DNA from: Hyphomonas sp.
GTDB lineage: Bacteria > Pseudomonadota > Alphaproteobacteria > Caulobacterales > Hyphomonadaceae
Direction of reading: 5' to 3'
Assembly (NCBI GenBank): GCA_016124495.1
Contig: WGNP01000007.1
Location: 124,001-188,000, forward strand
DNA: 64,000 nucleotides
In this document: positions 1 through 64,000 of the stretch, in pieces
Layout of the letters: each line of letters opens with the position of its first letter
Position numbering within the stretch: the stretch's first letter is position 1
Program-made: the position numbers and the translations under genes
The notes under the pieces: model-generated
What the model was told of the DNA's origin: nothing
The model's input: only the letters and a program-made list of their open reading frames with translations
The model's database searches: none

Positions 1-1373
1 AAAAGGTCGAACCGGCCGTTGTCTCGGTCAACGTCGTCTCGACCCAGGACCTCAGCGAACTCGGCGACATGGACCAGTTCTTCGAACAGTTCCGCGGCAT
101 GCCGGGACTTGAAGATTTCTTCGAGCAGCGCCGCGAGCAGCAGGAGCAGGAAACGCCGCGCACGCGCGAAGCGCGCTCACTCGGTTCCGGCTTTTTTATC
201 TCGCAGGACGGTCTGGTCGTGACCAACAACCACGTCGTCGAACGCGCCACCCAGATCCAGATCGTGATGAGCGACGGGCGCGAGATTGATGCCGAACTCG
301 TCGGCGCAGATCCGCTGACGGACCTCGCCGTCGTTCGCGTCAAGGAGCCGGGTCCCTACCCTTATGTGAAGTTCGGCTCCTCAAAGGACATCCGCAAGGG
401 TGACTGGGTAGTCGCCCTTGGCAACCCGTTCGGCCTTGGCGGCTCCGCCAGCGCCGGCATCCTGTCGGCTGATGGCCGTGAACTTGGTGCCGGAAGCCCC
501 TATACCGACTTCCTGCAGATCGATGCTCCGATCAACCGGGGCAACTCGGGCGGTCCGACCTTTGACCTCAAAGGCAACGTGATCGGCGTGAACTCGCAGA
601 TCCTGTCGCCCACCGGTGGCTCGGTCGGCATCGGCTTCGCCATTCCGGCTGAACTCGCCAAGGAAGTCACCGACACCCTGATCCAGAACGGCCGCGTCTC
701 GCGCGGCTGGCTCGGCGTCCAGATCGGCGACCTGACACCCGAATTTGCCGAAGCCCTGGGTATCGAAGACGTCAAAGGCGCCCTGATCGCGGACGTCACG
801 ACCGGTAGCCCGGCCGAACGGGCGGGGCTGAAACGCAACGACATCATCCTGTCGGTCAACGGCCAGAAGGTCACCGATTCGACCTCCACCACGCGCCTCG
901 TCGCCAAGCTGATCGCGAACACGAAAAACAAGTTCGATATCCTCCGGGACGGCAAGCCGCAGTCGATCAGCGTCACGGTCGGCGAGCGCCCGGCGGATCC
1001 GAACGCCATCAGCCCCGTTCCGGGCGGCGCCAACCCGGCAGAACCCGGGGCGCCGTCTGCGGTCCCTGGCAAAATGCTGCCGGACTTCGGCGTCCGTCTG
1101 TCCCCGATGGATGACGCCACCCGCATCGCCCTCGGGCTTCGCACCGGTGACACCGGCCTGGCGATCACCGAAGTGACGAAGGGCGGCGTGTTCGGGGAAG
1201 CCGGCTTTGAACCCGGCATCATCATCCTTGACGTCAACAGCCGGCCTGTTGCGTCGGTGGACGCCTTCGAGCGCGCCATCGCGGAAGCCAAGGCTGCCAA
1301 TCGCTCGAAGGTCCTGCTCGGCCTGCGGGTCGGACAGGTCACCAGCTACCGTACGATCGATATTCCCAAGTAA
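1..1373 (+). CDS. degP: Do/DegP-family periplasmic serine protease, 5' end cut by window
   Basis: Trypsin-fold protease with two PDZ domains that degrades or refolds damaged periplasmic proteins. The frame is open from the first bases of the window, so the start and signal peptide lie outside. The triad is visible: His in TNNHVV, Asp in DPLTDLAVV and Ser in GNSGGP. PDZ1 follows (around GWLGVQIGDL) and then a second, more divergent PDZ near the C-terminus, after a Pro/Ala-rich linker. A response regulator and a histidine kinase follow on the same strand, so the three probably form an envelope-stress unit. Family assignment is firm. Which paralogue (DegP, DegQ or DegS-like) is not settled; two PDZ domains argue against DegS. 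Confidence 0.93.
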   Translation, partial: KVEPAVVSVNVVSTQDLSELGDMDQFFEQFRGMPGLEDFFEQRREQQEQETPRTREARSLGSGFFISQDGLVVTNNHVVERATQIQIVMSDGREIDAELVGADPLTDLAVVRVKEPGPYPYVKFGSSKDIRKGDWVVALGNPFGLGGSASAGILSADGRELGAGSPYTDFLQIDAPINRGNSGGPTFDLKGNVIGVNSQILSPTGGSVGIGFAIPAELAKEVTDTLIQNGRVSRGWLGVQIGDLTPEFAEALGIEDVKGALIADVTTGSPAERAGLKRNDIILSVNGQKVTDSTSTTRLVAKLIANTKNKFDILRDGKPQSISVTVGERPADPNAISPVPGGANPAEPGAPSAVPGKMLPDFGVRLSPMDDATRIALGLRTGDTGLAITEVTKGGVFGEAGFEPGIIILDVNSRPVASVDAFERAIAEAKAANRSKVLLGLRVGQVTSYRTIDIPK

Positions 1374-1397
1374 CCCCCAACGTTTATGGAGCCCCGG

Positions 1398-2096
1398 ATG
1401 GCGGATACACTTCACCATCGCTGCCTCAGGGTCCTCGTGATCGAGGACGACCACGAGATGGCGACGTTCATCGAGAAGGTTCTCGGCGATGCGGGCCATG
1501 ACGTTGAGTGCGCCCGCGACGGCGCCGCGGGCCTCGCCCGGGCACGCGCCGAAGACTTTGACGCGCTGGTCGTGGACCGGATGCTGCCGGAGAAAGACGG
1601 GCTGACGCTGATCAGGGAATTCCGCGATGCAGGTGGCACCACTCCGGCCCTGTTCCTGTCTGCGCTTGGCGACGTCCAGAACAAGGTTCAGGGCCTCAGG
1701 GCCGGCGCCGAGGACTATCTTGGCAAGCCTTTCGTCCCGGCAGAACTCGCAGCGCGCGTCGAGGCCCTCGGTCGCCGGACGACGACCGAGCCGCAGGTCA
1801 CGACGCTCAGGGCGGGCGACCTGGAAATGAACCTGCTGACCCGCAAGGTCACCCGTTCGGGCAAGAAGATCGATCTGCAGCCACGCGAGTTTCGCCTGCT
1901 GGAGTACCTGATGCGCCATGCCGGACAGGTCGTGACCCGCACGATGCTGCTCGAAAAGGTCTGGGACTATAACTTCGATCCCCAGACCAACGTCATCGAC
2001 GTGCACGTCTCGCGCCTTCGCGCCAAGATCGACAAGGACTTCCCGGAGCCGCTGCTGCAGACGGTTCGTGGTGCGGGATACCGCCTGCAGGGCTAG
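1398..2096 (+). CDS. OmpR/PhoB-family response regulator
   Basis: Two-component transcription factor. An N-terminal receiver domain has the acidic pair in VIEDDHE and the phospho-acceptor Asp in VVDRMLPEKDG (about residue 60), with the conserved Lys in GKPF. A C-terminal winged-helix DNA-binding domain follows (PREFRLLEYLM, VIDVHVSRLR and a C-terminal GAGYRL). An ATG twelve bases upstream (1386) is in frame, but GGAG at 1388-1391 sits six bases before the ATG at 1398, which I prefer. It lies 24 bases downstream of the Do protease and just upstream of a histidine kinase, its likely partner. The target genes cannot be read from sequence. Confidence 0.92.
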   Translation: MADTLHHRCLRVLVIEDDHEMATFIEKVLGDAGHDVECARDGAAGLARARAEDFDALVVDRMLPEKDGLTLIREFRDAGGTTPALFLSALGDVQNKVQGLRAGAEDYLGKPFVPAELAARVEALGRRTTTEPQVTTLRAGDLEMNLLTRKVTRSGKKIDLQPREFRLLEYLMRHAGQVVTRTMLLEKVWDYNFDPQTNVIDVHVSRLRAKIDKDFPEPLLQTVRGAGYRLQG

Positions 2097-2129
2097 ACGG
2101 GGAACTGGGGGGCTGGCACCTAGGCGCCC

Positions 2130-3653
2130 ATGAAGCTGCCCACCCACTGGCCAGCCTGGCTCACCTGCGAGCGAATGGCGAAACTGCCCGCGAAAATCGC
2201 CGGGCAGTTTCCGCGTTTGCCGGAAGACATCCGCTTTCCGATCCCCGAACGGGTGCGCAAGGCTATGCCCGTCTTCGTGCGCACGACGACATTCAAGCTG
2301 GCCCTGCTCTACTCATTGATGATCGCCGCCTTCTCCGGCGCCTTGCTGGCTTATCTCTATTGCTCCACGGTCTATTACATCCGCGTGGAATCCGAGCGGC
2401 GGATCACGGTGGAGTTCGAGCAACTTGCGAACGCTTACTATACCGGCGGCATGGAACGTCTCAGCCAGTCCGTGTTCGAACGGATGACGCTTTCGGGCTC
2501 TCCCTTCTACTACTACCTTGAAGACACATCCGGCCGGAAAATCGCCGGGCACTTTCCGCGCCTGCCGGATGACCCGCCGGAATCCGGCATGAAGACCGTG
2601 TATTTCGACTTTGAACTTCCCCAATCTGACGGCTCCAAAACGCTACGGCCCGCGGCCGGCCGGATCGTCCGCCTGCGGGACAATGGCGGCGCGCTCATGG
2701 TTGCTTTCGATACCGCGCAACAGACCGTCATCGTCGACCGTATCCAGAGCGCGATCCTGGTGGCGGCGCCGGTCGCGCTCATTCTTTCGCTGTTCGGGGG
2801 GGTGCTGATCACCCGGGGCGCAGCGCGCCGGGCAGAAGAACTCGCAAAAACAGCGGAGGCCGTAATCGGCGGCGAGCTCAGCCGGCGCGTGCCCGTGCGG
2901 GGCACGGGCGACGAATTCGACCGCCTTGCCCAGCGCATCAACGCCATGCTCGACCAGATCGGCAAGCTCGTGGAAGCCTCGCAGAATACAGGCAACGCAA
3001 TCGCCCACGACCTGCGCTCGCCGCTGACACGCCTGCGCAACCGGCTCGAGATCGCCCTCGCCAAACCGATGACGGAAGAAGCCGCAAGCACAACGCTTGG
3101 CGAAACGGTTGAAGAGGTGGACCGCGTGCTCGACACGTTCAATGCCATCCTCCGCCTTGCCCGGCTTGATGCGGGCACGGAGGGTCTGCGCGTCCGCATG
3201 GATCTCAGCGAAGTGGCGGAAGAACTCGCCGAACTGTTTGATCCGGCCTGCGAGGAAGGCGGCCTCAGCTTCCGCAGCCAGATCACCCGCAACCAGCTTG
3301 TGCTGGGCGACCGCGAACTGATCGGCCAGGCGATCTCGAACCTGATCGACAACGCCATCAAGTACACGCCGCAAGGCGGCTCGATCTCCCTCAGCGTGAC
3401 GCGCGGTCCCGAGGCGATGATCGACCTGACGGTGCTCGACACCGGCCCTGGCATTCCGGAAGTCGAGCGGCCTAAGGTGATCGAACGTTTTCACCGGCTC
3501 GATTCGGCGCGCACGCAGCCGGGTTCAGGCCTCGGGCTCTCGCTCGTCCAGTCCGTCGCGGAGCTGCATGGCGGCGAACTGGTGCTGGCAGATGGCAACG
3601 GGCCGAAGGACTGCCCCGGCCTGAAGGCGACCCTCAGGCTTCCGCGGGCTTAG
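2130..3653 (+). CDS. HAMP-domain sensor histidine kinase
   Basis: Membrane histidine kinase of 507 residues, likely partner of the regulator just upstream. It has a cytoplasmic N-terminal tail of about 50 residues, a TM helix at about 54-76, a periplasmic sensor of about 125 residues, and a second TM at about 207-228. HAMP comes next, then a dimerisation domain with the phospho-His in IAHDLRSPLTR (about residue 293). The ATPase domain has an N box (ISNLIDNAIKYTP), a G1 box (DTGPGIPE) and a G2 box (GSGLGLSLV). The 5' part carries a perfect inverted repeat (2180-2211) and a 37-bp segment repeated at 2538-2574. A later start at 2265 is therefore possible. The last 20 bases overlap the convergent ccmF end. 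Confidence 0.9.
   Translation: MKLPTHWPAWLTCERMAKLPAKIAGQFPRLPEDIRFPIPERVRKAMPVFVRTTTFKLALLYSLMIAAFSGALLAYLYCSTVYYIRVESERRITVEFEQLANAYYTGGMERLSQSVFERMTLSGSPFYYYLEDTSGRKIAGHFPRLPDDPPESGMKTVYFDFELPQSDGSKTLRPAAGRIVRLRDNGGALMVAFDTAQQTVIVDRIQSAILVAAPVALILSLFGGVLITRGAARRAEELAKTAEAVIGGELSRRVPVRGTGDEFDRLAQRINAMLDQIGKLVEASQNTGNAIAHDLRSPLTRLRNRLEIALAKPMTEEAASTTLGETVEEVDRVLDTFNAILRLARLDAGTEGLRVRMDLSEVAEELAELFDPACEEGGLSFRSQITRNQLVLGDRELIGQAISNLIDNAIKYTPQGGSISLSVTRGPEAMIDLTVLDTGPGIPEVERPKVIERFHRLDSARTQPGSGLGLSLVQSVAELHGGELVLADGNGPKDCPGLKATLRLPRA
2180..2211. repeat. Perfect 11-bp inverted repeat in 5' part of kinase gene
   Basis: Arms 2180-2190 (GAAACTGCCCG) and 2201-2211 (CGGGCAGTTTC) are perfectly complementary around a 10-base loop that can itself pair partly (CGA/TCG). 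It sits 50 bases after the proposed start codon of the histidine kinase. The right arm begins a 37-bp stretch that recurs 346 bases downstream. Function unknown; it could affect translation of the kinase mRNA. Confidence 0.6.
2192..2574. repeat. Direct repeat pair (2192-2228 and 2538-2574) inside kinase gene
   Basis: The two 37-bp copies match at 33 positions by my reading and are in the same reading frame. They encode KIAGQFPRLPED in the cytoplasmic tail and KIAGHFPRLPDD in the periplasmic sensor. Two such copies on opposite sides of a TM helix are not expected from the kinase fold. A partial duplication or gene-conversion event is the simplest reading. Confidence 0.65.
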
Positions 3654-5535
3654 CGGTACGTCTCGAAGGCCAGAGCCCGATCAATCCGGCAAGGCCGATC
3701 AGTGTGACGCCCGCAAAGAGCAGGTCAACAAGCGGATTGTAGTAGATGCGGAACACCCAGCGCGCCTCGCCGTCCACGTCGCGCTGTTCGCCCAGCGCGG
3801 CATAGAGGTCGCCCGTGCCGGTCTTGTGGATCGCGGTCTCGGTCGTCGGCATGGACGCGGCGGGATAGAAACGCTTCATCGGCGTCAGCGTGGCGGTCTG
3901 GCCGGCATTGCGCGCTGTCAGCACGGCGCGGTCGGCATACCAGTTCGGCCCTTCGATCGAGCGGACTTCATCCAGCGTGATGGTCCAGCCGGCCACTTCT
4001 CCCGAGCCACCTTCCGGCAGCGCCAGAGTGGCTTCGTAGCGGCCGGTCGTCTCGACCACTGCTCCGATCACGAACAATCCGAGGCCGACATGCGCCAGCG
4101 TCATCGACCAGACCCGCAGCGGCAGTTTGAACACGCGGCCCGGCGTGATCGCCCGGCGCTTCAGTTCCCACAGCGCCCCGCCGACGAGCCATACGCCTAC
4201 AGCAAGCCCGAACGCGGCGCCGGCCGGAATGTCGAGCGGGCCCACGCCCAGCAGAACGAACAACAGGACGAGCGCTGCCCCGCCAACTGCCCAGCGCAGC
4301 CATCCCTTCAGGTCCGCCTTGCCCCAGGCCCAGCCCTGCACGACCGGTAACAGGATCAGGATCAAGGCCAGGATCGGCACGAAGGTCAGGTTGAAGTACG
4401 GCTCGCCGACAGAAATCGTCCGGCCGAACGCTTCCGCGATCAGCGGGAACAAGGTGCCGAGGAGCACGGTCAGTGTCGCGACAATCAGGACGACATTATT
4501 CGCCATCAGAGCGCCCTCCCTGCTGAGCAGTGTCCAGGCTTTCCCGCCCTCCAGCTTAGGCGCCCGCAGGGCAAACAAACCCAGCGCAAAGCCGCCATAA
4601 ACGAGCAGGCCTGTCAGCAGCAGCGTGCCGCGTTCCGGATCCACCGCGAAGGCATGCACGGAGGTCAGCACGCCCGACCGCACGAGGAAGGCGCCGAGGA
4701 TCGAGAAAAGGAAGGCCAGCACCGCAAGCAGCGCCGTCCAGGCGGCAAAACCTTCGCGCTTCTCGGTGACCACAACCGAGTGCAGCAAGGCCGCGCCGAT
4801 CAGCCACGGCATCAGCGAGGCATTCTCAACCGGGTCCCAGAACCACCAGCCGCCCCAGCCGAGTTCGTAATAGGCCCAGTAGGATCCGAGCGCGATCCCG
4901 AATGTCAAAGGCGCAAACGCCGCGAGCGACCAGCCGCGGGCCTCCCTCGCCCACACGCGGTCTATGCGCCCTTCCATCAGGCCGGCTGCGGCAAGCGCGA
5001 ACACGAAGGAATAACCGACATAGCCGAGATAGAGCATCGGCGGATGGATCGCGAGCGCCGGGTCCTGGAGCAGCGGGTTGAGACCCGCGCCCTGGAACGG
5101 CGCAGGGTCCAGCCGGAGATACGGCGACGAGGCCAGCAGCAGGTAGGCGAGCGAGCCGGTGGCCAGAAGTCCCTGCACGCCGAGCGCGCGCGCCTCGAAC
5201 AGCTCGCGCCCCGTACGCATCATGGCCGCCGCCGCGGCGCCGAAGCCGACCGTCACCAGGCACCACATCGCCATGGAGCCCTCATGGTTTCCCCAGGCGC
5301 CGGCGATCTTGTAGACCATCGGTTTCAGCGTGTGCGAGTTGTTGGCGACCAGCGCGACCGAGAAATCCGAGGTCACGAAGGCGTTGACGATGGTCAGGAA
5401 AGACAGCGCCATCAGCCCGAAGGCCGTCACGGCGAGCAGGCCCGCCGTCCGGCGTTCTCCCCTCAGCCCGAGCACACCCTGCGCGAGTGACAGTGCGAGC
5501 GCGAGAAAGGCCGCGAAGTGGCCGGCTTCGATCAT
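3634..5535 (-). CDS. ccmF: Cytochrome c haem lyase subunit CcmF
   Basis: Polytopic inner-membrane protein of 633 residues (typical about 650) that takes haem from holo-CcmE and helps attach it to CxxCH motifs of apocytochromes c in the periplasm. The tryptophan-rich WWD signature is clear at about residues 226-244 (GWGGWWFWDPVENAS), with flanking conserved His in WGNHEG and HPPMLYLG. More than ten hydrophobic segments are visible. Its ATG overlaps the ccmE stop (ATGA), so the two are translationally coupled. The usual next gene, ccmH, is not downstream; instead the end runs 20 bases into a convergent kinase gene. Confidence 0.95.
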   Translation of the reverse strand: MIEAGHFAAFLALALSLAQGVLGLRGERRTAGLLAVTAFGLMALSFLTIVNAFVTSDFSVALVANNSHTLKPMVYKIAGAWGNHEGSMAMWCLVTVGFGAAAAAMMRTGRELFEARALGVQGLLATGSLAYLLLASSPYLRLDPAPFQGAGLNPLLQDPALAIHPPMLYLGYVGYSFVFALAAAGLMEGRIDRVWAREARGWSLAAFAPLTFGIALGSYWAYYELGWGGWWFWDPVENASLMPWLIGAALLHSVVVTEKREGFAAWTALLAVLAFLFSILGAFLVRSGVLTSVHAFAVDPERGTLLLTGLLVYGGFALGLFALRAPKLEGGKAWTLLSREGALMANNVVLIVATLTVLLGTLFPLIAEAFGRTISVGEPYFNLTFVPILALILILLPVVQGWAWGKADLKGWLRWAVGGAALVLLFVLLGVGPLDIPAGAAFGLAVGVWLVGGALWELKRRAITPGRVFKLPLRVWSMTLAHVGLGLFVIGAVVETTGRYEATLALPEGGSGEVAGWTITLDEVRSIEGPNWYADRAVLTARNAGQTATLTPMKRFYPAASMPTTETAIHKTGTGDLYAALGEQRDVDGEARWVFRIYYNPLVDLLFAGVTLIGLAGLIGLWPSRRTAKPAEA

Positions 5536-5957
5536 CCGCCCGCCTCGAGCGGTTTGAGCTCGCGCGGCTGGTAATTCTCATCATGCTTGGCGAGCAGCTG
5601 CCTGGCCGTGAATGTGCCGGCCTGGTCAAACGAACCCGTCGCGACGACGCCCTGCCCTTCGCGGAAAAGATCTGGTGCGACGCCCGTGAAGCGCACAGTG
5701 ATCGTGCTGGGGCTGTTGTCGATCACGGTGAACTGCATCGTTGCTCCGTCGTCGGCATAGGTCAGGGTGCCAGGCTCGACCCAGCCGCCGACCTTCACTT
5801 CCCGCCCCGGCTGGGGCAGGCCATTTTCCGCCAGGACTTCCGGCGTGTAGAACAGGTTCGCATTCTCACGCAGCGCGAAGAAGGCCAGGACGGCCGCGCC
5901 CAGGACGAGGAGGGCAGCAATTCCAAAAGTATACAGGCGTCGGGTACGGGCTCGCAT
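5532..5957 (-). CDS. ccmE: Haem chaperone CcmE
   Basis: Periplasm-facing haem chaperone with one N-terminal TM helix (about residues 9-29) and an OB-fold. It binds haem covalently at the conserved His in LLAKHDENY (about residue 125; Tyr at 129) and hands it to CcmF. At 141 residues it is family length. I chose the ATG at 5957 because the product then begins with MRARTRRLYTFG, typical of CcmE. A TTG at 6002 would add 15 unconserved residues but leave only 9 bases to ccmI. No good Shine-Dalgarno is seen before either start, which fits expression coupled to ccmI. Confidence 0.94.
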   Translation of the reverse strand: MRARTRRLYTFGIAALLVLGAAVLAFFALRENANLFYTPEVLAENGLPQPGREVKVGGWVEPGTLTYADDGATMQFTVIDNSPSTITVRFTGVAPDLFREGQGVVATGSFDQAGTFTARQLLAKHDENYQPRELKPLEAGG

Positions 5958-6011
5958 ACAGGAAGGTATAAGGCGCACCGCCCGGTTTGGGGAGTGCGGC
6001 AATGCGACGGG

Positions 6012-6626
6012 TTACTGAGGGGGCGCGGTTGCCCCTTCCTCGCCAATCGCCTCGATCATGGCCCGGAAACGCTCGCGGCGGGGGTCGTCCTCGGGCAGCC
6101 GCGCGTAGATATACCGCATGGCCTGCTCGGCTTTCTCCTGATCGCCGGCCTGCGCGGCGCCCATGGCCGCAAACATGCCGGCGCGGACCTGGGTTTCATC
6201 CAGCTCATAGGCGCGCGCATAGAGGCGTGTTGCATCCGGACCGACCGTGCCGCCGCTGAGCTCCACGAGCACATCCGACAGCGCCACAAGCGCCGGGACG
6301 TAATCGGAATTGCGCCGGAGCGCCGACTGGTAAGCCCGAAGTGCATCCTGGGGCCTGCCCTGCGCGCGCAGCATCTCTCCGATGAAGAAATGCGGCTCGG
6401 GCGCGTCCGGCTGATCCTTCACCGCCTGCTCGAGGCGTGACAGCAGCTCGGCCGGCGAAAGGGACTGGGGATCGGTCGCGACCTTCTCGGCCAGCGCGGC
6501 CTGGCGCAGGCTCATCGGCTGGTCGCCCGCGCCGGGCTTTCCTACCAGCACATACCCGGCCACGCCCACGGCGAGGCAGGCACCGAGGACGGCGAGGCTG
6601 GTGCGGGACACTGGCAAGGACGTCAT
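6012..6626 (-). CDS. ccmI: CcmI-like TPR protein (cytochrome c biogenesis)
   Basis: Protein of 204 residues with an N-terminal membrane anchor (about residues 8-28) and TPR-like helices (around PEPHFFIGEMLRAQGRPQDA and the following repeat). It matches the periplasmic TPR part of CcmI/CycH, which presents apocytochrome c to the ligation complex. It is much shorter than full CcmI and lacks the cytoplasmic two-TM module. The position directly before ccmE and ccmF supports the call. Its ATG overlaps the upstream kinase stop by four bases. Confidence 0.8.
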   Translation of the reverse strand: MTSLPVSRTSLAVLGACLAVGVAGYVLVGKPGAGDQPMSLRQAALAEKVATDPQSLSPAELLSRLEQAVKDQPDAPEPHFFIGEMLRAQGRPQDALRAYQSALRRNSDYVPALVALSDVLVELSGGTVGPDATRLYARAYELDETQVRAGMFAAMGAAQAGDQEKAEQAMRYIYARLPEDDPRRERFRAMIEAIGEEGATAPPQ

Positions 6627-8053
6627 GGGCGCGGGAACCTGAGAACGGCGCTGAGGCCGCCCAATGCAGCCACGCCCAGTTCAAGCTGACCCTTATGCAG
6701 TTCGGCGAGTTCCTTGACAATCGACAGACCCAGACCCGTGCCGGGAGTCGTCTCGTCAAGGCGCACGCCGCGCTTCATCGCTGCTTCGCGTTCCTCCATG
6801 CTGAGCCCTTTACCGTCATCCTGGACTTCAATCATCAGCCCCTGCGGGGTGTCGGCGATCACCACCTTAACCTCGGTTGACGCCCATTTGCAGGCGTTCT
6901 CCATCAGGTTTCCGATCATTTCCTCGAAATCCTGCTGCTCCCCGCGGAAGACAGCGGAGGCGCTGCCTTCGACCGTCACTTCGATCCCCCTGGCATCGAA
7001 CAGGCGATTGAGCAGCCGCGCGAGCCCGTCGATCACCGGACGAATGTCCGTCCGCGCACCGATGGTCTCGGCGCGCGCCGCCATGCGGGCCCGCTTGAGG
7101 TAATGCTCGACGTTCGTCTGCATCGCATCTGCCTGCCGGCGCACGACATCATCGAGCTGCGACCGGCCGGACGCTTCGTTCTTGAGCACGGCGAGCGGTG
7201 TTTTCAGCGCATGGGCGAGATTGCCGACGTGTGTCCGCGCGCGCTCGACGACCTCGCGGTTGTGTTCGATCAGCTTGTTCAACTCTTCCGTCAGCGGACG
7301 AACTTCGGCCGGGTAGTCGCCGCCCAGCTTCTGGGTGTCGCCCTCGCGCACCCGGGCAATATCTGCCTGCAGCTTTGCAAGTGGGTTGAGCGAATAGCGG
7401 ATGCCCAGCAACATGGCCGCAAACACACCGCCGAACAGCGCGATCATCGTGCCGAGCAGCAGGTTCCGAAACGCGGTTGCCGAGGCATCGTTGGGCGAAC
7501 GGTCAGCGGCCGCCAGCAGGATCAGCGGCGTCGGGCGATTCTCGATCACGATCGCCTGCGCCGCCACGCGCGAGCGCTGGTCCGCGGGGCCGGCATAGTT
7601 GCCAAACTGGGTGATGCCGGGCGCGGCCACGGCCCGCGTAACGAGTTCCGGCGTGATCGGCACGTCTTCATCCCAGAGGCTTTTCGAGCGGAAATCGCCG
7701 GCAATCGTGCCATCCGGGTGGATCCCCACGACGGCCCAGTATTGACCGGAGTACTGCGTCTGGAAGCGCACATCGCTGGGGAAGAAGTCCCGGTCAGTGC
7801 TGGTGATCCGCCCGTCCACCAGAAATGCATCCTCGCGGATCAGCTCCCGCGACAGCGTCACCAGCGTCTCCTGCAGGTCGCGCTCCAGCAGCGCGAGTGT
7901 CTGGGCCCGGTAGACCGCCGAGAGCGCCACGGCGCCGCCGATCAGGACGAGCAGGCCCCAGAGGGCCGCCGCAATGGTGATGCGGCGCGCCAGTGACACA
8001 TTCGACCAACGGTCGATCAGGCTTTTCTGGGGGGTCACACCGGCCTCGCTCAT
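6623..8053 (-). CDS. PhoQ-type sensor histidine kinase
   Basis: Histidine kinase of 476 residues. It has TM helices at about 23-46 and 199-218 flanking a periplasmic sensor of about 150 residues, then HAMP. The dimerisation helix has phospho-His in NLAHALKTPLAVL (about residue 281), and the ATPase domain has MIGNLMENACKWA, DDGKGLS and GTGLGLSIV. The ALKTPL form of the H box is that of the PhoQ-like group. The regulator gene lies 25 bases upstream, and the stop overlaps the ccmI-like start (ATGA). So this system is likely transcribed with the cytochrome c genes and may sense envelope cations, peptides or redox state; the signal is not determinable here. Confidence 0.9.
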   Translation of the reverse strand: MSEAGVTPQKSLIDRWSNVSLARRITIAAALWGLLVLIGGAVALSAVYRAQTLALLERDLQETLVTLSRELIREDAFLVDGRITSTDRDFFPSDVRFQTQYSGQYWAVVGIHPDGTIAGDFRSKSLWDEDVPITPELVTRAVAAPGITQFGNYAGPADQRSRVAAQAIVIENRPTPLILLAAADRSPNDASATAFRNLLLGTMIALFGGVFAAMLLGIRYSLNPLAKLQADIARVREGDTQKLGGDYPAEVRPLTEELNKLIEHNREVVERARTHVGNLAHALKTPLAVLKNEASGRSQLDDVVRRQADAMQTNVEHYLKRARMAARAETIGARTDIRPVIDGLARLLNRLFDARGIEVTVEGSASAVFRGEQQDFEEMIGNLMENACKWASTEVKVVIADTPQGLMIEVQDDGKGLSMEEREAAMKRGVRLDETTPGTGLGLSIVKELAELHKGQLELGVAALGGLSAVLRFPRP

Positions 8054-8078
8054 GCAGGCGGTTTAGCCCTTATTCGCG

Positions 8079-8762
8079 TCAGCCCGCAACGCGGGCCTCT
8101 TCGTCCGGGACGATCAGGCGGTAGCCAAGGCCCCGCTCGGTCTGGATCCGGTCCTGGCCGATCTTGCGGCGAAGGCGGCCGATGAAGACCTCGATCGTGT
8201 TCGAGTCGCGGTCGAAATCCTGATCATAGATATGCTCGACCAGTTCGGTGCGCGGCACGACCCGGCCCTGATGGTGCATCAGATAGGAGAGCACACGGTA
8301 CTCATGGGCCGTCAGCTTGATCGGTTCACCGTTCACGGTTGCCCTTGCGGCGCGGGTGTCGACCATCAGCTTGCCGCACTCCAGCGTCGCTGCCGAATGG
8401 CCGGTGGCCCGGCGCAGCAGGGCCCGCAGACGGGCCAGCAGTTCTTCAGTGATGAAAGGTTTGGTCAGGTAATCGTCGGCGCCGGCATCGAAGCCTGCGA
8501 CCTTCTCGCTCCACTGGTCGCGGGCGGTGAGGATAAGCACCGGGAAGGCCTTACCTTCCTTGCGCCAGGCCTTGAGCACGCTGACGCCGTCGATCTTCGG
8601 CAGGCCGAGATCGAGGATCACCGCGTCATACGGCTCGGTCTCGCCGAGGAACTGGCCATCTTCGCCATCCGCCGCAAGGTCCACCGCGTAGCCTGCCTGG
8701 GACAGCGCATCCGCCAGCTGGCGACGCAGATCCGCATCATCTTCGACGACAAGTATTCTCAT
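8079..8762 (-). CDS. OmpR/PhoP-family response regulator
   Basis: Response regulator of 227 residues. The receiver domain has VVEDDADL, the phospho-acceptor Asp in VILDLGLPKIDG (about residue 51) and Lys in LTKPF. A winged-helix effector domain follows (LTAHEYRVLSYLM, TIEVFIGRLRRKIG, RGLGYRL). It sits 25 bases upstream of its kinase and 34 bases downstream of a PepSY-domain secreted protein, an arrangement common for PhoP/PhoQ-like systems in alphaproteobacteria. It has no link by strand to the first two-component pair in this window. Confidence 0.92.
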   Translation of the reverse strand: MRILVVEDDADLRRQLADALSQAGYAVDLAADGEDGQFLGETEPYDAVILDLGLPKIDGVSVLKAWRKEGKAFPVLILTARDQWSEKVAGFDAGADDYLTKPFITEELLARLRALLRRATGHSAATLECGKLMVDTRAARATVNGEPIKLTAHEYRVLSYLMHHQGRVVPRTELVEHIYDQDFDRDSNTIEVFIGRLRRKIGQDRIQTERGLGYRLIVPDEEARVAG

Positions 8763-8796
8763 TCAGTATCGCCTTCTTATCATCTGTTCGCGTTGG

Positions 8797-9123
8797 TCAG
8801 CCGCCGCTCTGACTGATGATCGCGCCTGTCTGCGCGTCAACCGTAACATGGACCTTGCGGCCGTCATCGGTCAGCCAGTCGATTTCGTAAACCGCGCCGC
8901 CGGAGCCCTGCGAATAGAGATCGGCGCCCAGCTGGTAACCTCCATACTCGCGCTTGAGCGACTGGAAGATCCTGCTGAGGGGAACGGTGCGACCTTCCTT
9001 GACCGCTTCGCGCGCTTCGCCCGGCGAAAATTGGTTGCCCCAGCCCTGGTCCTGGCCCTGCGCGAGTGCGGTGGGCGCTTGCATCAGGCCGAGAACGGCG
9101 AGGAGAGCGAGGGTGCGTTTCAT
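8797..9123 (-). CDS. Secreted PepSY-domain protein
   Basis: Small exported protein of 108 residues. The signal peptide is MKRTLALLAVLGLMQAPTALAQ, cleaved after about residue 21. It is followed by a single PepSY domain (LSRIFQSLKREYGGYQ and YEIDWLTDDGRKVHVTVDAQTG). PepSY domains are thought to inhibit proteases or buffer periplasmic signalling. I chose the ATG at 9123 because GGAG lies six bases before it and the signal peptide then starts correctly; the open frame reaches back to 9249 but that part is unconserved. It heads the regulator/kinase/ccm block, so it is probably an accessory or target of that two-component system. Confidence 0.85.
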   Translation of the reverse strand: MKRTLALLAVLGLMQAPTALAQGQDQGWGNQFSPGEAREAVKEGRTVPLSRIFQSLKREYGGYQLGADLYSQGSGGAVYEIDWLTDDGRKVHVTVDAQTGAIISQSGG

Positions 9124-9305
9124 GAGGCTCCATATGCTGGCAAGGCTCTGAACGTTAAGTGAATGGCGCAGTTCAGCTGCAGTCAGCCTGCGAACGCTCT
9201 CATCTTCCGGCTGACAATGCGCGAGAACTGCCAAGCCGCGCCGCCCCACGAAACCTTGAATATTATGACTTTAAAATCACCTGCGGCGGCGCTGCAAGAC
9301 AGGCG

Positions 9306-10163
9306 TCAGCGCCCTTCGGCCCATTTCTTCAGACCTTCATCGCGCGGGTCGCTCAGCACGATCTCGATTCGGACATAGAGGTCGCCCGGCGGGGTGATTT
9401 GTACGCCCTTGCCTTTGAGTCGCAGCTGCGCGCCGGTGTTGGTTGCGGCCGGCACCTTGAGCGAGACCGGGCCCGAGGGCGTGCGCACCTCGACCGTGCC
9501 GCCGAGTACCGCCGTGCGCAGGTCGACGCTCAGCGCCATCCGCAGGTCCTTGCCATCGCGGGTCCAGACCGGGCTCGCCGCCACATCCACTTCCAGTAAG
9601 GCATCGCCCGGCGCGCCGCCGGACGGCGATGCCTGGCCCTGGCTCTTCAGCCGCAATGTCTGGCCGCTGGTGATGCCGGCCGGGATGTTCACGTCCAGCG
9701 CGCTGCCATCCGCCATCGCCATGCGCCGCCGCGCGCCGGTGACCGCGTCCTCGAACGAAATCTCGACCCGGTAGCGCACGTCCCGGCCCTTTTGAGGGCC
9801 CGGATTGCGCCTCCTGGCGCTGCTGCCGAACATGCCGGAGAGAATGTCCTCGAACGGATCTCCCTGCGCGCCGAACGGGCTGGCGCCGCCTTCCCAGCGC
9901 CCGCCGCCACCCGCAGGTCCGCCGGAAAAACCCCTGGGATTTCCGTCGCCGTCAATTTCGCCGCGATCAAACTTCGCCCTCTTTTCCGCATCCCCCAGGA
10001 TCTCGAACGCGCCCGAGAGGCGTTTGAATTCCTCTTCCTTTGCCTTGTTGCCGGGGTGCTGGTCGGGGTGCAGCGTCTTGGCCCTGGCCCGGAACGCCTT
10101 CTTGATCTCGGCCTCAGTGGCCGAGCGGGGTACGCCCAGAATGGAATATGGATCGAGCGCCAA
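9306..10163 (-). CDS. DnaJ-class co-chaperone (CbpA-like)
   Basis: J-domain protein with an N-terminal J domain (DPYSILGVPRSATEAEI, HPD in TLHPDQHPG), a Gly/Phe-rich linker (residues about 75-125) and the two-barrel DnaJ C-terminal substrate domain (VEISFEDAVTGA, NIPAGITSGQTLRLKSQG). The Cys-rich zinc module of true DnaJ is absent, so it is CbpA-type. It would stimulate an Hsp70 in the cytoplasm. An ATG at 10235 is in frame, but the extra 24 residues are unlike the family. A TTG at 10163 has GGGAG eight bases upstream and gives MALDPYSILG, so I prefer it; the longer form remains possible. Confidence 0.87.
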   Translation of the reverse strand: MALDPYSILGVPRSATEAEIKKAFRARAKTLHPDQHPGNKAKEEEFKRLSGAFEILGDAEKRAKFDRGEIDGDGNPRGFSGGPAGGGGRWEGGASPFGAQGDPFEDILSGMFGSSARRRNPGPQKGRDVRYRVEISFEDAVTGARRRMAMADGSALDVNIPAGITSGQTLRLKSQGQASPSGGAPGDALLEVDVAASPVWTRDGKDLRMALSVDLRTAVLGGTVEVRTPSGPVSLKVPAATNTGAQLRLKGKGVQITPPGDLYVRIEIVLSDPRDEGLKKWAEGR

Positions 10164-10580
10164 AACCGGGGCTCCCTGCCGCGAAATCTCTTGCTGACAT
10201 ACAAGTAAGGTGATCCGGGCCCGATTGAAAGCCATGGACCGGTGCGGCCATCCAGCCCAATCCCGGGCACACGCGGCTCGCTCAGCAGCGCCGGCGGCCA
10301 GGCGGTCTGGCCTCGCGCGCCGTGTTTCCAGACGGCCATGTCCATTTCATCAGGGGTATCCTCGCTCAGGCTGTTTCGATGGCCGTGAAGCCCACCCCGC
10401 CGCATACCCCACCGGATCGGAGCGGGCTGATTTGAAGCAGCCATTTCCCGATGCTTTGAATCGTCACGGTATCTTTATTGTCGCTCCCTCAGGAAATGTA
10501 GGCACAAGTGGTTTTCTTGCGCCTGCAAATCTGCCATCACCGCCCCGCAAGAACGGACTAGACTGAAAGAGAGAAACTCC
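10164..10580. other. Divergent intergenic region with no supported gene
   Basis: About 417 bases lie between the DnaJ-like start and the ParA-like start. Short open frames cross it on both strands, but none has a family signature, a convincing ribosome site or conserved-looking composition. It must contain promoters for both neighbours. The stretch around 10460-10500 is relatively AT-rich, but I cannot pick a confident -35/-10 pair. Confidence 0.5.
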
Positions 10581-11465
10581 ATGTCGGCCCGCGTTATCTC
10601 GATTGCCAATTCCAAGGGCGGGGTCGGCAAGACCACGACCTGTGTCAGTCTTTCCGAAGCCTTCGCGGCCGCCGGCATGCGCACGCTGGTGATCGACCTC
10701 GACACCCAGGCCAACGCCTCGCTGCTGATCTTCGGCCATGCCGGCGACGAACACCTGTTCCAGGCGATCAACGACTACGCGACGATCTCTGACTGGCTGC
10801 TGGAGAACTTCTTTGCCGGAGAGCAGCGCCGCCTCTCGGAATTCATTGTCACCAATGCCAGCGACGTCACCTTCAAGGGCAAGCCCCTGCCGCTGGACCT
10901 GATCCCCTCCTCGCCCCGCCTGCGCAAGACGGAACGAGAACTGATCTTCGAACTCACCGCCAAGGGCTACGCGATGGAGGCCCTGCAGAACCAGGTCGGC
11001 AGGCGCCTGCGCGACGACCTGAACCTGCTCAAGGCCGAATACGACGTCATCATTTTCGACTGTCCGCCCGGCATCTCAGTGATGACCGAAACCGTCCTCG
11101 CCGCCAGCCACCTGATCATTGTGCCCACGATCCCGGATTTCATGTCGACGCTCGGCCTTGACCTGTTCACGGGTGATATCATGAAGAACCTGCGGAACCG
11201 GGATATCGCCACGCTGCCCGTCGTGCTCGCTACGCGCTTCGACAACACGCCCCACCAGCAGGTTGTTCTCGGCGCCATGCGGGATGCGTCGAACGCCAAG
11301 GAAACCGAGTTCGCGATGTTCAAGACCATCATCCCGCTGAAATCGGGCTTCGCCTCCAACCCCATCGAGCTCGGCCCGGATCCCACGCTGCAGGCAAAGT
11401 GGCCGGGTGACGCGCTGAATATCATCGAAAGCCTGCTCGTCGAAGTCCGGGAGAAGCTCGCATGA
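10581..11465 (+). CDS. ParA/MinD-family ATPase
   Basis: Cytoplasmic P-loop ATPase of 294 residues. It has the deviant Walker A motif KGGVGKTTT, the switch I DTQAN and a Walker B-like VIIFDCPPG. It resembles stand-alone ParA-like ATPases that position cargo on the nucleoid or membrane rather than the chromosomal ParA next to parB, since no parB or parS is nearby. The next gene overlaps it by four bases (ATGA) and is probably the partner. Cargo is unknown. Lying just before the TIR locus is suggestive but not evidence of a shared role. Confidence 0.88.
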   Translation: MSARVISIANSKGGVGKTTTCVSLSEAFAAAGMRTLVIDLDTQANASLLIFGHAGDEHLFQAINDYATISDWLLENFFAGEQRRLSEFIVTNASDVTFKGKPLPLDLIPSSPRLRKTERELIFELTAKGYAMEALQNQVGRRLRDDLNLLKAEYDVIIFDCPPGISVMTETVLAASHLIIVPTIPDFMSTLGLDLFTGDIMKNLRNRDIATLPVVLATRFDNTPHQQVVLGAMRDASNAKETEFAMFKTIIPLKSGFASNPIELGPDPTLQAKWPGDALNIIESLLVEVREKLA

Positions 11466-11950
11466 GCTTTGGCGGCGGCCCCTCCGGATTCAACGCCATC
11501 AAGGCGCTGGTGGATTCCTCGGCGGATCTCCGAGCCGTCGCCGACAAGGACTGGGCGACCGCCGCTGGCCTCATCGTCAAGAAACTGCTGATCGCCGCCG
11601 GCCAGACCGGCGAAAGCCTGATCGCCCTGCGCGCCGCGGTCGGCGAGGAGATCTTCGAAGCCCAGCTGAAATCGCTGTCGCATCATCAGGCAAAACTGCT
11701 CGCCAAACGCCTCGACAGGTCGGTGGCGGACCTCGAAGTCTCCACCGCCCGCGCCGCCATCGGCCATATCCGCACGCTGCTGGTGCCTGCGCCGGCCGTG
11801 GAAGACAAGTCTGCTGAGCCGGAGGCAGGCATCACCGCAACTGATCCGCCTACGGATGAAAACGAAACCGTCACGGAAACCCCGGCGGACGATACGCCCC
11901 CTGCAAGTCCGAACCCCTACTTCGGCCGCAAGTCTTTTCGCACAGGTTGA
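11462..11950 (+). CDS. Unknown protein coupled to ParA-like ATPase
   Basis: Protein of 162 residues with no family I recognise. Residues 10-105 are mostly amphipathic alpha-helix with many Ala/Leu/Lys/Glu and no TM segment. Residues 108-150 are acidic and Pro/Thr-rich, probably disordered, and the end is basic (PYFGRKSFRTG). Its start overlaps the ATPase stop in an ATGA, so it is co-translated. By analogy with ParA partner proteins it may stimulate the ATPase through a basic terminus; that is inference only. Confidence 0.75.
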   Translation: MSFGGGPSGFNAIKALVDSSADLRAVADKDWATAAGLIVKKLLIAAGQTGESLIALRAAVGEEIFEAQLKSLSHHQAKLLAKRLDRSVADLEVSTARAAIGHIRTLLVPAPAVEDKSAEPEAGITATDPPTDENETVTETPADDTPPASPNPYFGRKSFRTG

Positions 11951-12201
11951 GCCTCGCTCATCCCTGAGCGGGCGCCCAAGATCTGCAATCAGTCGAGAAC
12001 ACGCTGATCTCTCAGCCTGCGCACAATGCCTTCTGCGCCGCCCCGCGTCGTCTGCCGCGCGAGCCTGATGCCGATGTCGTGCACCGGTTCGAAGATCCTC
12101 ACGAGGAAGCGCGCCGGAGACGGATTTCCTTCCGGCCGCAACCCGAACGAAAACCTTGACGCAGAAGAACAGCCTGTGAAGGCCACAGACGCAGGCGATC
12201 C

Positions 12202-12990
12202 TCAGGCCTCGATCAGCTTCGCCCGCAAATCGGCTTGCAACGCGGCATCGACGTTCAGCACATCCACCAGATACCCATCCAGCGACCCCGCCCTGGCGTT
12301 GATCGCACCAAACGCCCGGTCGAGATACTTCAGGTGCACACCCATGAACGGGCGATAGACTTCCGCCGGCAGGTCCTTGCCAATCATCTGGTTGAAATAG
12401 GCCGCCGCCTCGGGCAGCCGCTGGTTCACGCCGACGGCCTCGTTGGTCAGGTCGTAGTCCGACCTCATATCGGCTTCGGACACGCCCAGAATGTGGTGCG
12501 TCAGTGCGCAGAGAATGCCCGTGCGGTCCTTGCCGGCAGCGCAGTTCACCAGCCCCGCCGCCTCGCCCGGCGCTTCGGACAACTTCACGAACCAGTCGCG
12601 GAACAGCGCCTGGTGGTGCGCCTTGAAGGGGGCCTTCTCGTAATACTCGGCCATCCACTCGTCGGCAGCCTCGGCATCGACGGTGACCTGTGTCAGGAAC
12701 CGCATATGCGGTGCCTCGCTCTCGCGCCCGCCATCGTGGGTGATCACCACCGGCGGATTGAACCGGCTTTTCTGCTTGTCGCGCTCATCGGGGCGCCGCA
12801 GGTCCGCCTGCACATGGATGCCGAGCGCGTCCATCCTGGCGAGTTCGTCCTCGCTCGCCTCGGCATGGTGGCCTGACCGGTACAGCCGCCCCATCCTCAC
12901 CCGCCCGCCAAACCGGCTGTCATACCCGCCGAAATCGCGGAAATTGCGGATCGTTTCAAAGGCGAGCAGGCGCGGGCGTTTGTTTGTCAT
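12202..12990 (-). CDS. Tyrosine-phosphatase-like protein (CX5R)
   Basis: Protein of 262 residues with the Cys-X5-Arg phosphatase loop NCAAGKDRTG and the upstream RNFRDFGGY motif typical of the bacterial tyrosine/lipid phosphatase family (Y_phosphatase3, LipA/MptpB-like). These act on phosphotyrosine or phosphoinositides through a Cys-phosphate intermediate. No signal peptide is visible. The ATG at 12990 follows a GGGGG run at good distance and matches the family start; the frame extends to 13053. It is transcribed away from the RyR-domain gene across a 113-bp gap. The substrate cannot be told from sequence. Confidence 0.85.
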   Translation of the reverse strand: MTNKRPRLLAFETIRNFRDFGGYDSRFGGRVRMGRLYRSGHHAEASEDELARMDALGIHVQADLRRPDERDKQKSRFNPPVVITHDGGRESEAPHMRFLTQVTVDAEAADEWMAEYYEKAPFKAHHQALFRDWFVKLSEAPGEAAGLVNCAAGKDRTGILCALTHHILGVSEADMRSDYDLTNEAVGVNQRLPEAAAYFNQMIGKDLPAEVYRPFMGVHLKYLDRAFGAINARAGSLDGYLVDVLNVDAALQADLRAKLIEA

Positions 12991-13103
12991 GCCCCCGAGG
13001 TAAATCGCACCCGCCCGTCCGTCCAGTGACATTGCAGTGTCACGCAGGGGCAAGCAGCAAACGCCCCCTTGCCCCCCGCGCGCAATCCCCCGAAACTTCA
13101 GCC

Positions 13104-13457
13104 ATGTCTCTCCCGCCCGACCATCTCGACGCCGTCGCCCGCACCGTCCATGAAGCCCTCCGCGCCTGGGCTGCGGCGCATGGCCAGCGAGACATCCCCG
13201 CCTGGGACGAGGCGCCGGACTGGATGCACGCCTCCACCCGCGAGAGCGTCCGGCACGCCCTCGAACACGACGCCCCGGACGGGCGCACGCAACACGACCA
13301 ATGGCTATCCCAGAAAGCCCGCGACGGCTGGACCCTCGGTCCTGTCAAGGACGCCGCCGCCAAGACCCATCCGCTGATGGTGCCCTACGATGACCTCCCC
13401 GAATGGGAACGCCGCAAGGACGCCCTGATCAACGCCCTCGCCCGCGCCCTCGTCTGA
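13104..13457 (+). CDS. Small RyR-domain protein
   Basis: Protein of 117 residues that is essentially one RyR domain, the repeat first named in ryanodine receptors. Visible signatures are IPAWDEAPDWMHASTRESV, WLSQKARDGWTLGPVKD and THPLMVPYDDLPEWERRKD. Prokaryotic RyR domains have been proposed to sense nucleotides made in conflict or stress signalling, and they occur beside TIR and related genes. I chose the ATG at 13104, where homology begins; the frame runs back to 12984. It converges on the DUF1353 gene (9 bases between stops) at the end of the TIR operon. Domain call firm, role inferred. Confidence 0.85.
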   Translation: MSLPPDHLDAVARTVHEALRAWAAAHGQRDIPAWDEAPDWMHASTRESVRHALEHDAPDGRTQHDQWLSQKARDGWTLGPVKDAAAKTHPLMVPYDDLPEWERRKDALINALARALV

Positions 13458-13466
13458 AGCCGTGCC

Positions 13467-14063
13467 TCAGACAGAAGCTGTCTTCCCGCGCTTCGGCTTG
13501 GGCGGCGCCCAGCTGATATCCGTACTGCCATAGGGCGGGTCGACCGGATCGCCGGACTCGGCGTCCACGAACTTCCAGTCATCCTTCAGTCCGTACCCGC
13601 CGCCGCCGAAAAGTCGCACCATCCGGTACATCACCGAGCGCCGGAATCCCGGCACGCCGGCATCCTTCATCGCGTTGAGGAACAACCGGTCAGCCAGCCG
13701 ACGCGCCTTCTTCTGGCCGATGGCATAGAGATAGTCATGCAGCACCGCGGCCGGCGCATGCCGCCCGAACGGCTGTACGATGAAATGGAAGATCGACGGG
13801 ATCGACGCAAAGTCCGTCACGAAGCCGAGCGGCACCTCTACCGTGACGTCCACTCCATGGACCGGATGCACATAGGCATACGGCCGCGTCACCACCGCCA
13901 GCGTGCGCCCCTGCTTCTCCATGTCCGACAGGATCGCCACCGCCACCATGTGACGGCGCGCTTCGTTCTTTCCGACATGCGTGGCGCGGCGAACGGCTTC
14001 CAGCCCCTCCTCGCCCAGCGCCTCAAGGCGCTCCGTACCGGCAGACCTGTCAATGAACGGCAT
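13467..14063 (-). CDS. DUF1353 protein
   Basis: Protein of 198 residues with the DUF1353 core: VPLGFVTDFASIPS, HAPAAVLHDYLYAIGQKKAR, DRLFLNAMKDAGVP and VMYRMVRLFGG. The family is widespread in phages and bacterial mobile regions and has no established function; conserved His/Asp (LHDYLY) suggests a hydrolase-like or metal site. ATG at 14063 has GAAGG six bases upstream, better than the GTG at 14078. It is 24 bases downstream of the giant protease gene and is probably the last gene of the TIR operon. Confidence 0.8.
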   Translation of the reverse strand: MPFIDRSAGTERLEALGEEGLEAVRRATHVGKNEARRHMVAVAILSDMEKQGRTLAVVTRPYAYVHPVHGVDVTVEVPLGFVTDFASIPSIFHFIVQPFGRHAPAAVLHDYLYAIGQKKARRLADRLFLNAMKDAGVPGFRRSVMYRMVRLFGGGGYGLKDDWKFVDAESGDPVDPPYGSTDISWAPPKPKRGKTASV

Positions 14064-14087
14064 CGCGCCTTCTCCCACTCACCCGCC

Positions 14088-17000
14088 TTACGCCAGCCCG
14101 AACGCGGCGGCATTCGCCGCCGGCACCACGCCGTCCGCTTCGCCCGTCAACTCCAGCTGTTTTGCAATCAGCGCCCGCTGCGTCTGGTAACCAAAGTCCC
14201 CGTCCGCCGTCACGCCGAGCGCCGCCTGTAACATCTTCACCGTCTCGCCCTGGCTGCCCCGGCGCAACTTCAGGAACCGCGTGTCGCCCCCCGCCGCGCC
14301 GAGGTGTTCGGAGGCGAGGCGCATCTCCCTCGCCGTCATCAGGACATATGTGAAAGCAGTGCCGTCTTCCGGCGTTTTCACAACATGCTTCTTGCCGTCC
14401 ACAGATGAGACCTCCGGCTTCGGCGCAAGCCCCGCCGCCATCCTGAAGCTCGCCCAGTAACCCGTCGGCGTATCCCGCGACTCCGGCGTCATCACAGACC
14501 CCTTTACCACCTGGCAACCCGCCGAATAATGATCCGCGCCCCAGTTCACCCGCGCGCCGAGCCCGGCATGGATGTTATCCCAGATTCCTATCTCCCTGCC
14601 CGAATCGGTCGCCGTGTCCCAGCGTACATTGCTGCTCCGGAAGCTCAGCTCCGGGCTTGCCAGCCGCATCACGCACAGGCGGGATTTCTGCCGGAACGCG
14701 CCCGGCTGGCGTGTCTTGCCGCCATTCGCATGCGTGCCCACGACATGCTGGTACACGCCGGGCGGCAACATGTTGGCCCCGTCACCGATTTTCTTATCAG
14801 CGCGCACCTGCACCGAGTTCCACAGATACCCCACGGCCGGCACGGTCGATCCGGGGCACAGCCAGATCAGGTCCGTTTCCCGGTCCCAGACGCCCATCAC
14901 GCAGTTATAGCCCACATGGTTCGGCTCGGTTTCGGCAATCGGCAGCTGCCCGCTAAACTCCGCAGGTGCCCCTTCGGGCGGCAAAGTTTTTGGCGCCGCT
15001 CCGCGAATGCCGAACAGGACCCGCCGGCTCCAGTTCGCGCCCACCGGCGTCGAGGCAAAGGCAAGCGCCTGACGTAGGACCGCGCCGCTGAACGGGAAAC
15101 TCATGCCATTGTTCAGATCGATCGGAAGGTGTGCAAGATGCTTCGTGTCTGGATGGTCGGCCAGCGCCGGCCACTGCGCCTTCGGCTTCGGATTCAGCCC
15201 GCTGAAGGGCGCGACGCTGCCGGACTCCAGCGTATGCACGTCCATGCTCTCATAGCCGGTCTCAGCCGTGTCGCGCCGCCCGTCCATGTTCTCGAAGAAG
15301 GCGGCATCATCTTCCGGCACAACTTCGATGCGGGCGGCAGAAGCCGTGCCCGGTTGCAGAGGGGCAGGCGCGGGTGACACATCAGGCGCCGCAGGTGCCG
15401 GTTCGGATGCAGGCTCCGGCGCTGGCGCAACGGGCGGCGTCAACGGCGCAGCCACAACCGGCTTCGCCGCCGGGACATCCGCCTTCTCCGCCCGCACCGC
15501 TGCGATGATCGCCTGTATCCACAGGCCCTCATTAGCCTTGTAGCTTTCGTTCGGCTTTCGCATCCGTCCCAGTGGTTCATCCGTGGTCGAATGATGTATG
15601 CCGATCAATTTAAGCGACGAGGTGCTGAGCACGGGGCTACCTGAATTTCCGGGCTCGGTCGGTGCCCGGTAATGGATACGCACCGGCTGAGGCGTCGCCT
15701 TGGCCGCCGGGTTTTTCAGCTCATGGTCGATGATGTAATTGTGCTCGAACGTGATCTCCAGCCCGCGCCCGTTCGGATGACCCACAACGAACACGCGCGG
15801 CGCCCGTAACGGCGCGTCCTTGTCCGCCTGCCCTGTCTGCGTGCTATGGCGCAGCGGCAGCGAATCCTGGATTTCCAGCTCGCCCAGCAGCCCCTCCGGC
15901 TGCTTGTGCAGGCGAAGGATCGCGCAGTCATGGGTCTTGCTGTCCGAGCGCCAGAAGATTTCCGATACCCGGTAGATTTCATCCGGGTTCAGGTCTTCGA
16001 AGAATATGCAGGCCTCGGCCGAGCGGATCGACGCGCCAGCATAGCTCTTCTCATCGCACACCACATGGTCATTGGTCAGGAAAACATACTCGTTCGCCAG
16101 CGCCGGGTGAACATGGCGCCCATGCAGCAGGAAACCCGTGCCCACAGCCCGCCCGTTCGGCGCGCACACCTTGCCCACCGCCTGGGACAGCTTGAGCACC
16201 TTGCGGATATCCGCCGCGGGCATGGCCTTCACGCCGTCAAGCAGCGCCTCCAGCTCGTCCGCCTCCGGCCCGGCCGTCTCCGCCATGGCCTCGATCTCGT
16301 CGATGCTCAGCGACACCGTGGCCATCGAGCGCATCGCCAACTGCGCCATCTGGCGCACGATATGGCTCAGCGCCGTGTTAGCTTTCGGATCAATGCCCCA
16401 CATTTCCACCAGCTGCCGGCGGGTTGCGTTCAGCGCGAAGGGCTTCTCTTTCGCCTTTTCCAGATATGCCGTGTAATGAGCAATCGCCTCGGCTTCACGC
16501 CCGAGGTAGAGCGCTGCGTCGCCCGCATTTGCCAGCTCCCAGTCAGAACCCGAGCCGCCCTTCTTCGCCGCCTTCAGGATGGCGCGCGCCCATTTTGCCG
16601 CATCCGCCTTCTTGCCCAACGTGATGCCGCGCGCCTGCGCAGCCCGCATCAGGCCAAGGAGGTTCACCTGATGGAATTCCGGGTCCGGCTGCGCCGACTG
16701 CATCGTCGCGGCCATGCCCTGCATGTAGAACGCATACGACCGCTCGAAGGCGAGACGCGTCGCCTCGTTCACCTCTTTCGCGCGCACCGCCCGCTGCTTC
16801 CAGATCCGCCCCTGCAGGCCAAGGCAGTCCGAGAGTAGCCCAGGGTCATTCTCGAAATCCTTGCCCGCAAGCTGGATCGCCCTGGTCAGGAACGCCTCGG
16901 CCACCATCGGCGGCAGCGGGTCGCCCTGCTCCGCCCGCGCCAGATCCGCCAGGCTCGGCGCGCCGTTCATTTCCACATCAGCCGATGCCCCGAAATAGTG

Positions 17001-18371
17001 CAGCCAGCCGATTTGCACCCCGCCATCGCGCACCGCCGTCGCCAGCGACATCAGCGCCTTGAACTCCCTCCGGTCCCGCAGCTTCTTCGCCACTCCGCGC
17101 AGCTGCGTGCGGTAGCGTTCCGGATTACTGCGCACCAGCGCTGCATAATCGTCCACCGCAGTATAGAGCTGGCTCACCAGTTCGCTGAGGCCCTCGTCCG
17201 CCAGCCCGTCCGGATGGGCAAGGCCCTCCAGCGAGGCATCAATCGCCGCCTCGGTCTCCGCCGCCACTTGGGCGCCGTCCATTATCGCGCGGAGGGCCGA
17301 ACCCGAAACCGCCGCCGGCGAAACATCCTTCGCCGGAAACAGCTCGGCATCGTCTGCGAAGTTGAACCCCTCGCGCTGCTTCATCAGCCGCGTGAACCGC
17401 TCCTTCGCATCGGCAATGATCTCGTCGCGGTCGCGCTGTGTCAGTTCGTCGGACAATTCCACCTCGCCGCAGAACTGCCGGAACAGTTCGCGCAAGCGCG
17501 CATCGGAAACGTCCGTCCCGCTCATATGGGCCTGGCGCAGCCGCTCACGCGCCTTCGGAATGGTGCCTATCCGCAGCCGGTCCGAATTGGTGTCCGTCGC
17601 ATCAATCGAGTAAACGATATAGGCTCGTTGCAGGGGCTTGCCCTTCACATCGCGCAGCAGGTTCTCGCGCGCGTCGAAATAGACCTCGCCGGGGTCCGCC
17701 CCGCCGCCGGCGATCGCCGCCCAGGTCCCCGTCGTAAATGTCTCGTTGCCCGTTGCCGCCAGGCTCAGGATCACACCGACTATCCACGGCGTCTGCTCGT
17801 CCGGCAGCAATTCCTTTATGCCCTTCAGCGCCCCATCGATGCCCGCGCCCGCGATCCCGCCCAGGATCAGCATCTCGCCCTTCGGCAACAGCTTCGATCC
17901 GGCCCGCGCCACATCCACCAGCTTGCGTGCTGCTGCGTTAGACTTGAACAGGTGCAGCCCGATATTGATGTCCACTGACCCGTCAAACCGCTCCGGTCCG
18001 AAGAAGGTGCGCCCGCCGAAGGCATAATTACCGTGCGACTTGAGGTTCGGATGCGCTTCCGGGTTAGGTCCCATCACGGCCACCTGCGGCAGGTCGGTAT
18101 CCGTTGGCCGGCGCCAGGTCGCATCCGCAAAGATCAGCGGCACCTGCCGGGTCAGACCCTTGCGCGCCTCCGGATGGTAGAAAGACAGGACGCTGATCGA
18201 GAGATACACGTCCGAATTGGCCGCAATCTCCCGCGACACAACCGGCGAGCCCTGCGCCGGCGTCAGCGCGATCTTGCGCGGCGGCACCGGCGCCTTGACC
18301 AGAATCGACTTCCAGTCAAACCCTCCGCCTTGTTCCGTCTGGGCTTCTGCCCCCCGCTTGCGATAGGCCAT
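14088..18371 (-). CDS. Giant TPR-trypsin-LDT-like-peptidoglycan-binding protein
   Basis: Protein of 1427 residues with an unusual domain series. Residues 1-340 are unrecognised (beta-rich, then a Gly-rich hydrophobic patch at 165-225). Residues about 380-670 are helical and resemble the TPR-S/DUF4071 regions found with TIR and caspase effectors. A trypsin-like protease spans about 725-955 with His769 (TNDHVV), Asp815 (THDCAIL) and Ser910 (PGNSGSP). A Pro/Ala linker occupies 965-1010. A domain at about 1070-1315 ends with His1268 and Cys1286 (NIHAG and SAGCQVV), the L,D-transpeptidase-like arrangement. A peptidoglycan-binding domain lies at 1368-1425. No signal peptide is visible. GGAG sits nine bases before the ATG. 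Confidence 0.85.
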   Translation of the reverse strand: MAYRKRGAEAQTEQGGGFDWKSILVKAPVPPRKIALTPAQGSPVVSREIAANSDVYLSISVLSFYHPEARKGLTRQVPLIFADATWRRPTDTDLPQVAVMGPNPEAHPNLKSHGNYAFGGRTFFGPERFDGSVDINIGLHLFKSNAAARKLVDVARAGSKLLPKGEMLILGGIAGAGIDGALKGIKELLPDEQTPWIVGVILSLAATGNETFTTGTWAAIAGGGADPGEVYFDARENLLRDVKGKPLQRAYIVYSIDATDTNSDRLRIGTIPKARERLRQAHMSGTDVSDARLRELFRQFCGEVELSDELTQRDRDEIIADAKERFTRLMKQREGFNFADDAELFPAKDVSPAAVSGSALRAIMDGAQVAAETEAAIDASLEGLAHPDGLADEGLSELVSQLYTAVDDYAALVRSNPERYRTQLRGVAKKLRDRREFKALMSLATAVRDGGVQIGWLHYFGASADVEMNGAPSLADLARAEQGDPLPPMVAEAFLTRAIQLAGKDFENDPGLLSDCLGLQGRIWKQRAVRAKEVNEATRLAFERSYAFYMQGMAATMQSAQPDPEFHQVNLLGLMRAAQARGITLGKKADAAKWARAILKAAKKGGSGSDWELANAGDAALYLGREAEAIAHYTAYLEKAKEKPFALNATRRQLVEMWGIDPKANTALSHIVRQMAQLAMRSMATVSLSIDEIEAMAETAGPEADELEALLDGVKAMPAADIRKVLKLSQAVGKVCAPNGRAVGTGFLLHGRHVHPALANEYVFLTNDHVVCDEKSYAGASIRSAEACIFFEDLNPDEIYRVSEIFWRSDSKTHDCAILRLHKQPEGLLGELEIQDSLPLRHSTQTGQADKDAPLRAPRVFVVGHPNGRGLEITFEHNYIIDHELKNPAAKATPQPVRIHYRAPTEPGNSGSPVLSTSSLKLIGIHHSTTDEPLGRMRKPNESYKANEGLWIQAIIAAVRAEKADVPAAKPVVAAPLTPPVAPAPEPASEPAPAAPDVSPAPAPLQPGTASAARIEVVPEDDAAFFENMDGRRDTAETGYESMDVHTLESGSVAPFSGLNPKPKAQWPALADHPDTKHLAHLPIDLNNGMSFPFSGAVLRQALAFASTPVGANWSRRVLFGIRGAAPKTLPPEGAPAEFSGQLPIAETEPNHVGYNCVMGVWDRETDLIWLCPGSTVPAVGYLWNSVQVRADKKIGDGANMLPPGVYQHVVGTHANGGKTRQPGAFRQKSRLCVMRLASPELSFRSSNVRWDTATDSGREIGIWDNIHAGLGARVNWGADHYSAGCQVVKGSVMTPESRDTPTGYWASFRMAAGLAPKPEVSSVDGKKHVVKTPEDGTAFTYVLMTAREMRLASEHLGAAGGDTRFLKLRRGSQGETVKMLQAALGVTADGDFGYQTQRALIAKQLELTGEADGVVPAANAAAFGLA

Positions 18372-18469
18372 AGTGTCCCGCTCCGGCTCGCTGATCGCCC
18401 AAAGGTTATGTTAATCATGCACATCAGGGAAGCGGGTTCGTGCGCGCCCCGCTGCAGCGCGGACCGGCC

Positions 18470-19540
18470 TCAGGGGGTGGGCGCCGGCGCCTCATAGTCG
18501 AACACCACATCCGCCCGCCGGTTGAAGGGTGACTTCACAGACGGCGCGAGCGGCTGCGATGAGCCATACCCGATCCGCATAATCAACATCTCGTCTACGC
18601 CCTGCGCCGTCAGCCATTGCGCCACCGTGTCCGCCCGCCGCTGCGACACAGATTCCGCATAGGACGGACTGCTGAGCAGATCATCATGCGCCTCGATCCG
18701 CACCTCGATCAGGTCACAACCGAAGCTGCGCATCAGCGCTTCCTCGAGCACCGAGACCGATTGCGGCTTCAGGTCTGTGCGGTCAAACTCGAAATAAACC
18801 CGCGCCGTGCCGTCCCCGCAGCCGTCATCGGCAAACACCACGCCCTCGGGCGGCGGCAAAGGCGCTACCTCCTCAACCGGCGCGGCCTCCGCCAACCCTT
18901 CCGGCGCTGCCTCTGCCGTCTCACCCGTGGTCACAGCCGCCTGATCGGCCGGCTCTTCCAGCGCCGCAATTTCGTTCGTCGACAGGAACTGGTTTGCTGC
19001 AATGGCGCCCACCGCCACAAAAGCCAGCACGCCAAACACGATCCACAGCCGCTTCGCATTCGGGCCAGGCCCGTTGGACTCCCTTGCCACCACCCGCGGC
19101 GCAGGCGGCACCTGCGCCCCGCCTGCCAAGAGTCCAGGCTGCCCCAGCGTCCGCGCCAGCGCCCGCATCAGCTGCTGCCACTCCGCCCCGTCCATGCGCC
19201 CATGAAATCCCGTAAAATCGATCTGCTGCATGCCCTCGAACGCCACCGGCACATCCAGTTCCCCCAGCCTCTCGATCGCCAGCGGAATGAGACACTTGCG
19301 CTTCAGTCCGATCGAGCACTCCTGCTTCACCCACGGACGGCTCAGGGAATGCTGGCTCCACAGGCTCACAACTGCCCCTGCCGTCTTCACTTCCCGGTCC
19401 AGCACATCCGGAAACACATCGCCCCCGTCCAGCCCCTCGACATCAAAGAATACGGTCAGGCCGACCGCCTCCAGCCCGGCTTTCACCTGCTCCGCCACCG
19501 CAAGGTCCGCCCGCGCATAAGAAAGAAAAACATCAGCCAT
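18470..19540 (-). CDS. TIR domain - TM helix - OmpA-like fusion
   Basis: Protein of 356 residues. An N-terminal TIR domain (ADVFLSYARAD start) has a Glu in PWVKQE (about residue 74) at the place of the NADase catalytic Glu. One TM helix follows at about 164-183, then an acidic Ala/Pro/Glu linker. The C-terminal OmpA peptidoglycan-binding domain occupies about 243-350 (VYFEFDRTDLKP, QRRADTVAQWL, GYGSSQP, NRRADVVF). Topology would put TIR in the cytoplasm and the OmpA domain on the cell wall. ATG at 19540 follows GGTAGGTGG; a GTG at 19552 is also open. It lies between the TIR-WD40 and giant protease genes on one strand. Confidence 0.9.
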   Translation of the reverse strand: MADVFLSYARADLAVAEQVKAGLEAVGLTVFFDVEGLDGGDVFPDVLDREVKTAGAVVSLWSQHSLSRPWVKQECSIGLKRKCLIPLAIERLGELDVPVAFEGMQQIDFTGFHGRMDGAEWQQLMRALARTLGQPGLLAGGAQVPPAPRVVARESNGPGPNAKRLWIVFGVLAFVAVGAIAANQFLSTNEIAALEEPADQAAVTTGETAEAAPEGLAEAAPVEEVAPLPPPEGVVFADDGCGDGTARVYFEFDRTDLKPQSVSVLEEALMRSFGCDLIEVRIEAHDDLLSSPSYAESVSQRRADTVAQWLTAQGVDEMLIMRIGYGSSQPLAPSVKSPFNRRADVVFDYEAPAPTP

Positions 19541-19576
19541 CGGAATATCCACCTACCGCGTCCGCAACATAAAACA

Positions 19577-19637
19577 CCTCTTCCGCTTGCGGGAGAGGAG
19601 GGGCCCATTGCGAAGCAACGGGAGGCGAGGGCCTCCC
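19577..19637. repeat. Three adjacent hairpins (REP-like) between the two TIR genes
   Basis: Three inverted repeats lie back to back. They are 19577-19598 (10-bp stem with one mismatch, TT loop), 19604-19622 (8-bp stem, one mismatch) and 19620-19637 (7-bp perfect stem, GAGG loop). It fills the gap between the TIR-WD40 stop and TIR-OmpA start. A related CCCTCRCCTCCC stretch occurs at about 30138-30149. It looks like a repetitive extragenic element that could stabilise or attenuate the operon mRNA. Confidence 0.65.
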
Positions 19638-19642
19638 AAGGC

Positions 19643-22600
19643 TCACCGGAACGCCCAGCCAAACATCGCCCCCGCTGCTGCCTCCCACCACGGCGCCGGC
19701 GGCGGCGAACACACATCCTCCCCTTCCCGCCCGCGCAGGATCGGCGCAGCGAAGATCGTGACATCATCCAGCCGGCGCAAAAAAGGCACGCCATCTGCCT
19801 CAGGCGTCCCCAATAGTTTCGCGGCGCAGACCTGCGCAATGTCATCCCGAGAGGCCTCCCGGCGCGCTGCCCAGCCAATGTCCAGCTCAACCAGCCGCCC
19901 ATCGAGTTCCGAAATGACCAGCCGTCCGGCGCCCTGCTGCCAGACTGCATCTTGATTGGCAAAACCGCCGGACCAACCCGAAAGCTCCGTAAATGTTTTC
20001 GTGTCAAACTGCCGGACAATTCCGCCTTTAATCAGCACGATCATCCGGCGCCCATCATCCGAAAACCGGACATCTGCCTCACTCGTCTCGATGAAGACCG
20101 GGTCACTCCTCATCATGCCGTTCACGACGTTCCATAAGCGCAGATAACCATCATTGGCAACCGTCACGAGCGTACCGCCATCCGGAGAGAATTCTGCCGC
20201 TGTCGGAAAAGTGGGATGTGGCAGAATGCCTGCCGCGAGTTCGCCTGTCTCGAGGTTCATCAGCGTTGCCCCGCGCAACGGATAGTCCAGAAGCAGCGCC
20301 GCCTGCCGGCCGTCAGGCGCCAGTGAAGCGCCGACGATGGACGCCTCCGGCGTCACAACCGGCTGGATCAGCGCTCCATCTTCCGCAGACCAGAAACCGA
20401 TCCGCTTGTCGCTCCAGATGGCGATCAGCGACTCATGGGCGCTGATGCCAACGCGCGAGAAGGGAGGGCTCTCTGTCTCGGCTTTCAGGTCCGCGTCTGT
20501 CCAGACTGCCATGGGCGCGCCAATGGCTGCTCCGGTCTCCAGATCGATGAGCTGTCCATTACCGTTATTCACGATAACCATCCGTCCACGGATCGGCAAG
20601 ACCCTGAGGACCATGTCGTCGATCACCACCGGCTCCACGACCGGCTCCATCGTATCCGTATTCCAGATCGTCATCGTACCGTTATACTGCAGTGTCACCA
20701 GCCGCCGCCCGCCCAAGGCAAACTGCATCTCCGAAATCGATGCCGGATGTTCAAGGAGCGCCTCGCCATTCTCGCCCGTGCGCGTATCCAGCAACTGCAC
20801 GACGCCCTCAAAAGAAAACGCCAGGCGAGGTGAAACCGGGTCAAACACGGCTTTGAAAGACTCCGGCGGCCCAAGTAAAAGTTCGCCGCCCACTTGCTCG
20901 CCTGTCGCCGTATCGCGCAGCACGGCCCTGCCCGACGCGTTCCACACAAGCTGCCGCGTCCCGTCCGGCGAGAGCATCGCCCCGTCCGAAGCGCCGATGT
21001 CGGCCTTCCCCTTGAAAGGAATCGTCCGCGCCGGCCCCGCTTTCCAAATTCGGGCCTCGTTGTGCTCGATCGTCAGCACACGGCTGCCATCCCCGATGAA
21101 CTGCGGCGGGAACAGGAAATTGTCATGCTTCAGCGGACCCAGCAGAGGAATGCGGAAATAGGAGGCATCCCAGAAGTAAACTTCGTCGTCCTGATCCAAC
21201 GTCAGGGTGATCCGCCCATCCGGTGACAGCGCCGCATGGCCGACGAAACCCGCCGATTCCTTGGCCACCGGGGTTTCTGTCACCTGCCCCTCACTGACGT
21301 TCAACCGCACGATCCGGCGGCCATTCCAGGCGAGGTAATCCTGCGTGCCGGGAATAGGGGTGACTCCGTTCCAATTGTCCGGCCCGACATCCAGCTGCGA
21401 CCCGTACTCCAGCAAGGGCACGCCGTTGCGAATATCCCAGATCTGCACGCCGCTCAGATAGGAGACCGTGGCAAACGACGTATCATCAGCGCCGATCTCC
21501 ACTTCAGTTTCGCGCTCATCCGTGGAGATGATATCGCCGACCGGCGCGCCGGTATCCGCATCCCAGATCTGGACACTTCCAACAGGCGAAATCGTGGCGA
21601 TGCGCCGGAGTTTGTCCAGGAAAACGGTCCGATGAACGATATCCGGAAAATCGGCGCGCGCGAGCCGCTCACCCGTCTCTCCATTCCATATCTCGACGCT
21701 CTCGGTATCGGTTTGCAGCGGGGCGGTGAGGTCATCCGACTGCCGCGCAAGCTCCCAGTCAAACTCTCCGATGTTGCGCCGAAGCAGCACGCGGCTCGCG
21801 TCCGGTGAGAGGAAGCCACCCCAATACTCCCCGCCCTCCGGGTCAAATGGTCCGGCGATGATCTCTTCGCTCGCCGTGTCCGCAACAAACGCCTCGCCTC
21901 TTCGCACCACGAGCACCTTTGCCCCGTCCGATGACAGCGCCACCTGGATCGAAGGCGCGGCCCGCCCTGGAAACTCCGCGAGCTTGTCTCCTTTCGCGAG
22001 GTCGTAGATGCGCACCGTACCGTCTGACAGCCCCGCGGCCAGACGCCGGCCATCTTCGGACATGGCAACATGCATCAGCCCCAGCTCGTCTTCCCCCGCC
22101 TCAAGGCCCAGCGGCGCCGGCAACCGGCTGCCATCGCGCAGCGATATCACATGCGCCCCGGCGCCGTTCCACGCCGCCATATGCGCGCCGCCCGGAACCA
22201 GTGTTTCCTGCAGATGACCCTGCTCGGGATCAAGCGTCAGCGTCTCCCCCAGCTGCGCGCCGGTTTCCGCATCCCAAACAAAGAGGGAGTCGTAAGGGTT
22301 GGTTGTCACCAGCCGTGTGCCGCCCATCGCCGGGTAAGCCCGTGCGATCATAGGATCGAGCTCGCTGCCTTCGGGAAAGCTCTGCCGCACAGACGCCACA
22401 TGCGGCAACGCTTGGGCCATCTTTGCAAACGCCGCCTTCGCTTCATCCGTAGACGGCCGGAAAAAGGAATCACGCACCGCCAGGATCGCGACCTGCAGCG
22501 CGCGCCGGTATTCTCCCTGATTGAACAGCTGATCCGCCGTCCGCGCCAGCATCAGGCTCTCGCTGCGCCCGTAATTTCTCTGCTGATCGGCAACGAACCA

Positions 22601-23347
22601 CGCTCCCGTCATCGTCATCACGAAGGTCACCAGCACCACAAACGCCGTCACCCGCCGCCAGAAGGCGCGCACCTCGGCGTCCCGCCTGATCTGCGCGCGG
22701 CTCGCCGCAATCCAGGCCAGGAACAACTCGCCCGGCTCCGGCTCGCCCCTTGGCCGCGTCACGGCCCAGCGTTCGGCCTCCTCGACGGCGCCTTCGCGCA
22801 GCAACTGGCTTTTCGGCCGCCCTTCCGTATCCCATTCCTGCACCCGGATCAGGTATTTCCGCCCGTCCCGGTGCCAGCCGACGTTCGTCTCCAGCGCCGC
22901 CACCAGCCCCGCCAGCGCGGCGTCAAAACCCGGTCCGCCCTCCGAAAAATCAATCCGCACATTGAGCGCCGACAGCCTTGGCGGCGCCTTGGCAAAATCC
23001 ACGGGCCGGGCCAGCACCGCAATGATCCGCTTGCCCAGCGCGCGGGCATAGGCGATCTCCTCGTCGCAGACTGCGCTCGCGGCCGAATCCGGCGACACGA
23101 GAAACACCATCACGTCGGCGGCCGCGATCATCTCCTGCAGCCGTTTCCACCACTCGTCCTCGGCTGAAATACCCGCACTGACATTGCCGGGATCATGCGC
23201 AGCCCGGTCAAAGTCGGCGAGAAATCCCGCCGCCATCAACCCGTCCGCCACGCGCTGCACCAGCGCCGTGTCCTTGCGCGAATAGCTCAGGAACACGCGG
23301 GTACGCGCATCCTCCGCCACCGGCTGAATATCCAGCTTTCCCACCAC
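19643..23347 (-). CDS. TIR domain - TM helix - WD40 propeller protein
   Basis: Protein of 1234 residues. The N-terminal TIR domain (TRVFLSYSRKD, about 16-135) has a candidate catalytic Glu in AVCDEEIAYA (96/97). A linker typical of TIR-WD40 and STAND-type proteins follows (LLREGAVEEAERW, ending ASRAQIRRD). One TM helix lies at about 233-251, a helical hairpin at about 255-295 (QGEYRRALQVAILAV), and then about 900 residues of WD40-like repeats (for example LFVWDAETGAQLG, VEIWNGETGERLA, LRLWNVVNGM). There is no NTPase module between TIR and propeller. GTG codons at 23347 and 23344 compete; AGGAG is better spaced for 23344. First gene of the leftward TIR operon. Confidence 0.88.
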   Translation of the reverse strand: MVGKLDIQPVAEDARTRVFLSYSRKDTALVQRVADGLMAAGFLADFDRAAHDPGNVSAGISAEDEWWKRLQEMIAAADVMVFLVSPDSAASAVCDEEIAYARALGKRIIAVLARPVDFAKAPPRLSALNVRIDFSEGGPGFDAALAGLVAALETNVGWHRDGRKYLIRVQEWDTEGRPKSQLLREGAVEEAERWAVTRPRGEPEPGELFLAWIAASRAQIRRDAEVRAFWRRVTAFVVLVTFVMTMTGAWFVADQQRNYGRSESLMLARTADQLFNQGEYRRALQVAILAVRDSFFRPSTDEAKAAFAKMAQALPHVASVRQSFPEGSELDPMIARAYPAMGGTRLVTTNPYDSLFVWDAETGAQLGETLTLDPEQGHLQETLVPGGAHMAAWNGAGAHVISLRDGSRLPAPLGLEAGEDELGLMHVAMSEDGRRLAAGLSDGTVRIYDLAKGDKLAEFPGRAAPSIQVALSSDGAKVLVVRRGEAFVADTASEEIIAGPFDPEGGEYWGGFLSPDASRVLLRRNIGEFDWELARQSDDLTAPLQTDTESVEIWNGETGERLARADFPDIVHRTVFLDKLRRIATISPVGSVQIWDADTGAPVGDIISTDERETEVEIGADDTSFATVSYLSGVQIWDIRNGVPLLEYGSQLDVGPDNWNGVTPIPGTQDYLAWNGRRIVRLNVSEGQVTETPVAKESAGFVGHAALSPDGRITLTLDQDDEVYFWDASYFRIPLLGPLKHDNFLFPPQFIGDGSRVLTIEHNEARIWKAGPARTIPFKGKADIGASDGAMLSPDGTRQLVWNASGRAVLRDTATGEQVGGELLLGPPESFKAVFDPVSPRLAFSFEGVVQLLDTRTGENGEALLEHPASISEMQFALGGRRLVTLQYNGTMTIWNTDTMEPVVEPVVIDDMVLRVLPIRGRMVIVNNGNGQLIDLETGAAIGAPMAVWTDADLKAETESPPFSRVGISAHESLIAIWSDKRIGFWSAEDGALIQPVVTPEASIVGASLAPDGRQAALLLDYPLRGATLMNLETGELAAGILPHPTFPTAAEFSPDGGTLVTVANDGYLRLWNVVNGMMRSDPVFIETSEADVRFSDDGRRMIVLIKGGIVRQFDTKTFTELSGWSGGFANQDAVWQQGAGRLVISELDGRLVELDIGWAARREASRDDIAQVCAAKLLGTPEADGVPFLRRLDDVTIFAAPILRGREGEDVCSPPPAPWWEAAAGAMFGWAFR

Positions 23348-23522
23348 CGGCTCCTGCCGCCGAAGCCCTCAGGTCACCCGAAAATCGAAGCTGTGGCAAG
23401 ATGGGGCGCTCACAGGGCATCCCGCCGGTAATCTACGTATCGACCCAGCCGAACGCCTTGATAGGCTGCGCAATACCGCCGCGCCTCCCCCTTACAAACG
23501 CAGCTTACCGAAAGATTCCACC

Positions 23523-24116
23523 ATGATGAACATCATGAACCGCGTGCGTCTGTATCATGCCTTGCTCGCCGTCCTTGCCATAGGCGCCTATCTCACCGGT
23601 GAGGTCGATCCTGTCCATGCCTGGCTTGGCTATGGCGTCTCCGCCGTGATTGTCCTGCGGCTCCTCTGGGCTCTCGGCGGTGAGCGCCAGGCAGGCCTGA
23701 TGCGGTTCTACCCCGATTTCGGCGCCCTGAAACTCAAGGGCGCTGCCACCCACCCGGCGATCAGCCGTGTACTGATGCTGGGCATAGCCCTCTGCCTGCT
23801 GACGGTGACCGGTACCGGAATCGCGATGGACCAGGGCCGCTCAATTGGCCTCGGGTCCGCCATCGAAAGAGCCTCCGTGCAGTCACCGGCCGAACTGCGC
23901 GATGCGGACGAGGGCGAAGAGGACGAACACGAAGGGGAAGAACAAAGCGAGGAAGGCCCGCTGCCGGAAGTCCATGAACTGGCCGGCAACCTCCTGCTCG
24001 CATTCGTCGGCATGCATGTGACCTACCTGCTGCTGTTCAAACGCCCGCTCGCAAAATTCATGCTCTTCCTGCCTCGCGGCGCCAGGAAAAATCCGGCGCC
24101 GCCTACTTCAACTTGA
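23523..24116 (+). CDS. Cytochrome b561-family membrane protein
   Basis: Protein of 197 residues, a di-haem cytochrome b561 family member carrying electrons across or within the inner membrane. Four TM segments are visible at about 10-27, 32-50, 82-100 and 150-170. Candidate haem His are in RLYHALLA, VHAWLGYG, EVHELAGN and VGMHVTYL. An acidic insert (DADEGEEDEHEGEEQSEEG) sits between TM3 and TM4 and is unusually charged. Three ATGs (23523, 23526, 23535) are possible. The stop overlaps the convergent cytidine deaminase by 14 bases. Confidence 0.85.
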   Translation: MMNIMNRVRLYHALLAVLAIGAYLTGEVDPVHAWLGYGVSAVIVLRLLWALGGERQAGLMRFYPDFGALKLKGAATHPAISRVLMLGIALCLLTVTGTGIAMDQGRSIGLGSAIERASVQSPAELRDADEGEEDEHEGEEQSEEGPLPEVHELAGNLLLAFVGMHVTYLLLFKRPLAKFMLFLPRGARKNPAPPTST

Positions 24117-24495
24117 AGGCATGCGGCAGAAGCTCGCTCAGCAAGTAACGCTTCTCTGCGCCTTCCGGCGTAAAGCACAACACTTCGAGGTCGCTGCCAA
24201 ACTCTGCCAGCACCTGCCGGCAGATGCCGCAGGGCGCGCCAGGTTCGGCTCCGTTCGTAGCCACAGCGACGGCCCGGAAGGCCTGATGGCCCTGCGTGAC
24301 CGCCGAGAACACGGCGTTGCGCTCTGCGCAGCAGGTCGCCCCGAAGGTTGCGTTCTCGACGTTGCACCCGGCAATGATCTGGCCGCCAGACGTCAGCAAC
24401 GCAGCCCCGACCCGGTAGTCCGAGTATGGAACATAGGCGCGGGCCTGCACCGCGAGGGCGGCGGACTTCAGAGCGGGCCAGTCGATACCGCTCAC
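24103..24495 (-). CDS. cdd: Cytidine deaminase
   Basis: Homotetrameric-type cytidine deaminase of 130 residues converting cytidine or deoxycytidine to uridine in pyrimidine salvage. The zinc site is complete: CCAERNA (Cys and catalytic Glu) and APCGICRQVL (two Cys), with substrate-binding GCNVENATFG. Length matches the short family. Its start overlaps the AMP nucleosidase stop in an ATGA, so the two nucleotide-salvage genes are co-translated. The 3' end overlaps the convergent cytochrome b561 gene. Confidence 0.95.
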   Translation of the reverse strand: MSGIDWPALKSAALAVQARAYVPYSDYRVGAALLTSGGQIIAGCNVENATFGATCCAERNAVFSAVTQGHQAFRAVAVATNGAEPGAPCGICRQVLAEFGSDLEVLCFTPEGAEKRYLLSELLPHAFKLK

Positions 24496-25952
24496 CGGAA
24501 GGGCGGCTCATCGAAGGCGCGCAGCTTGCGGCTGTGGAGGCTTGCGCCGCCGTCAACGGAGAGGCGCTCGAGCGTTTCGATGCCGATACGGATATGTTCG
24601 CTGATGGCGCGTTCGTAGAAACGGTTCGCTGCGCCCGGCAGCTTGATCTCGCCGTGCAGCGGCTTGTCGGACACGCACAGCAGCGTTCCATAGGGCACGC
24701 GCAGGCGGAAGCCGTTGGCGGCGATGGTCGCGCTTTCCATGTCGATCGCCACGGCCCGGCTCTTGTTGAACCGGCGGGCCGAGGCAGTGAAGCGCAGCTC
24801 CCAGTTGCGGTCGTCGGTGGTGACCACCGTGCCGGTGCGCAGGCGTTTTTTCAACGCGTCGCCCTGTTCGCCTGTCACGGCGGCCGCGGCGGCCGCCAGC
24901 GCGACCTGAACCTCAGCGATCGGCGGCACCGGAATCTCCGGAGGCAATACGCTGTCGAGCACATGGTCTTCGCGCAGATAGGCGTGCGCGAGCACATAGT
25001 CGCCGATCTGCTGCGAGTGGCGCAGGCCGCCGCAATGGCCGACCATCAGCCAGACCTGCGGGCGCAGCACGGCAAGGTGGTCGGTGATCGTCTTCGCATT
25101 CGAAGGGCCGACACCGATGTTCACCAGGGTGATACCGGCGCCATCCTTCGCGCGCAGGTGATAGGCCGGCATCTGGAAGCGCCGCCAGGGCGAGGCTTCG
25201 ATGGCCGCGCGGCTGTCGACTTCCGGCTTCGCAATTTCCAGCCCGCCAGGCACTGAAAGCGACTCGTAGCGCGTATGGCCGCCGAGCTGCGTCAGCGCCC
25301 AGTCACAGAACGCATCTACATAGCGGTGATAGTTCGTGAACAGAACATAGTGCTGGAAATGCTCGACCGGTGTGCCGGTATAGTGCTGCAGGCGCTTCAG
25401 CGAGAAATCCACGCGCTGCGCATCGAACAGCGCCAGCGGGCGCTCTCCGAAGGGCTCGAACAGTTCGCCGTCGGCAATCTCGTCGCCGATCTGCGTCAGC
25501 TTCGGCGAGGGGAACCAGCGCACGAGCTCTGCCGGAGCAATCTCCTCGAGTCCGGCGGCCTGGGAGGGGTCCCAGACATAGGCATAGGGGATTTCGGACT
25601 TCGAGGGCTCAACGTAAATGTCCACGTCATAGTCGCGCATCAGCGGGGTCAGCTGCTCGATCAGGTAGGCCCGGAAGAATTCCGGCCGCGTGACGGTCGT
25701 CACATAAACCCCCGCCTCGCTCATCTTCCCGAAGGCCCTGGAAATCGGCGGCGGAGGACCATCCGGATCATAGACGAGGCGGATCTGCGGATAGCAGAAC
25801 GCGCCGCCGGCGCGTGCTTCGCCGTCCGGGGGCGCGGCGTCATGCAGGAACCGGTTGAGAGCTTCGGAAAGGGCGGAAACGGCTTCTGCGTAGAGCGCTT
25901 CCAGCGCGTCCACGATAGCCTTCGGTGTGGTATGTTTTGACATGGCACCCAT
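24492..25952 (-). CDS. amn: AMP nucleosidase
   Basis: Enzyme of 486 residues hydrolysing AMP to adenine and ribose 5-phosphate, which sets adenylate pools. It has the N-terminal Amn-specific domain (residues about 10-190) and a C-terminal phosphorylase-fold domain with VNIGVGPSNAKTITDHLAV, GHCGGLRHSQQIGDYVLA and AIDMESATIAANG. Length matches the E. coli enzyme. A second ATG at 25943 is as plausible; neither has a clear Shine-Dalgarno. It is the first gene of a two-gene operon with cdd. The pairing suggests nucleoside and nucleotide recycling, and it lies near NAD-targeting TIR genes without obvious connection. Confidence 0.93.
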   Translation of the reverse strand: MGAMSKHTTPKAIVDALEALYAEAVSALSEALNRFLHDAAPPDGEARAGGAFCYPQIRLVYDPDGPPPPISRAFGKMSEAGVYVTTVTRPEFFRAYLIEQLTPLMRDYDVDIYVEPSKSEIPYAYVWDPSQAAGLEEIAPAELVRWFPSPKLTQIGDEIADGELFEPFGERPLALFDAQRVDFSLKRLQHYTGTPVEHFQHYVLFTNYHRYVDAFCDWALTQLGGHTRYESLSVPGGLEIAKPEVDSRAAIEASPWRRFQMPAYHLRAKDGAGITLVNIGVGPSNAKTITDHLAVLRPQVWLMVGHCGGLRHSQQIGDYVLAHAYLREDHVLDSVLPPEIPVPPIAEVQVALAAAAAAVTGEQGDALKKRLRTGTVVTTDDRNWELRFTASARRFNKSRAVAIDMESATIAANGFRLRVPYGTLLCVSDKPLHGEIKLPGAANRFYERAISEHIRIGIETLERLSVDGGASLHSRKLRAFDEPPFR

Positions 25953-26661
25953 TGGCGCGGGTTTGCGGGGAAGTCAATCGGGGGGCATTCTTCTACCGTC
26001 CCTCGTGAACGCAAGAGAGGCTGGCGTATCCACTCCGGCCCGGGTTCCAGGTCACCAGAGCTGCGGAGGAGCCAGCCGAGGCGGCGGTGACGCAGGGCGC
26101 GTTTGCTGCCGGGGCGCCGGGGCTCGGTGGATCGTGTCAGGTGTTTTCATAGGCGGGAGCATAACCCCGCCGGGGCCCCGGCCGGGTTCGCGCAGCGAGC
26201 GCCCAGGTGGCCACTGGGAACGCTGTTGGCACAAGGACGTTTCTGCGCTCATGGGCCGGCGCGCGGCGGAACTGTCATTGACCTGACAGAGTTTCGCGCG
26301 CGCGGCGACCTGAAGCGCGATTGACGTGCCGGAGACGGCCCAGCTGATCATCGATGTGCGCGATATGACGCGGACGTACGAGCGCCAGAGCATGGTGTTG
26401 GCGGCGGCGCTTCCGGTTGATGGCGGCCAGCCCTTCGCCTTCTCGGCTAGCGCTTCGAAACCCGACCTGATCCCGGACGGCAAGCTCGTGCTGCGGGCGC
26501 AGGTGCAGCGGCGAGGCGGTGACCCTCGCGGTGGAAGCCCGCGCGGGCGTGCGACGCCGATGGCCAGCATTGCGGCGGACCGACGGGCTTATTTTTTACG
26601 TCGACTGACGCAGGCGAGCACGTCCGCAATGGCCCCTCCCCTCCGGCAGACCTCTCTGGTC
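25953..26661. other. Gene-poor stretch, probably decayed sequence
   Basis: About 700 bases lie between the amn start and the TonB-receptor stop. Frames on both strands are open by GC bias only. The sole piece with protein-like character is at 26326-26608, listed separately. A GC-rich patch at 26168-26186 is partly palindromic. No RNA gene or known mobile element was recognised. Confidence 0.45.
26326..26608 (+). pseudogene. Possible gene remnant with a frameshift
   Basis: Frame 1 reads QLIIDVRDMTRTYERQSM and LPVDGGQPFAFSAS up to about 26510, ending DGKLVLRAQVQ. A +1 shift near 26512 continues sensibly as AVTLAVEARAGVRRR and ends RRTDGLIFYVD at a TGA (26606-26608). Both halves have protein-like codon choice, but neither alone starts or ends well. 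I do not recognise the family. It may be the tail of a decayed gene, or chance in GC-rich DNA. Confidence 0.3.
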
Positions 26662-29016
26662 TCAGAAACGCGCGCGCAGCGTGACGCCGTAAGTGCGCGG
26701 GTCGGCCGGCTGGCCGACATAGAGGCCGGAGTTGCCGGGTTGGGCGGCGAGGAGTTCGAAATACTCCTCATCCAGTAGGTTCTTGCCCCACAGGAAAACG
26801 TCCCAGCCATTGACGCCCCGGAATCCGATACGGCCGTTGAGGGTCGTGTAGCCGTCAACGGTCAGGAAGGCCGATTCAGTCGGGCTGGAAGAGAAATCCG
26901 AGCGGTAGAAGGCGTCCACTGCGGTGAAGTACTCGCCGTCGCGGCCGAGAAATCCGCCGGCCTGCGTGACCTCGCCGCCGAGAGAGGCGGCCCATTCGGA
27001 GATGCCAGGCAGGCGCGTGCCGGAGATGTCCACCGCCTGGGGGCCGCCCGTGTTTTCGAGGGCGGGCGGCGCGTCCGGAAAGGAGACATACTTGCCGTCG
27101 GTCCAGGCAAGCGAGGCATAGGTGGAGAAGTTGCCTGAGACCTGCGCGCGGCCGTCGAACTCGACACCCCGTACACGGACCTTTTCGGCATTGGCGAGGT
27201 AGCCGCGCAGCACGCCGATCTGGGCATTAACGACGCCGACCTGATAGTCTTGGATCTCGGTCTCATAGACGGTCAGGTTGGCTGTCACCGCGTCGAACGG
27301 GGTGGACTTGAGGCCGAACTCGATATGGCGAACGTCTTCAGGCTTGACGGTGGCCAGTTCAATAGCAGGCGCGCCTGATGCGTTGGTCGGGATGCCGCTG
27401 AGGTTCAGGCCCACGGGTTTGAAGGCAGTGGCATAGGTGGCGTAGAGGTTCACTTCCGGGTTGATCTCGTAAGCCGCAGTGATCTGTCCTGAGACATTCG
27501 TGTCATCCGCGCTCGCTGTATAGGCCAGAGGGGCGAGGATTGAGCGTTGCAGGGCAATCAGGGCAGGACTGGTGGTTTGCAGCCCGCCGAAGACCTGCGC
27601 GTCATAGTCGACGCTTTTCTCGTCATAGTTCAGGCGCAGGCCCGGCAGCAGGCGCAGCTTGTCGGTCACCTGCCATTCGAGCTGGCCGAAGAGCGCGGCG
27701 CTGGTATTCTCGGACCGGATGTCAGACGTCTGACCGTAACCATCCAGGAGGCCGGGCGTCAGCGCGGCGGCGGATGGTGCCAGCAGCCAGCGCGCGGCGG
27801 CTGAGCCCTGCTCCTGAAGTCCGGTCGAGTTGATCTCCTGCGCGAAGGCGAACGCACCGAGGACGAAGCTGAGGCTGTCATTCAGATCCCCGGCGTAGCG
27901 CAGTTCCTGCGTCCACTGGGTCTGCTCGGAGGGGTTAGCCGAGACCGTGGTGATCGGCAGGCCGAGGAAGTCCCGGTCGTTCGACGGCCCCCAGTTCCAA
28001 AGGCGCCAGGCGGTAATTGAGGTCAGCGTGCCGGGGCCGATCTCCCAGTTGGCGGTGATCGAGGCGCCGCCGAAATCCTGGTTGGACTGGTGATAGGTGT
28101 CGGCATCGGTGAGCCGGTCAAAGGCGTTGAAGCTCGGCGGGCTATAGCCGAAAAAGGCAGCCAGCGCCGGATACTGACGATTGGCAGCACGCAATGTCGG
28201 CGCGACTCCGACCGGCACGAGGGCGTAGCCATTCGGGCGCTGGCGGGTGGAATCTGCAGCGAGGATCACTTCAAGCGTGTCGGTGACATTGAACAGAAGC
28301 TGTCCGCGGACGCCGAGATTGTTCAGGTCGTTGATGTCGTTCTGCTCGGTGACGTTATACAGCGTGCCGTCACGCTGGGTGCCTGAGAAGGAGAGCTTGC
28401 CGGCAACCTTGTCCGTGAGCGGACCGGTGATCGAAGCCTTGGCCTGGATGTAGCCGAGATTGCCATAGGTGAGCTCAAACTCGGATTCCGGCGTGAAGGA
28501 CGGCTTCTTTGTCGTGATGTTGATGGCGCCGGCGGTGGTGTTCTTGCCGAACAGGGTGCCTTGCGGGCCGCGCAGGACTTCGATCTGCGAGACGTCGATG
28601 AAATCCAGCGTGGCGGCGGCGGGACGGGCGAGGAAGACGCCGTCGACATAGAGGCCGACGCCTGCGTCGAGGCCGTCATTGGTCAGGCCATAGGGAGCGC
28701 CGAGGCCGCGGATGTTGATCGAGGTGTTGCGGGGGTTAGTGGAGTAGAATTGCAGGGTCGGCACGAACTCGCGCAGGCGCCCGACGTTGAAGGCGCCGGA
28801 TTCGGCGATGAAGTCCTCGGTCAGTACAGAAACCGGGATCGGCACATCCTGCAGGTCTTCGGAAACCCGGCGGGCGGTGACGGTGATCGTCTCGCGGCGC
28901 AGTTCCGTCTCCTCCGGCAGGGAGGAAGTATCCGGCAACGGAGCGGACTGCGCCGCAGCGACCGGCGCGAGCGCGCCGAGGGCGATGGACAGGAAGGCAC
29001 GGTGGGGGGGCGACAT
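26662..29016 (-). CDS. TonB-dependent outer-membrane receptor
   Basis: Outer-membrane beta-barrel with plug domain, about 784 residues, importing an unidentified substrate using the TonB-ExbBD system. The signal peptide (MSPPHRAFLSIALGALAP, cleaved after an Ala-rich site) is followed by a TonB box in ETITVTARR. The plug has SINIRGLG and IEVLRGPQGTLFGKNTTAGA. The C-terminus ends in aromatic RARF. AGGAG directly abuts the ATG at 29022 but is six bases before the ATG at 29016, which I prefer. It belongs to the Caulobacter-type receptor group with carbohydrate, aromatic or lipid substrates. An Rrf2 regulator is divergent from it. Confidence 0.92.
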   Translation of the reverse strand: MSPPHRAFLSIALGALAPVAAAQSAPLPDTSSLPEETELRRETITVTARRVSEDLQDVPIPVSVLTEDFIAESGAFNVGRLREFVPTLQFYSTNPRNTSINIRGLGAPYGLTNDGLDAGVGLYVDGVFLARPAAATLDFIDVSQIEVLRGPQGTLFGKNTTAGAINITTKKPSFTPESEFELTYGNLGYIQAKASITGPLTDKVAGKLSFSGTQRDGTLYNVTEQNDINDLNNLGVRGQLLFNVTDTLEVILAADSTRQRPNGYALVPVGVAPTLRAANRQYPALAAFFGYSPPSFNAFDRLTDADTYHQSNQDFGGASITANWEIGPGTLTSITAWRLWNWGPSNDRDFLGLPITTVSANPSEQTQWTQELRYAGDLNDSLSFVLGAFAFAQEINSTGLQEQGSAAARWLLAPSAAALTPGLLDGYGQTSDIRSENTSAALFGQLEWQVTDKLRLLPGLRLNYDEKSVDYDAQVFGGLQTTSPALIALQRSILAPLAYTASADDTNVSGQITAAYEINPEVNLYATYATAFKPVGLNLSGIPTNASGAPAIELATVKPEDVRHIEFGLKSTPFDAVTANLTVYETEIQDYQVGVVNAQIGVLRGYLANAEKVRVRGVEFDGRAQVSGNFSTYASLAWTDGKYVSFPDAPPALENTGGPQAVDISGTRLPGISEWAASLGGEVTQAGGFLGRDGEYFTAVDAFYRSDFSSSPTESAFLTVDGYTTLNGRIGFRGVNGWDVFLWGKNLLDEEYFELLAAQPGNSGLYVGQPADPRTYGVTLRARF

Positions 29017-29209
29017 AGGCATCTCCTGATCTGGAGCGCTTTATGTCTACTAGTTTTGTCGTGTTTTAAAGTTAGAAATTCAAAACCATCAATTTAGTCC
29101 CATTTATACAGAGGTATTCGCAGTTCAAATCAGGCCTTTAACCCGACTGAACCACTATGCTTGTTAGAATACTTAAAATCTGGCAGAGGCCGTGCCATAA
29201 GGAGCCGGC
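29017..29209. promoter_or_regulatory. AT-rich divergent promoter region
   Basis: The 193 bases between the TonB receptor and the Rrf2 regulator are strikingly AT-rich for this window, especially 29040-29110 and 29161-29180. AAGGAG at 29199-29204 is the ribosome site of the regulator. It likely holds both promoters and an Rrf2 operator. I found no clean palindrome to name as the operator. Confidence 0.45.
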
Positions 29210-29650
29210 ATGATTTCGCAAAAATCCAAGTACGCCTTGCGCGCCCTTCTGGCCCTCGCCGCGCGGCCGGGCGGCGAGCCCATGCTGATCAGCGACATTG
29301 CCGAGCAGGAGGTGATCCCGCGCAAGTTCCTGGAGCAGATCCTTCTCGACCTGAAACGGGCGGGCCTGGTGGCCAGCCGCCGAGGCAAGGCCGGCGGATA
29401 CCTGATGCTGCGGCGCGCCGAGACGGTGACCTTCGGCGAAGTGCTGCGCCTGATCGACGGGCCGCTGGCGCCCCTGCCCTGCCTGTCCAAGATGGCCTAC
29501 CGGCGCTGCGGCGACTGTGCCAACGAGAACGCCTGCAAGCTGCGCAAGGTGTTTGCGCGGGTGGCGGATGCGACACGCGATATCCTGGATACCACGACGC
29601 TGGCAGATGTGCTGCAGGCGGGCGTGACAAGCCTGCCGGTGGAAATCTGA
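29210..29650 (+). CDS. Rrf2-family transcriptional regulator
   Basis: Regulator of 146 residues with an N-terminal winged helix-turn-helix (SKYALRALLALA, IPRKFLEQILLDLKRAGLV, SRRGKAGGY). Several Cys lie in the C-terminal half (PCLSK, RRCGDC, NACKL), which could bind an Fe-S cluster as in IscR, NsrR and RsrR. A strong AAGGAG lies six bases before the ATG. Because it is divergent from the TonB-dependent receptor across an AT-rich gap, the receptor gene and its own promoter are the likely targets. The number and spacing of Cys differ from IscR, so the signal (iron, NO, redox or sulphur) is open. Confidence 0.9.
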   Translation: MISQKSKYALRALLALAARPGGEPMLISDIAEQEVIPRKFLEQILLDLKRAGLVASRRGKAGGYLMLRRAETVTFGEVLRLIDGPLAPLPCLSKMAYRRCGDCANENACKLRKVFARVADATRDILDTTTLADVLQAGVTSLPVEI

Positions 29651-29802
29651 CGCCAGACGATCCGTTGGTGAGCGTCCCGGTTTCGCTGACGGGTCCGGTC
29701 AGGATGAAGCCGTCTTCACCGCAGACGGCGAACTGGGTGAGCTCCACAGCGCGGCCTATGATGGCTGGCCCGGTGGCGGGCGACCCCGCGGGGATGCGGA
29801 GC

Positions 29803-30120
29803 AAAGCCTGGATCGCAGAAGACATCAACCACGGCGGCGTGATCAGCAATTCGCGCCTGACACTGGCCTTCGGCGCGGATGGGAAGGTGTGAGGCTCGGA
29901 CACCTGCAGCCGGTTTAATGGCACGTATACGGCAGATGGCAGCAAGCTGACGATTTCACCGCTGGCCTCAACCCGGCGGGCGTGCCTCGGCGAAGCACTG
30001 CCGGGCCAGGCGCGCAAATGCCTGGGCGCGCTGGTTGGCGAGCCGGCCTGGAGCTTCACCTCGGACGGCGTACTTCTGCCGGCGGGCGCAGACGCCGCGC
30101 GTATCGTGCTGCGGCGGTAG
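29803..30120 (+). pseudogene. META/HslJ-like domain gene broken by an in-frame stop
   Basis: One frame reads KAWIAEDINHGGV, RLTLAFGADGKV, then TGA at 29890-29892, then continues in the same frame as GSDTCSRFNGTYTADG, KLTISPLASTRRAC and WSFTSDGVLLPAG to TAG at 30118-30120. The order and motifs (LTLAFG, SDTC-RFNGTY, L-ISPLASTRRAC) are those of the META domain of HslJ-like secreted or outer-membrane proteins. The natural codon at the stop would be Ser or Gly. No start or signal peptide is found upstream, so the 5' end is also lost. A sequencing error at the stop would not restore a full gene. Confidence 0.7.
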
Positions 30121-30124
30121 TTTT

Positions 30125-30156
30125 TGGGGGGCCGAGGCCCTCACCTCCCATTTCGC
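30125..30156. repeat. Degenerate hairpin related to the 19.6-kb REP-like element
   Basis: The stretch after the META remnant contains GAGGCCCTCACCTCCC, matching on the opposite strand the GGGAGGCGAGGGCCTC segment at 19620-19635 with small changes, followed by CGGGAGAGG as in hairpin 1 there. A CTCCC/GGGAG stem can form at about 30143-30156. It supports a dispersed repeat family in this genome. Confidence 0.45.
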
Positions 30157-30175
30157 GGGAGAGGCGTTAAGAGGG

Positions 30176-32107
30176 CTAGCCTCCGATCACGCCGCCATCG
30201 TTGCGTGTAATGACCATGACGCTGGGGCGTGGGGGTGAGGTGTCTGTGAAGTCGGGCCAGCGGGTGGCGGGGGCTTCGAAACTGGCGCCTTCGCCGTCGC
30301 CGGGATGCTGGACGGCGAGGAACAGGGTATCACCGTCCGGCGTGAAGCGGGGGCCGCACAGTTCGGCGCCGATGGGTACGCGGAAGAAATGGCGGCCGGA
30401 GCCGCGGCGTTTGCCTTCGGTCTCGAGGGCCCAGAGGCCGTCGGCAGCGCCGGTATCGTCATTGCCATCGGTGGCAACCCACAGGCGGCCCCTGGCATCG
30501 ATCGCGCAATTGTCGGGGCTGGCGAGCCAGCCGTTTTCAGTGGTGAAGGGATTCCAGGTGGCGCCGACTTCGGCAATGGCGGGGTCTCCGCAGCGCACGA
30601 GGATTTCCCAGGCCGAGGTCTCGGAAGTAAAGTCGCCGGCAGGTTCGGTGATCTCGATGATGTGGCCGAAGCGGTTGGAATGGCGCGGATTGGCGGCGTT
30701 GACCTGGTCCGGCGTGCGGCGATCATTGTTGGTAAGCATGACATAGACGCGGCCGGTCTTCGGGTCGGGCTCGACGTCTTCGGGGCGGTCCATGGGGGTC
30801 GCGCCGAGGAGGTCTCCGGCGCGGCGGGCTTCGATAACAACGTCCGCCTGCGACTTGAACCCGTTGGCCGGCGTCAGCGGGCCGGCGCCAAAGACGAGGG
30901 GGAGCCAGGTAACGGTGCCGTCGTCGTTGAAGCGGGCGACGTAGAGGGTGCCGTCATCAAGCAGGTTGGAACTGGCATTTGTTTCGCCGGGGACGAAGCG
31001 GCCTGCCGTGACAAACTTGTAGACATAGTCAAAGCGCTGGTCATCGCCGCAATAGACGACGACGCGGCCATCCGGGGCGACGACACTTTCGGCGCCTTCG
31101 TGCTTGAAGCGGCCAAGGGCGGTGCGTTTCTTCGGGGTTGAGTTCGGATCTTTGGGATCTACCTCGACAATCCAGCCAAAGCGGTTGGGCTCGTTCGGAG
31201 CTTTCGAGACATCGAACCGGTCGATGAACCTGCCCCAGCCATACCAGCCGCCGGGGACGCCCATACGCTTGTGATTGTCCGCCTCCGGATGATCTTCCGG
31301 CAGCGCGCCGAGGAAGTTGCCGTTGATGTTCTCCTCCGCCATCAGGTATGTACCCCAAGGCGTGATGCCGCCGGCGCAATTGTTCATGGTGCCGAGGACG
31401 TTGCGGCCGGTGGGGTCTTCGCCCGTGACGAGGCGCGCATCGCCGGCGGCGGGGCCGGTGACCTGCATGGGCGTATCAGCGGTAATGCGGCGGTTGAAGG
31501 GCGATCCGATGACGGCACGCCAGCCTTCGGCGGTGCGGCGGATTTCGGCGACCGTCCCGCCATGCGCGGCGATTTCGGTGAGCGCGATCTCGCGCGTGAG
31601 GCCCGCGGGATTGTCTTCGCGGATACCGGGGAACATCAGGTGGGTGGAAGTGTATTCATGGTTGACGCAGAGCAGTCCCCGGGGGGCTCCGTCCGTATCC
31701 GGATCAAGCGGGATGAAGCCGACATAGTCGTTGTTGTAACCGAACTGGCGCGCTTGTGCAGCAGCGGACTGGTTTCGCGGATCGAAGGGAGGGCTGTCTG
31801 CCCAGAGAGGGTCGCCCCAGCGCAGAAGAAGGTCGGCGCGGTAGCCTTCGGCGACATGGTGGGTCTGGTCGAGGCCGCGGGCGATTTCCGGGAAGCTGAA
31901 GGCGGGCGCGGGGCGCTTCATTTCATGGGCGGCGACCGCCGCAGCATCATCTGTGCGGCCTGCGCAGGCGGCGAGCGCGAGGCCGGAGACGGCGGTGAGC
32001 CCGCCGAGGAAGCCGCGCCGCGAGAGGCGGCGCTCAATGATGTCCGTGATGGTATCGGCGCCGGACGCGATACGCGGGTTTACGGGCGTGTTTTCTGACT
32101 GGTCCAT
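30176..32107 (-). CDS. phoX: PhoX-family alkaline phosphatase
   Basis: Phosphatase of 643 residues (DUF839). The Tat signal SRRGFLGGLTAVSGLALAAC sends it folded to the periplasm. PhoX enzymes use an iron-calcium cofactor instead of zinc to release phosphate from organic esters. Typical motifs seen are FGYNNDYVGFIPL, CVNHEYTS, NNCAGGITPWGTYLMAEEN and RFKHEGAE. AGGAG lies nine bases before the ATG. It is 74 bases downstream of the DUF1826-DUF3299 pair on the same strand, which is preceded by a Zur-like box. That makes sense for a zinc-sparing phosphatase. No pho box was found directly upstream. Confidence 0.9.
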   Translation of the reverse strand: MDQSENTPVNPRIASGADTITDIIERRLSRRGFLGGLTAVSGLALAACAGRTDDAAAVAAHEMKRPAPAFSFPEIARGLDQTHHVAEGYRADLLLRWGDPLWADSPPFDPRNQSAAAQARQFGYNNDYVGFIPLDPDTDGAPRGLLCVNHEYTSTHLMFPGIREDNPAGLTREIALTEIAAHGGTVAEIRRTAEGWRAVIGSPFNRRITADTPMQVTGPAAGDARLVTGEDPTGRNVLGTMNNCAGGITPWGTYLMAEENINGNFLGALPEDHPEADNHKRMGVPGGWYGWGRFIDRFDVSKAPNEPNRFGWIVEVDPKDPNSTPKKRTALGRFKHEGAESVVAPDGRVVVYCGDDQRFDYVYKFVTAGRFVPGETNASSNLLDDGTLYVARFNDDGTVTWLPLVFGAGPLTPANGFKSQADVVIEARRAGDLLGATPMDRPEDVEPDPKTGRVYVMLTNNDRRTPDQVNAANPRHSNRFGHIIEITEPAGDFTSETSAWEILVRCGDPAIAEVGATWNPFTTENGWLASPDNCAIDARGRLWVATDGNDDTGAADGLWALETEGKRRGSGRHFFRVPIGAELCGPRFTPDGDTLFLAVQHPGDGEGASFEAPATRWPDFTDTSPPRPSVMVITRNDGGVIGG

Positions 32108-32181
32108 GGCGATGGCTCCTGCAGGGTGCTGGGTCGTGGCCTTAGTGGCATCGCTGCGTGACAGAACGATGAAACCGCGGC

Positions 32182-32871
32182 TCAGGGATAAGGATAGGGT
32201 TCGAGTTTGGCGAGGTCGATGGAATAGGCGGCGTCGCCTGTATCGTTCAGGAACCTGCCCCGCCCGAAAGTGCCTTCCACATAATAGGGCACCCAGATGT
32301 CCCCGATCTTCACGCCCTTGTCCGCGCGTACGAAAATGATCTGGTTAGGCGGAGGCGGCGGCGTGTGGATACAGGCGCCCATGTAAGGCACGAACAGGAA
32401 CTCAGTGTGCGTCTTTTTGGGATTAAAGTCGAACGGCACGACATAGCCGGGTATGCGCACGCGCATGCCGTCGTAATCCTCAACCGTGTCGAAAGTGCCG
32501 AACTGGGGCATGTAGTCCATGTCTGACCCTTCCTCGATCGCGCCGAAGGGGTCGGCATCATAGAGGCTGGTGGCGTTTGCCTGGTAGCGCTGTTCCAGCA
32601 TGGCGTAGAATTCGGCCTGCTGGCGGGCGAGTTCCTCTTCGGCGCCGGCGGGCAGAAGGTCGCCCCAGATGATCGGCAGAGCCTCACCCGGCTTGACGCC
32701 CCAGTACTCTGCGGCGTCGCGCGGCGGCGCGCCGGGCTCTTTCGCGGCTTCAAAATCGGCTGTCTCGGCGCCTTCCGGCAACGGCGGCGGCACCGTGACG
32801 GGTGCCTCTGCGGGTTTGCCGCAGGAGGCGAACAGGAGGGCGGCAAGAAGAAGGATGAGACGCGCCGACAT
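32182..32871 (-). CDS. DUF3299 lipoprotein
   Basis: Protein of 229 residues with a lipoprotein signal (LLLAALLFASC, Cys at 17). It has a DUF3299 core with GYVVPFDFN, FLFVPYMGACIHTPPPPPNQ and a C-terminal PYYVEGTF region. The CIHTPPPPPNQ motif (Cys, His) could bind metal. DUF3299 proteins often sit in zinc- or metal-uptake operons; their biochemical role is not established. Its ATG overlaps the DUF1826 stop (TGATG), so it is translationally coupled. The open frame runs back to 33081 but that part belongs to the upstream gene's region. Confidence 0.85.
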   Translation of the reverse strand: MSARLILLLAALLFASCGKPAEAPVTVPPPLPEGAETADFEAAKEPGAPPRDAAEYWGVKPGEALPIIWGDLLPAGAEEELARQQAEFYAMLEQRYQANATSLYDADPFGAIEEGSDMDYMPQFGTFDTVEDYDGMRVRIPGYVVPFDFNPKKTHTEFLFVPYMGACIHTPPPPPNQIIFVRADKGVKIGDIWVPYYVEGTFGRGRFLNDTGDAAYSIDLAKLEPYPYP

Positions 32872-33527
32872 CAGGCGGCTTCCGCAGCATCGAGAACGAA
32901 GAGCAGCCGCGGCGGCGCGCCGGACGGCATCGGAGGCGATTTGTGAAGGATGCGGGGTGTCTGGCCCAGCCTCAGGCCGCGAAGGAGAAGCACGTCCCAG
33001 GTACGGACCTGCCCGGTGGTTCCGCTTTCCGGAGCGAGCCAATGGGTGCCCGGGCCGCGATAGGTGACGAGCAGGCGCCACCCCGTGCGGTCCTGATGGA
33101 AGCGGCGGCAGGCATCATCGGCGATACACTCCATCCGCAGACGGACGGACCGACCCGGCAGGGCGGCGAGAAACATGGACAGGAGTTCACGCATGTCTGT
33201 CTCCACGGCGGCGCGGGCAACGGGGTGGAGGCCAGCGGAGTCTGCGGCGCAGGACAGCGCGCATTCCGGATCGCTTCGCACATCGTTTACGAGGAAGGAA
33301 TCTAGCGGCAGCAGCGGGCTGGCCGCAAGGGCGCATGCCACATCCGGCGCAGGCGTGCGGCGGCAAAGCGCGAGTTCGATCTCGTCCCTGCCCGCCTGCG
33401 AGAAGAGCACGGCGAGGTCCGGCGCTTCGACCGCGGCACCGGCGAGGCTGGCCGGCAGCGATTCGGAGGAAGGCGGCCTGGACGCGCGCATCGGACGGGA
33501 CTTGACGGAAGGGATCATGGGCGGCAT
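32871..33527 (-). CDS. DUF1826 protein
   Basis: Protein of 218 residues matching DUF1826: [24 protein letters not shown] in pieces ([14 protein letters not shown]), then ILHKSPP and RLLFVLD at the end. The His/Asp pattern and jelly-roll-like order suggest a metal or 2-oxoglutarate oxygenase-like fold, but no activity is established. DUF1826 genes are recurrent partners of COG0523 GTPases and are predicted Zur targets. It is divergent from such a GTPase here, with the Zur-like box between. A second ATG at 33518 is possible. Confidence 0.85.
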
Positions 33528-33532
33528 TTAAC

Positions 33533-33545
33533 GTTACAGTATAAC
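33533..33545. promoter_or_regulatory. Putative Zur box in divergent promoter
   Basis: GTTACAGTATAAC has half-sites GTTA and TAAC; reading the opposite strand gives GTTATACTGTAAC, so 5 of 6 pairs around the centre agree. It matches the alphaproteobacterial Zur pattern GTTATNNTATAAC closely. It lies 5 bases from the DUF1826 start and 30 bases before the ZigA-like start, so one dimer could repress both directions when zinc is sufficient. The zur gene is not in the window. Confidence 0.7.
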
Positions 33546-33575
33546 ATTTACAACCCTTATTGTGAGCGCCGCAAC

Positions 33576-34793
33576 ATGACCCTTTCGACACTTCCCGTGA
33601 CAGTGCTGTCCGGCTTTCTGGGCGCCGGGAAAACCACCTTGCTGAACCACATCCTGAACAACCGCGAAGGCCGGCGGGTGGCCGTGATCGTCAACGACAT
33701 GAGTGAGGTGAACATTGACGCCGACCTGATCCGGGACGGCGCGGGCATATCGCGGACGGACGAGACACTGGTGGAGATGTCTAACGGGTGCATCTGCTGC
33801 ACGCTTCGCGATGACCTGCTGAAGGAGGTCAGCCGCCTCGCGCGCGAAGGGCGGTTTGATTATCTCGTGATCGAGTCGACCGGCATATCCGAGCCCCTGC
33901 CCGTAGCGGCGACGTTCGACTTCCGCGACGAGACCGGCTTTTCGCTCGGCGACCTGGCCCGGATCGACACAATGGTGACCGTGGTGGACGCCGCAAACCT
34001 GCTGAAGGACTATTCGAGCGCGGACTTCCTGAACGACCGGGGCGAGAGCCTGGGCGAAGGAGACCAGCGGCCAGTGGTGCAGCTGCTGGTGGATCAGATC
34101 GAGTTTTCCGATGTGATCGTGCTGAACAAGACGGATGCCGTGGCGCCGGGAGAACTTGAGACCGTGCGCAAGCTGGTGCGGGCACTTAATCCGGATGCGG
34201 ACATTATCGAAAGCAGCTTCTCGCGTGTGCCGCTGGACCGGGTAATGGGCACGGGCCGGTTCGATTTCGAGAAGGCGCAGGAGCATCCGCTCTGGGCCAA
34301 GGAGCTGTATGGCTTCGCCAATCATGTGCCGGAGACGGACACCTACGGGATCGAGAGCTTTGTCTACCGGTCGCGCCGGCCTTTCGAGCCCGCCAAGATT
34401 TACGCCTTCTTCAATGAGGCCTGGCCAAACGTCGTGCGAGCGAAGGGTTTCTTCTGGGTGGCGACGCGGCCGGACTGGATCGGTGAAGTGAGCCAGGCGG
34501 GCGCGCTGGTGCGCCATCAGGGCATGGGGAGGTGGTGGGCGGTGACGCCGCGCGAGCGCTGGCCGGGATCCGGCGACTTCGAGGCGTACATGGCGGGGAT
34601 CTGGGACCGCGACGTGGGCGACCGGCGGCAGGAAATCGTGTTTATAGGGATCGGCATGGATGAGGCGGCCCTGCGCAAAAGGCTAAATGCGTGCCTCACC
34701 GACATACGCCATGGCAGCACGCCGGAAAGGATGCGGGCGCGCACTGACCTGCAAGACCCTTTCCCGACCTGGGGCCAGACACAGGCAGCGTAG
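33576..34793 (+). CDS. zigA: COG0523 GTPase, ZigA-like zinc metallochaperone
   Basis: G3E GTPase of 405 residues. It has Walker [13 protein letters not shown], the metal motif [19 protein letters not shown] and the base-specifying NKTD. The C-terminal CobW domain (residues about 285-400) includes ARPD-type residues (WVATRPDW) and a W-rich patch. Such proteins are thought to deliver Zn(II) to client enzymes during zinc starvation. The Zur-like palindrome upstream and the divergent DUF1826/DUF3299 genes support the zinc branch rather than cobalamin, nitrile hydratase or other metal branches. No His-rich loop is obvious. The symbol follows family usage, not proven identity. Confidence 0.88.
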
Positions 34794-34869
34794 AAAGCCC
34801 CTCTTGGAGCGCGATGCAGGACCCGTTAAGGCTTTCAGCCTCCTCCCGCTGAAAGCTTACGCCTCCCTC

Positions 34870-36585
34870 ATGACTGACGCTTCCCGGACGCTGATCGGCA
34901 TTGACCTTGGCACGACGAACTCGCTGGTGGCGGTATTCACGGATGCGGGGCCGCAGCTGATTCCCAACAGCCTGGGGGAGTTCCTGACGCCGTCAGCCGT
35001 CGGATACGGCGATGACGGCGCGCTGCTGGTGGGGCGGGCGGCCAAGGACCGGCTGCTGACGCATCCGGCGCAGACGGCGGCGCGGTTCAAGCGCTACATG
35101 GGCACCAATCACGAGATGACGCTGGGCAGGAAACCGTTCCGGGCGGAGGAGCTGTCGTCCTTCGTGCTGCGGGCGCTGCGGGCGGACGCAGAGGCGTATC
35201 TGGGGCACGCGGTGGACGAGGCGGTTATCTCGGTCCCAGCCTATTTCAATGACATCCAGCGCAAGGCGACGATCACGGCAGCTGAGTTTGCGGGCCTGAA
35301 GGTGAACCGGCTGATCAACGAGCCGACGGCGGCGGCGCTGGCTTACGGTCTGCAGGACCGGCAGGGTGAATCGACCTTCCTGGTGGTGGACCTTGGCGGG
35401 GGGACGTTTGACGTCTCGATCCTCGAGATGTTCTCGGGCGTGATGGAAGTACGCGCCTCGGCGGGAGACGCGTTCCTTGGGGGCGAGGATTTCACCGACG
35501 CGCTGGCGCTGGAGCTTGGCCGGCAGCTGGGCGTGAAGCCGGATACGGTCTCGCGCGAGGACGGGGCGCGGCTGCGGGCGCTTGCGGACCGGATGAAGGT
35601 GCAGCTGACGGAAGCCGCGGAGGCGAGCGCCGACTTTGCGCTGAAGGGCGAGGCGCGGCGCTTGACAATCACACGGGAGAAGTTCGACGAGATTACCGAC
35701 CCGATCCTGAAGCGGCTGCGCCTGCCGATCCAGCGGGCGATTTCGGATGCGAGCCTCAGGGCGGACGACCTGCACCGCATCATCACCGTAGGCGGGGCGA
35801 CGCGGATGGCGAGCGTGCGGGCGCTGGTGACGCGGCTGTTCAAGCGGTTTCCGGAGTATTCGATCGACCCCGATCATGTTGTAGCGCTCGGCGCGGCGGT
35901 GCAGGCAGGCCTGGCCGCGCGGCACAAGGCGCTGGACGATGTGGTGATGACGGACGTATGCCCGTTCACGCTGGGCTTCGAGACGTCGATTGCGGTCGGC
36001 GAGGGAAAGTACGAGCACGGACAATTCTCACCGATGATCGAGCGCAATACGGTGGTACCGGTGAGCAAGGCGGATGTGATCTCTCCGCTGCACCCCGGCC
36101 AGCAGGAGATCGTACTGAAAATTTTCCAGGGCGAGAGCCCGTTCGTGAAGGACAATATCCTGATCGGCACGCTGCACATTCCTCTGCGCGGCGGGCCAAA
36201 GGAGGACAAGTCGGTGGAGCTTCGCTACACCTATGATACGTCCGGCGTGCTGGAAGTGGAAGCGACGCCGCTGGCGACGAAGAAAATGGAGCGCCTCGTG
36301 ATCGAGGGCAATCCGGGCAGCCTGCCGCGCGCCGAGATCGAGAAACGGCTGAAGGCGCTGAGCGCGATCAAGATCCATCCGCGCGAGCAGCAGGAGAATG
36401 CGGCGCTGATCGCCCGGATGCGGGCGGCCTACGAGAACCTCCTGGGCGACAGGCGCCAGTCGGTGGGCCGGCTGATCGCGGAGTTCGAGGGCGTGCTGTC
36501 GCGCCAGGACGTGCGCGAGATCACCGAAGCGCGGCGCAATATCGAAGCGATCCTCGGGAACTTCGAACGCGACGATGTCTTCTGA
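34870..36585 (+). CDS. hscC: HscC-type Hsp70 chaperone
   Basis: Hsp70 family ATPase of 571 residues, close to E. coli HscC length (about 556) and shorter than DnaK. The ATPase domain has [40 protein letters not shown] and [15 protein letters not shown]. The substrate domain has [10 protein letters not shown], then a shortened lid. The start is the ATG at 34870 (MTDASRTL); the frame continues upstream to 34687, inside zigA. It follows zigA by 76 bases and overlaps the J-like gene by 11 bases, so a chaperone/J pair is co-expressed. HscC clients are poorly known. Confidence 0.9.
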
Positions 36586-37510
36586 TCCGTTTGACCTGCT
36601 GGAACTGGAAAGGGCGACGGCGACGGACGCAGATGTGCGCCGGGCCTATGCGGCGAAGCTGAAGGTCACGCGGCCCGAAGACGACCGGGCGGGGTTCATG
36701 GCGCTGCGCGCCGCGTTCGAGCAGGCGCGCCATGAAGTGCGCTGGCGGGACGAATACGAGGACCAAGCTCAGGACTGCAGTCCGGCGGATGACTGTGATC
36801 AGTCCGCGGCGGAACCTGTCGCCGGGGACGTGACTGGGCCGGACGCACCGCCACCCGGCTTGCCTGAAGGGGATGCGCAGATCACCTGGGCGCCGCCGGA
36901 AGCCGCATATGCACCGGAAGCGGCCGCTAGCGCGCCCCTGCCCGAGCCCGCATCAGAGCCCGAGGATGAGCCTGACCCGAACGAGGCGGATGCAGATGCA
37001 GCAGAGGTCCAGTTCGAAGACCGGATCGGCGCGGCGATGGACAGGCTGGTCGACACGCTGACGGCGACGGGCCGCGCGCCGAAAGTGCGCGACGTGATGG
37101 CGATCATCGACGGGGCGGACGTGGCCGGCATCGAGGAATACCAGTCGATGCAGTGGCAGGTGCGCCAGTTCCTGTGCGACCGGACGGGGTATAACCTGGA
37201 GCCGCAGGAGCTGCGCATTCCGGACTGGCTGACGCTGGAAGTGTTCGACGCACTGGACCAGTATTATGGCTGGACGCGCCAGCCGGCGACGCGGATATGG
37301 GTGCGCAGGCTGAACGACTGGATGGCGCGGGTGCGCAGGGAAGCGGCGCTCGGCGAGATCCCGCCGGAGGCGCGCAGGCGCGCGGTGGTGGAAGAGAGCA
37401 AGGCCGCCGCCCCGCAGGACAAGGGCAGCCAGATCTGGCTGTGGATCGGCGCGGGCATCCTGATCAGCCAGATCGTGCGGTTCATCGGCTCGGCGGGCGG
37501 GGGCGGCTGA
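36575..37510 (+). CDS. Degenerate J-domain membrane protein, partner of HscC
   Basis: Protein of 311 residues. Residues 1-58 resemble a J domain ([18 protein letters not shown], then [12 protein letters not shown]) but the HPD tripeptide is replaced by RPE in [11 protein letters not shown]. An acidic, Pro/Ala-rich stretch occupies about 60-145, a helical domain about 147-270, and one C-terminal TM helix about 287-305 ([19 protein letters not shown]). E. coli hscC is also flanked by membrane J-like genes (djlB, djlC). It overlaps hscC by 11 bases. Loss of HPD suggests it recruits or tethers HscC rather than activating it the usual way; that is inference. Confidence 0.78.
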
Positions 37511-37619
37511 CGCCGGGTCATGACTGTTGCCGAGGCGGCTTCGCAGTTAAATTCACGGCTGGATGCAGGAGACCGGCGCGGCGAGACGCGGGCCCTGCCG
37601 ATTTTCGCTGGAGTTTCCC

Positions 37620-39419
37620 ATGGCCGATACCGGCGCGCTTGATCTTGGATTTGACCCGGCCGCGCTGAAGGCGCGCTATCTGGCGGAGCGCGACAAGCGC
37701 GTGCGCAAGGATGGCAACGAGCAGTATGTAAACGTGGCGGGACAGTTCGCCCACTACCTCGAAGACCCGTATACGGAGCGTGTGGAGCGCGCGCCGGTGA
37801 AGGACCATGTGGAAGTCGCCGTGATCGGCGGCGGGTTTGGCGGGATGCTGGCGGCGGCAAGACTGCGCAAGGCGGGCTTTGCCGACATCCGCATGATCGA
37901 GACCGGCGGCGCGTTCGGCGGGACGTGGTACTGGAACCGGTATCCCGGCGCAGCGTGCGATATCGAGAGCTATATCTACCTGCCGCTGCTGGAAGAGACC
38001 GGCTTCATGCCGAAGGAGAAGTATACCAGGGCGCCGGAAATCCTCGCGCATTCGAAGCGGATCGCGGAGCGTTTCAACCTGTTCGACAAGGCCCTGCTGA
38101 GCACCGGCGTGACCGGCATGAAGTGGAACGGGAAAAAGAAAGCCTGGACGATCGAGACCGACCGGGGTGACAGATTCACCGCGCAGTTCGTGGTGATGAG
38201 CAATGGTCCACTGAACCGGCCGAAGCTGCCCGGCATTCCGGGCGTCGAAAGCTTCAAGGGGCACAGCTTCCATACGAGCCGCTGGGACTACGCTTATACC
38301 GGCGGCGGGCCGGAAGGCGGGCTGACGGGCCTCAAGGACAAGGTGGTGGGCATCATCGGCACCGGCGCGACCGCCGTGCAATGCGTGCCGCATCTGGCCG
38401 CCGGGGCGAAGCACCTCTACGTGTTCCAGCGCACGCCCTCCTCAATTGACGTTCGCAATGACCGGCAGACGGATCCGGACTGGGCCAGGAGCCTGGAGCC
38501 CGGCTGGCAGCGCAGGCGGATGGAGAATTTCAATACACTGGTCTCGGGCGGCTATGAGCCGGAAGACCTGGTGAATGATGGGTGGACGGATATTATCCGC
38601 AATATCCTGTTCATTGCCTCGAAAGGCGACCAGCAGGGCCTGACGCCGGAGCGGCTGGCGGAGCTGGCGGAAATCGCCGACTTCAAGAAGATGGAACAGG
38701 TGCGCAGCCGCGTGGACGAGATCATCAGGGATCCGTCGGTGGCAGCGGCGCTGAAGCCCTGGTATCGCCAGTTCTGCAAGCGGCCGTGCTTCCATGACCA
38801 GTATCTCGACGCCTTCAACCAGGCGAACGTGACACTGGTGGACACCAATGGCCAGGGCGTCGACCGGATAACCGAGGACTCAGTTGTGGTGGATGGTAAA
38901 GCCTACAAGATCGACTGTCTGATCTATGCGACGGGCTTTGAAGTGGGCACGGACTATACGCGCCGGGCGGGCTACGACCCCGTGGGGCGCGGCGGCGTGC
39001 ACATGAAGGATTACTGGGCGGACGGCATGCGAAGCCTGCACGGCCTTTGCGTACACGGGTTTCCCAACATGTTCCTGATGGGCCCCGGACAGGCGGGCTT
39101 CACGGCCAACTATCCACACCTGCTGGACGAGCAGGCCGGGCAGATCGGCTATACGCTCGCGGAAGTGAAGGCGCGGCAGGCCGGAACGTTCGAAGCTTCG
39201 GCTCAGGCGGAAGAGCAATGGGTGCAGCAGATCATCGACAAGGCCGTAATGCGCCAGCAGTTCCTCGAGGAGTGCACGCCGGGTTATTACAACAATGAAG
39301 GCAAGCCGAGCGACCGGGCCGCGCAGAACAATTCCTACGGCGACGGGCCGAATGCCTATTTCCGTATCCTCAGGAAATGGCGCGAGGACGGCGAACTGGC
39401 AGGGCTTGAGCTGAACTAA
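37620..39419 (+). CDS. Baeyer-Villiger-type flavin monooxygenase
   Basis: Flavoprotein of 599 residues, FAD- and NADPH-dependent, inserting oxygen next to a ketone carbonyl. Motifs are the FAD GxGxxG in VAVIGGGFGGMLAA, GGTWYWNRYPGAACD, the fingerprint FKGHSFHTSRWD, and an NADPH-type GIIGTGATAVQ. An extra N-terminal segment of about 60 residues is typical of the cyclohexanone/steroid monooxygenase group. GGAG is seven bases before the ATG at 37620. It is followed by a hydratase and a CoA-transferase-family gene on the same strand, which may form a degradation pathway. Substrate unknown. Confidence 0.9.
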   Translation: MADTGALDLGFDPAALKARYLAERDKRVRKDGNEQYVNVAGQFAHYLEDPYTERVERAPVKDHVEVAVIGGGFGGMLAAARLRKAGFADIRMIETGGAFGGTWYWNRYPGAACDIESYIYLPLLEETGFMPKEKYTRAPEILAHSKRIAERFNLFDKALLSTGVTGMKWNGKKKAWTIETDRGDRFTAQFVVMSNGPLNRPKLPGIPGVESFKGHSFHTSRWDYAYTGGGPEGGLTGLKDKVVGIIGTGATAVQCVPHLAAGAKHLYVFQRTPSSIDVRNDRQTDPDWARSLEPGWQRRRMENFNTLVSGGYEPEDLVNDGWTDIIRNILFIASKGDQQGLTPERLAELAEIADFKKMEQVRSRVDEIIRDPSVAAALKPWYRQFCKRPCFHDQYLDAFNQANVTLVDTNGQGVDRITEDSVVVDGKAYKIDCLIYATGFEVGTDYTRRAGYDPVGRGGVHMKDYWADGMRSLHGLCVHGFPNMFLMGPGQAGFTANYPHLLDEQAGQIGYTLAEVKARQAGTFEASAQAEEQWVQQIIDKAVMRQQFLEECTPGYYNNEGKPSDRAAQNNSYGDGPNAYFRILRKWREDGELAGLELN

Positions 39420-39473
39420 CGCTTTGCGCCGTCGGGGCTTGAGCGCGCCGGCGTTTGAGCTAACTATCGGTGG

Positions 39474-40319
39474 ATGGACACAGAGACGCTGCAAAGCTGG
39501 ATTGGCCGCACCGAGGTGCAGATCGATACTGTGCATCCGGGCCCCGCGCGGGCGCTGGCGGCTACGCTCGATCAGAACCCGGATGATTTCCTGCTGAAGG
39601 CGGAGCTGCCGCCACTCTGGCTGTGGCTTTACTTCCTGCCGGTCGTACGCGCCTCGAGCGTCGGGCCGGACGGGCATCCGCAGCGCGGCGGCTTCCTGCC
39701 GCCGATCACCCTGCCCCGGCGCATGTGGGCCGGCAGCCGCTGCCAGTTCTACGGGCCGGTGCGGATCGGCGACGAACTGACCAAGGTGTCCTCGATCGCC
39801 AGAGTAACCTCGAAGACCGGACGCACGGGCGAGATGGTGTTCGTGACCGTACGCCATTCCTATTCGCGTGGCGGGGCCGGACTGATGGAGGAAGAGCAGG
39901 ACATCGTTTACATGCCGATCCCGGACGTGTTCAGCCCGCCGGAACCGGTACCCGTCGGGACATGTGCGTGGACGGATCGTGTGGCGGTAGACCCCGTACT
40001 GCTGTTCCGGTTCTCAGCGCTGACCTTTAATGGCCACCGCATCCACTATGACCGGCCCTATGCGATGGAGACGGAAAAGTATCCGGGGCTTGTCGTGCAC
40101 GGGCCCTTGCAGGCGATCCTGATGATGGAAGCGGCCCGGCGCTGGCAACCGGGCAAGCGGCCGGCGAGCTATACGTTCCGGGGGCTCAGGCCGCTATTCG
40201 ACTTTGACGACGTTTCCGTCTGCGGGCGGACGAATGAAGCGGGCGGGCTGGACCTGTTCACCGCGAATGGCGAGGGCGCCGCCGGTATGCAGGCCAATCT
40301 CGGCTGGGCGGGCGGCTGA
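39474..40319 (+). CDS. MaoC-like (mesaconyl-C4-CoA hydratase-type) dehydratase
   Basis: Double hot-dog hydratase of 281 residues. An N-terminal FAS1-like dehydratase half (GGFLPPITLPRRMWAGSR) and a C-terminal MaoC half have the catalytic pattern FSALTFNGHRIHYDRPYA and YPGLVVHGPL. This arrangement is that of mesaconyl-C4-CoA hydratase (Meh) and related fungal-type Htd2 proteins. The next gene resembles the partner Mct, which strengthens the substrate guess of a branched C5 dicarboxyl-CoA. It lies 54 bases after the monooxygenase. Family firm, exact substrate inferred. Confidence 0.8.
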   Translation: MDTETLQSWIGRTEVQIDTVHPGPARALAATLDQNPDDFLLKAELPPLWLWLYFLPVVRASSVGPDGHPQRGGFLPPITLPRRMWAGSRCQFYGPVRIGDELTKVSSIARVTSKTGRTGEMVFVTVRHSYSRGGAGLMEEEQDIVYMPIPDVFSPPEPVPVGTCAWTDRVAVDPVLLFRFSALTFNGHRIHYDRPYAMETEKYPGLVVHGPLQAILMMEAARRWQPGKRPASYTFRGLRPLFDFDDVSVCGRTNEAGGLDLFTANGEGAAGMQANLGWAGG

Positions 40320-40372
40320 CGCGGCCTAGATGATCCTCCATGAGGCCGGAAACCGGCCCGTGGGAGGACAAG

Positions 40373-41587
40373 ATGGTCAAGATTCTGGAGGGGCTGCGGA
40401 TTGTCGAAGGCTCTGCCTTTGTGGCGGCGCCGCTGGCGGGCATGACGCTGGCGCAGATGGGGGCGGACGTAATCCGCTTCGACCGGATACGCGGGGGCCT
40501 CGACAATGGTCGTTGGCCGGTCACTGACAAGGGGCGCAGCCTCTTCTGGGCTGGACTTAACAAGGGCAAACGCAGCCTGGCCGTGGACATGACGACGCCG
40601 CGCGGACAGGAAATCGTGACGCGGCTGATCTGTGAGCCGGGCGAAGGCAAAGGCATTTTCCTGACAAATCTGCGTGTACGCGGATGGATGGACTATCCTG
40701 CGCTCAAGGCCCGCCGGCAGGACCTGATCATGATGTCGGTGACCGGGGACCGCAGCGGCGGGCCGCAGGTGGACTATACGGTGAACCCGGCGGTGGGCTT
40801 TCCGATGGCGACAGGGCCGGAGGGATCGACCGAGCCGGTGGGCCATGTGCTGCCCGCCTGGGACTGCATCACCGGGCAACAGGCAGCGCTGGGCATCCTG
40901 GCGGCGGAGCGGCACCGCCGGCTGACCGGGAACGGGCAGCTGGTGGAACTGGCGCTGAAGGACATGGCGCTGGCAATGCTGGGCAATCTCGGGATCATCG
41001 GCGAGGTGACGGTGAACGGATATGACCGGCCGAAGATGGGTAACTCCCTGTACGGAGCTTATGCGCAGGATTTCGTGTGCAAGGGCGGCGGGCGCATTGT
41101 GGTCGTGGCGCTGACGCAGCGCCAGTGGGACAACCTTAAGGCTGTGACGCATACACAGGAGGCATTCGAAGAGCTGGCCGTGGAACTGGGCGTCAATCTG
41201 AACCGCGAAGGGGCACGATTCGAACACCGGCATGCGATAACCGCTGTGCTGAAGCCATTCTTTGACTCGCGGCGGGTGGAAGAATTCGAGGCAACATTTA
41301 CAGAGCGCAGCGTGACCTGGGCCCGCTACCGGACCTTTGCGCAGGCGGTGCGGGAGGATCCGGACATTTCAACAGATAATCCCATGTTTTCAAAGCTCGA
41401 GCATCCAGGCATCGGGACCTATCTGACGCCAGGCAATCCGATTGCTTTCTCGGACGCGGAGCGGATCGCGCCGGTGAGGGCGCCAGGCCTCGGGGAAAAT
41501 ACCGACGAGATATTGTCCGGGATCGGATATTCAGACGGGGAGATCGCGAGCCTGCATGATGATCTGATTGTGGCAGGGCCGAGGTAG
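40373..41587 (+). CDS. CaiB/BaiF-family CoA enzyme, 2-methylfumaryl-CoA isomerase-like
   Basis: Class III CoA-transferase-fold protein of 404 residues. Features are an N-terminal LRIVEGSAFVAAPLAGMTL, NKGKRSLAVDM, and the region LVELALKDMALAML containing the catalytic Asp. The opening sequence and length resemble the intramolecular CoA transferase Mct (2-methylfumaryl-CoA isomerase) of the 3-hydroxypropionate bicycle rather than formyl-CoA or carnitine CoA-transferases. GGGAGGA lies before the ATG at 40373, preferred to that at 40340. With the hydratase upstream it would interconvert mesaconyl-C1-CoA, mesaconyl-C4-CoA and citramalyl-CoA. The specific reaction is inferred. Confidence 0.78.
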   Translation: MVKILEGLRIVEGSAFVAAPLAGMTLAQMGADVIRFDRIRGGLDNGRWPVTDKGRSLFWAGLNKGKRSLAVDMTTPRGQEIVTRLICEPGEGKGIFLTNLRVRGWMDYPALKARRQDLIMMSVTGDRSGGPQVDYTVNPAVGFPMATGPEGSTEPVGHVLPAWDCITGQQAALGILAAERHRRLTGNGQLVELALKDMALAMLGNLGIIGEVTVNGYDRPKMGNSLYGAYAQDFVCKGGGRIVVVALTQRQWDNLKAVTHTQEAFEELAVELGVNLNREGARFEHRHAITAVLKPFFDSRRVEEFEATFTERSVTWARYRTFAQAVREDPDISTDNPMFSKLEHPGIGTYLTPGNPIAFSDAERIAPVRAPGLGENTDEILSGIGYSDGEIASLHDDLIVAGPR

Positions 41588-41588
41588 G

Positions 41589-43490
41589 CTACTCTTCTAC
41601 CAGCATCACCAGTACATCGCCGTCTGAGACTTGCTGGCCGGCGCTGGCGTGGATGGCTTGCACGACGCCGTCCCTCGGTGCGGTCAGGGCGTGTTCCATT
41701 TTCATCGCTTCGAGGACGGCGAGGGTTTCGCCCCGGGTGACAGTGTTGCCAGCGATGGCCAGTACGCTGAGTACCTTGCCGGGCATCGGAGCCTTGACGA
41801 CGTTGCCGCCAAGGGCGGCGTCGGCGTCAGCGCTGAACTCGGGGATCGTAATGAGGAAGGTGTCGCCGCCAGTGGTAACGGCGAAACGGCGGGGCGAAAG
41901 GTCGGTGATCAGCGGGAACGGCGTCTGATCGCTGAGGGGGGCTTCCGGGTCGACCATTTCGGCTTCGCCGTCTGCGGCGAGGAGGACGTCGCGGCGGGGC
42001 ACCGAGTTCAGGCGGAAGCCATCGTGAAGGTCCCAGGGCGAGACGGCGCCTTCGTCGTCGAGAAGTAGTGTCGCGACGGCGGAGAGGGAGGCGGCGCGGT
42101 GTACGTCCGGCACGCCGGCAAGTGCGCCGAGATTTTCGCCGATCCAGTTGACGTGGTGCGTGCCGGACGCGAACGTCTCGGAAAGCGCGCAGCGGCGGAG
42201 GAATCCGGCGTTGGACGGCACGCCGGCGAGCTGGGTGTGAGCAAGAACGTCGGTGAGACGTTCCAACGCGGCATCCCGGGTCTCTGCGTGTACAATCAGT
42301 TTGGCGATCATGGAATCGTAGTTCGAGGGCACGCGGTCTCCGGATTCGAAGCCGGCGTCCCAGCGCAGTGTTTCGCCGTCCGGTTCTTCGAGCAGGCCGA
42401 ATTCGAGAATGAGGCCGGCCCCGGGGCGGAAGCTGTCGGAAGGGTCTTCAGCGCAGATGCGGGCCTCGAAGGCGTGGCCGGTGAGCTTGATATCCTTCTG
42501 CTTCAGCGGGAGCTTGCCGCCAGCGGCGGCGATCAGCTGCCACTCGACAAGGTCAGTGCCGGCAATGGCTTCGGTGACCGGGTGCTCAACCTGAAGGCGG
42601 GTGTTCATCTCGAGGAACCAGAAGGTGTCCGGCGCGAGCGGCCTTGATCCGTCCACGATGAATTCCACCGTGCCCGCACCCTGATAGCCAACAGCTTTGG
42701 CGAGTTTCACAGCGGCATCGGTCATCACCTTGCGGACAGGTTCCGGCATGCCGGGCGCGGGAGCTTCCTCGATGACCTTCTGGCGGCGGCGCTGGAGGGA
42801 GCAGTCGCGCTCAAACAGGTGGACGACATTACCGTGCTGGTCGCCGAAGACCTGCACTTCGATATGGCGCGGGCACGCGACGAGTTTTTCGAGCATCACG
42901 CGGCCGTCGCCGAAAGAGGATTCGGCTTCTCGCACAGCGCTCACAAGTTCAGCGGCCAGATCCGCGGCCCTGGAGACCTGTCGGATGCCCCTGCCCCCGC
43001 CGCCTGCGACAGCCTTGATAAGGAGCGGATAACCGACTTTTTCGGCGGCTTTCGTCAGCGTGCTGATGTCCTGCGCCTCGCCCCGGTAACCAGGGAGCAC
43101 AGGCACGCCCGATTCCTCTGCGATGCGCTTGGCTTCGTCCTTCGGGCCCATGGCGCGGATGGCGGCGGGCGGCGGGCCGACCCAGGCGAGTCCGGCGGCA
43201 AGGACGGCTTCAGCGAAGGCGGCGTTTTCGGAGAGGAAGCCGTAGCCGGGGTGAATGGCGTTCGCGCCCGTCCCGGCAGCGGCGGCGAGGATGGCCTCTG
43301 CGCGCAGATAGCTTTCGGCGGCGGGGGCGGCGCCGATATGGACGGCTTCATCCGCCTCCCGCACGTGCATCGCGGCGCGGTCGGCATCGGAATAGACGGC
43401 GACGGTTTCGATGCCGAGGCGGCGGCAGGTGCGGAAGATCCGGACGGCGATTTCACCCCGGTTCGCGACGAGGAGTTTGGTGATTTTCAC
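41589..43490 (-). CDS. mccA: Methylcrotonyl-CoA carboxylase, biotin-containing alpha subunit
   Basis: Acyl-CoA carboxylase alpha subunit of 633 residues with biotin carboxylase domains (LLVANRGEIAVRIFR, ATP-grasp loop AVAGGGGRGIR, FLEMNTRLQVEHPVTE) and a C-terminal biotinyl domain with the biotin Lys in LEAMKMEH. The beta subunit at 46454-48061 is of the methylcrotonyl type, so this is MccA/LiuD of leucine degradation rather than propionyl-CoA carboxylase. GTG start at 43490 with GGGGAGAGG upstream. The upstream DUF817 gene overlaps its first 38 bases. The gene ends 2 bases from the convergent CaiB-family stop. Confidence 0.9.
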   Translation of the reverse strand: MKITKLLVANRGEIAVRIFRTCRRLGIETVAVYSDADRAAMHVREADEAVHIGAAPAAESYLRAEAILAAAAGTGANAIHPGYGFLSENAAFAEAVLAAGLAWVGPPPAAIRAMGPKDEAKRIAEESGVPVLPGYRGEAQDISTLTKAAEKVGYPLLIKAVAGGGGRGIRQVSRAADLAAELVSAVREAESSFGDGRVMLEKLVACPRHIEVQVFGDQHGNVVHLFERDCSLQRRRQKVIEEAPAPGMPEPVRKVMTDAAVKLAKAVGYQGAGTVEFIVDGSRPLAPDTFWFLEMNTRLQVEHPVTEAIAGTDLVEWQLIAAAGGKLPLKQKDIKLTGHAFEARICAEDPSDSFRPGAGLILEFGLLEEPDGETLRWDAGFESGDRVPSNYDSMIAKLIVHAETRDAALERLTDVLAHTQLAGVPSNAGFLRRCALSETFASGTHHVNWIGENLGALAGVPDVHRAASLSAVATLLLDDEGAVSPWDLHDGFRLNSVPRRDVLLAADGEAEMVDPEAPLSDQTPFPLITDLSPRRFAVTTGGDTFLITIPEFSADADAALGGNVVKAPMPGKVLSVLAIAGNTVTRGETLAVLEAMKMEHALTAPRDGVVQAIHASAGQQVSDGDVLVMLVEE

Positions 43491-44352
43491 GGGCGGCCTC
43501 TCCCCTGCCCCGGTGCACGGTGGCGACCAGGACGAAACTGATGATCATCAGCAGATACCATGATCCGAGCTTGGATAAAGACACCATCTCCCAGCCGGCC
43601 TCCTGGCCGGGATAGGTCCAGGCGCGGGCGAAGGTGCCGAGATTTTCTGCAAACCAGATGAAGACGGCGACGAGGAAGAAGCCGACCAGCAGCGGCATGG
43701 GGCGGTGGACCTCGTCCGGGCGGAACCAGACGACAGTGCGCAGGTAGAGCACGGCGGCGGCGGCAAAAAGGCCGAGGCGGATGTCAGGCAGCCAGTGGTG
43801 GGCGAAGAAGTTGATGTAGATGGCGGCGGCGAGCAGGCCCTGCGCCCGCAGCGGGGGGAAACGGTCGAACCGGAACTCGAAGATGCGCCAGACGCGGGCG
43901 AGGTAGGAACCGACGGCGGCGTACATGAAGCCGGAGAAGAGCGGCACGGCGCCGATGCGCAGGTAGCTGTCTTCGGGGTAGATCCAGCTGCCATAGGCGG
44001 TCTTGAAGAGCTCCATGATGGTGCCGACCACGTGGAAGACCAGGATGACGCGCGCCTCCTCCCAGGTTTCGAGGCCGGAGAGGATGAGCAGGACCTGGAG
44101 AGCGAGCGCGGCGAGGACAAGGAAGTCGTAGCGCGAGAGGGTGGCTGCATCCGGATAGAAGAAGTGGGTCGCCAGCAGGAGCGAGAGCATGACGCCCCCG
44201 AAGAGGCAGGCCCAGGCCTGCTTGATGCCAAAACTGATGAACTCGAACAGGCCGAGGCTGCACGGGCCCTTCACCCAGCGGGCGCGGAGGGCTTCGCGCC
44301 CGGCGTGAAGACGGGCACGAAGGCGTGTGGAGGCAGGCACCGGATTTGTCAT
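43453..44352 (-). CDS. DUF817 integral membrane protein
   Basis: Membrane protein of 299 residues matching DUF817: SLGLFEFISFGIKQAWAC, HVVGTIMELFKTAYGSW, YAAVGSYLARVWRIFEFRF and INFFAHHWLPD. About eight TM segments are visible. Conserved His (FHVVGT, AHHWLPD) and Glu residues in the membrane suggest an enzyme or transporter, but no role is established. ATG at 44352 is preferred over the TTG at 44364. It overlaps the mccA start by 38 bases, which is long for this compact region and suggests tight co-translation or late gene fusion of transcripts. Confidence 0.82.
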   Translation of the reverse strand: MTNPVPASTRLRARLHAGREALRARWVKGPCSLGLFEFISFGIKQAWACLFGGVMLSLLLATHFFYPDAATLSRYDFLVLAALALQVLLILSGLETWEEARVILVFHVVGTIMELFKTAYGSWIYPEDSYLRIGAVPLFSGFMYAAVGSYLARVWRIFEFRFDRFPPLRAQGLLAAAIYINFFAHHWLPDIRLGLFAAAAVLYLRTVVWFRPDEVHRPMPLLVGFFLVAVFIWFAENLGTFARAWTYPGQEAGWEMVSLSKLGSWYLLMIISFVLVATVHRGRGEAARENHQTPRREPG

Positions 44353-44484
44353 CGCCCAACGCAATGGCCGGGTTTCCGGGTTGAAACAAGGCCGGAGCCG
44401 GCTCTGCCCGGGGGTGATTTTGAGGCTTTGTCAGGCCCGCCGGATGGCGTAAGAATACGGTGTGACCATGCAACGGGGGACCCG

Positions 44485-44814
44485 ATGGCTTACAATTCAG
44501 GCGTTCAACTGGCCGGCATTGCCGGTATCGTCGGCGGAGGACTTGGCGCCTATTTCGGCTACAACTACGCCATCACGGAAGGCATGCCGCCGGTCCAGGG
44601 CGCGCTGATCCTCGGCGCCATCGGCATGATCTCGTTCAGCGCCGGCGCATTCGTGCTGAAATCGGTGCTGCAGTTCATCGTCTATGTGATCATGCTGGGA
44701 CTGGTCATTTACATATTCCGGGAACCCATCGAGGGGCTGACCGGGATCAATCCGGTCGAGGCCGTTCACACGGCGCTGACAGGCTGGGGACTTCCGCTTC
44801 CGCCGCTGGAATAG
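44485..44814 (+). CDS. Small three-TM membrane protein
   Basis: Protein of 109 residues, unrecognised family. Three hydrophobic segments are visible at about 8-28 (Gly-rich, GIAGIVGGGLGAYFG), 38-58 and 61-78, followed by an amphipathic tail ending in GWGLPLPPLE. ACGGGGGA six bases upstream is a strong ribosome site for the ATG at 44485. A longer open frame antisense to the DUF817 gene precedes it in frame but lacks sense. Its stop is 2 bases from the convergent liuC stop. Function unknown. Confidence 0.75.
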   Translation: MAYNSGVQLAGIAGIVGGGLGAYFGYNYAITEGMPPVQGALILGAIGMISFSAGAFVLKSVLQFIVYVIMLGLVIYIFREPIEGLTGINPVEAVHTALTGWGLPLPPLE

Positions 44815-44815
44815 C

Positions 44816-45616
44816 TTACGCCTTCCAGCTGGGCGCTCGTTTTTCGAGGAAGGCGGCGATGCCTTCTTTTCCCTCCGCAGAGGCCCGGCGGGCCGCTATT
44901 CGCTTCGCGGTCTTGTGCGCGAGCTCACGGTCTATGGGGCGTCCGGCAACATCCCGCACGAGTTTCTTGGAATCCGCGATGGCGCCAGGGGCGGCCGCGA
45001 AGACAAGCTTGGCGATGTTCTCCTCGAGTTCAGCCATTTCATCCGACGTCTGAGCAACGTACTGCACAAGACCGATGCGTTCGGCGTAGGCCGCGTCAAA
45101 CGATTCCGCCGTGACGAACAGGGAGCGGGCCCAGCGCGGGCCGATGGCCTCGATCACGAAGGGGCTGATGGTGGCAGGCGTCAGGCCGAGGCGGACTTCG
45201 GAGAAGCGGAAGGATGCGCCTGCCATCGCGATGGCGACATCGCAGGCCGCAACGAGCCCCGCCCCGCCGCCCATAGCGATGCCGTGAACGAGCGCGAGCG
45301 TCATCTGAGGCATTTCGTACAGGCGCTGCAGCATCTCGGCGAGGCGCTCCGCGTCCTCTTCGTTCTCCTCACGCGTGTGAGTGGCGGCGCGCTTCATCCA
45401 GTCGAGGTCTGCGCCGGCCGAAAAGGATGGACCTTCGCCGCGCAGGATCATCATCCGGATGGACGACTGGTCGGCGATCATCGTGAACACATCCGTCAGC
45501 TCTGCGATGAGTTCCGCGTTGAAGGCGTTGTGAACATGCGGCCGGTTGAGGGTAACGATGGCGACGCCGGCGCGGGTCGCATCGAACTTGATGAGGTCGT
45601 ATTCGCAGTCACGCAT
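44816..45616 (-). CDS. liuC: Methylglutaconyl-CoA hydratase (crotonase family)
   Basis: Crotonase-fold hydratase of 266 residues. It has oxyanion-hole motifs FSAGADLDWMKR and VHGIAMGGGAGLVAACD, and FSEVRLGLTPATISPFV. The DLDWMKR and the Ala/Gly-rich second motif are typical of LiuC/AUH, which hydrates 3-methylglutaconyl-CoA to HMG-CoA in leucine degradation. The two methylcrotonyl-CoA carboxylase subunits flank it on the same strand. A toxin-antitoxin pair now lies between it and mccB. Only the liuE step (HMG-CoA lyase) is not in this window. Confidence 0.88.
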   Translation of the reverse strand: MRDCEYDLIKFDATRAGVAIVTLNRPHVHNAFNAELIAELTDVFTMIADQSSIRMMILRGEGPSFSAGADLDWMKRAATHTREENEEDAERLAEMLQRLYEMPQMTLALVHGIAMGGGAGLVAACDVAIAMAGASFRFSEVRLGLTPATISPFVIEAIGPRWARSLFVTAESFDAAYAERIGLVQYVAQTSDEMAELEENIAKLVFAAAPGAIADSKKLVRDVAGRPIDRELAHKTAKRIAARRASAEGKEGIAAFLEKRAPSWKA

Positions 45617-45708
45617 CGCGGTGTTTCCTCAGAAAAGGTTTCATCTGCCGCCATCCTGAGGGACGCGGCCAGCCTGCGCAAGGCGTCTTTGCCGGACCAG
45701 GGCCAAGA

Positions 45709-45739
45709 CAGCGCCAGAACAGCGCCAGAACAGCGCCGG
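45709..45739. repeat. 11-bp tandem repeat (CAGCGCCAGAA), about 2.7 copies
   Basis: CAGCGCCAGAA at 45709-45719 and 45720-45730 is followed by a third partial CAGCGCCGG. It lies in the 170-bp gap between the toxin end and liuC. Likely slippage product; no regulatory role can be read. Confidence 0.7.
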
Positions 45740-45786
45740 CACTCACGACCCTGAACAGCCGGTCCCGGCCGGCGGGCCATGGACGT

Positions 45787-46125
45787 TCAGCCCTGACCGG
45801 GACCTGCGCGGTCCAGCAGGATGCTGGCAAAGTCCTGGCCAGCGTGAAAGAAACCAAAAACACGGACGATCTGCAGATCCTTGATCAGTTCGAAGGCAAC
45901 AACGGTGCGCCCGACGGGTGCAGTTCGCAGCCCCTTGCGGATATCGTCTCTCTGCCAGCTATGCTGGGACAGCGAACTTGCCGAACACGCGAAGGTAAGC
46001 ATCTCCTGGGTGCGCCGCACAGCGCCCGCAATATCGCCCGTCGCGCCTTCCAGTTGCCGCGCGATCGCCCGCAGGTCTTCGATGGCAGCGGGAGAAAACC
46101 GGACCTTGAAATTCTGAAGATTCAT
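45787..46125 (-). CDS. RelE/ParE-like toxin
   Basis: Protein of 112 residues with the RelE/ParE fold pattern: FKVRFSPAAIEDLRAIARQL at the start, GLRTAPVGRTVVAFEL and IVRVFGFFHAGQDF at the end (the RVL-H-RD-like C-terminal strand). RelE-type members cleave mRNA on the ribosome, ParE-type inhibit gyrase; the lack of clear RelE catalytic residues favours ParE. The ATG at 46125 overlaps the antitoxin stop in an ATGA. It sits inside the leucine operon region, a position typical of TA modules inserted in catabolic loci. Confidence 0.82.
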   Translation of the reverse strand: MNLQNFKVRFSPAAIEDLRAIARQLEGATGDIAGAVRRTQEMLTFACSASSLSQHSWQRDDIRKGLRTAPVGRTVVAFELIKDLQIVRVFGFFHAGQDFASILLDRAGPGQG

Positions 46126-46394
46126 ACCGTCCACGGATTAGCAATAAGTTGAGAGAACATCCGGCCCGCTTCAATCTGGAACAGGTCTGCATCCAGAAAC
46201 TCGGCTTCGGCCCGAGCTATAAGTTCCCCCCGCAGGTGCAGGGACCTTGCCTTGTGGACGTCCTGAGCTTCCAGCAGGACGCTGAGCGCGCGCTCAACCA
46301 GAGCGCTCACATGGGGGTACGTGCCGGACTGTACCAACTCCATCGCCCTCTCATAAGTCTGATCGCTGAGCAGGACGGTTGTTTTAATCGTCAT
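46122..46394 (-). CDS. ParD/RHH-like antitoxin
   Basis: Protein of 90 residues starting MTIKTTVLLSDQTYERAM with a short N-terminal strand and helices (YPHVSALVERALSVLLEAQ), the ribbon-helix-helix pattern of ParD/CopG antitoxins. Such proteins autorepress their operon and neutralise the downstream toxin through the C-terminal half. ATG at 46394 is preferred to the upstream in-frame start. The last base triplet TGA overlaps the toxin ATG. It lies 59 bases upstream of the mccB stop on the same strand. Confidence 0.8.
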   Translation of the reverse strand: MTIKTTVLLSDQTYERAMELVQSGTYPHVSALVERALSVLLEAQDVHKARSLHLRGELIARAEAEFLDADLFQIEAGRMFSQLIANPWTV

Positions 46395-46453
46395 GAATGA
46401 GCCTGAATATACAAAAGAACCGCGCACCTAGCTTAGCCTGCAGCAAAACTCAA

Positions 46454-48061
46454 TTACATCCGGAACAGTCCGAACCCACGCTCGCCGAAGGGGGCGTTGA
46501 GACTGGCCGACATCGCAAGACCGAGAACGCGGCGGGTGTCGGCGGGATCGATGATGCCGTCGTCCCAGAGACGGGCAGTCGAGAAATAAGGATTGCCTTC
46601 GGCTTCGTAGAGATCACGGATCGGCTGCTTGAAGCTCTGCTCCTCGGCAGCGCTCCACTCGCCGCCCTTGCGCTCGATGCCATCGCGCCTGACAGTCGCC
46701 AGGACGCTGGCGGCCTGCTCGCCCCCCATGACGGAGATGCGCGCGTTCGGCCACATGAAGAGGAAGCGCGGAGAGTAGGCGCGCCCGCACATACCGTAAT
46801 TGCCGGCCCCGTAACTGCCGCCGGTGACGATGGTAAATTTTGGCACGGAAGCGGTGGCCACGGCGGTGACCATCTTGGCGCCGTCCTTGGCGATCCCGCC
46901 GGCTTCGTATTTAGAGCCGACCATGAAGCCGGTGATGTTCTGCAGGAAGACCAGCGGGATGCGGCGCTGGTCGGCCAGCTCGATGAAATGGGCGGCTTTC
47001 TGGGCGCTTTCGGAGAACAGGATACCGTTATTGGCAAGTATGGCGACCGGCATACCGTAGAGGCGCGCAAAGCCGCAGACGAGGGTTTCGCCGTAGAGCT
47101 GCTTGAACTCGTGGAACTCCGAGCCGTCGACGAGACGGGCGATGACTTCGCGGGCATCGTAGGGCTCGCGGACGTCGCGCGGCACCAGGCCGTGCAGTTC
47201 GGCCGGATCGTAGAGGGGGGCTTGCGGCTCGGTCAGCTCGAACGGCTGGGGCTTCGGCTTGTTCAGCGTACGTATGATCGAGCGGACGATGGCGAGGGCG
47301 TGCGAATCGTGGGCAGCGTAGTGGTCGGCGACGCCGGAGCGGCGGGCGTGGACATCGGCGCCGCCGAGGTCTTCGGCTGAGATCTCCTCACCGGTGGCGG
47401 CTTTCACCAGCGGCGGGCCACCAAGGAAGATGGTGCCCTGCTTGCGCACGATGACAGTTTCATCGCTCATCGCGGGCACATAGGCGCCGCCGGCGGTGCA
47501 GCTGCCCATCACGGCGGCGATCTGGGGAATGCCCTTCGCGCTCATCTGAGCCTGGTTGTAGAAGATACGCCCGAAGTGCTCACGGTCCGGGAAGACTTCG
47601 GATTGGTGCGGCAGGTTCGCGCCGCCGCTATCGACAAGGTAGATGCAAGGGAGATGGTTTTCCATCGCCACTTCCTGCGCGCGCAGGTGTTTCTTCACGG
47701 TGACAGGGAAGTAGGCGCCGCCTTTGACGGTCGCGTCATTGCAGACGATCAGGCATTCCCGGCCTTCAACGCGCCCGACACCCGTGATCAGGCCCGCGCC
47801 CGGCGCTTCGCCGTCATACATACCGTTGGCGGCGAGGGCGCCGATTTCGAGGAAGGCGCTGCCGGGGTCGATCAGGCGCTCAACCCGCTCACGGGGCAGC
47901 AGCTTGCCGCGTTCGGTGTGGCGGCGCCGGGCCTCCTGCGGGCCGCCGAGGGCGGCGTGGGCGGTCCTGGCCTGCAGGTCCTCCAGCAGGGCCTGCATGG
48001 CCTTGCGGTTGGCGGCGAACTTCGCTCCGGACACATCCAGCGCCGATTTCAGAACAGGCAT
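46454..48061 (-). CDS. mccB: Methylcrotonyl-CoA carboxylase beta subunit
   Basis: Carboxyltransferase of 535 residues taking CO2 from biotin to 3-methylcrotonyl-CoA, third step of leucine degradation. Family signatures are [71 protein letters not shown] and [14 protein letters not shown]. Partner mccA lies about 3 kb downstream on the same strand. The usual order liuA-liuB-liuC-liuD is preserved by strand and order (ivd, mccB, liuC, mccA) but foreign genes are spliced in between. No ribosome site is obvious before the ATG at 48061. Confidence 0.94.
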
Positions 48062-48195
48062 GCGGTCTTCCTTAACACTCAGGCCGAGGATTAGCCGCCG
48101 CTCACCGGGCTGTCACCGGTTCGGTAACCGATTTATGATAAACAGGAAGCATGGACGGCTTTCAAACCTCAGACAGAACGCGCAAGAAACGGGTC

Positions 48196-49962
48196 ATGCA
48201 GATCCCTCCCAATCCTGATCTGAAAGTGATTCCCCTGCTGAAGGATGTATCGCAGCGCGCGATGCGTTCGGCCGGCAGGGAAGCACGCTGGTTCTCGCTG
48301 CCGGCAGGCCAACCCCTTTTCCTCGCCGGGGAACCGGCCGATTCGATCTTTTTCGTCGTTTCGGGAACACTGGGCGCCTTCGGGCCCGGCAACGAATTCA
48401 TAGGCCATATCCGGCCAGGTGAGCCGGTTGGGGAGATGGCTCTGTTCCTTGGCGGCGTGGACCTCAACGGCGATGGCATACCGGAAGACAAGCCGCATAC
48501 GGGCTCGGTCTACGCGCTGCGCGATTCCGAAGTGGTGGCCCTGTCGCGGGCTGGCTGGAACCGGCTGGTCAAGGCGGAGCCGGAACTGCTGGAGGGCATG
48601 ATCCGGATCATCCTGCGGCGGCTGGGCCGGACCGGGCAGCGTAATGTTGCCACAGTGCCGAAGGTCTACACGCTGGTTGCAACCTCGCCGACGATCGACC
48701 TGCGTCTGAGGGCCCGCGAGCTGCGCGAGGCGCTGATGAAGTTTGGCCAGAAGGTCGCCATCATTGACGAGATACAGGGCGACGGGAAGCCAGCGGCCTT
48801 CTTCGATGAACTCGAGCACAACAATGATACGGTAATCCTGATCACGCCGATTGGCGATACGTCCTGGTTCCGGCTGGCGACGAGGCAGGCGGACCGGATC
48901 TGGGTACTGGCGCGCGGGGATGCGCGCCCCTCCGTGCCGCTGATGCCGGAAGACACCTCGCCGGCGCAGAGGCTGAAACTTGTGGACGTGCTGCTGATCC
49001 ATCCGGGCACGGAGCGCCGGGCTGCACGGCCACAGGAATGGCTGGACGCAGCGGGTGCAAACCGCCTGTTCCACTGGTACGGCGACAGCCAGGCCGACGC
49101 GATGCGCCTTGCCCGTGTGATGACGGGCCGGTCGGTCGGTATCGTGCTTTCGGGCGGCGGGGCGCGGGCCTACAGCCATATCGGGGCAGTCCGCGCGATC
49201 CGCGAGGCTGGCATTCCGATCGACTTTGCCGGCGGAGCGTCAATGGGCGCGGTGATCGCAGCCTGCGTGGCCATGGGCTGGAGCGATACCGAGATCGACT
49301 GGCGAATCCGCAAGGCGTTCGTGGAGTCCAATCCACTGGGCGACTATACCCTGCCGGTCGTCGGCATGGTGAGGGGCAAGCGCGTGAACGCGCGGCTCGA
49401 AGAACATTTCGCCGAGACCGAGATCGGCGATCTGAAGATACCGTTTTACGCGCTGTCGACAAACCTGACTTCCGGGCGGGTACATGTGCACCGCAGCGGC
49501 CATCTTCGCACAGCGCTGCGCGCCACAATCTCGTTGCCCGGGATCCTGCCACCGGTAGTCGACGGCGAGAACATTCTGGTTGACGGCGCAGTACTCAACA
49601 ATTTCCCTGTCGAAATCATGCGGGAGCTTCACCAGGGGTTCGTGATCGGATCGGACGTGTCCGGTCAACCCGAAGGCCTCAACAGGGAAGAGTTTGTCCG
49701 CCCCCTGAATTTCTGGCAGTGGGTGGCGAGGAACGGATTTTCATCGCCGCCTCCGATTGCAGGCCTCCTGATGCGGGCGGCGACGGTGCGGAATGATCCG
49801 GCCTATGGCCGGGATATGACTGATGTGATGATCCTGCCGGAGTTGCCGGGCATCGAACTGCGCGACTGGTCCGCTTATGATGCGGCTGTCGAAGCAGGCT
49901 ATGTGGCCGCCAGGGCGGCGCTGGAGACCAGCGAAATCCCGAAGCTCTGCTGCCCGGCCTGA
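48196..49962 (+). CDS. Patatin-like phospholipase with cyclic-nucleotide-binding domain
   Basis: Protein of 588 residues resembling the bacterial relatives of neuropathy target esterase. An N-terminal cNMP-binding domain (about 10-140; FLAGEPADSIFFVVSGTLG, GHIRPGEPVGEMALFLGG) is joined by a middle region to a patatin hydrolase. The hydrolase has oxyanion VLSGGGARAYSHIGA, nucleophile motif GGASMGA and catalytic Asp in DGAVLNNFP. No TM segment is seen. It would hydrolyse phospholipids or lysophospholipids at the inner membrane. ATG at 48196 (MQIPPNPDLK) is preferred to that at 48151. It is divergent from mccB. Confidence 0.9.
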   Translation: MQIPPNPDLKVIPLLKDVSQRAMRSAGREARWFSLPAGQPLFLAGEPADSIFFVVSGTLGAFGPGNEFIGHIRPGEPVGEMALFLGGVDLNGDGIPEDKPHTGSVYALRDSEVVALSRAGWNRLVKAEPELLEGMIRIILRRLGRTGQRNVATVPKVYTLVATSPTIDLRLRARELREALMKFGQKVAIIDEIQGDGKPAAFFDELEHNNDTVILITPIGDTSWFRLATRQADRIWVLARGDARPSVPLMPEDTSPAQRLKLVDVLLIHPGTERRAARPQEWLDAAGANRLFHWYGDSQADAMRLARVMTGRSVGIVLSGGGARAYSHIGAVRAIREAGIPIDFAGGASMGAVIAACVAMGWSDTEIDWRIRKAFVESNPLGDYTLPVVGMVRGKRVNARLEEHFAETEIGDLKIPFYALSTNLTSGRVHVHRSGHLRTALRATISLPGILPPVVDGENILVDGAVLNNFPVEIMRELHQGFVIGSDVSGQPEGLNREEFVRPLNFWQWVARNGFSSPPPIAGLLMRAATVRNDPAYGRDMTDVMILPELPGIELRDWSAYDAAVEAGYVAARAALETSEIPKLCCPA

Positions 49963-50142
49963 GCTGCAACCTTCTGCAGTATAAGCACAGCCCTGAGCGC
50001 ATTGAGCAAGGTCATGACGAGGCGACCCTTACGATGCTGCAAACGGGCTGACGCCGGGTGAACCCGCGTAACACCGGGTTGTCCGTAGACGGTCTGGAAA
50101 ATTGATGGCACCTCCGGCAGCACGCAGCTTAAGGAGCACGCC

Positions 50143-50631
50143 ATGGCCAGGATACCGAAAGCCCACAAGCAGGTTGGTGAAGAATACCTGGCCACGGCCA
50201 AGCAGGCGAGCGCGGTGCACCGGTTCCCGTTTCCGCCGCAGATGGTTTGGAATGCGCTGCTGGACGGGCCGGCCTGGACTGAGTGGCTGCCGATCACCAA
50301 GGTGACATGGACAGGTCCGAAGCCATTTGGGCCGGGCACCACGCGCACGGTGGAAGTCGGCGCTCAGGTGATCGAGGAGACGTTCTTTGCCTGGGAAGAG
50401 GGCAAGCGGATGGCGTTCCGGTTCGAGCGCTCCACCCTGCCCGTCTCGGCGGCGGTCGAAGACTACCGCATCGTGCCGGTCGAGGGCGGCTGCGAGCTGC
50501 GCTGGAGCGGCAAGGCCAGCGCGCCCCTGTTTCTGGGCGGCTTGGTGACGGGGCAGCTGACGAAGGGGCTTGTGGACGGAATGCCGAAACTGGAGGCGCT
50601 GATCGCGCGCCAGCCGGAGCGGTTCAGGTAA
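50143..50631 (+). CDS. SRPBCC (START-like) ligand-binding protein
   Basis: Protein of 162 residues with the helix-grip pattern: HRFPFPPQMVWNALLDGPAW near the start, a curved sheet (RTVEVGAQVIEETFFAW, RFERSTLP), a Cys/Arg-rich strand (GGCELRWSGKA) and a long C-terminal helix (LVDGMPKLEALIAR). The family binds lipids, polyketides or other hydrophobic molecules. AAGGAG lies eight bases before the ATG. It stands alone between a patatin gene and the convergent isovaleryl-CoA dehydrogenase, so context gives no substrate. Confidence 0.82.
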   Translation: MARIPKAHKQVGEEYLATAKQASAVHRFPFPPQMVWNALLDGPAWTEWLPITKVTWTGPKPFGPGTTRTVEVGAQVIEETFFAWEEGKRMAFRFERSTLPVSAAVEDYRIVPVEGGCELRWSGKASAPLFLGGLVTGQLTKGLVDGMPKLEALIARQPERFR

Positions 50632-50845
50632 CGTCCAACGCGTCCGCTTCAGGAACGGGACAACCTCCTCAGGCATGTTCCGATTCGAACTCAGGGCGCA
50701 TTGCCACCAACCGACATCTTGCCGCTGGCCGGGCTTGAAGCCGGCTTTTGTGCAGGTGCCCAAGCGGCAGAAACCTGTTTTCTAATGCAGCATGATACTC
50801 GCGGCATTGAGCAGCGCGAAGGATCGCGTTGCACGCCATGCTGGC

Positions 50846-52018
50846 TCACGCCGTTTCGTTGAACAGCTCCCGGCCGATCAGCCAGCGCCGGATTTCGGAT
50901 GTCCCTGCCCCGATTTCATAGAGCTTGGCGTCGCGCAGGAGGCGGCCTGTGGGGTACTCGTTGATATAGCCGTTGCCGCCGAGGAGCTGGATGGCGTCGA
51001 GGGCCAGCCTGGTGGCCGTTTCTGCCGCATACAGAATGGCGCCCGCGGCGTCCTTGCGGGCGGTCTCGCCTCGGTCGCAGGCTTTTGCGACGGCGTAGAC
51101 ATAGGCCTTTGCTGCATTCATCTGCACGTACATGTCCGCGAGCTTGCCTTGCACGAGCTGGAACTCGCCGATGGACTGGCCGAATTGTTTCCGATCGTGG
51201 ATGTAGGGGATCACGACATCAAGGCAGGCCTGCATGATGCCGGTCGGCCCGGCAGAGAGCACGGAGCGCTCATAGTCGAGGCCGCTCATCAGGATGCGCG
51301 CACCGGCGCCCACCGGACCCATGATGTTTTCTTCCGGCACTTCGCAATTGTCGAACACGAGTTCGCCGGTTTCCGAGCCGCGCATGCCAAGCTTGTCGAG
51401 TTTCTGAGCAACCTTGAAGCCCTTGAAGCCGCGCTCGATCAGGAAGGCGGTGATGCCTTTCGAGCCGGCGTCCATGTCGGTCTTGGCGTAGACGACCAGA
51501 GTGTCCGCATCCGGAGCATTCGTGATCCACATCTTGGTGCCATTAAGGACGTAACGGTCGCCTTTCCTGTCGGCGCGCAGTTTCATCGAGATGACGTCAG
51601 AACCGGCCCCGCTCTCGCTCATGGCGAGCGCGCCGAGGTGCTCGCCGGAGATGAGTTTCGGCAGGTACCGGGTCTTCTGGTCATCATTGCCCCAGCGCCG
51701 TAACTGGTTGACGCAGAGGTTCGAGTGGGCGCCGTAGGAAAGGCCAACCGAAGCAGAAGCGCGGGAGATTTCTTCCATCGCCACGACATGCTCGAGATAG
51801 CCGAGACCCGTGCCGCCCCATTCTTCTTCGACCGTGATGCCAAGGAGGCCGAGCTCGCCCATCTTCGGCAGGAGGTCGCGCGGAAACTTGTCCGTCCGGT
51901 CAATCTCGGCGGCGCGGGGCGCAATCTCGTTCCGGGCAAAGTTTTTCACGGTTTCGCGGATCATGTCCGCGGTTTCACCGAGATCGAAGTTCAGCGTGGG
52001 ATATGTGTTCGCAATCAT
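50846..52018 (-). CDS. ivd: Isovaleryl-CoA dehydrogenase
   Basis: FAD-dependent acyl-CoA dehydrogenase of 390 residues oxidising isovaleryl-CoA to 3-methylcrotonyl-CoA in leucine degradation. It has [29 protein letters not shown] and [12 protein letters not shown]. The catalytic base fits isovaleryl-CoA dehydrogenase: Glu in [13 protein letters not shown] (the E254 site) while the usual C-terminal site reads [12 protein letters not shown] without Glu. It is the first gene by strand of the leucine set (ivd, mccB, liuC, mccA), though separated from mccB by two rightward genes. Electrons pass to ETF. Confidence 0.94.
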
Positions 52019-52059
52019 GCAGCTTACCTAGCAAGGGCGCCCCTGCCTGTCACCGCTTG

Positions 52060-53253
52060 TCAGTCCTGACGCGTGAGGGCGCGGTAGAGATAATAGCTGG
52101 CGATCAGGAACAGGAAACCGCCGCCGAGAGCGAGCACAGGACCGGCGAATGCGTCACTCTCGCGCAGCATCGGGCGGGCCGTATGCGAGAGGAAGCGCTC
52201 GATACCGGCGATAAACCCCACCAGGCCGAGGCCGGAGAGCAGGGCGTAGGGCACCCAGGCGCTGAGATTGCGGATCGCGGCGGTATCCAGGTCGCCGTTC
52301 TCCTGGATGGCGCGCTCGAGGTCGCGTGGGTCGACCTGGATGATCTCGAGGTCGTCGACCACGACGCCTTCGGCGAGCGGGAGCGCGGGCAGCCCCTCCT
52401 CGGACGGCGCGGCGGACGCCGGGCGGGACATGCGGCGGCGCTCGATGCCTTCCGGGGGCCCCTTGGACCGCAGGGGCGGCGTCAGAGGCGCAACCGGCGG
52501 GTCGTCGCCGACAAGGGCCTTCACCGCGTCCGTGATTTCTTCAGGGGTGGGGCCGTCGCCGGGCGCGGCGGGCGGCGCGGGCGGGGCCGGCGGCTGGGGC
52601 GGCGCTTCGCCGAGGATGCGGGCGATACGCTCGCTGACGGCGCGGGCGGCGGCCTGGGTAGAGTTTTCAGGGGGTGCGGCGGCAGTGGTCTCGCTGGTCA
52701 CTCGGGGACCGATGGTCACCGATCGGGCGCCGGGACCGGTCTCTTCGTCATCGTTGCCCAGCTGGGCGAGCGGGCGCACCAGCGCGCCGGGAATGGCGGC
52801 TCGGCCAGCGGGGTGTTCAAGGAAATGCGCAATCTCGGCGGCGCGGCGGCGGGCCAGCGCATCCACGACGCGCAGTTCGCCGGAAATGTTCGCGAGGCGC
52901 CAGGCCCACATGGCATTGGCCGCCAGCGGGCGGTCACCCGCGTTAAGCGCGGCAACGACATCCGAATTCGAGAACGCTTCACTGCCGATGTTGAAGGCGA
53001 AGGAGACAAGCGCATCGAATTCGTTCTGGCTGAGCGGGCTCAGCACCTGTTCGGCGATCTGCTGCTCGAACCGGGGCAAGTCATGGTGGCGCAGGATGAG
53101 GGCGGCGTCACGCGGCGAAATCTGCAGACCGGCGCGGGCGGTGGCGGTGTGGCCGTAGCCAATCAGCCAGCCGCCGCCGGGCAGACGCGCTGCCCGCGGG
53201 CGAAAGCCCTCGAAGCTCTGGATGAGCTCGATACCCTGTGCTGACGTGCGCAT
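52060..53253 (-). CDS. Membrane-anchored lysozyme-like (GH24) protein
   Basis: Protein of 397 residues. The N-terminal 130 residues are a T4/lambda-type lysozyme domain: Glu in IQSFEGFRP, GYGHT, and LSQNEFDALVSFAFNIG. A long Pro/Ala/Gly-rich acidic linker follows (about 150-300), then two TM helices near the end (VPYALLSGLGLVGFIAG and VLALGGGFLFLIASYY). There is no N-terminal signal peptide. The general-acid Asp of T4 lysozyme is not in its usual place. Its presence on the chromosome near no other phage gene suggests domestication. GTG at 53271 has GGGAG three bases upstream; ATG at 53253 has none. Confidence 0.8.
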   Translation of the reverse strand: MRTSAQGIELIQSFEGFRPRAARLPGGGWLIGYGHTATARAGLQISPRDAALILRHHDLPRFEQQIAEQVLSPLSQNEFDALVSFAFNIGSEAFSNSDVVAALNAGDRPLAANAMWAWRLANISGELRVVDALARRRAAEIAHFLEHPAGRAAIPGALVRPLAQLGNDDEETGPGARSVTIGPRVTSETTAAAPPENSTQAAARAVSERIARILGEAPPQPPAPPAPPAAPGDGPTPEEITDAVKALVGDDPPVAPLTPPLRSKGPPEGIERRRMSRPASAAPSEEGLPALPLAEGVVVDDLEIIQVDPRDLERAIQENGDLDTAAIRNLSAWVPYALLSGLGLVGFIAGIERFLSHTARPMLRESDAFAGPVLALGGGFLFLIASYYLYRALTRQD

Positions 53254-53373
53254 GGGACGGGCCAAACCCACTAGCTCCCGTTATGGTACATCCGGCCAAT
53301 TGCCTACAGGTGCACCCTGCAAAACGCGCGCCCATTCGCCTGCAACGCGAGATTCGACCGAAAAACCGTCAGT

Positions 53374-54750
53374 TTACAGGAGGACGATCGTGGCGAGGCC
53401 GAGAAAGCTGAAGAAGGCCATGACATCGGTCAGGGTTAATACGAAAACCGACGAGGCAACAGCAGGGTCCGCCCCGAGGCGTTTAAGCCCCAGCGGCACC
53501 AGGATCCCGGACAGGCCTGCCCACAGGAACGTGCCGAACATGGCAAAGGCAATGACGAGGGCGAGCCCTGTATCGGCAAACCAGAACAGGGCTATCAGGC
53601 CCACACCGACGCCGATCAACAGCCCGTTGAAGGCGGCCGCCATGAATTCCCTCAGGATCGCGCGGCGAGCGGAGGCGCCGTCCAGCTGGCGCGAGGCGAT
53701 GGCCCGCACCGCCACCGCGAGGCCCTGACTGCCGGCATTGCCGCCGAGCGCCGCAACGACAGGCATGAGGATGGCCAGCGCCACGACTTCCTCGATGGCG
53801 CCTTCGAACACCGAGATGATCGCCGAGGCAATGAAGGCGGTGAAGAGGTTGATCGCCAGCCAGGGCAGCCGCGCCTTGACGGTCTCGAACACGGTATCGG
53901 ACGCGTCGGCAGAAGACACGTTCGAAAGGGCCAGCAGGTCTTCGGAATGCTCGGAATGCATGACGTCGACCATGTCATCGACCGTAATCATCCCGACGAG
54001 GCGGCCGGCGGTATCAGTGACCGGGGCCGAGGCGAGCGAGTATTTCTGGAACTGGTAGGCAACGTCTTCCTGGTCGGTAGACGTATCCAGTGTCATCGTC
54101 GGCTCGTTCATGATGTCTTCGAGCGGCGTTTGCCTGGGCTGGCGCAGCAGGTTGGCCAGCGGGACAATGCCGAGCAGGCGGTGCGCCGGGTCGATCACGT
54201 AGATTTCGTGGAAGACTTCCGGCAGCTCGGTGCCGAGCGCGCGGGCGTGGTCGATGGCCTGGCCGACGGTCCAGAATTCCGGGACGGCGACGAATTCCGT
54301 CTGCATCAGACGGCCGGCGGTTTCCTCTTCATAGCCGAGGCTGCGTTTGAGCTCCGCCCGGTCAACCGGCGCGAGATCTTCGAGAATACGCTCGCGCCGG
54401 TCATCCTCAAGGTCTTCGAGAATGGTCGTCGCATCGTCGGAATCGAGTTCGTCGAGGGCCTGCGCCACCGCCTGGTCAGGCAGCATGTCGACAGCATCCT
54501 CGCGGTAGGAGTCGCGCAGCTCGATCAGAATTTCAGGCGGCAGCTCGCCGCCGAGGAGTTCGACCGCCTCCTCGAACGTATCGTAGTTGAGGGCTTCAAG
54601 TGCATCGGCCGCGTCGGCCGGGTGCATCCGCTTCAGCGTGCGCGCCAGCCAGCGGATATCGCGCTCGTCGACAGCGTCGGCGAGGTCGTTCAGGAAGACC
54701 GGATCGATCTTGCCCTGCTCGGCAGAGGTGGAGGCGCTTGTATCCGTCAT
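53374..54750 (-). CDS. mgtE: MgtE magnesium transporter
   Basis: Homodimeric Mg(II) channel/transporter of 458 residues. The cytoplasmic N domain (LHPADAADALEAL-like helices, LEDDRRERIL), tandem CBS domains (LLGIVPLANLL, LVGMITVDDMVDVM) and five TM helices at the C-terminus are complete. The selectivity region PVVAALGGNAGSQG and the pore Asp in VLTLTDVMAFFSFLG are present. The N and CBS domains close the pore at high Mg. No room for an M-box riboswitch is seen in the short gap (54751-54810) to the upstream monooxygenase end. Confidence 0.95.
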   Translation of the reverse strand: MTDTSASTSAEQGKIDPVFLNDLADAVDERDIRWLARTLKRMHPADAADALEALNYDTFEEAVELLGGELPPEILIELRDSYREDAVDMLPDQAVAQALDELDSDDATTILEDLEDDRRERILEDLAPVDRAELKRSLGYEEETAGRLMQTEFVAVPEFWTVGQAIDHARALGTELPEVFHEIYVIDPAHRLLGIVPLANLLRQPRQTPLEDIMNEPTMTLDTSTDQEDVAYQFQKYSLASAPVTDTAGRLVGMITVDDMVDVMHSEHSEDLLALSNVSSADASDTVFETVKARLPWLAINLFTAFIASAIISVFEGAIEEVVALAILMPVVAALGGNAGSQGLAVAVRAIASRQLDGASARRAILREFMAAAFNGLLIGVGVGLIALFWFADTGLALVIAFAMFGTFLWAGLSGILVPLGLKRLGADPAVASSVFVLTLTDVMAFFSFLGLATIVLL

Positions 54751-54810
54751 TGGAGCCTGTCATGCCGGGGTTGCTGCGCCGCGGCAAGAGAGGGCCAGTC
54801 GGGCCTCAGG

Positions 54811-56313
54811 TCAGCTGTAGCGGAATTCCGGCGCGTCGAGATCGACCAGCGGGAGTTCGTCCTTTTCCTTCCAGTAATTCTGCGTATGGGCCCATTCCGG
54901 GTTTGCCCCGCGTTTCGGCATCTGGGCCATTGAGCGGGCCAGGTAACCCGGATTAAAATTGTCCTCGTCGATCCATGGCAGGATTTCCATGTTGTGGTCC
55001 TGCGGGCGGAGCGCGACTTCGACCTGCCTCGCGCCCCGGGCATCCATGTGCTTCAGCAGCCGTGCCACGAAGTCGCCCATGATATCCACACGCAGCGTCC
55101 AGCTGGCGCGGAAATAACCGAACACCCAGACGAGGTTCGGCACGCCCGTGAACATCATACCCCGATAGGTGATGGTCTCGGCCCAGTTAACCGGCCTGCC
55201 ATCGACTTCGAAGGGTATGCCGCCAAGGACCGACAGGTTGAAGCCGGTGGCGGTCACGATCACGTCGGCTTCCAGTTCGCGGCCGGACTTGAGCAGGATG
55301 CCATTTTGCGTGAAGCGCTCGATATGGTCGGTGACGACGCTGGCGAGGCCTGCCTTAATACCTTCGAAAAGGTCCGCATCCGGAACAAAGGCGACGCGCT
55401 GCTGCCAGGGGCGGTAACTCGGCGTAAAATGCTTCATGTCATAGCCTTCCGGGAGGCAGGCCTTGACGGCTTCCAGCAGCTCATTACGCAGAAGTTCGGA
55501 ATCCTCGAAGGAGCGGCGCGTGAACTCGGCCTGCTCGAACAGGTACTTGCGGCGGACGATCTCGTGGATCCACTTCTCGTCCACGCCCAGCATGCGAAGC
55601 TCGTCGGCGAGGACGTTTTCGTTGCGGGCTGGGATGAAATAGGTCGGCGAGCGCTGCAGGAGCGTGACGTGTTCGCACTTGCCGGCGATAGCCGGCACAA
55701 CGGTTGCAGCGGTCGCGCCCGAACCGATCACCACGACTTTCTTGCCCGTGAGATCAAGGTCTTCCGGCCAGGTCTGCGGATGGACAATCTGTCCACGGAA
55801 GGCGCCCATACCCGGCCATTCCGGCGTGTAACCCTCGGCATGCTTGTAATAACCCTGGCACATCCAGAGGAACTTTGCGGTGAAGGTCAGCATTTCGCCC
55901 GTGTCGAGACGCTCGGCCCTGACGGTCCAGCGCTTCTTCGCGCTCGACCAGCTGGCGGACGTGATCTTGTGGCGGTAGCGGATATGGGGTGCGAGATCGT
56001 TCTCCGCGATCACCTCGTCCATGTATTTCAGGATCTCTTCGCGGCTGGCGATCGGAGGGCCGACCCAGGGCTTGTAGCGATATCCGAAAGTGTAGAGATC
56101 GGAGTCCGACCGGATGCCCGGATACCTGTGCATGTGCCAGGTGCCGCCGAAAGTTTCGTAGGCTTCCAGGATGACGAACTTCTTCTTCGGGTTCTGGGTT
56201 TTCAGATGATAGCCAGCGCCCACGCCGGAGATGCCTGCGCCGACGACCAGCACATCGAAATGCTCGGTCTTTGCCCTGGTCTTTGAAGTCTGAAGGGGTG
56301 CTGTATCGGCCAT
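54811..56313 (-). CDS. Flavin-containing monooxygenase
   Basis: FAD/NADPH monooxygenase of 500 residues. It has the FAD motif VLVVGAGISGVGAGYHL, FGGTWHMHRYPGIRSDSD, FRGQIVHPQTWPEDL (fingerprint-like) and VVVIGSGATAATVVPAIA. It is shorter and of a different subgroup than the monooxygenase at 37620-39419. GGGAGG is well spaced before the ATG at 56313; an ATG at 56319 directly abuts the GGGAGG and is less likely. It is followed by mgtE after 60 bases. Substrate unknown. Confidence 0.9.
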   Translation of the reverse strand: MADTAPLQTSKTRAKTEHFDVLVVGAGISGVGAGYHLKTQNPKKKFVILEAYETFGGTWHMHRYPGIRSDSDLYTFGYRYKPWVGPPIASREEILKYMDEVIAENDLAPHIRYRHKITSASWSSAKKRWTVRAERLDTGEMLTFTAKFLWMCQGYYKHAEGYTPEWPGMGAFRGQIVHPQTWPEDLDLTGKKVVVIGSGATAATVVPAIAGKCEHVTLLQRSPTYFIPARNENVLADELRMLGVDEKWIHEIVRRKYLFEQAEFTRRSFEDSELLRNELLEAVKACLPEGYDMKHFTPSYRPWQQRVAFVPDADLFEGIKAGLASVVTDHIERFTQNGILLKSGRELEADVIVTATGFNLSVLGGIPFEVDGRPVNWAETITYRGMMFTGVPNLVWVFGYFRASWTLRVDIMGDFVARLLKHMDARGARQVEVALRPQDHNMEILPWIDEDNFNPGYLARSMAQMPKRGANPEWAHTQNYWKEKDELPLVDLDAPEFRYS

Positions 56314-56456
56314 TGTCATCCTCCCACTCGCCGTGTGTGTCCACGGGGCGATACGTCTGATTCGTGCAAGTGTCGCCCGGGAGGAAGGCGCCTCAATACG
56401 TAAACGACCGGACCTGCCGCCCGGGCAAGCAAGAAAAAAAGATACGCGAGGCGGTA

Positions 56457-57440
56457 TCAGTCTTTTACTGGCGTTCGCACGGCTGCGCGGCGTTCGCAGC
56501 TGCCTTCCCCGAATTGGGTGACCGCGCGCGCCCGGCGGACCTGATACAGGCAGCCGCGCGCCAGCCCGAGGGCCCAGGCTTCCTCGAAATCCTGACGCAG
56601 CGGGTCTGCAGAGGGCGCCAGCGCCCGGCGCAGGCGTGCCGCACAAACGCCCTTCATTGCCTTCAGCAGGCAGATCACCATCCCAGGCGCTCCGGCCTGG
56701 CGTTGCCGGCGCCAGCCCACACCGTAGCCATGACGGAAGGCACGCTTGATGACGCTTTGCGCGCCCAGCTGCGAAGGCCGGATCATATGACGCACACAGG
56801 CGCGCTCTGCAAACCAGGCCCTGTGGCCCGCCGCATCGAGGCGCTCCATCAGTTCGGTTTCGGAGCCCATGGGATAGCCTTCGCTGCCATCCGGCCCGAA
56901 CCTGGGATCGAACCTTACACCGCTTCTGAACACATGGGCGCGGACCGCCATGTTGGGGCCCCAGGCAAGCTGGCATTTGACCGGGCCTTCGGTCCCGGAG
57001 GTCAGCGAGAACAGGATTCCGAAATGGTGACGCACCGGATCGAGGTGGCTGATGTCGCTGCCTGGCCAGTGCGCGAGGATGCGGCCGGCAAACACATCGC
57101 GGTCCGGATGAGCCCTGGCAGAAGCTTCCAGCTCTTCGAGCCATGCAGGGTCAGGGAGAATGTCATCATCTGTCAGCACAACCAGTTCGGAGGGCTCGAG
57201 GCTGGCGCTGACCGCGTCCAGAACGAAGTTGACGCTGCGGTTCTTGCCGCGCAGCGGTTGCCTGTGGATGACCAGCGGCAACCGGTCCAGGAAGCTGCCG
57301 AGTAACTCCGGGGTGCCGTCTTCGCTGCCATTGTCAACAACATGCAACCGAGTTCCGGGCGGAATGCGGACACGCAGAAGCGCGTCCAGCATCTGAACCA
57401 GGCGATCCCGGCCGTTCAGAGACGAAAGGATGACGATCAC
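56457..57440 (-). CDS. Family 2 glycosyltransferase
   Basis: GT-A fold glycosyltransferase of 327 residues. The Rossmann-like N-terminal part VIVILSSLNGRDRLVQML leads to HVVDNGSEDGTPELL, NRSVNFVLDAV and the metal DXD in VLTDDDILPDP. A C-terminal acceptor region has MGSETELMERLDAAGH, where ETE is a likely catalytic base. GTG start at 57440 overlaps the acyltransferase stop (GTGA) with GGGAG eight bases upstream. No TM segment. As last gene of the polysaccharide operon it probably adds a sugar to a surface glycan. Sugar unknown. Confidence 0.87.
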   Translation of the reverse strand: MIVILSSLNGRDRLVQMLDALLRVRIPPGTRLHVVDNGSEDGTPELLGSFLDRLPLVIHRQPLRGKNRSVNFVLDAVSASLEPSELVVLTDDDILPDPAWLEELEASARAHPDRDVFAGRILAHWPGSDISHLDPVRHHFGILFSLTSGTEGPVKCQLAWGPNMAVRAHVFRSGVRFDPRFGPDGSEGYPMGSETELMERLDAAGHRAWFAERACVRHMIRPSQLGAQSVIKRAFRHGYGVGWRRQRQAGAPGMVICLLKAMKGVCAARLRRALAPSADPLRQDFEEAWALGLARGCLYQVRRARAVTQFGEGSCERRAAVRTPVKD

Positions 57441-58474
57441 GCCTGGGGCTCCCTTCGCGCAGTTTCGGGCGCGACGGATCGCAGTCTGGCCCAAGCCGGA
57501 CGCTCGAATAAGGCGACCAGAGGTGTGGGCTTCAGTATCCGGTGAATGGCAAGCGGACCGAGGATGCTGGCCGCCAGCGTCAGCAAGCTGGCTGGGCCGG
57601 CGAGATCCGCAGGCACGTTTGCGAGGGCGATCAGCTTCAGCATCACCGCCAGGGGGATCGGGAATACGAGATAGATCACAATGGAATTTCGCCCGCAGTA
57701 ACGCAGGATCCTCGCCCACTCGAACCGGACAAGGAGCGCAGCTATGGTGCAGACGGCTGCTGCGCCCAGGGCGCCAAGGATCAGGCTGGTGCCCAACCCG
57801 ATGTGCAGGCCGCGATCGACCGCGAGCTGGTTGATGACCGCCCAGACAAGCAGGCCTGCAACCGCGAGCGGCAGGGAGGACGCAGCGCGGGAGGCAAATG
57901 CGAACACTGCCGGTGCCAGTGCATAGCCTGCGAAGAAATAGACATAGCGGTTGGAGAAACGGTCAATCACCGACCAGCCCGTATCTATCCAGCCGAGCTG
58001 ATAGGCAGACTGCAGGCCAACCGCGCCCGCCAGCACGATCATCACCGGTACCTTCCTTATCAACCGGGTGACCGCATAGAAGACCAGCAGCATATGCACG
58101 AACCACAGGGTGCCCGACGGCTCAGCAAATCCGAATAACCACAGGGACAGGAAACTGTCCGGCGCCGACATAAGTAGCGGGAGTTCGAAGACGGTCAGCT
58201 GGATCGTGTGCCAGAGAACGTAAAAGTACACGAAGTGAAAGAACTTCCGGTCAGCATATTCCGCCAGCGGACCATTCAGGGACCGGCTGAGGAAGAGTCC
58301 TGAAATCAGGAAGAAGTCAGGCATCCGGAAGGGCTGCGAGAAGTGTACGATCGGCCCAAGGAAGCCTTCCGCCCCGATCTGCCCTTCCACACGGTTAACT
58401 GCATGCATCATCACCACCAGGATGATGCAGATGCCCTTGGCATAATCGACCCAGTCAATGCGGGAATTCGTCAT
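57437..58474 (-). CDS. Acyltransferase family 3 membrane protein
   Basis: Polytopic protein of 345 residues with the acyltransferase-3 N-terminus (RIDWVDYAKGICIILVVMMHAV, catalytic His) and about ten TM segments. Such enzymes O-acylate (often O-acetylate) surface sugars, exopolysaccharides, Nod factors or O-antigen. Its ATG shares one base with the flippase stop (TGATG), and its stop overlaps the glycosyltransferase start. It therefore acts with the glycan made by this operon. Confidence 0.88.
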   Translation of the reverse strand: MTNSRIDWVDYAKGICIILVVMMHAVNRVEGQIGAEGFLGPIVHFSQPFRMPDFFLISGLFLSRSLNGPLAEYADRKFFHFVYFYVLWHTIQLTVFELPLLMSAPDSFLSLWLFGFAEPSGTLWFVHMLLVFYAVTRLIRKVPVMIVLAGAVGLQSAYQLGWIDTGWSVIDRFSNRYVYFFAGYALAPAVFAFASRAASSLPLAVAGLLVWAVINQLAVDRGLHIGLGTSLILGALGAAAVCTIAALLVRFEWARILRYCGRNSIVIYLVFPIPLAVMLKLIALANVPADLAGPASLLTLAASILGPLAIHRILKPTPLVALFERPAWARLRSVAPETARREPQA

Positions 58475-59958
58475 CAAACTTGCCCGCCCTTCAGTCGCCG
58501 CCGCCATGTTCCCGCCGCCAGCGCTTTACGCACCCAGGGATCCAGCATCCACAAGGCAGCCGTGTAGATGACCAACCCTGAAGCAATTAGCAGGCCAAGA
58601 GCCGCGACCGCCGGCATCTGCGGCCTGAGCAGCTCGCAGATCGCATAGACGCAGCCCCCCATGATCAGGCTGGCGGCCAGGGGCGGGAAAAGGATCGCGA
58701 ACTGCCGGCCGAGATTAAAACCGGTGGTCGATTTCACGAACCAGGCAGCCAGCGGCCATGTTAACCAGCCGCGCAGCAGCGAGGCAGACGCAATCGCCAG
58801 AACGCCGAGCGGAGCAAGAACGACGAGAAGCGCAATGTGCGCAAGCAAGCTGCTGGCAATCGAGGCGCTGGCCGTCAACGCCCTGCCGGCAGCCTGGGTG
58901 GCTGCGATGTTCACCTTCGAGGAGACGACGCGCAGTTGCGCAAGCACGGTGACGGCAGATATCAGGCCAACGCCAGCAAAAGCCTCGCCCACGAACATCG
59001 GAACCAGCAAGGGGGCTATGGCCGCAAAACCGGCCAGCATCGGAAAGGTGGCGATGGAAATCGCCCGCCAGGCATCCGCCATCAGGCTGTGGAATCTCTC
59101 CCTGTCGGCCGAGACATTTGCGAGCACTGGCAAGGCCATTGCGCCAACCGGCTGGGCCACAAAGGACTGGATCTGGTCAGCAATGCGCGTCGCAACGTTA
59201 AGCAGACCAAGACCGGCGGGTCCGAAAAAAATGGCCGCGGCGACCTGCGGGGCGAGACGGTCCAGCCGGCCGAGAGCGCCGGCAGCGAGCATACCCGTGA
59301 TGAACGGCAGGTCTGACCGCAGGATGCAGATATCAATCCCTGCGCCCGGACGCCATTTGGACAAGACGAAAGCTGCGGTGACAAGGATCAGCCTGCGGAC
59401 GGCCTCCAGTCCGATGAGCGCCCATACGCCGGCGCCTGCCATCGCCAGCACTAAACCCGCCGCCAGACTGATAACGGCGCTCCACATGCCTGCCCTGGCC
59501 AGTGTTTTGAAAGCCTGCCTGCGCCGCAACAGGCTTTCCGGCACGATCCCGGCAGCGGTCAGGGTTACGAGCAGGCAGACCGCGCCAATCACCGGAAGAG
59601 CTTCCGGCCAGCCTGCCGCGGGCGCAATCAAAGCCGAGACGGCAAAAGTGAGCGCGCTGCAAAGGACAGCCAGCGAAAGATTAGCCCAGAAAATCGAGTT
59701 CAGTTCCTGGCGGCTGACCTCGGGTTTTTGTTCAACCGGACTGGACATGGCGCCGCTGGTCAGGACTTCGGTGAAGGCCGCAGCAATAAAAGCAATGCCG
59801 TAAAGACCATAATCTGAAGGTGCCAGAAAACGCGTGAGCACCATGACGGAGGCGATGCCGGCAAGCATCTGGGTAACCGAAGACAGGCTGGTCCAGCCGA
59901 GTTTCTTCAGGAGATCCCGGCGTCCATCGCCCGCAGCCATTGGAGCAGCCATGCTCAT
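58474..59958 (-). CDS. Polysaccharide flippase (MOP/Wzx-like)
   Basis: MOP-superfamily flippase of 494 residues with about fourteen hydrophobic segments, starting GWTSLSSVTQMLAGIASVMV and TRFLAPSDYGLYGIA, typical of Wzx/polysaccharide biosynthesis proteins. It moves lipid-linked oligosaccharides to the periplasmic face. ATG at 59958 overlaps the ATP-grasp gene stop (ATGA); the frame is open to 59994. It is the second gene of the coupled operon. No polymerase (Wzy) or chain-length regulator is present here. Confidence 0.9.
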   Translation of the reverse strand: MSMAAPMAAGDGRRDLLKKLGWTSLSSVTQMLAGIASVMVLTRFLAPSDYGLYGIAFIAAAFTEVLTSGAMSSPVEQKPEVSRQELNSIFWANLSLAVLCSALTFAVSALIAPAAGWPEALPVIGAVCLLVTLTAAGIVPESLLRRRQAFKTLARAGMWSAVISLAAGLVLAMAGAGVWALIGLEAVRRLILVTAAFVLSKWRPGAGIDICILRSDLPFITGMLAAGALGRLDRLAPQVAAAIFFGPAGLGLLNVATRIADQIQSFVAQPVGAMALPVLANVSADRERFHSLMADAWRAISIATFPMLAGFAAIAPLLVPMFVGEAFAGVGLISAVTVLAQLRVVSSKVNIAATQAAGRALTASASIASSLLAHIALLVVLAPLGVLAIASASLLRGWLTWPLAAWFVKSTTGFNLGRQFAILFPPLAASLIMGGCVYAICELLRPQMPAVAALGLLIASGLVIYTAALWMLDPWVRKALAAGTWRRRLKGGQV

Positions 59959-61040
59959 GAAGCCAGACGTTCGGGCAATGCCGCGCGAAGGCAACCGGCC
60001 ATCCAGTCAACAGATGCGTTGACCCGGATCACCGCTTTGCGCTCTTCGCTGAGAACGCTCGCCTCGCCGCGAGGCAACCAGAAGTATGGGTTTGCTTCCC
60101 ACAGGATGGGTGTGCCGTCCGGCCTGATGCTGTAGTCAACCGCAGCGACATCCAGACCAAGTGCCGCGACCGCTCTGACCAGAACATCCTTATACGGAAG
60201 GCTGGAGCTGAAGAAAGCAATATCCTCAGCGATGATGTCTTCGAACAGCGTACGCCGCAGGCCGAGCTGTCGCAGCATGCGGCGCCGTAGCCGGGCTTCG
60301 CGGGCCAGAAGGCTGTTGGACAGGCCCACGATCATTTCACGCGAGAAGAAGAGATGGCTCGCCTTCACTTCACCGCGGAAGACGAAGGCGCGCGCTTTGT
60401 GATGAAACCGCACATAAAGACTGGAAGGATCGGTGCCCGCAGCGCGGTATTGCGCACGTATATCGTGCACACGGATCAGCGCTGCCGGAAGCTGGAGCGA
60501 CCGGGCCGCCAATTCCGCATCAGATCGGGATTTAAGGACCATGACGGAGTGTTCTGCATGCGTTTCGTCGCCGCGCAGGATGCAGGGACCGCCCAGGCTT
60601 GCGAAGGCCTGCGGGAGGTCGCTGGCAGAGGAGATGAACCGGGCCTGCGCACTTGGAATGCCCGCTTCAGTCCAGATACCCGACTGGCACGCCTTCGACG
60701 TGTTTGAAAGTCCCTGAGGCGGATTGATAAGCGCGATGCCTCTGCCGCTCGCCGCTTCTGCAATTTCGACGGCCTGCGCATAACAACCGGGATATTTCTG
60801 GCGAAGCGGGTCGCCGAGCCAGAAGACGACAAGAGAGACCCCCTGCAGGCTCGGCAGCGGGCTGCCCGTTGAATGCCTTATGATGCGAAAGGCAAGTTCC
60901 GGGTCGGTAGCCCGGAGCCGGGTGAGAAACACATTTCCCGTCGGCACGCTTCTTCCGCGCCCGGGGCCGTGCGTTACAACGAGGATATTGCCCAGCGCTC
61001 CGGTGGCCATCTCGGTACCGTTTGTCCCAATACGCGTCAT
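59955..61040 (-). CDS. ATP-grasp superfamily protein
   Basis: Protein of 361 residues with an N-terminal Rossmann-like part (LGNILVVTHGPG) and a C-terminal ATP-grasp-like region. Recognisable are the ATP-grasp-type PCILRGDETHAEHSVMVL and the metal-binding end LDVAAVDYSIRPDGTPILWEANPYFW. The VVDYS-PILWEAN sequence is the usual Mg-binding Asp/Glu/Asn motif. It is first gene of the polysaccharide operon, so it may ligate an amino acid or other carboxylate to a sugar or carrier. Three starts compete (61085 TTG, 61040 and 61010 ATG); none has a good ribosome site. Confidence 0.75.
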   Translation of the reverse strand: MTRIGTNGTEMATGALGNILVVTHGPGRGRSVPTGNVFLTRLRATDPELAFRIIRHSTGSPLPSLQGVSLVVFWLGDPLRQKYPGCYAQAVEIAEAASGRGIALINPPQGLSNTSKACQSGIWTEAGIPSAQARFISSASDLPQAFASLGGPCILRGDETHAEHSVMVLKSRSDAELAARSLQLPAALIRVHDIRAQYRAAGTDPSSLYVRFHHKARAFVFRGEVKASHLFFSREMIVGLSNSLLAREARLRRRMLRQLGLRRTLFEDIIAEDIAFFSSSLPYKDVLVRAVAALGLDVAAVDYSIRPDGTPILWEANPYFWLPRGEASVLSEERKAVIRVNASVDWMAGCLRAALPERLAS

Positions 61041-61143
61041 GCACCGCTGAACTGGCGGTGCTTCCTGCTGATACGTCCGCAACAACTGTGCCAGCGGGCT
61101 TGAGGGTTAATGGATTCGGGAAACTACGGACTGCCGCTCTGAT

Positions 61144-62040
61144 TCAGCCCGCAATCTCGCCTTTCACGTCCTTCATCACGCCGGAGAAATCGAGGCCCCC
61201 AAAACCCTTGTCCGACAGGGCCTGGTAGATGCTCGCGGCGTGTTCACCGAGACGGATCCCGGCGCCGGATGTGCGGGCCGCTTCGGCGGCGAGGTGAAGG
61301 TCCTTCAGCATCATGGAAACGGCAAAGCCGGGCTTGTAGTCCCGGTTGGCGGGAGACGTGGGCAGCGGGCCGGGAGCCGGGCAATAGCTGGTCATCGACC
61401 AGCACTGGCCGGATGAGACGGATGAAATCCTGAAGAATGTTTCCGCGTCGAGTCCGAGCTTTTCAGCGAGATTGAACGCCTCGCAGGTACCGATCATCGA
61501 GATGCCGAGCAACATGTTGTTGGCGATCTTGGCCGCCTGGCCGTTTCCGGCGCCGCCAGCGTGGAAGATATTCTTGCCCATCCCCTTGAGGACCTGTTCA
61601 GCTTTCTCGAACGCACTGGCTGTGCCGCCAACCATGAAGGTCAACGTGCCCGCTTCGGCAGCCGCGACGCCGCCTGAGACCGGCGCGTCGACGAGGATGA
61701 GGCCTGAAAGGTCCGCCTGGATGTGCGCTTCGCGCGCATCGGTAACGGCGATGGTGGAGCAATCGATCAGCAGCGTGCCGCGTTTCGCGTGATGCTTGAC
61801 GCCGTCCGGCCCGAAATAGACGCTGAGCACATGCTTGCCCGCGGGCAGCATGGAGACGACGACGTCGGCGTCCTTCACCGCGTCTGCGATGGACGAGGCC
61901 GCACGGGCGCCCTTTGCGGCGACGGCGGCGACAGCCTCGGGGTTCAGGTCAAACGCGGCGACGTTGTGGCCGGATTTTACGAGGTTGGCGCACATGCCGC
62001 CGCCCATGTTGCCGAGGCCGATGAAGGCGATCCTGATCAT
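61144..62040 (-). CDS. mmsB: 3-hydroxyisobutyrate dehydrogenase
   Basis: NAD-dependent beta-hydroxyacid dehydrogenase of 298 residues in valine degradation, oxidising 3-hydroxyisobutyrate to methylmalonate semialdehyde. It has the N-terminal NAD motif IAFIGLGNMGGGMCANLV, substrate-site VDAPVSGGVAAAEAGTL, catalytic Lys in GQAAKIANNMLLG and FAVSMMLKDLHLA. It is separated by one base from the upstream enoyl-CoA hydratase stop, so both are in one operon. The alternative is tartronate semialdehyde reductase; FAVSMMLKDLHLA and operon context favour the valine enzyme. Confidence 0.9.
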   Translation of the reverse strand: MIRIAFIGLGNMGGGMCANLVKSGHNVAAFDLNPEAVAAVAAKGARAASSIADAVKDADVVVSMLPAGKHVLSVYFGPDGVKHHAKRGTLLIDCSTIAVTDAREAHIQADLSGLILVDAPVSGGVAAAEAGTLTFMVGGTASAFEKAEQVLKGMGKNIFHAGGAGNGQAAKIANNMLLGISMIGTCEAFNLAEKLGLDAETFFRISSVSSGQCWSMTSYCPAPGPLPTSPANRDYKPGFAVSMMLKDLHLAAEAARTSGAGIRLGEHAASIYQALSDKGFGGLDFSGVMKDVKGEIAG

Positions 62041-62041
62041 C

Positions 62042-62818
62042 TCACTTATCCTCGAATCTGGGGGGGCGCTTTTCGCTGAAGGCGGCCATGCCTTCTTTCT
62101 GGTCGGCCGTGCCGAACAGGCCCTGGAACAGGCGGCGTTCGAACTTCACGCCTTCCGTGGTCGGAAGTTCGAGGGCACGGGCCACCATTTCCTTGGCGGC
62201 CATCAGCGACGGCACCGAGAAGGATGCGATCTCGTTTGCGGCAGCAAGCGCCGCCTCCATCAGCGTATCATGCGCAACGACGCGCGAAACAAGGCCGATC
62301 CGGTCTGCTTCAGCGGCGTCGATCATCCGGCCTGTCAGCACAAGGTCCATCGCCTTGGCCTTGCCGACTGCCTTGGTCAGACGGATGGAGCCGCCCATGC
62401 CGGGTGTGACGCCGAGCTTGATTTCCGGCTGGCCGAACTTTGCCTTGTCGGAGGCGATGATCAGATCGCACATCATGGCGAGTTCGCAGCCGCCGCCGAG
62501 CGCGAAGCCGTTGACCGCAGCGATCACCGGCTTGCGACTGGCGGCGAATCGGTCCCAGCCGGCGAAATAGTCATCGACATACATGTCCGAGAAGGATTGC
62601 GGCTGCATCTCCTTGATGTCGGCGCCTGCGGCAAAGGCCCGGCCCGCACCCGTCAGTATGCTGACGGCAAGACCCGTGTTGCGGTCGATGGCCGCGAAAC
62701 ACGCGGCAACCTCAGACATGATTTCCGCATTCAGCGCGTTCAGGCTGTCCGGCCGGTTCAGCGTCACGACCGCAACGCGGCCCTTCTGCTCGAAGGTGAT
62801 GGTCTTGTAAGTCGTCAT
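62042..62818 (-). CDS. Short-chain enoyl-CoA hydratase
   Basis: Crotonase of 258 residues with both catalytic Glu: FALGGGCELAMMCD and KFGQPEIKLGVTPGMGG, and oxyanion AFAAGADIKEMQ. This is the classical EchA/ECHS1-type length and pattern. In valine degradation it would hydrate methacrylyl-CoA; it could also serve beta-oxidation. Start at ATG 62818 (MTTYKTITFE); the frame runs to 62887. It is followed immediately by mmsB. An upstream membrane-protein gene on the same strand ends 89 bases away. Confidence 0.9.
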   Translation of the reverse strand: MTTYKTITFEQKGRVAVVTLNRPDSLNALNAEIMSEVAACFAAIDRNTGLAVSILTGAGRAFAAGADIKEMQPQSFSDMYVDDYFAGWDRFAASRKPVIAAVNGFALGGGCELAMMCDLIIASDKAKFGQPEIKLGVTPGMGGSIRLTKAVGKAKAMDLVLTGRMIDAAEADRIGLVSRVVAHDTLMEAALAAANEIASFSVPSLMAAKEMVARALELPTTEGVKFERRLFQGLFGTADQKEGMAAFSEKRPPRFEDK

Positions 62819-62907
62819 TTCAATTGGCCCAGTTTTAAGGTTGTGGCAGCGTGTCTGCGCAGAAGGCTCAACGGACCGGGCAGCCAAAGCCCGCTCTTGA
62901 GCGGCAA

Positions 62908-63690
62908 TTACGTCGCCCCGGGAGGCGGCCCTGGCGGCGGCGGGAAGTCGAGGCCGCTGGTGCCGGCAAGCGGGGTGCCTGCAACGACGGCCTCATAGAC
63001 CGCTTCGCCCACCGGCGAGAACCCGATGACCCGCGCCAGAAGGGTTGCCCCTATCAGGATGCCGATCCCCCAGAACCAGGCCGGGTGTGGCCGTCCGTGG
63101 GTGCGCCAGTCGTAGAGGATGCCGATGACCGGGAAGATCAGCGCGACCAGCGCTGCAATCTCGAAGGCATAAGGTGGCAGCAAAGGCATCGGCAGGAGCC
63201 GTCCGAAACCCGGCCCCATCAGCAGCACGAAGGAACCGATCTGCAGGCGTGCATGCCAGTCGGTCTGCCTGCGCAATATGTAGGCTGCGACGAGCAGGCC
63301 GATCGCGGCATAGAGCAACAATGGATTGGCGATGATGAAATGCTGCGGCTGGAAGAAGAACGGCGTGCGCCCGGTCTGCACCGCCGCGACCGTTATCCAG
63401 GTTCCGAAAACAAGAAGGCCGAGCGCCCAGATGGCCGCCAGCTTGCCGACATTCCGGTGAAGCGCAATGTTGCCCGCTCCGGCGAGCCAGACTTGCGTCA
63501 GTACAATGGCGACCCAGCCCATGAACACAACGGCGTGGGCGTGAACCACCAGCGGCGCGCCGAAGCCCGACCGGCCCATTGCCAGCTGGACGACGAAACC
63601 GGCCACAAGGATGAGGGCCATGCCGGTTGCGAGGTTGCGGATAAAGCGGCGATCGTCCGCCACGGGCGCAGAAGTATGGGCAGTCGTCAT
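62908..63690 (-). CDS. Seven-TM membrane protein, unknown
   Basis: Protein of 260 residues with about seven hydrophobic segments and His residues that could bind haem (VVHAHAVVFMG, NIALHRNVGK, QHFIIANP, DWHARLQIGS). The C-terminus is Pro/Gly-rich (FPPPPGPPPGAT). I do not recognise the family with certainty; it resembles uncharacterised membrane proteins of the alphaproteobacteria with cytochrome b-like placement of His. It lies upstream of the hydratase on the same strand with a small membrane-protein gene further upstream. Confidence 0.75.
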   Translation of the reverse strand: MTTAHTSAPVADDRRFIRNLATGMALILVAGFVVQLAMGRSGFGAPLVVHAHAVVFMGWVAIVLTQVWLAGAGNIALHRNVGKLAAIWALGLLVFGTWITVAAVQTGRTPFFFQPQHFIIANPLLLYAAIGLLVAAYILRRQTDWHARLQIGSFVLLMGPGFGRLLPMPLLPPYAFEIAALVALIFPVIGILYDWRTHGRPHPAWFWGIGILIGATLLARVIGFSPVGEAVYEAVVAGTPLAGTSGLDFPPPPGPPPGAT

Positions 63691-63782
63691 GAAACTCTCC
63701 CCGGTTTCGACAGAAGCTCGACAACGGAGTAACCCAGGTCCCAGCCGCTCACAAGCGGCCGGAAAGTACGGGGTCGGACAGC

Positions 63783-64000
63783 CTACTTGAAAACCTCCTC
63801 AGGCTCTGCCTTCGGGTTCCGGTCCATGCGCGCCGTCATCAGGCAGGCCTGCCCCACAAGGAGAAAGAGCACAGAAACAACGCCAGCGAGAAGGATTGCG
63901 GGCCCAAAGTAAAGCAAGGTGTCTCCACCCGACATCACCGCCGAACCGATCAGCCAGAAGCCGCTTGCGGCAAAGAATGCGCCAATTGCAAAGGACAAGA
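63783..64000 (-). CDS. Small membrane protein, start beyond window
   Basis: The open frame runs off the right edge. The visible 70 residues hold two TM helices (FAIGAFFAASGFWLIGSAV and LLYFGPAILLAGVVSVLFLLVG) and a short charged tail ending EPEEVFK. A TTG at 63998 is the only start-like codon inside and has no ribosome site, so the true start is probably outside. Family unknown. It precedes the seven-TM protein by 92 bases. Confidence 0.6.
   Translation of the reverse strand, partial: LSFAIGAFFAASGFWLIGSAVMSGGDTLLYFGPAILLAGVVSVLFLLVGQACLMTARMDRNPKAEPEEVFK

Follow-up and report, generated by a model that had tools for sequence, protein, structure and literature searches.

A Hyphomonas locus with TIR proteins, a protease and a lysin-like module: a variant of known TIR/peptidase conflict systems with a possible role in self-lysis

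Related systems and layout of the locus

In type IV Thoeris, according to the accessible part of its description, a TIR signal activates the caspase-like protease of the same operon (PMC12847820). The locus analyzed here, lying within a 64,000-nucleotide stretch of Hyphomonas DNA (the window, to which all coordinates refer), is a variant of the known TIR/peptidase conflict systems, and as in type IV Thoeris a TIR-made ADPR-type signal is proposed to switch on a protease of the same operon. The features of the Thoeris TIR protein, ThsB with an intact Glu, were found in the form of TIR_2 matches, an aligned Glu, and a score for the TIR-WD40 protein just over the cutoff of the Pfam model ThsB_TIR (22.7 bits, cutoff 21.2); the PADLOC ThsB models match the TIRs of the window at 1e-5 or weaker. 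Unlike Thoeris, the locus has a trypsin-like protease with a TPR-S-like sensor, a fused lysin, membrane TIRs, RyR, and DUF1353, and neither a ThsA-type effector (SIR2-SLOG, TM-macro) nor a caspase-like protease was found in the eight locus proteins scanned. TPR-S sensors of prokaryotic immune systems, predicted for NAD-derived signals and proteolytic activation, were reportedly described by Burroughs and Aravind in 2020. The locus differs from those systems in its putative wall-lytic effector, N-module, RyR, and DUF1353; the 2020 list may include lysin partners.

Trypsin-like peptidases of Alphaproteobacteria are also part of the NucA-trypsin “System 3,” for which the available text proposes proteolytic release of an effector and mentions EAD1-linked lysozyme and peptidoglycan peptidase (PMC7159879), and of LypABC, described in the accessible portion of its source as causing lysis (PMC13236601). 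The locus shares with both a trypsin-like peptidase in Alphaproteobacteria and, unlike them, carries TIR, TPR-S, RyR, and a fused lysin; Pfam scans of the eight proteins detected no NucA nuclease, CARD, or NLR ATPase. The proteases of System 3 and of the locus are probably related, since one plasmid match of the core (25% identity) carries the annotation DNA/RNA non-specific endonuclease. The vWA-MoxR-iSTAND ternary systems, as far as the available text describes them, combine TIR or peptidase modules with TM-OmpA wall-binding effectors (PMC7159879). TIR, peptidase, and TM-OmpA modules are likewise found in the locus, with no match to vWA, MoxR, or iSTAND in the eight proteins scanned. No described TIR/TPR-S/trypsin/lysin system was found among the matches listed in the open-licence literature, available as partial texts; the accessible portion of PMC9503650 mentions neither RyR nor trypsin, and that of PMC8195603 neither peptidoglycan nor lysozyme.

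All open reading frames given in a preliminary description of the region (13104..23347) are present (Table 1). From TIR-WD40 to DUF1353, successive genes are separated by 90, 98, and 9 bases if the longest starts are taken and by 102, 98, and 24 bases if internal ATG starts are used, the latter agreeing with the 24 to 102 bases claimed; on this spacing, the genes plausibly form one operon. The RyR gene is indeed convergent, facing DUF1353 at a distance of 9 bases. Kyte-Doolittle analysis found the single TM helix ascribed to each TIR protein (residues 235-253 in TIR-WD40 and 169-187 in TIR-OmpA) and none in the 1427-aa, DUF1353, or RyR protein.

Table 1. Features of the locus and its borders (window coordinates)
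Feature	Position	Strand	Basis
TIR-TM-WD40 protein, 1234 aa, GTG start	19643..23347	-	ORF, Pfam, Kyte-Doolittle
TIR domain of TIR-WD40, residues 18-148, predicted cytoplasmic	22904..23296	-	TIR_2 1.9e-16
TIR-TM-OmpA protein, 360 aa	18470..19552	-	ORF, Pfam, Kyte-Doolittle
OmpA peptidoglycan-binding domain of TIR-OmpA, predicted periplasmic	18539..18796	-	OmpA 1.5e-11
1427-aa fusion protein (N-module, TPR-S-like, trypsin-like protease, linker, lysin-like C-terminus)	14088..18371	-	ORF, Pfam
N-module, residues 1-360, undescribed	17292..18371	-	GH108-lysin fusions in relatives; model weakly C2-like
TPR-S-like sensor and trypsin-like protease core, residues 394-985	15417..17192	-	Pfam, triad alignment
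Linker, residues 986-1060, first third Pro/Ala-rich, candidate processing site	15192..15416	-	Sequence
Lysin-like module, residues 1061-1427: L,D-transpeptidase-type residues, then peptidoglycan-binding domain	14088..15191	-	Alignment, models
DUF1353 protein, 203 aa	13467..14078 (alternative ATG at 14063)	-	ORF, Pfam
RyR (R12) domain protein, 117 aa, convergent	13104..13457	+	ORF, Pfam
Border of insertion site: cytidine deaminase-like and nucleosidase-like genes (named by eye), outside the system	24103..25952	-	
Other border: tyrosine-phosphatase-family gene, outside the system	12202..13053	-	

Conservation and genomic setting

The locus is marked by its gene content, conserved linkage, intact motifs, swapping of the lysin, and a single variable site. 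Gene contents were taken from a six-frame scan, since gene calls mis-strand some genes. All seven Hyphomonas loci compared encode an N-module, a TPR-S-like sensor together with an intact protease of the trypsin type, DUF1353, and RyR in convergent orientation. One or more TIR genes accompany these in every case, TIR-WD40 being present in six and TIR-OmpA in three. The lysin module is phage-lysin-like in four of them, a GH108 endolysin in two, and absent from one, L036, which keeps the set without a lysin module (977 aa) and without TIR-WD40. In other genera of the family, nine loci from eight genomes (L100-L106, L109, and L110) keep the N-module, GH108, and the TPR-S-protease. RyR accompanies this set in eight of the nine, and a TIR is adjacent in none, a weak TIR match lying several genes off in L106. 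The core that recurs consists of the N-module, TPR-S/protease, and lysin, usually with RyR. The preliminary description's picture of a conflict-type locus combining TIR enzymes, a protease, an RyR protein, and cell-wall modules is supported: its genes recur together in synteny in relatives, so the refuting condition set there, a lack of synteny in any relative, does not apply. The TIR counts give no support to wall-anchored TIR sensors as the center of the system. Judged by the sequences compared, the gene grouping is beyond chance, since the same genes occur together again in relatives. The site is a hotspot of varied contents, as might be expected of chance neighbors in a gene-rich island, but this explanation is very improbable: the co-occurrence is repeated in order and orientation, gene fusions accompany it, and synteny already contradicts it.

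Between the window and L041/L025, which come from close genomes, identity is 97.7 and 99.6% for the border genes, 93% for RyR, 88% for DUF1353, 84.5% for TIR-WD40, and 29% for the protease, and a separate N-module-GH108 gene replaces the L,D-transpeptidase-type module of the window. The divergence between the window and L041 is partly regional, since the cytidine deaminase-like gene adjoining the cassette also differs (81.5% identity). The order of fusion varies too, the protease preceding the lysin in the window and following GH108 in L102.

The cassette occupies a single chromosomal site, at which some relatives are empty and others have caspase, trypsin, or lysin genes. Both border genes are present in 42 of 42 same-genus genomes, whereas the N-module is patchy, being found in seven, that of the window included. 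This patchiness bears on the view that the locus serves lysis for a purpose other than defence, letting out particles such as gene transfer agents or antagonistic cargo such as toxins, in the manner of LypABC, which with its trypsin-like peptidases is, according to the available text, required for gene-transfer-agent lysis in Caulobacter (PMC13236601). We consider such a role unlikely, given the patchy distribution and an effector swapping and variable site that would fit an arms race better.

Another 32 loci, outside the family by record title, were found by the protease core alone; L043, L045, and L052 belong to related rhizobia and L054 and L056 to one assembly, so not all counts are independent. 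Since Pfam covered 29 proteins, drawn from 24 of these loci, the counts of wall hydrolases and TIRs are lower bounds, and Pfam matches were preferred for counting, as the family profiles were built partly from proteins that they then match. Wall hydrolases lie near the protease core in at least seven of the 32: GH108 (L043), Amidase_2 (L053, L059), and phage lysozyme with LysM and CHAP (L071) by Pfam, and GH108 (L045, L052) and a lysin-like protein (L070) by our own profiles only. For L049 and L070, a lysozyme-like identity is read from a weak Pfam match (E 0.023) and a two-sequence profile, with a null Pfam result for L070. Pfam-confirmed TIR genes lie near the core in at least six (L046, L047, L054, L056, L062, and L065). 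It could be argued that the locus is an ordinary TIR NADase abortive infection system, the big protease protein and RyR doing something else and merely sharing the site; the TIRs do vary independently of the core, and RyR, present in 26 of 61 family genomes, is not exclusive to the system, being found without the core as well, as in G021, which has no N-module match. This is distinctly improbable in view of the TIRs beside the protease family in six distant loci and the joint presence of RyR, DUF1353, and protease in every Hyphomonas locus.

GH108 is rare in the class (21 matches in 96 genomes), and the core is present in only three of 385 genomes of the class, that of the window included; on plasmids, it matches 10 records, mostly rhizobial. 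A phage origin of the whole locus was considered and rejected: among 50,697 phage records, none matches the core, and neither it nor the N-module has relatives in viral contigs; viral relatives were found only for the lysin-like module and DUF1353.

Domains of the encoded proteins

The Glu of TIR domains is catalytic. In the CDEE motif of TIR-WD40, E97 aligns with E78 of TIR-OmpA, and this residue is intact in nine of nine Hyphomonas TIRs aligned. The WD40-type repeats of TIR-WD40 extend from about residue 420 onward (Pfam WD40, 1.5e-11). In TIR-OmpA, the TIR domain spans residues 8-127 (Pfam TIR_2, 4.4e-20) and the OmpA domain residues 253-338; an Asp and an Arg of the latter align with those of solved OmpA domains, and we take them to be the wall-binding residues. 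Neither the TIR of TIR-WD40 nor DUF1353 has a sequence match among solved structures.

The RyR protein (Pfam RyR, PF02026, 3.3e-10) resembles phage RyDEP in that its H64, W67, H89, and D106 correspond, with identical spacing, to RyDEP H75, W78, H100, and D117; the pattern H-x2-W-x21-H-x16-D is present in all 10 small RyR proteins listed. According to the accessible text of a preprint, RyDEP uses these residues to bind and cut cADPR isomers; signal binding was seen in six of eight homologues and, among those tested, degradation in RyDEP alone (PMC13232231). The RyR protein of the locus, which unlike RyDEP is host-encoded beside TIRs and whose activity is putative, likely handles a nucleotide signal, and since most of the homologues bound the signal and no other one tested degraded it, it may be a sponge or receptor. 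The DUF1353 protein (Pfam, 3.2e-27) belongs to a family common in phages, with 177 matching records; an endolysin-type gene lies at most four genes away in three of the five contexts viewed. Its assignment as a lysis-cassette gene was dropped, as three of five is only suggestive and several records name the family a tail protein.

For the 1427-aa protein, the preliminary description had listed TPR-like, trypsin-like, L,D-transpeptidase-like, and peptidoglycan-binding domains. The trypsin-like domain (Trypsin_2, 2.4e-14) and the peptidoglycan-binding end stood, while the TPR-like part is below cutoff and the L,D-transpeptidase-like part matches no Pfam family, YkuD included. The TPR-S family (PF20308) is predicted to bind NAD-derived signals; with a cutoff of 27.6 bits, the window (20.8) and L025 (26.9) are both under it, and L026, L024, L102, and L106 are over it (30.0 to 47.9). 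The protease triad, H769, D815, and S910, is invariant in five of five aligned sequences. Against solved structures, the protein gave only four weak serine-protease sequence matches (E 0.03 to 0.04), and the fold of the N-module had no significant structural match, C2 domains recurring among the best ones (E 0.17 to 1.2). Inspection by eye revealed no signal peptide. The name “alpha/beta-hydrolase” is based on a sub-cutoff Pfam match of one member. A GFES-like short motif in the linkers (14 against about five expected, in 27 chosen proteins) was discarded, as many of the proteins are orthologues and the choice was post hoc.

YkuD L,D-transpeptidases have the consensus HX14-17[S/T]xGC. In the lysin-like module, the residues H1268-X14-S1283-x-G-C1286 include a His, Ser, Gly, and Cys that are invariant in nine of nine aligned sequences, the window included. 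The His-Ser spacing ranges from 9 to 20: X14 in the window and five of the other eight, X9 in L030 and L029, and X20 in L028. Foldseek matches of L,D-transpeptidase type among solved chains were non-significant (E 0.44 to 2.3), and the model of the module matches that of a viral protein named phage “lysin.” Relatives of the module were found in three viral loci and none in phage records. Like phage endolysins (GH108, L,D-transpeptidase-type lysin), it combines catalytic and wall-binding parts; unlike them, it is fused to a sensor-protease chain with no holin found in the locus. Nor was a TM helix found in the 1427-aa protein that would account for a route of the lysin to the wall.

These residues, the non-significant fold matches, which include L,D-transpeptidases, and the OmpA and peptidoglycan-binding domains would suit an envelope-breach alarm or repair system, with TIR-WD40 and TIR-OmpA as detectors of a damaged wall and an L,D-transpeptidase-type domain that cross-links or edits peptidoglycan, sealing rather than lysing. 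We judge this distinctly unlikely. The GH108 wall hydrolase family fills the same place in L026, L040, L041, L100-L106, L109, and L110, the named viral match is a phage lysin, and two phage relatives adjoin a gene that looks, by eye, like a holin. An effector role as a lysin suits the wall modules of the 1427-aa protein better than a sensor role, since GH108 or other wall hydrolases occupy that place in relatives.

A proposed pathway and its meaning

We tentatively read the locus, at slightly under even chances, as a self-lysis (abortive-infection-type) system in which a protease under sensor control is paired with a phage lysin that the host has domesticated. The membrane TIR proteins would watch the envelope, or be held by it, through their periplasmic WD40 and OmpA parts. 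Their membership in the TIR family and their intact Glu suggest that they may cleave NAD+ to an ADPR/cADPR-type signal, which the TPR-S-like domain would bind. The trypsin-like domain would then turn active and cut its own chain, probably in the linker, and the C-terminal lysin module (GH108 muramidase or another wall hydrolase in relatives) would attack the wall on reaching the periplasm. The RyR protein, judging from its RyDEP residues, may bind or hydrolyze the signal, setting a threshold or ending the response; the outcome would be lysis of the cell. Counted against the self-lysis reading are the 25 of 32 distant loci with no wall hydrolase to show, the missing holin, the sub-cutoff TPR-S score in the window, an L,D-transpeptidase-type fold with non-significant matches to solved structures and variable motif spacing, the lack of an adjacent TIR in the nine other-genus loci, L036 without a lysin, the non-exclusive RyR, and the three of 385 genomes with the core.

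A more elaborate form, which we hold possible yet doubtful, is a host-encoded apoptosis-like lysis pathway that turns phage lysins on phages. Envelope-spanning TIRs would raise a cADPR-type alarm, the TPR-S-gated protease would free the domesticated lysin, and the host RyR would erase the alarm. Kept in the cytoplasm, the lysin may serve as a holin trap, gaining access to the wall at the moment the inner membrane is opened and thereby making infected cells lyse prematurely.

If the self-lysis reading is true, wall digestion by captured phage lysins would join the known endings of bacterial TIR signaling (NAD loss, membrane damage, and proteolysis), and host RyR domains would gain a role beside the enzymes making their likely ligand. 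ASK-kinase carries a TPR-S domain related to the bacterial one, and relatives of this domain and of the R12 domain of the animal ryanodine receptor would then share one bacterial pathway. The swappable cassette may represent a hitherto undescribed means by which a threatened cell bursts itself.

Gene content of the cassette and its place among described systems

The five genes of the cassette lie where the preliminary description had placed them, and domain searches bore out the two TIR domains, the WD40-type repeats, OmpA, the trypsin-like domain, DUF1353 and RyR that it had named. Each TIR protein contains a single hydrophobic helix (residues 235-253 in TIR-WD40 and 169-187 in TIR-OmpA), so that the WD40 and OmpA halves should face the periplasm; a helix scan found none in the 1427-residue, DUF1353 or RyR proteins. 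The genome (3.27 Mb) holds eight TIR_2 matches, and a ParA-like gene with a 162-residue partner, located near the hotspot, is retained in the relatives L023, L025 and L029.

In the 1427-residue protein, residues 394-985 comprise a TPR-S-like region, scoring below the family cutoff, and a trypsin-like protease, whose triad H769/D815/S910 is invariant in five of five sequences. TPR-S was reportedly predicted by Burroughs and Aravind (2020) to sense NAD-derived signals. A linker separates the protease from the lysin-like module (residues 1061-1427), in which the L,D-transpeptidase-type (LDT-type) residues H1268, S1283, G and C1286 are invariant in nine of nine sequences, including that of the window, with a His-Ser spacing of 14 in six and of 9, 9 and 20 in the other three; a peptidoglycan-binding domain follows and ends the protein. 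Structure models of the N-terminal module (residues 1-360) and the C-terminal module are of moderate quality (pLDDT 68.5 and 68.9). The C-terminal model gave no significant match among solved structures. Against viral models, with E limited to 0.001, it gave two: an uncharacterised entry (2.9e-7) and one annotated "Lysin" (6.8e-5). The N-module has no family match in the domain search; C2 domains account for many of its top Foldseek matches, all non-significant (E 0.17 to 1.2), and the model would allow a possible membrane-docking fold. A G[FY]ES-like motif, chosen post hoc, recurs at module borders, in the linker of the window protein and in those of two other loci, and may be a protease site.

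The catalytic part of the LDT-type lysin family has no Pfam match in the members scanned. On two viral contigs (L111, L112) the lysin-like gene directly follows a gene for a membrane protein, holin-like in appearance. Elsewhere (L028), a 682-residue protein joining a caspase domain to a phage lysozyme adjoins a lysin-like gene, and by its domains repeats the pattern of protease and lysin on one chain.

Coordinates of features in the window and in compared loci (L-numbers)
Feature	Location	Remark
LDT-type lysin family, SAGCQV motif	window 14088-15191; L111 4351-5193; L112 5908-6780; L113 6001-6615	bacteria and phage contigs
Larger RyR proteins, N-terminal hydrophobic helices and C-terminal RyR	L101 10946-12958; L104 10940-12793; L100 8153-10195	weak TrkA-N: L100, L104
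ParA-like gene with partner	window 10581-11950	
N-module	window 17292-18371	
G[FY]ES-like motif	window 15192-15416	residue 1039; also linkers of L049, L102
Caspase-lysozyme protein	L028 7814-11228	
Secreted-looking caspase cassette	L030 (own genome, contig C7, 75000-89090), about 5592-13515	also L029, L124, L125
TPR-S/MAP3K_TRAF_bd protein	L058 1602-2945	TPR-S 1.6e-28

The likeness to described systems lies in the proposed mode of action. In type IV Thoeris (PMC12847820), a TIR signal is passed to a protease, as is proposed for the window cassette, and a likeness extends to proteolytic-release systems (PMC7159879) and LypABC (PMC13236601). The window-locus proteins scanned yielded no ThsA or caspase-like effector (Thoeris), no NucA or CARD/NLR (NucA-trypsin/LypABC systems) and no vWA-MoxR (vWA-MoxR systems); the membership tests run place the cassette in none of the compared systems. 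No described TIR/TPR-S/protease/lysin system was found among the open-licence literature matches listed.

Conservation and exchange of modules

Among 150 genomes of the order, 10 (own genome counted) match the 1427-residue protein used as a query, and full-length matches are confined to the own genome and G041. Profiles of the N-module and of the sensor-protease core match in 19 of 398 genomes and in 3 of 385 genomes of the class, respectively, again with the own genome counted. All seven Hyphomonas loci (window, L036-L041) contain the N-module, core, DUF1353, RyR (truncated by the contig end in L036 and still counted) and at least one TIR gene; TIR-WD40 is absent from L036, and TIR-OmpA occurs only in the window, L036 and L037. 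In the window and L037-L039 the lysin slot is filled by the LDT-type module, and in L040 and L041 by GH108, an endolysin/muramidase family, on a separate gene together with the N-module; in L036 it is empty. When the window is compared with L041, which is the L025 locus of genome G036, the genes bordering the cassette are 97.7 and 99.6% identical, whereas the protease is only 29% identical and the lysin is a different enzyme. Immediately inside one border, the cytidine deaminase-like (81.5%) and cytochrome-like (87.8%) genes also diverge to some extent. The pattern looks like cassette exchange between otherwise closely similar regions.

Nine loci in other genera, from eight genomes (L100-L106, L109, L110; L102 and L103 share a genome), have a core of N-module-GH108 plus TPR-S-protease, fused on a single chain in L102, and TIR genes are not adjacent to it. 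Two loci (L107, L108) have the N-module alone, and L026 (G065) has TIR, TPR-S-protease, N-module-GH108 and RyR, with DUF1353 some kilobases off.

Alignment of the core against 84,980 species genomes matched 300 stretches, from which 40 loci were confirmed, 39 with the core by six-frame profile (all except L075). Among the 32 loci that record titles place outside Hyphomonadaceae, our own profile finds a putative alpha/beta-hydrolase gene in 20. Seven have a wall hydrolase no more than two genes away from the core, identified by Pfam as GH108 (L043), Amidase_2 (L053, L059) and phage lysozyme with LysM and CHAP (L071), or by profile only as GH108 (L045, L052) and a lysin-like protein (L070). Pfam TIR genes occur in six (L046, L047, L054, L056, L062, L065). 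Both counts are lower bounds, because the Pfam scans covered 30 proteins, 29 of them from 24 of the 32 loci, and left the neighbours of eight loci unscanned. Other neighbours are a SLOG protein (L046, Pfam), lipase-like proteins (L065, L074), a STAND ATPase (L061) and unrelated genes (tRNA ligase, GGDEF, aminotransferase). In L058 a TPR-S/MAP3K_TRAF_bd protein immediately follows the TPR-S-trypsin gene. GH108 profile matches away from the core are absent from the 695,332 bases of L036-L075, and GH108 is scarce in the class (21 matches across 96 genomes), so the pairing with the core exceeds chance expectation.

RyR proteins and the proposed course of action

According to a 2026 preprint (PMC13232231), 2'- and 3'-cADPR are ligands of phage RyR-domain proteins, and one of these proteins, RyDEP, hydrolyses both via H75 and D117, with W78 and H100 assisting binding; six of eight homologues bound the signal, and none tested besides RyDEP degraded it. 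The window RyR has H64, W67, H89 and D106 at identical spacing, which is kept by all 10 small RyR proteins listed and by two of the eight larger ones listed. Since the RyR gene occurs in 26 of 61 family genomes, including some without a visible N-module, its distribution marks it as a partner of the cassette, not a marker. Our best guess is that it handles an ADPR-type signal, whether by erasing, sequestering or sensing it. In eight of the nine loci of other genera the small gene is accompanied by a second, larger RyR protein, with two N-terminal hydrophobic segments in three of three viewed and a weak TrkA-N match in two; these may be RyR-gated channels paired with the small gene.

The genomes provide the parts, motifs, linkage, swapping and site, and from these we infer every step of the action. 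TIR would generate a signal, TPR-S would sense it, and the protease, once activated, would free the lysin and bring about cell lysis, with RyR damping the signal. The main gap is the route of a cytoplasmic lysin to the wall, because no holin was found in the locus. Access could come via a breach by the infecting phage's own holin, via the larger RyR protein or putative alpha/beta-hydrolase in other cassette versions, or via release after membrane damage. Against this mechanism stand the separation of TIR genes from the core in other genera, L036, which functions, or has decayed, without a lysin, the sub-cutoff score of the window TPR-S, the putative status of the LDT fold, and the majority of distant loci, which lack a visible wall hydrolase.

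The variable chromosomal site

Both border genes are present in 42 of 42 Hyphomonas genomes; where a single contig carries the two (39 genomes), the interval between them ranges from 434 to 12,155 bases. It spans 9,732 to 12,155 bases in the six measurable N-module genomes (the seventh, G697, is split across contigs); the largest among the other 33 are 10,562 (G786), 7,092 (G021) and 5,238 bases (G683). The intervals of G580 (434 bases) and G711 (494 bases), the smallest pair viewed, contain a cytidine deaminase-like gene and gave no match to the cassette profiles.

At this site G021 carries two caspase proteins, one with OmpA, together with trypsin and a lysin-like domain. G786 carries two caspase-FGE proteins, caspase-OmpA, trypsin and two lysin-like genes, and G785, split across contigs, looks similar. 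Read by eye, twin-arginine-like leaders are present on several lysin-like proteins of these caspase cassettes, and secretion-type leaders on several of the caspases and trypsins; this supports the view that the lysin-like domain acts in the periplasm. In a second, secreted-looking cassette (L030 and three further loci), two caspase-FGE proteins are encoded alongside a trypsin protein and a lysin-like protein that bears a twin-arginine-like leader, with caspase-OmpA in L029 and L124; this cassette is possibly a periplasmic caspase/trypsin/lysin system.

The contents of G021, G786 and G785 thus indicate that one site in Hyphomonas switches between a TIR/TPR-S/trypsin/lysin cassette and one of caspase/trypsin/lysin type, and OmpA-tethered members can occur in both.
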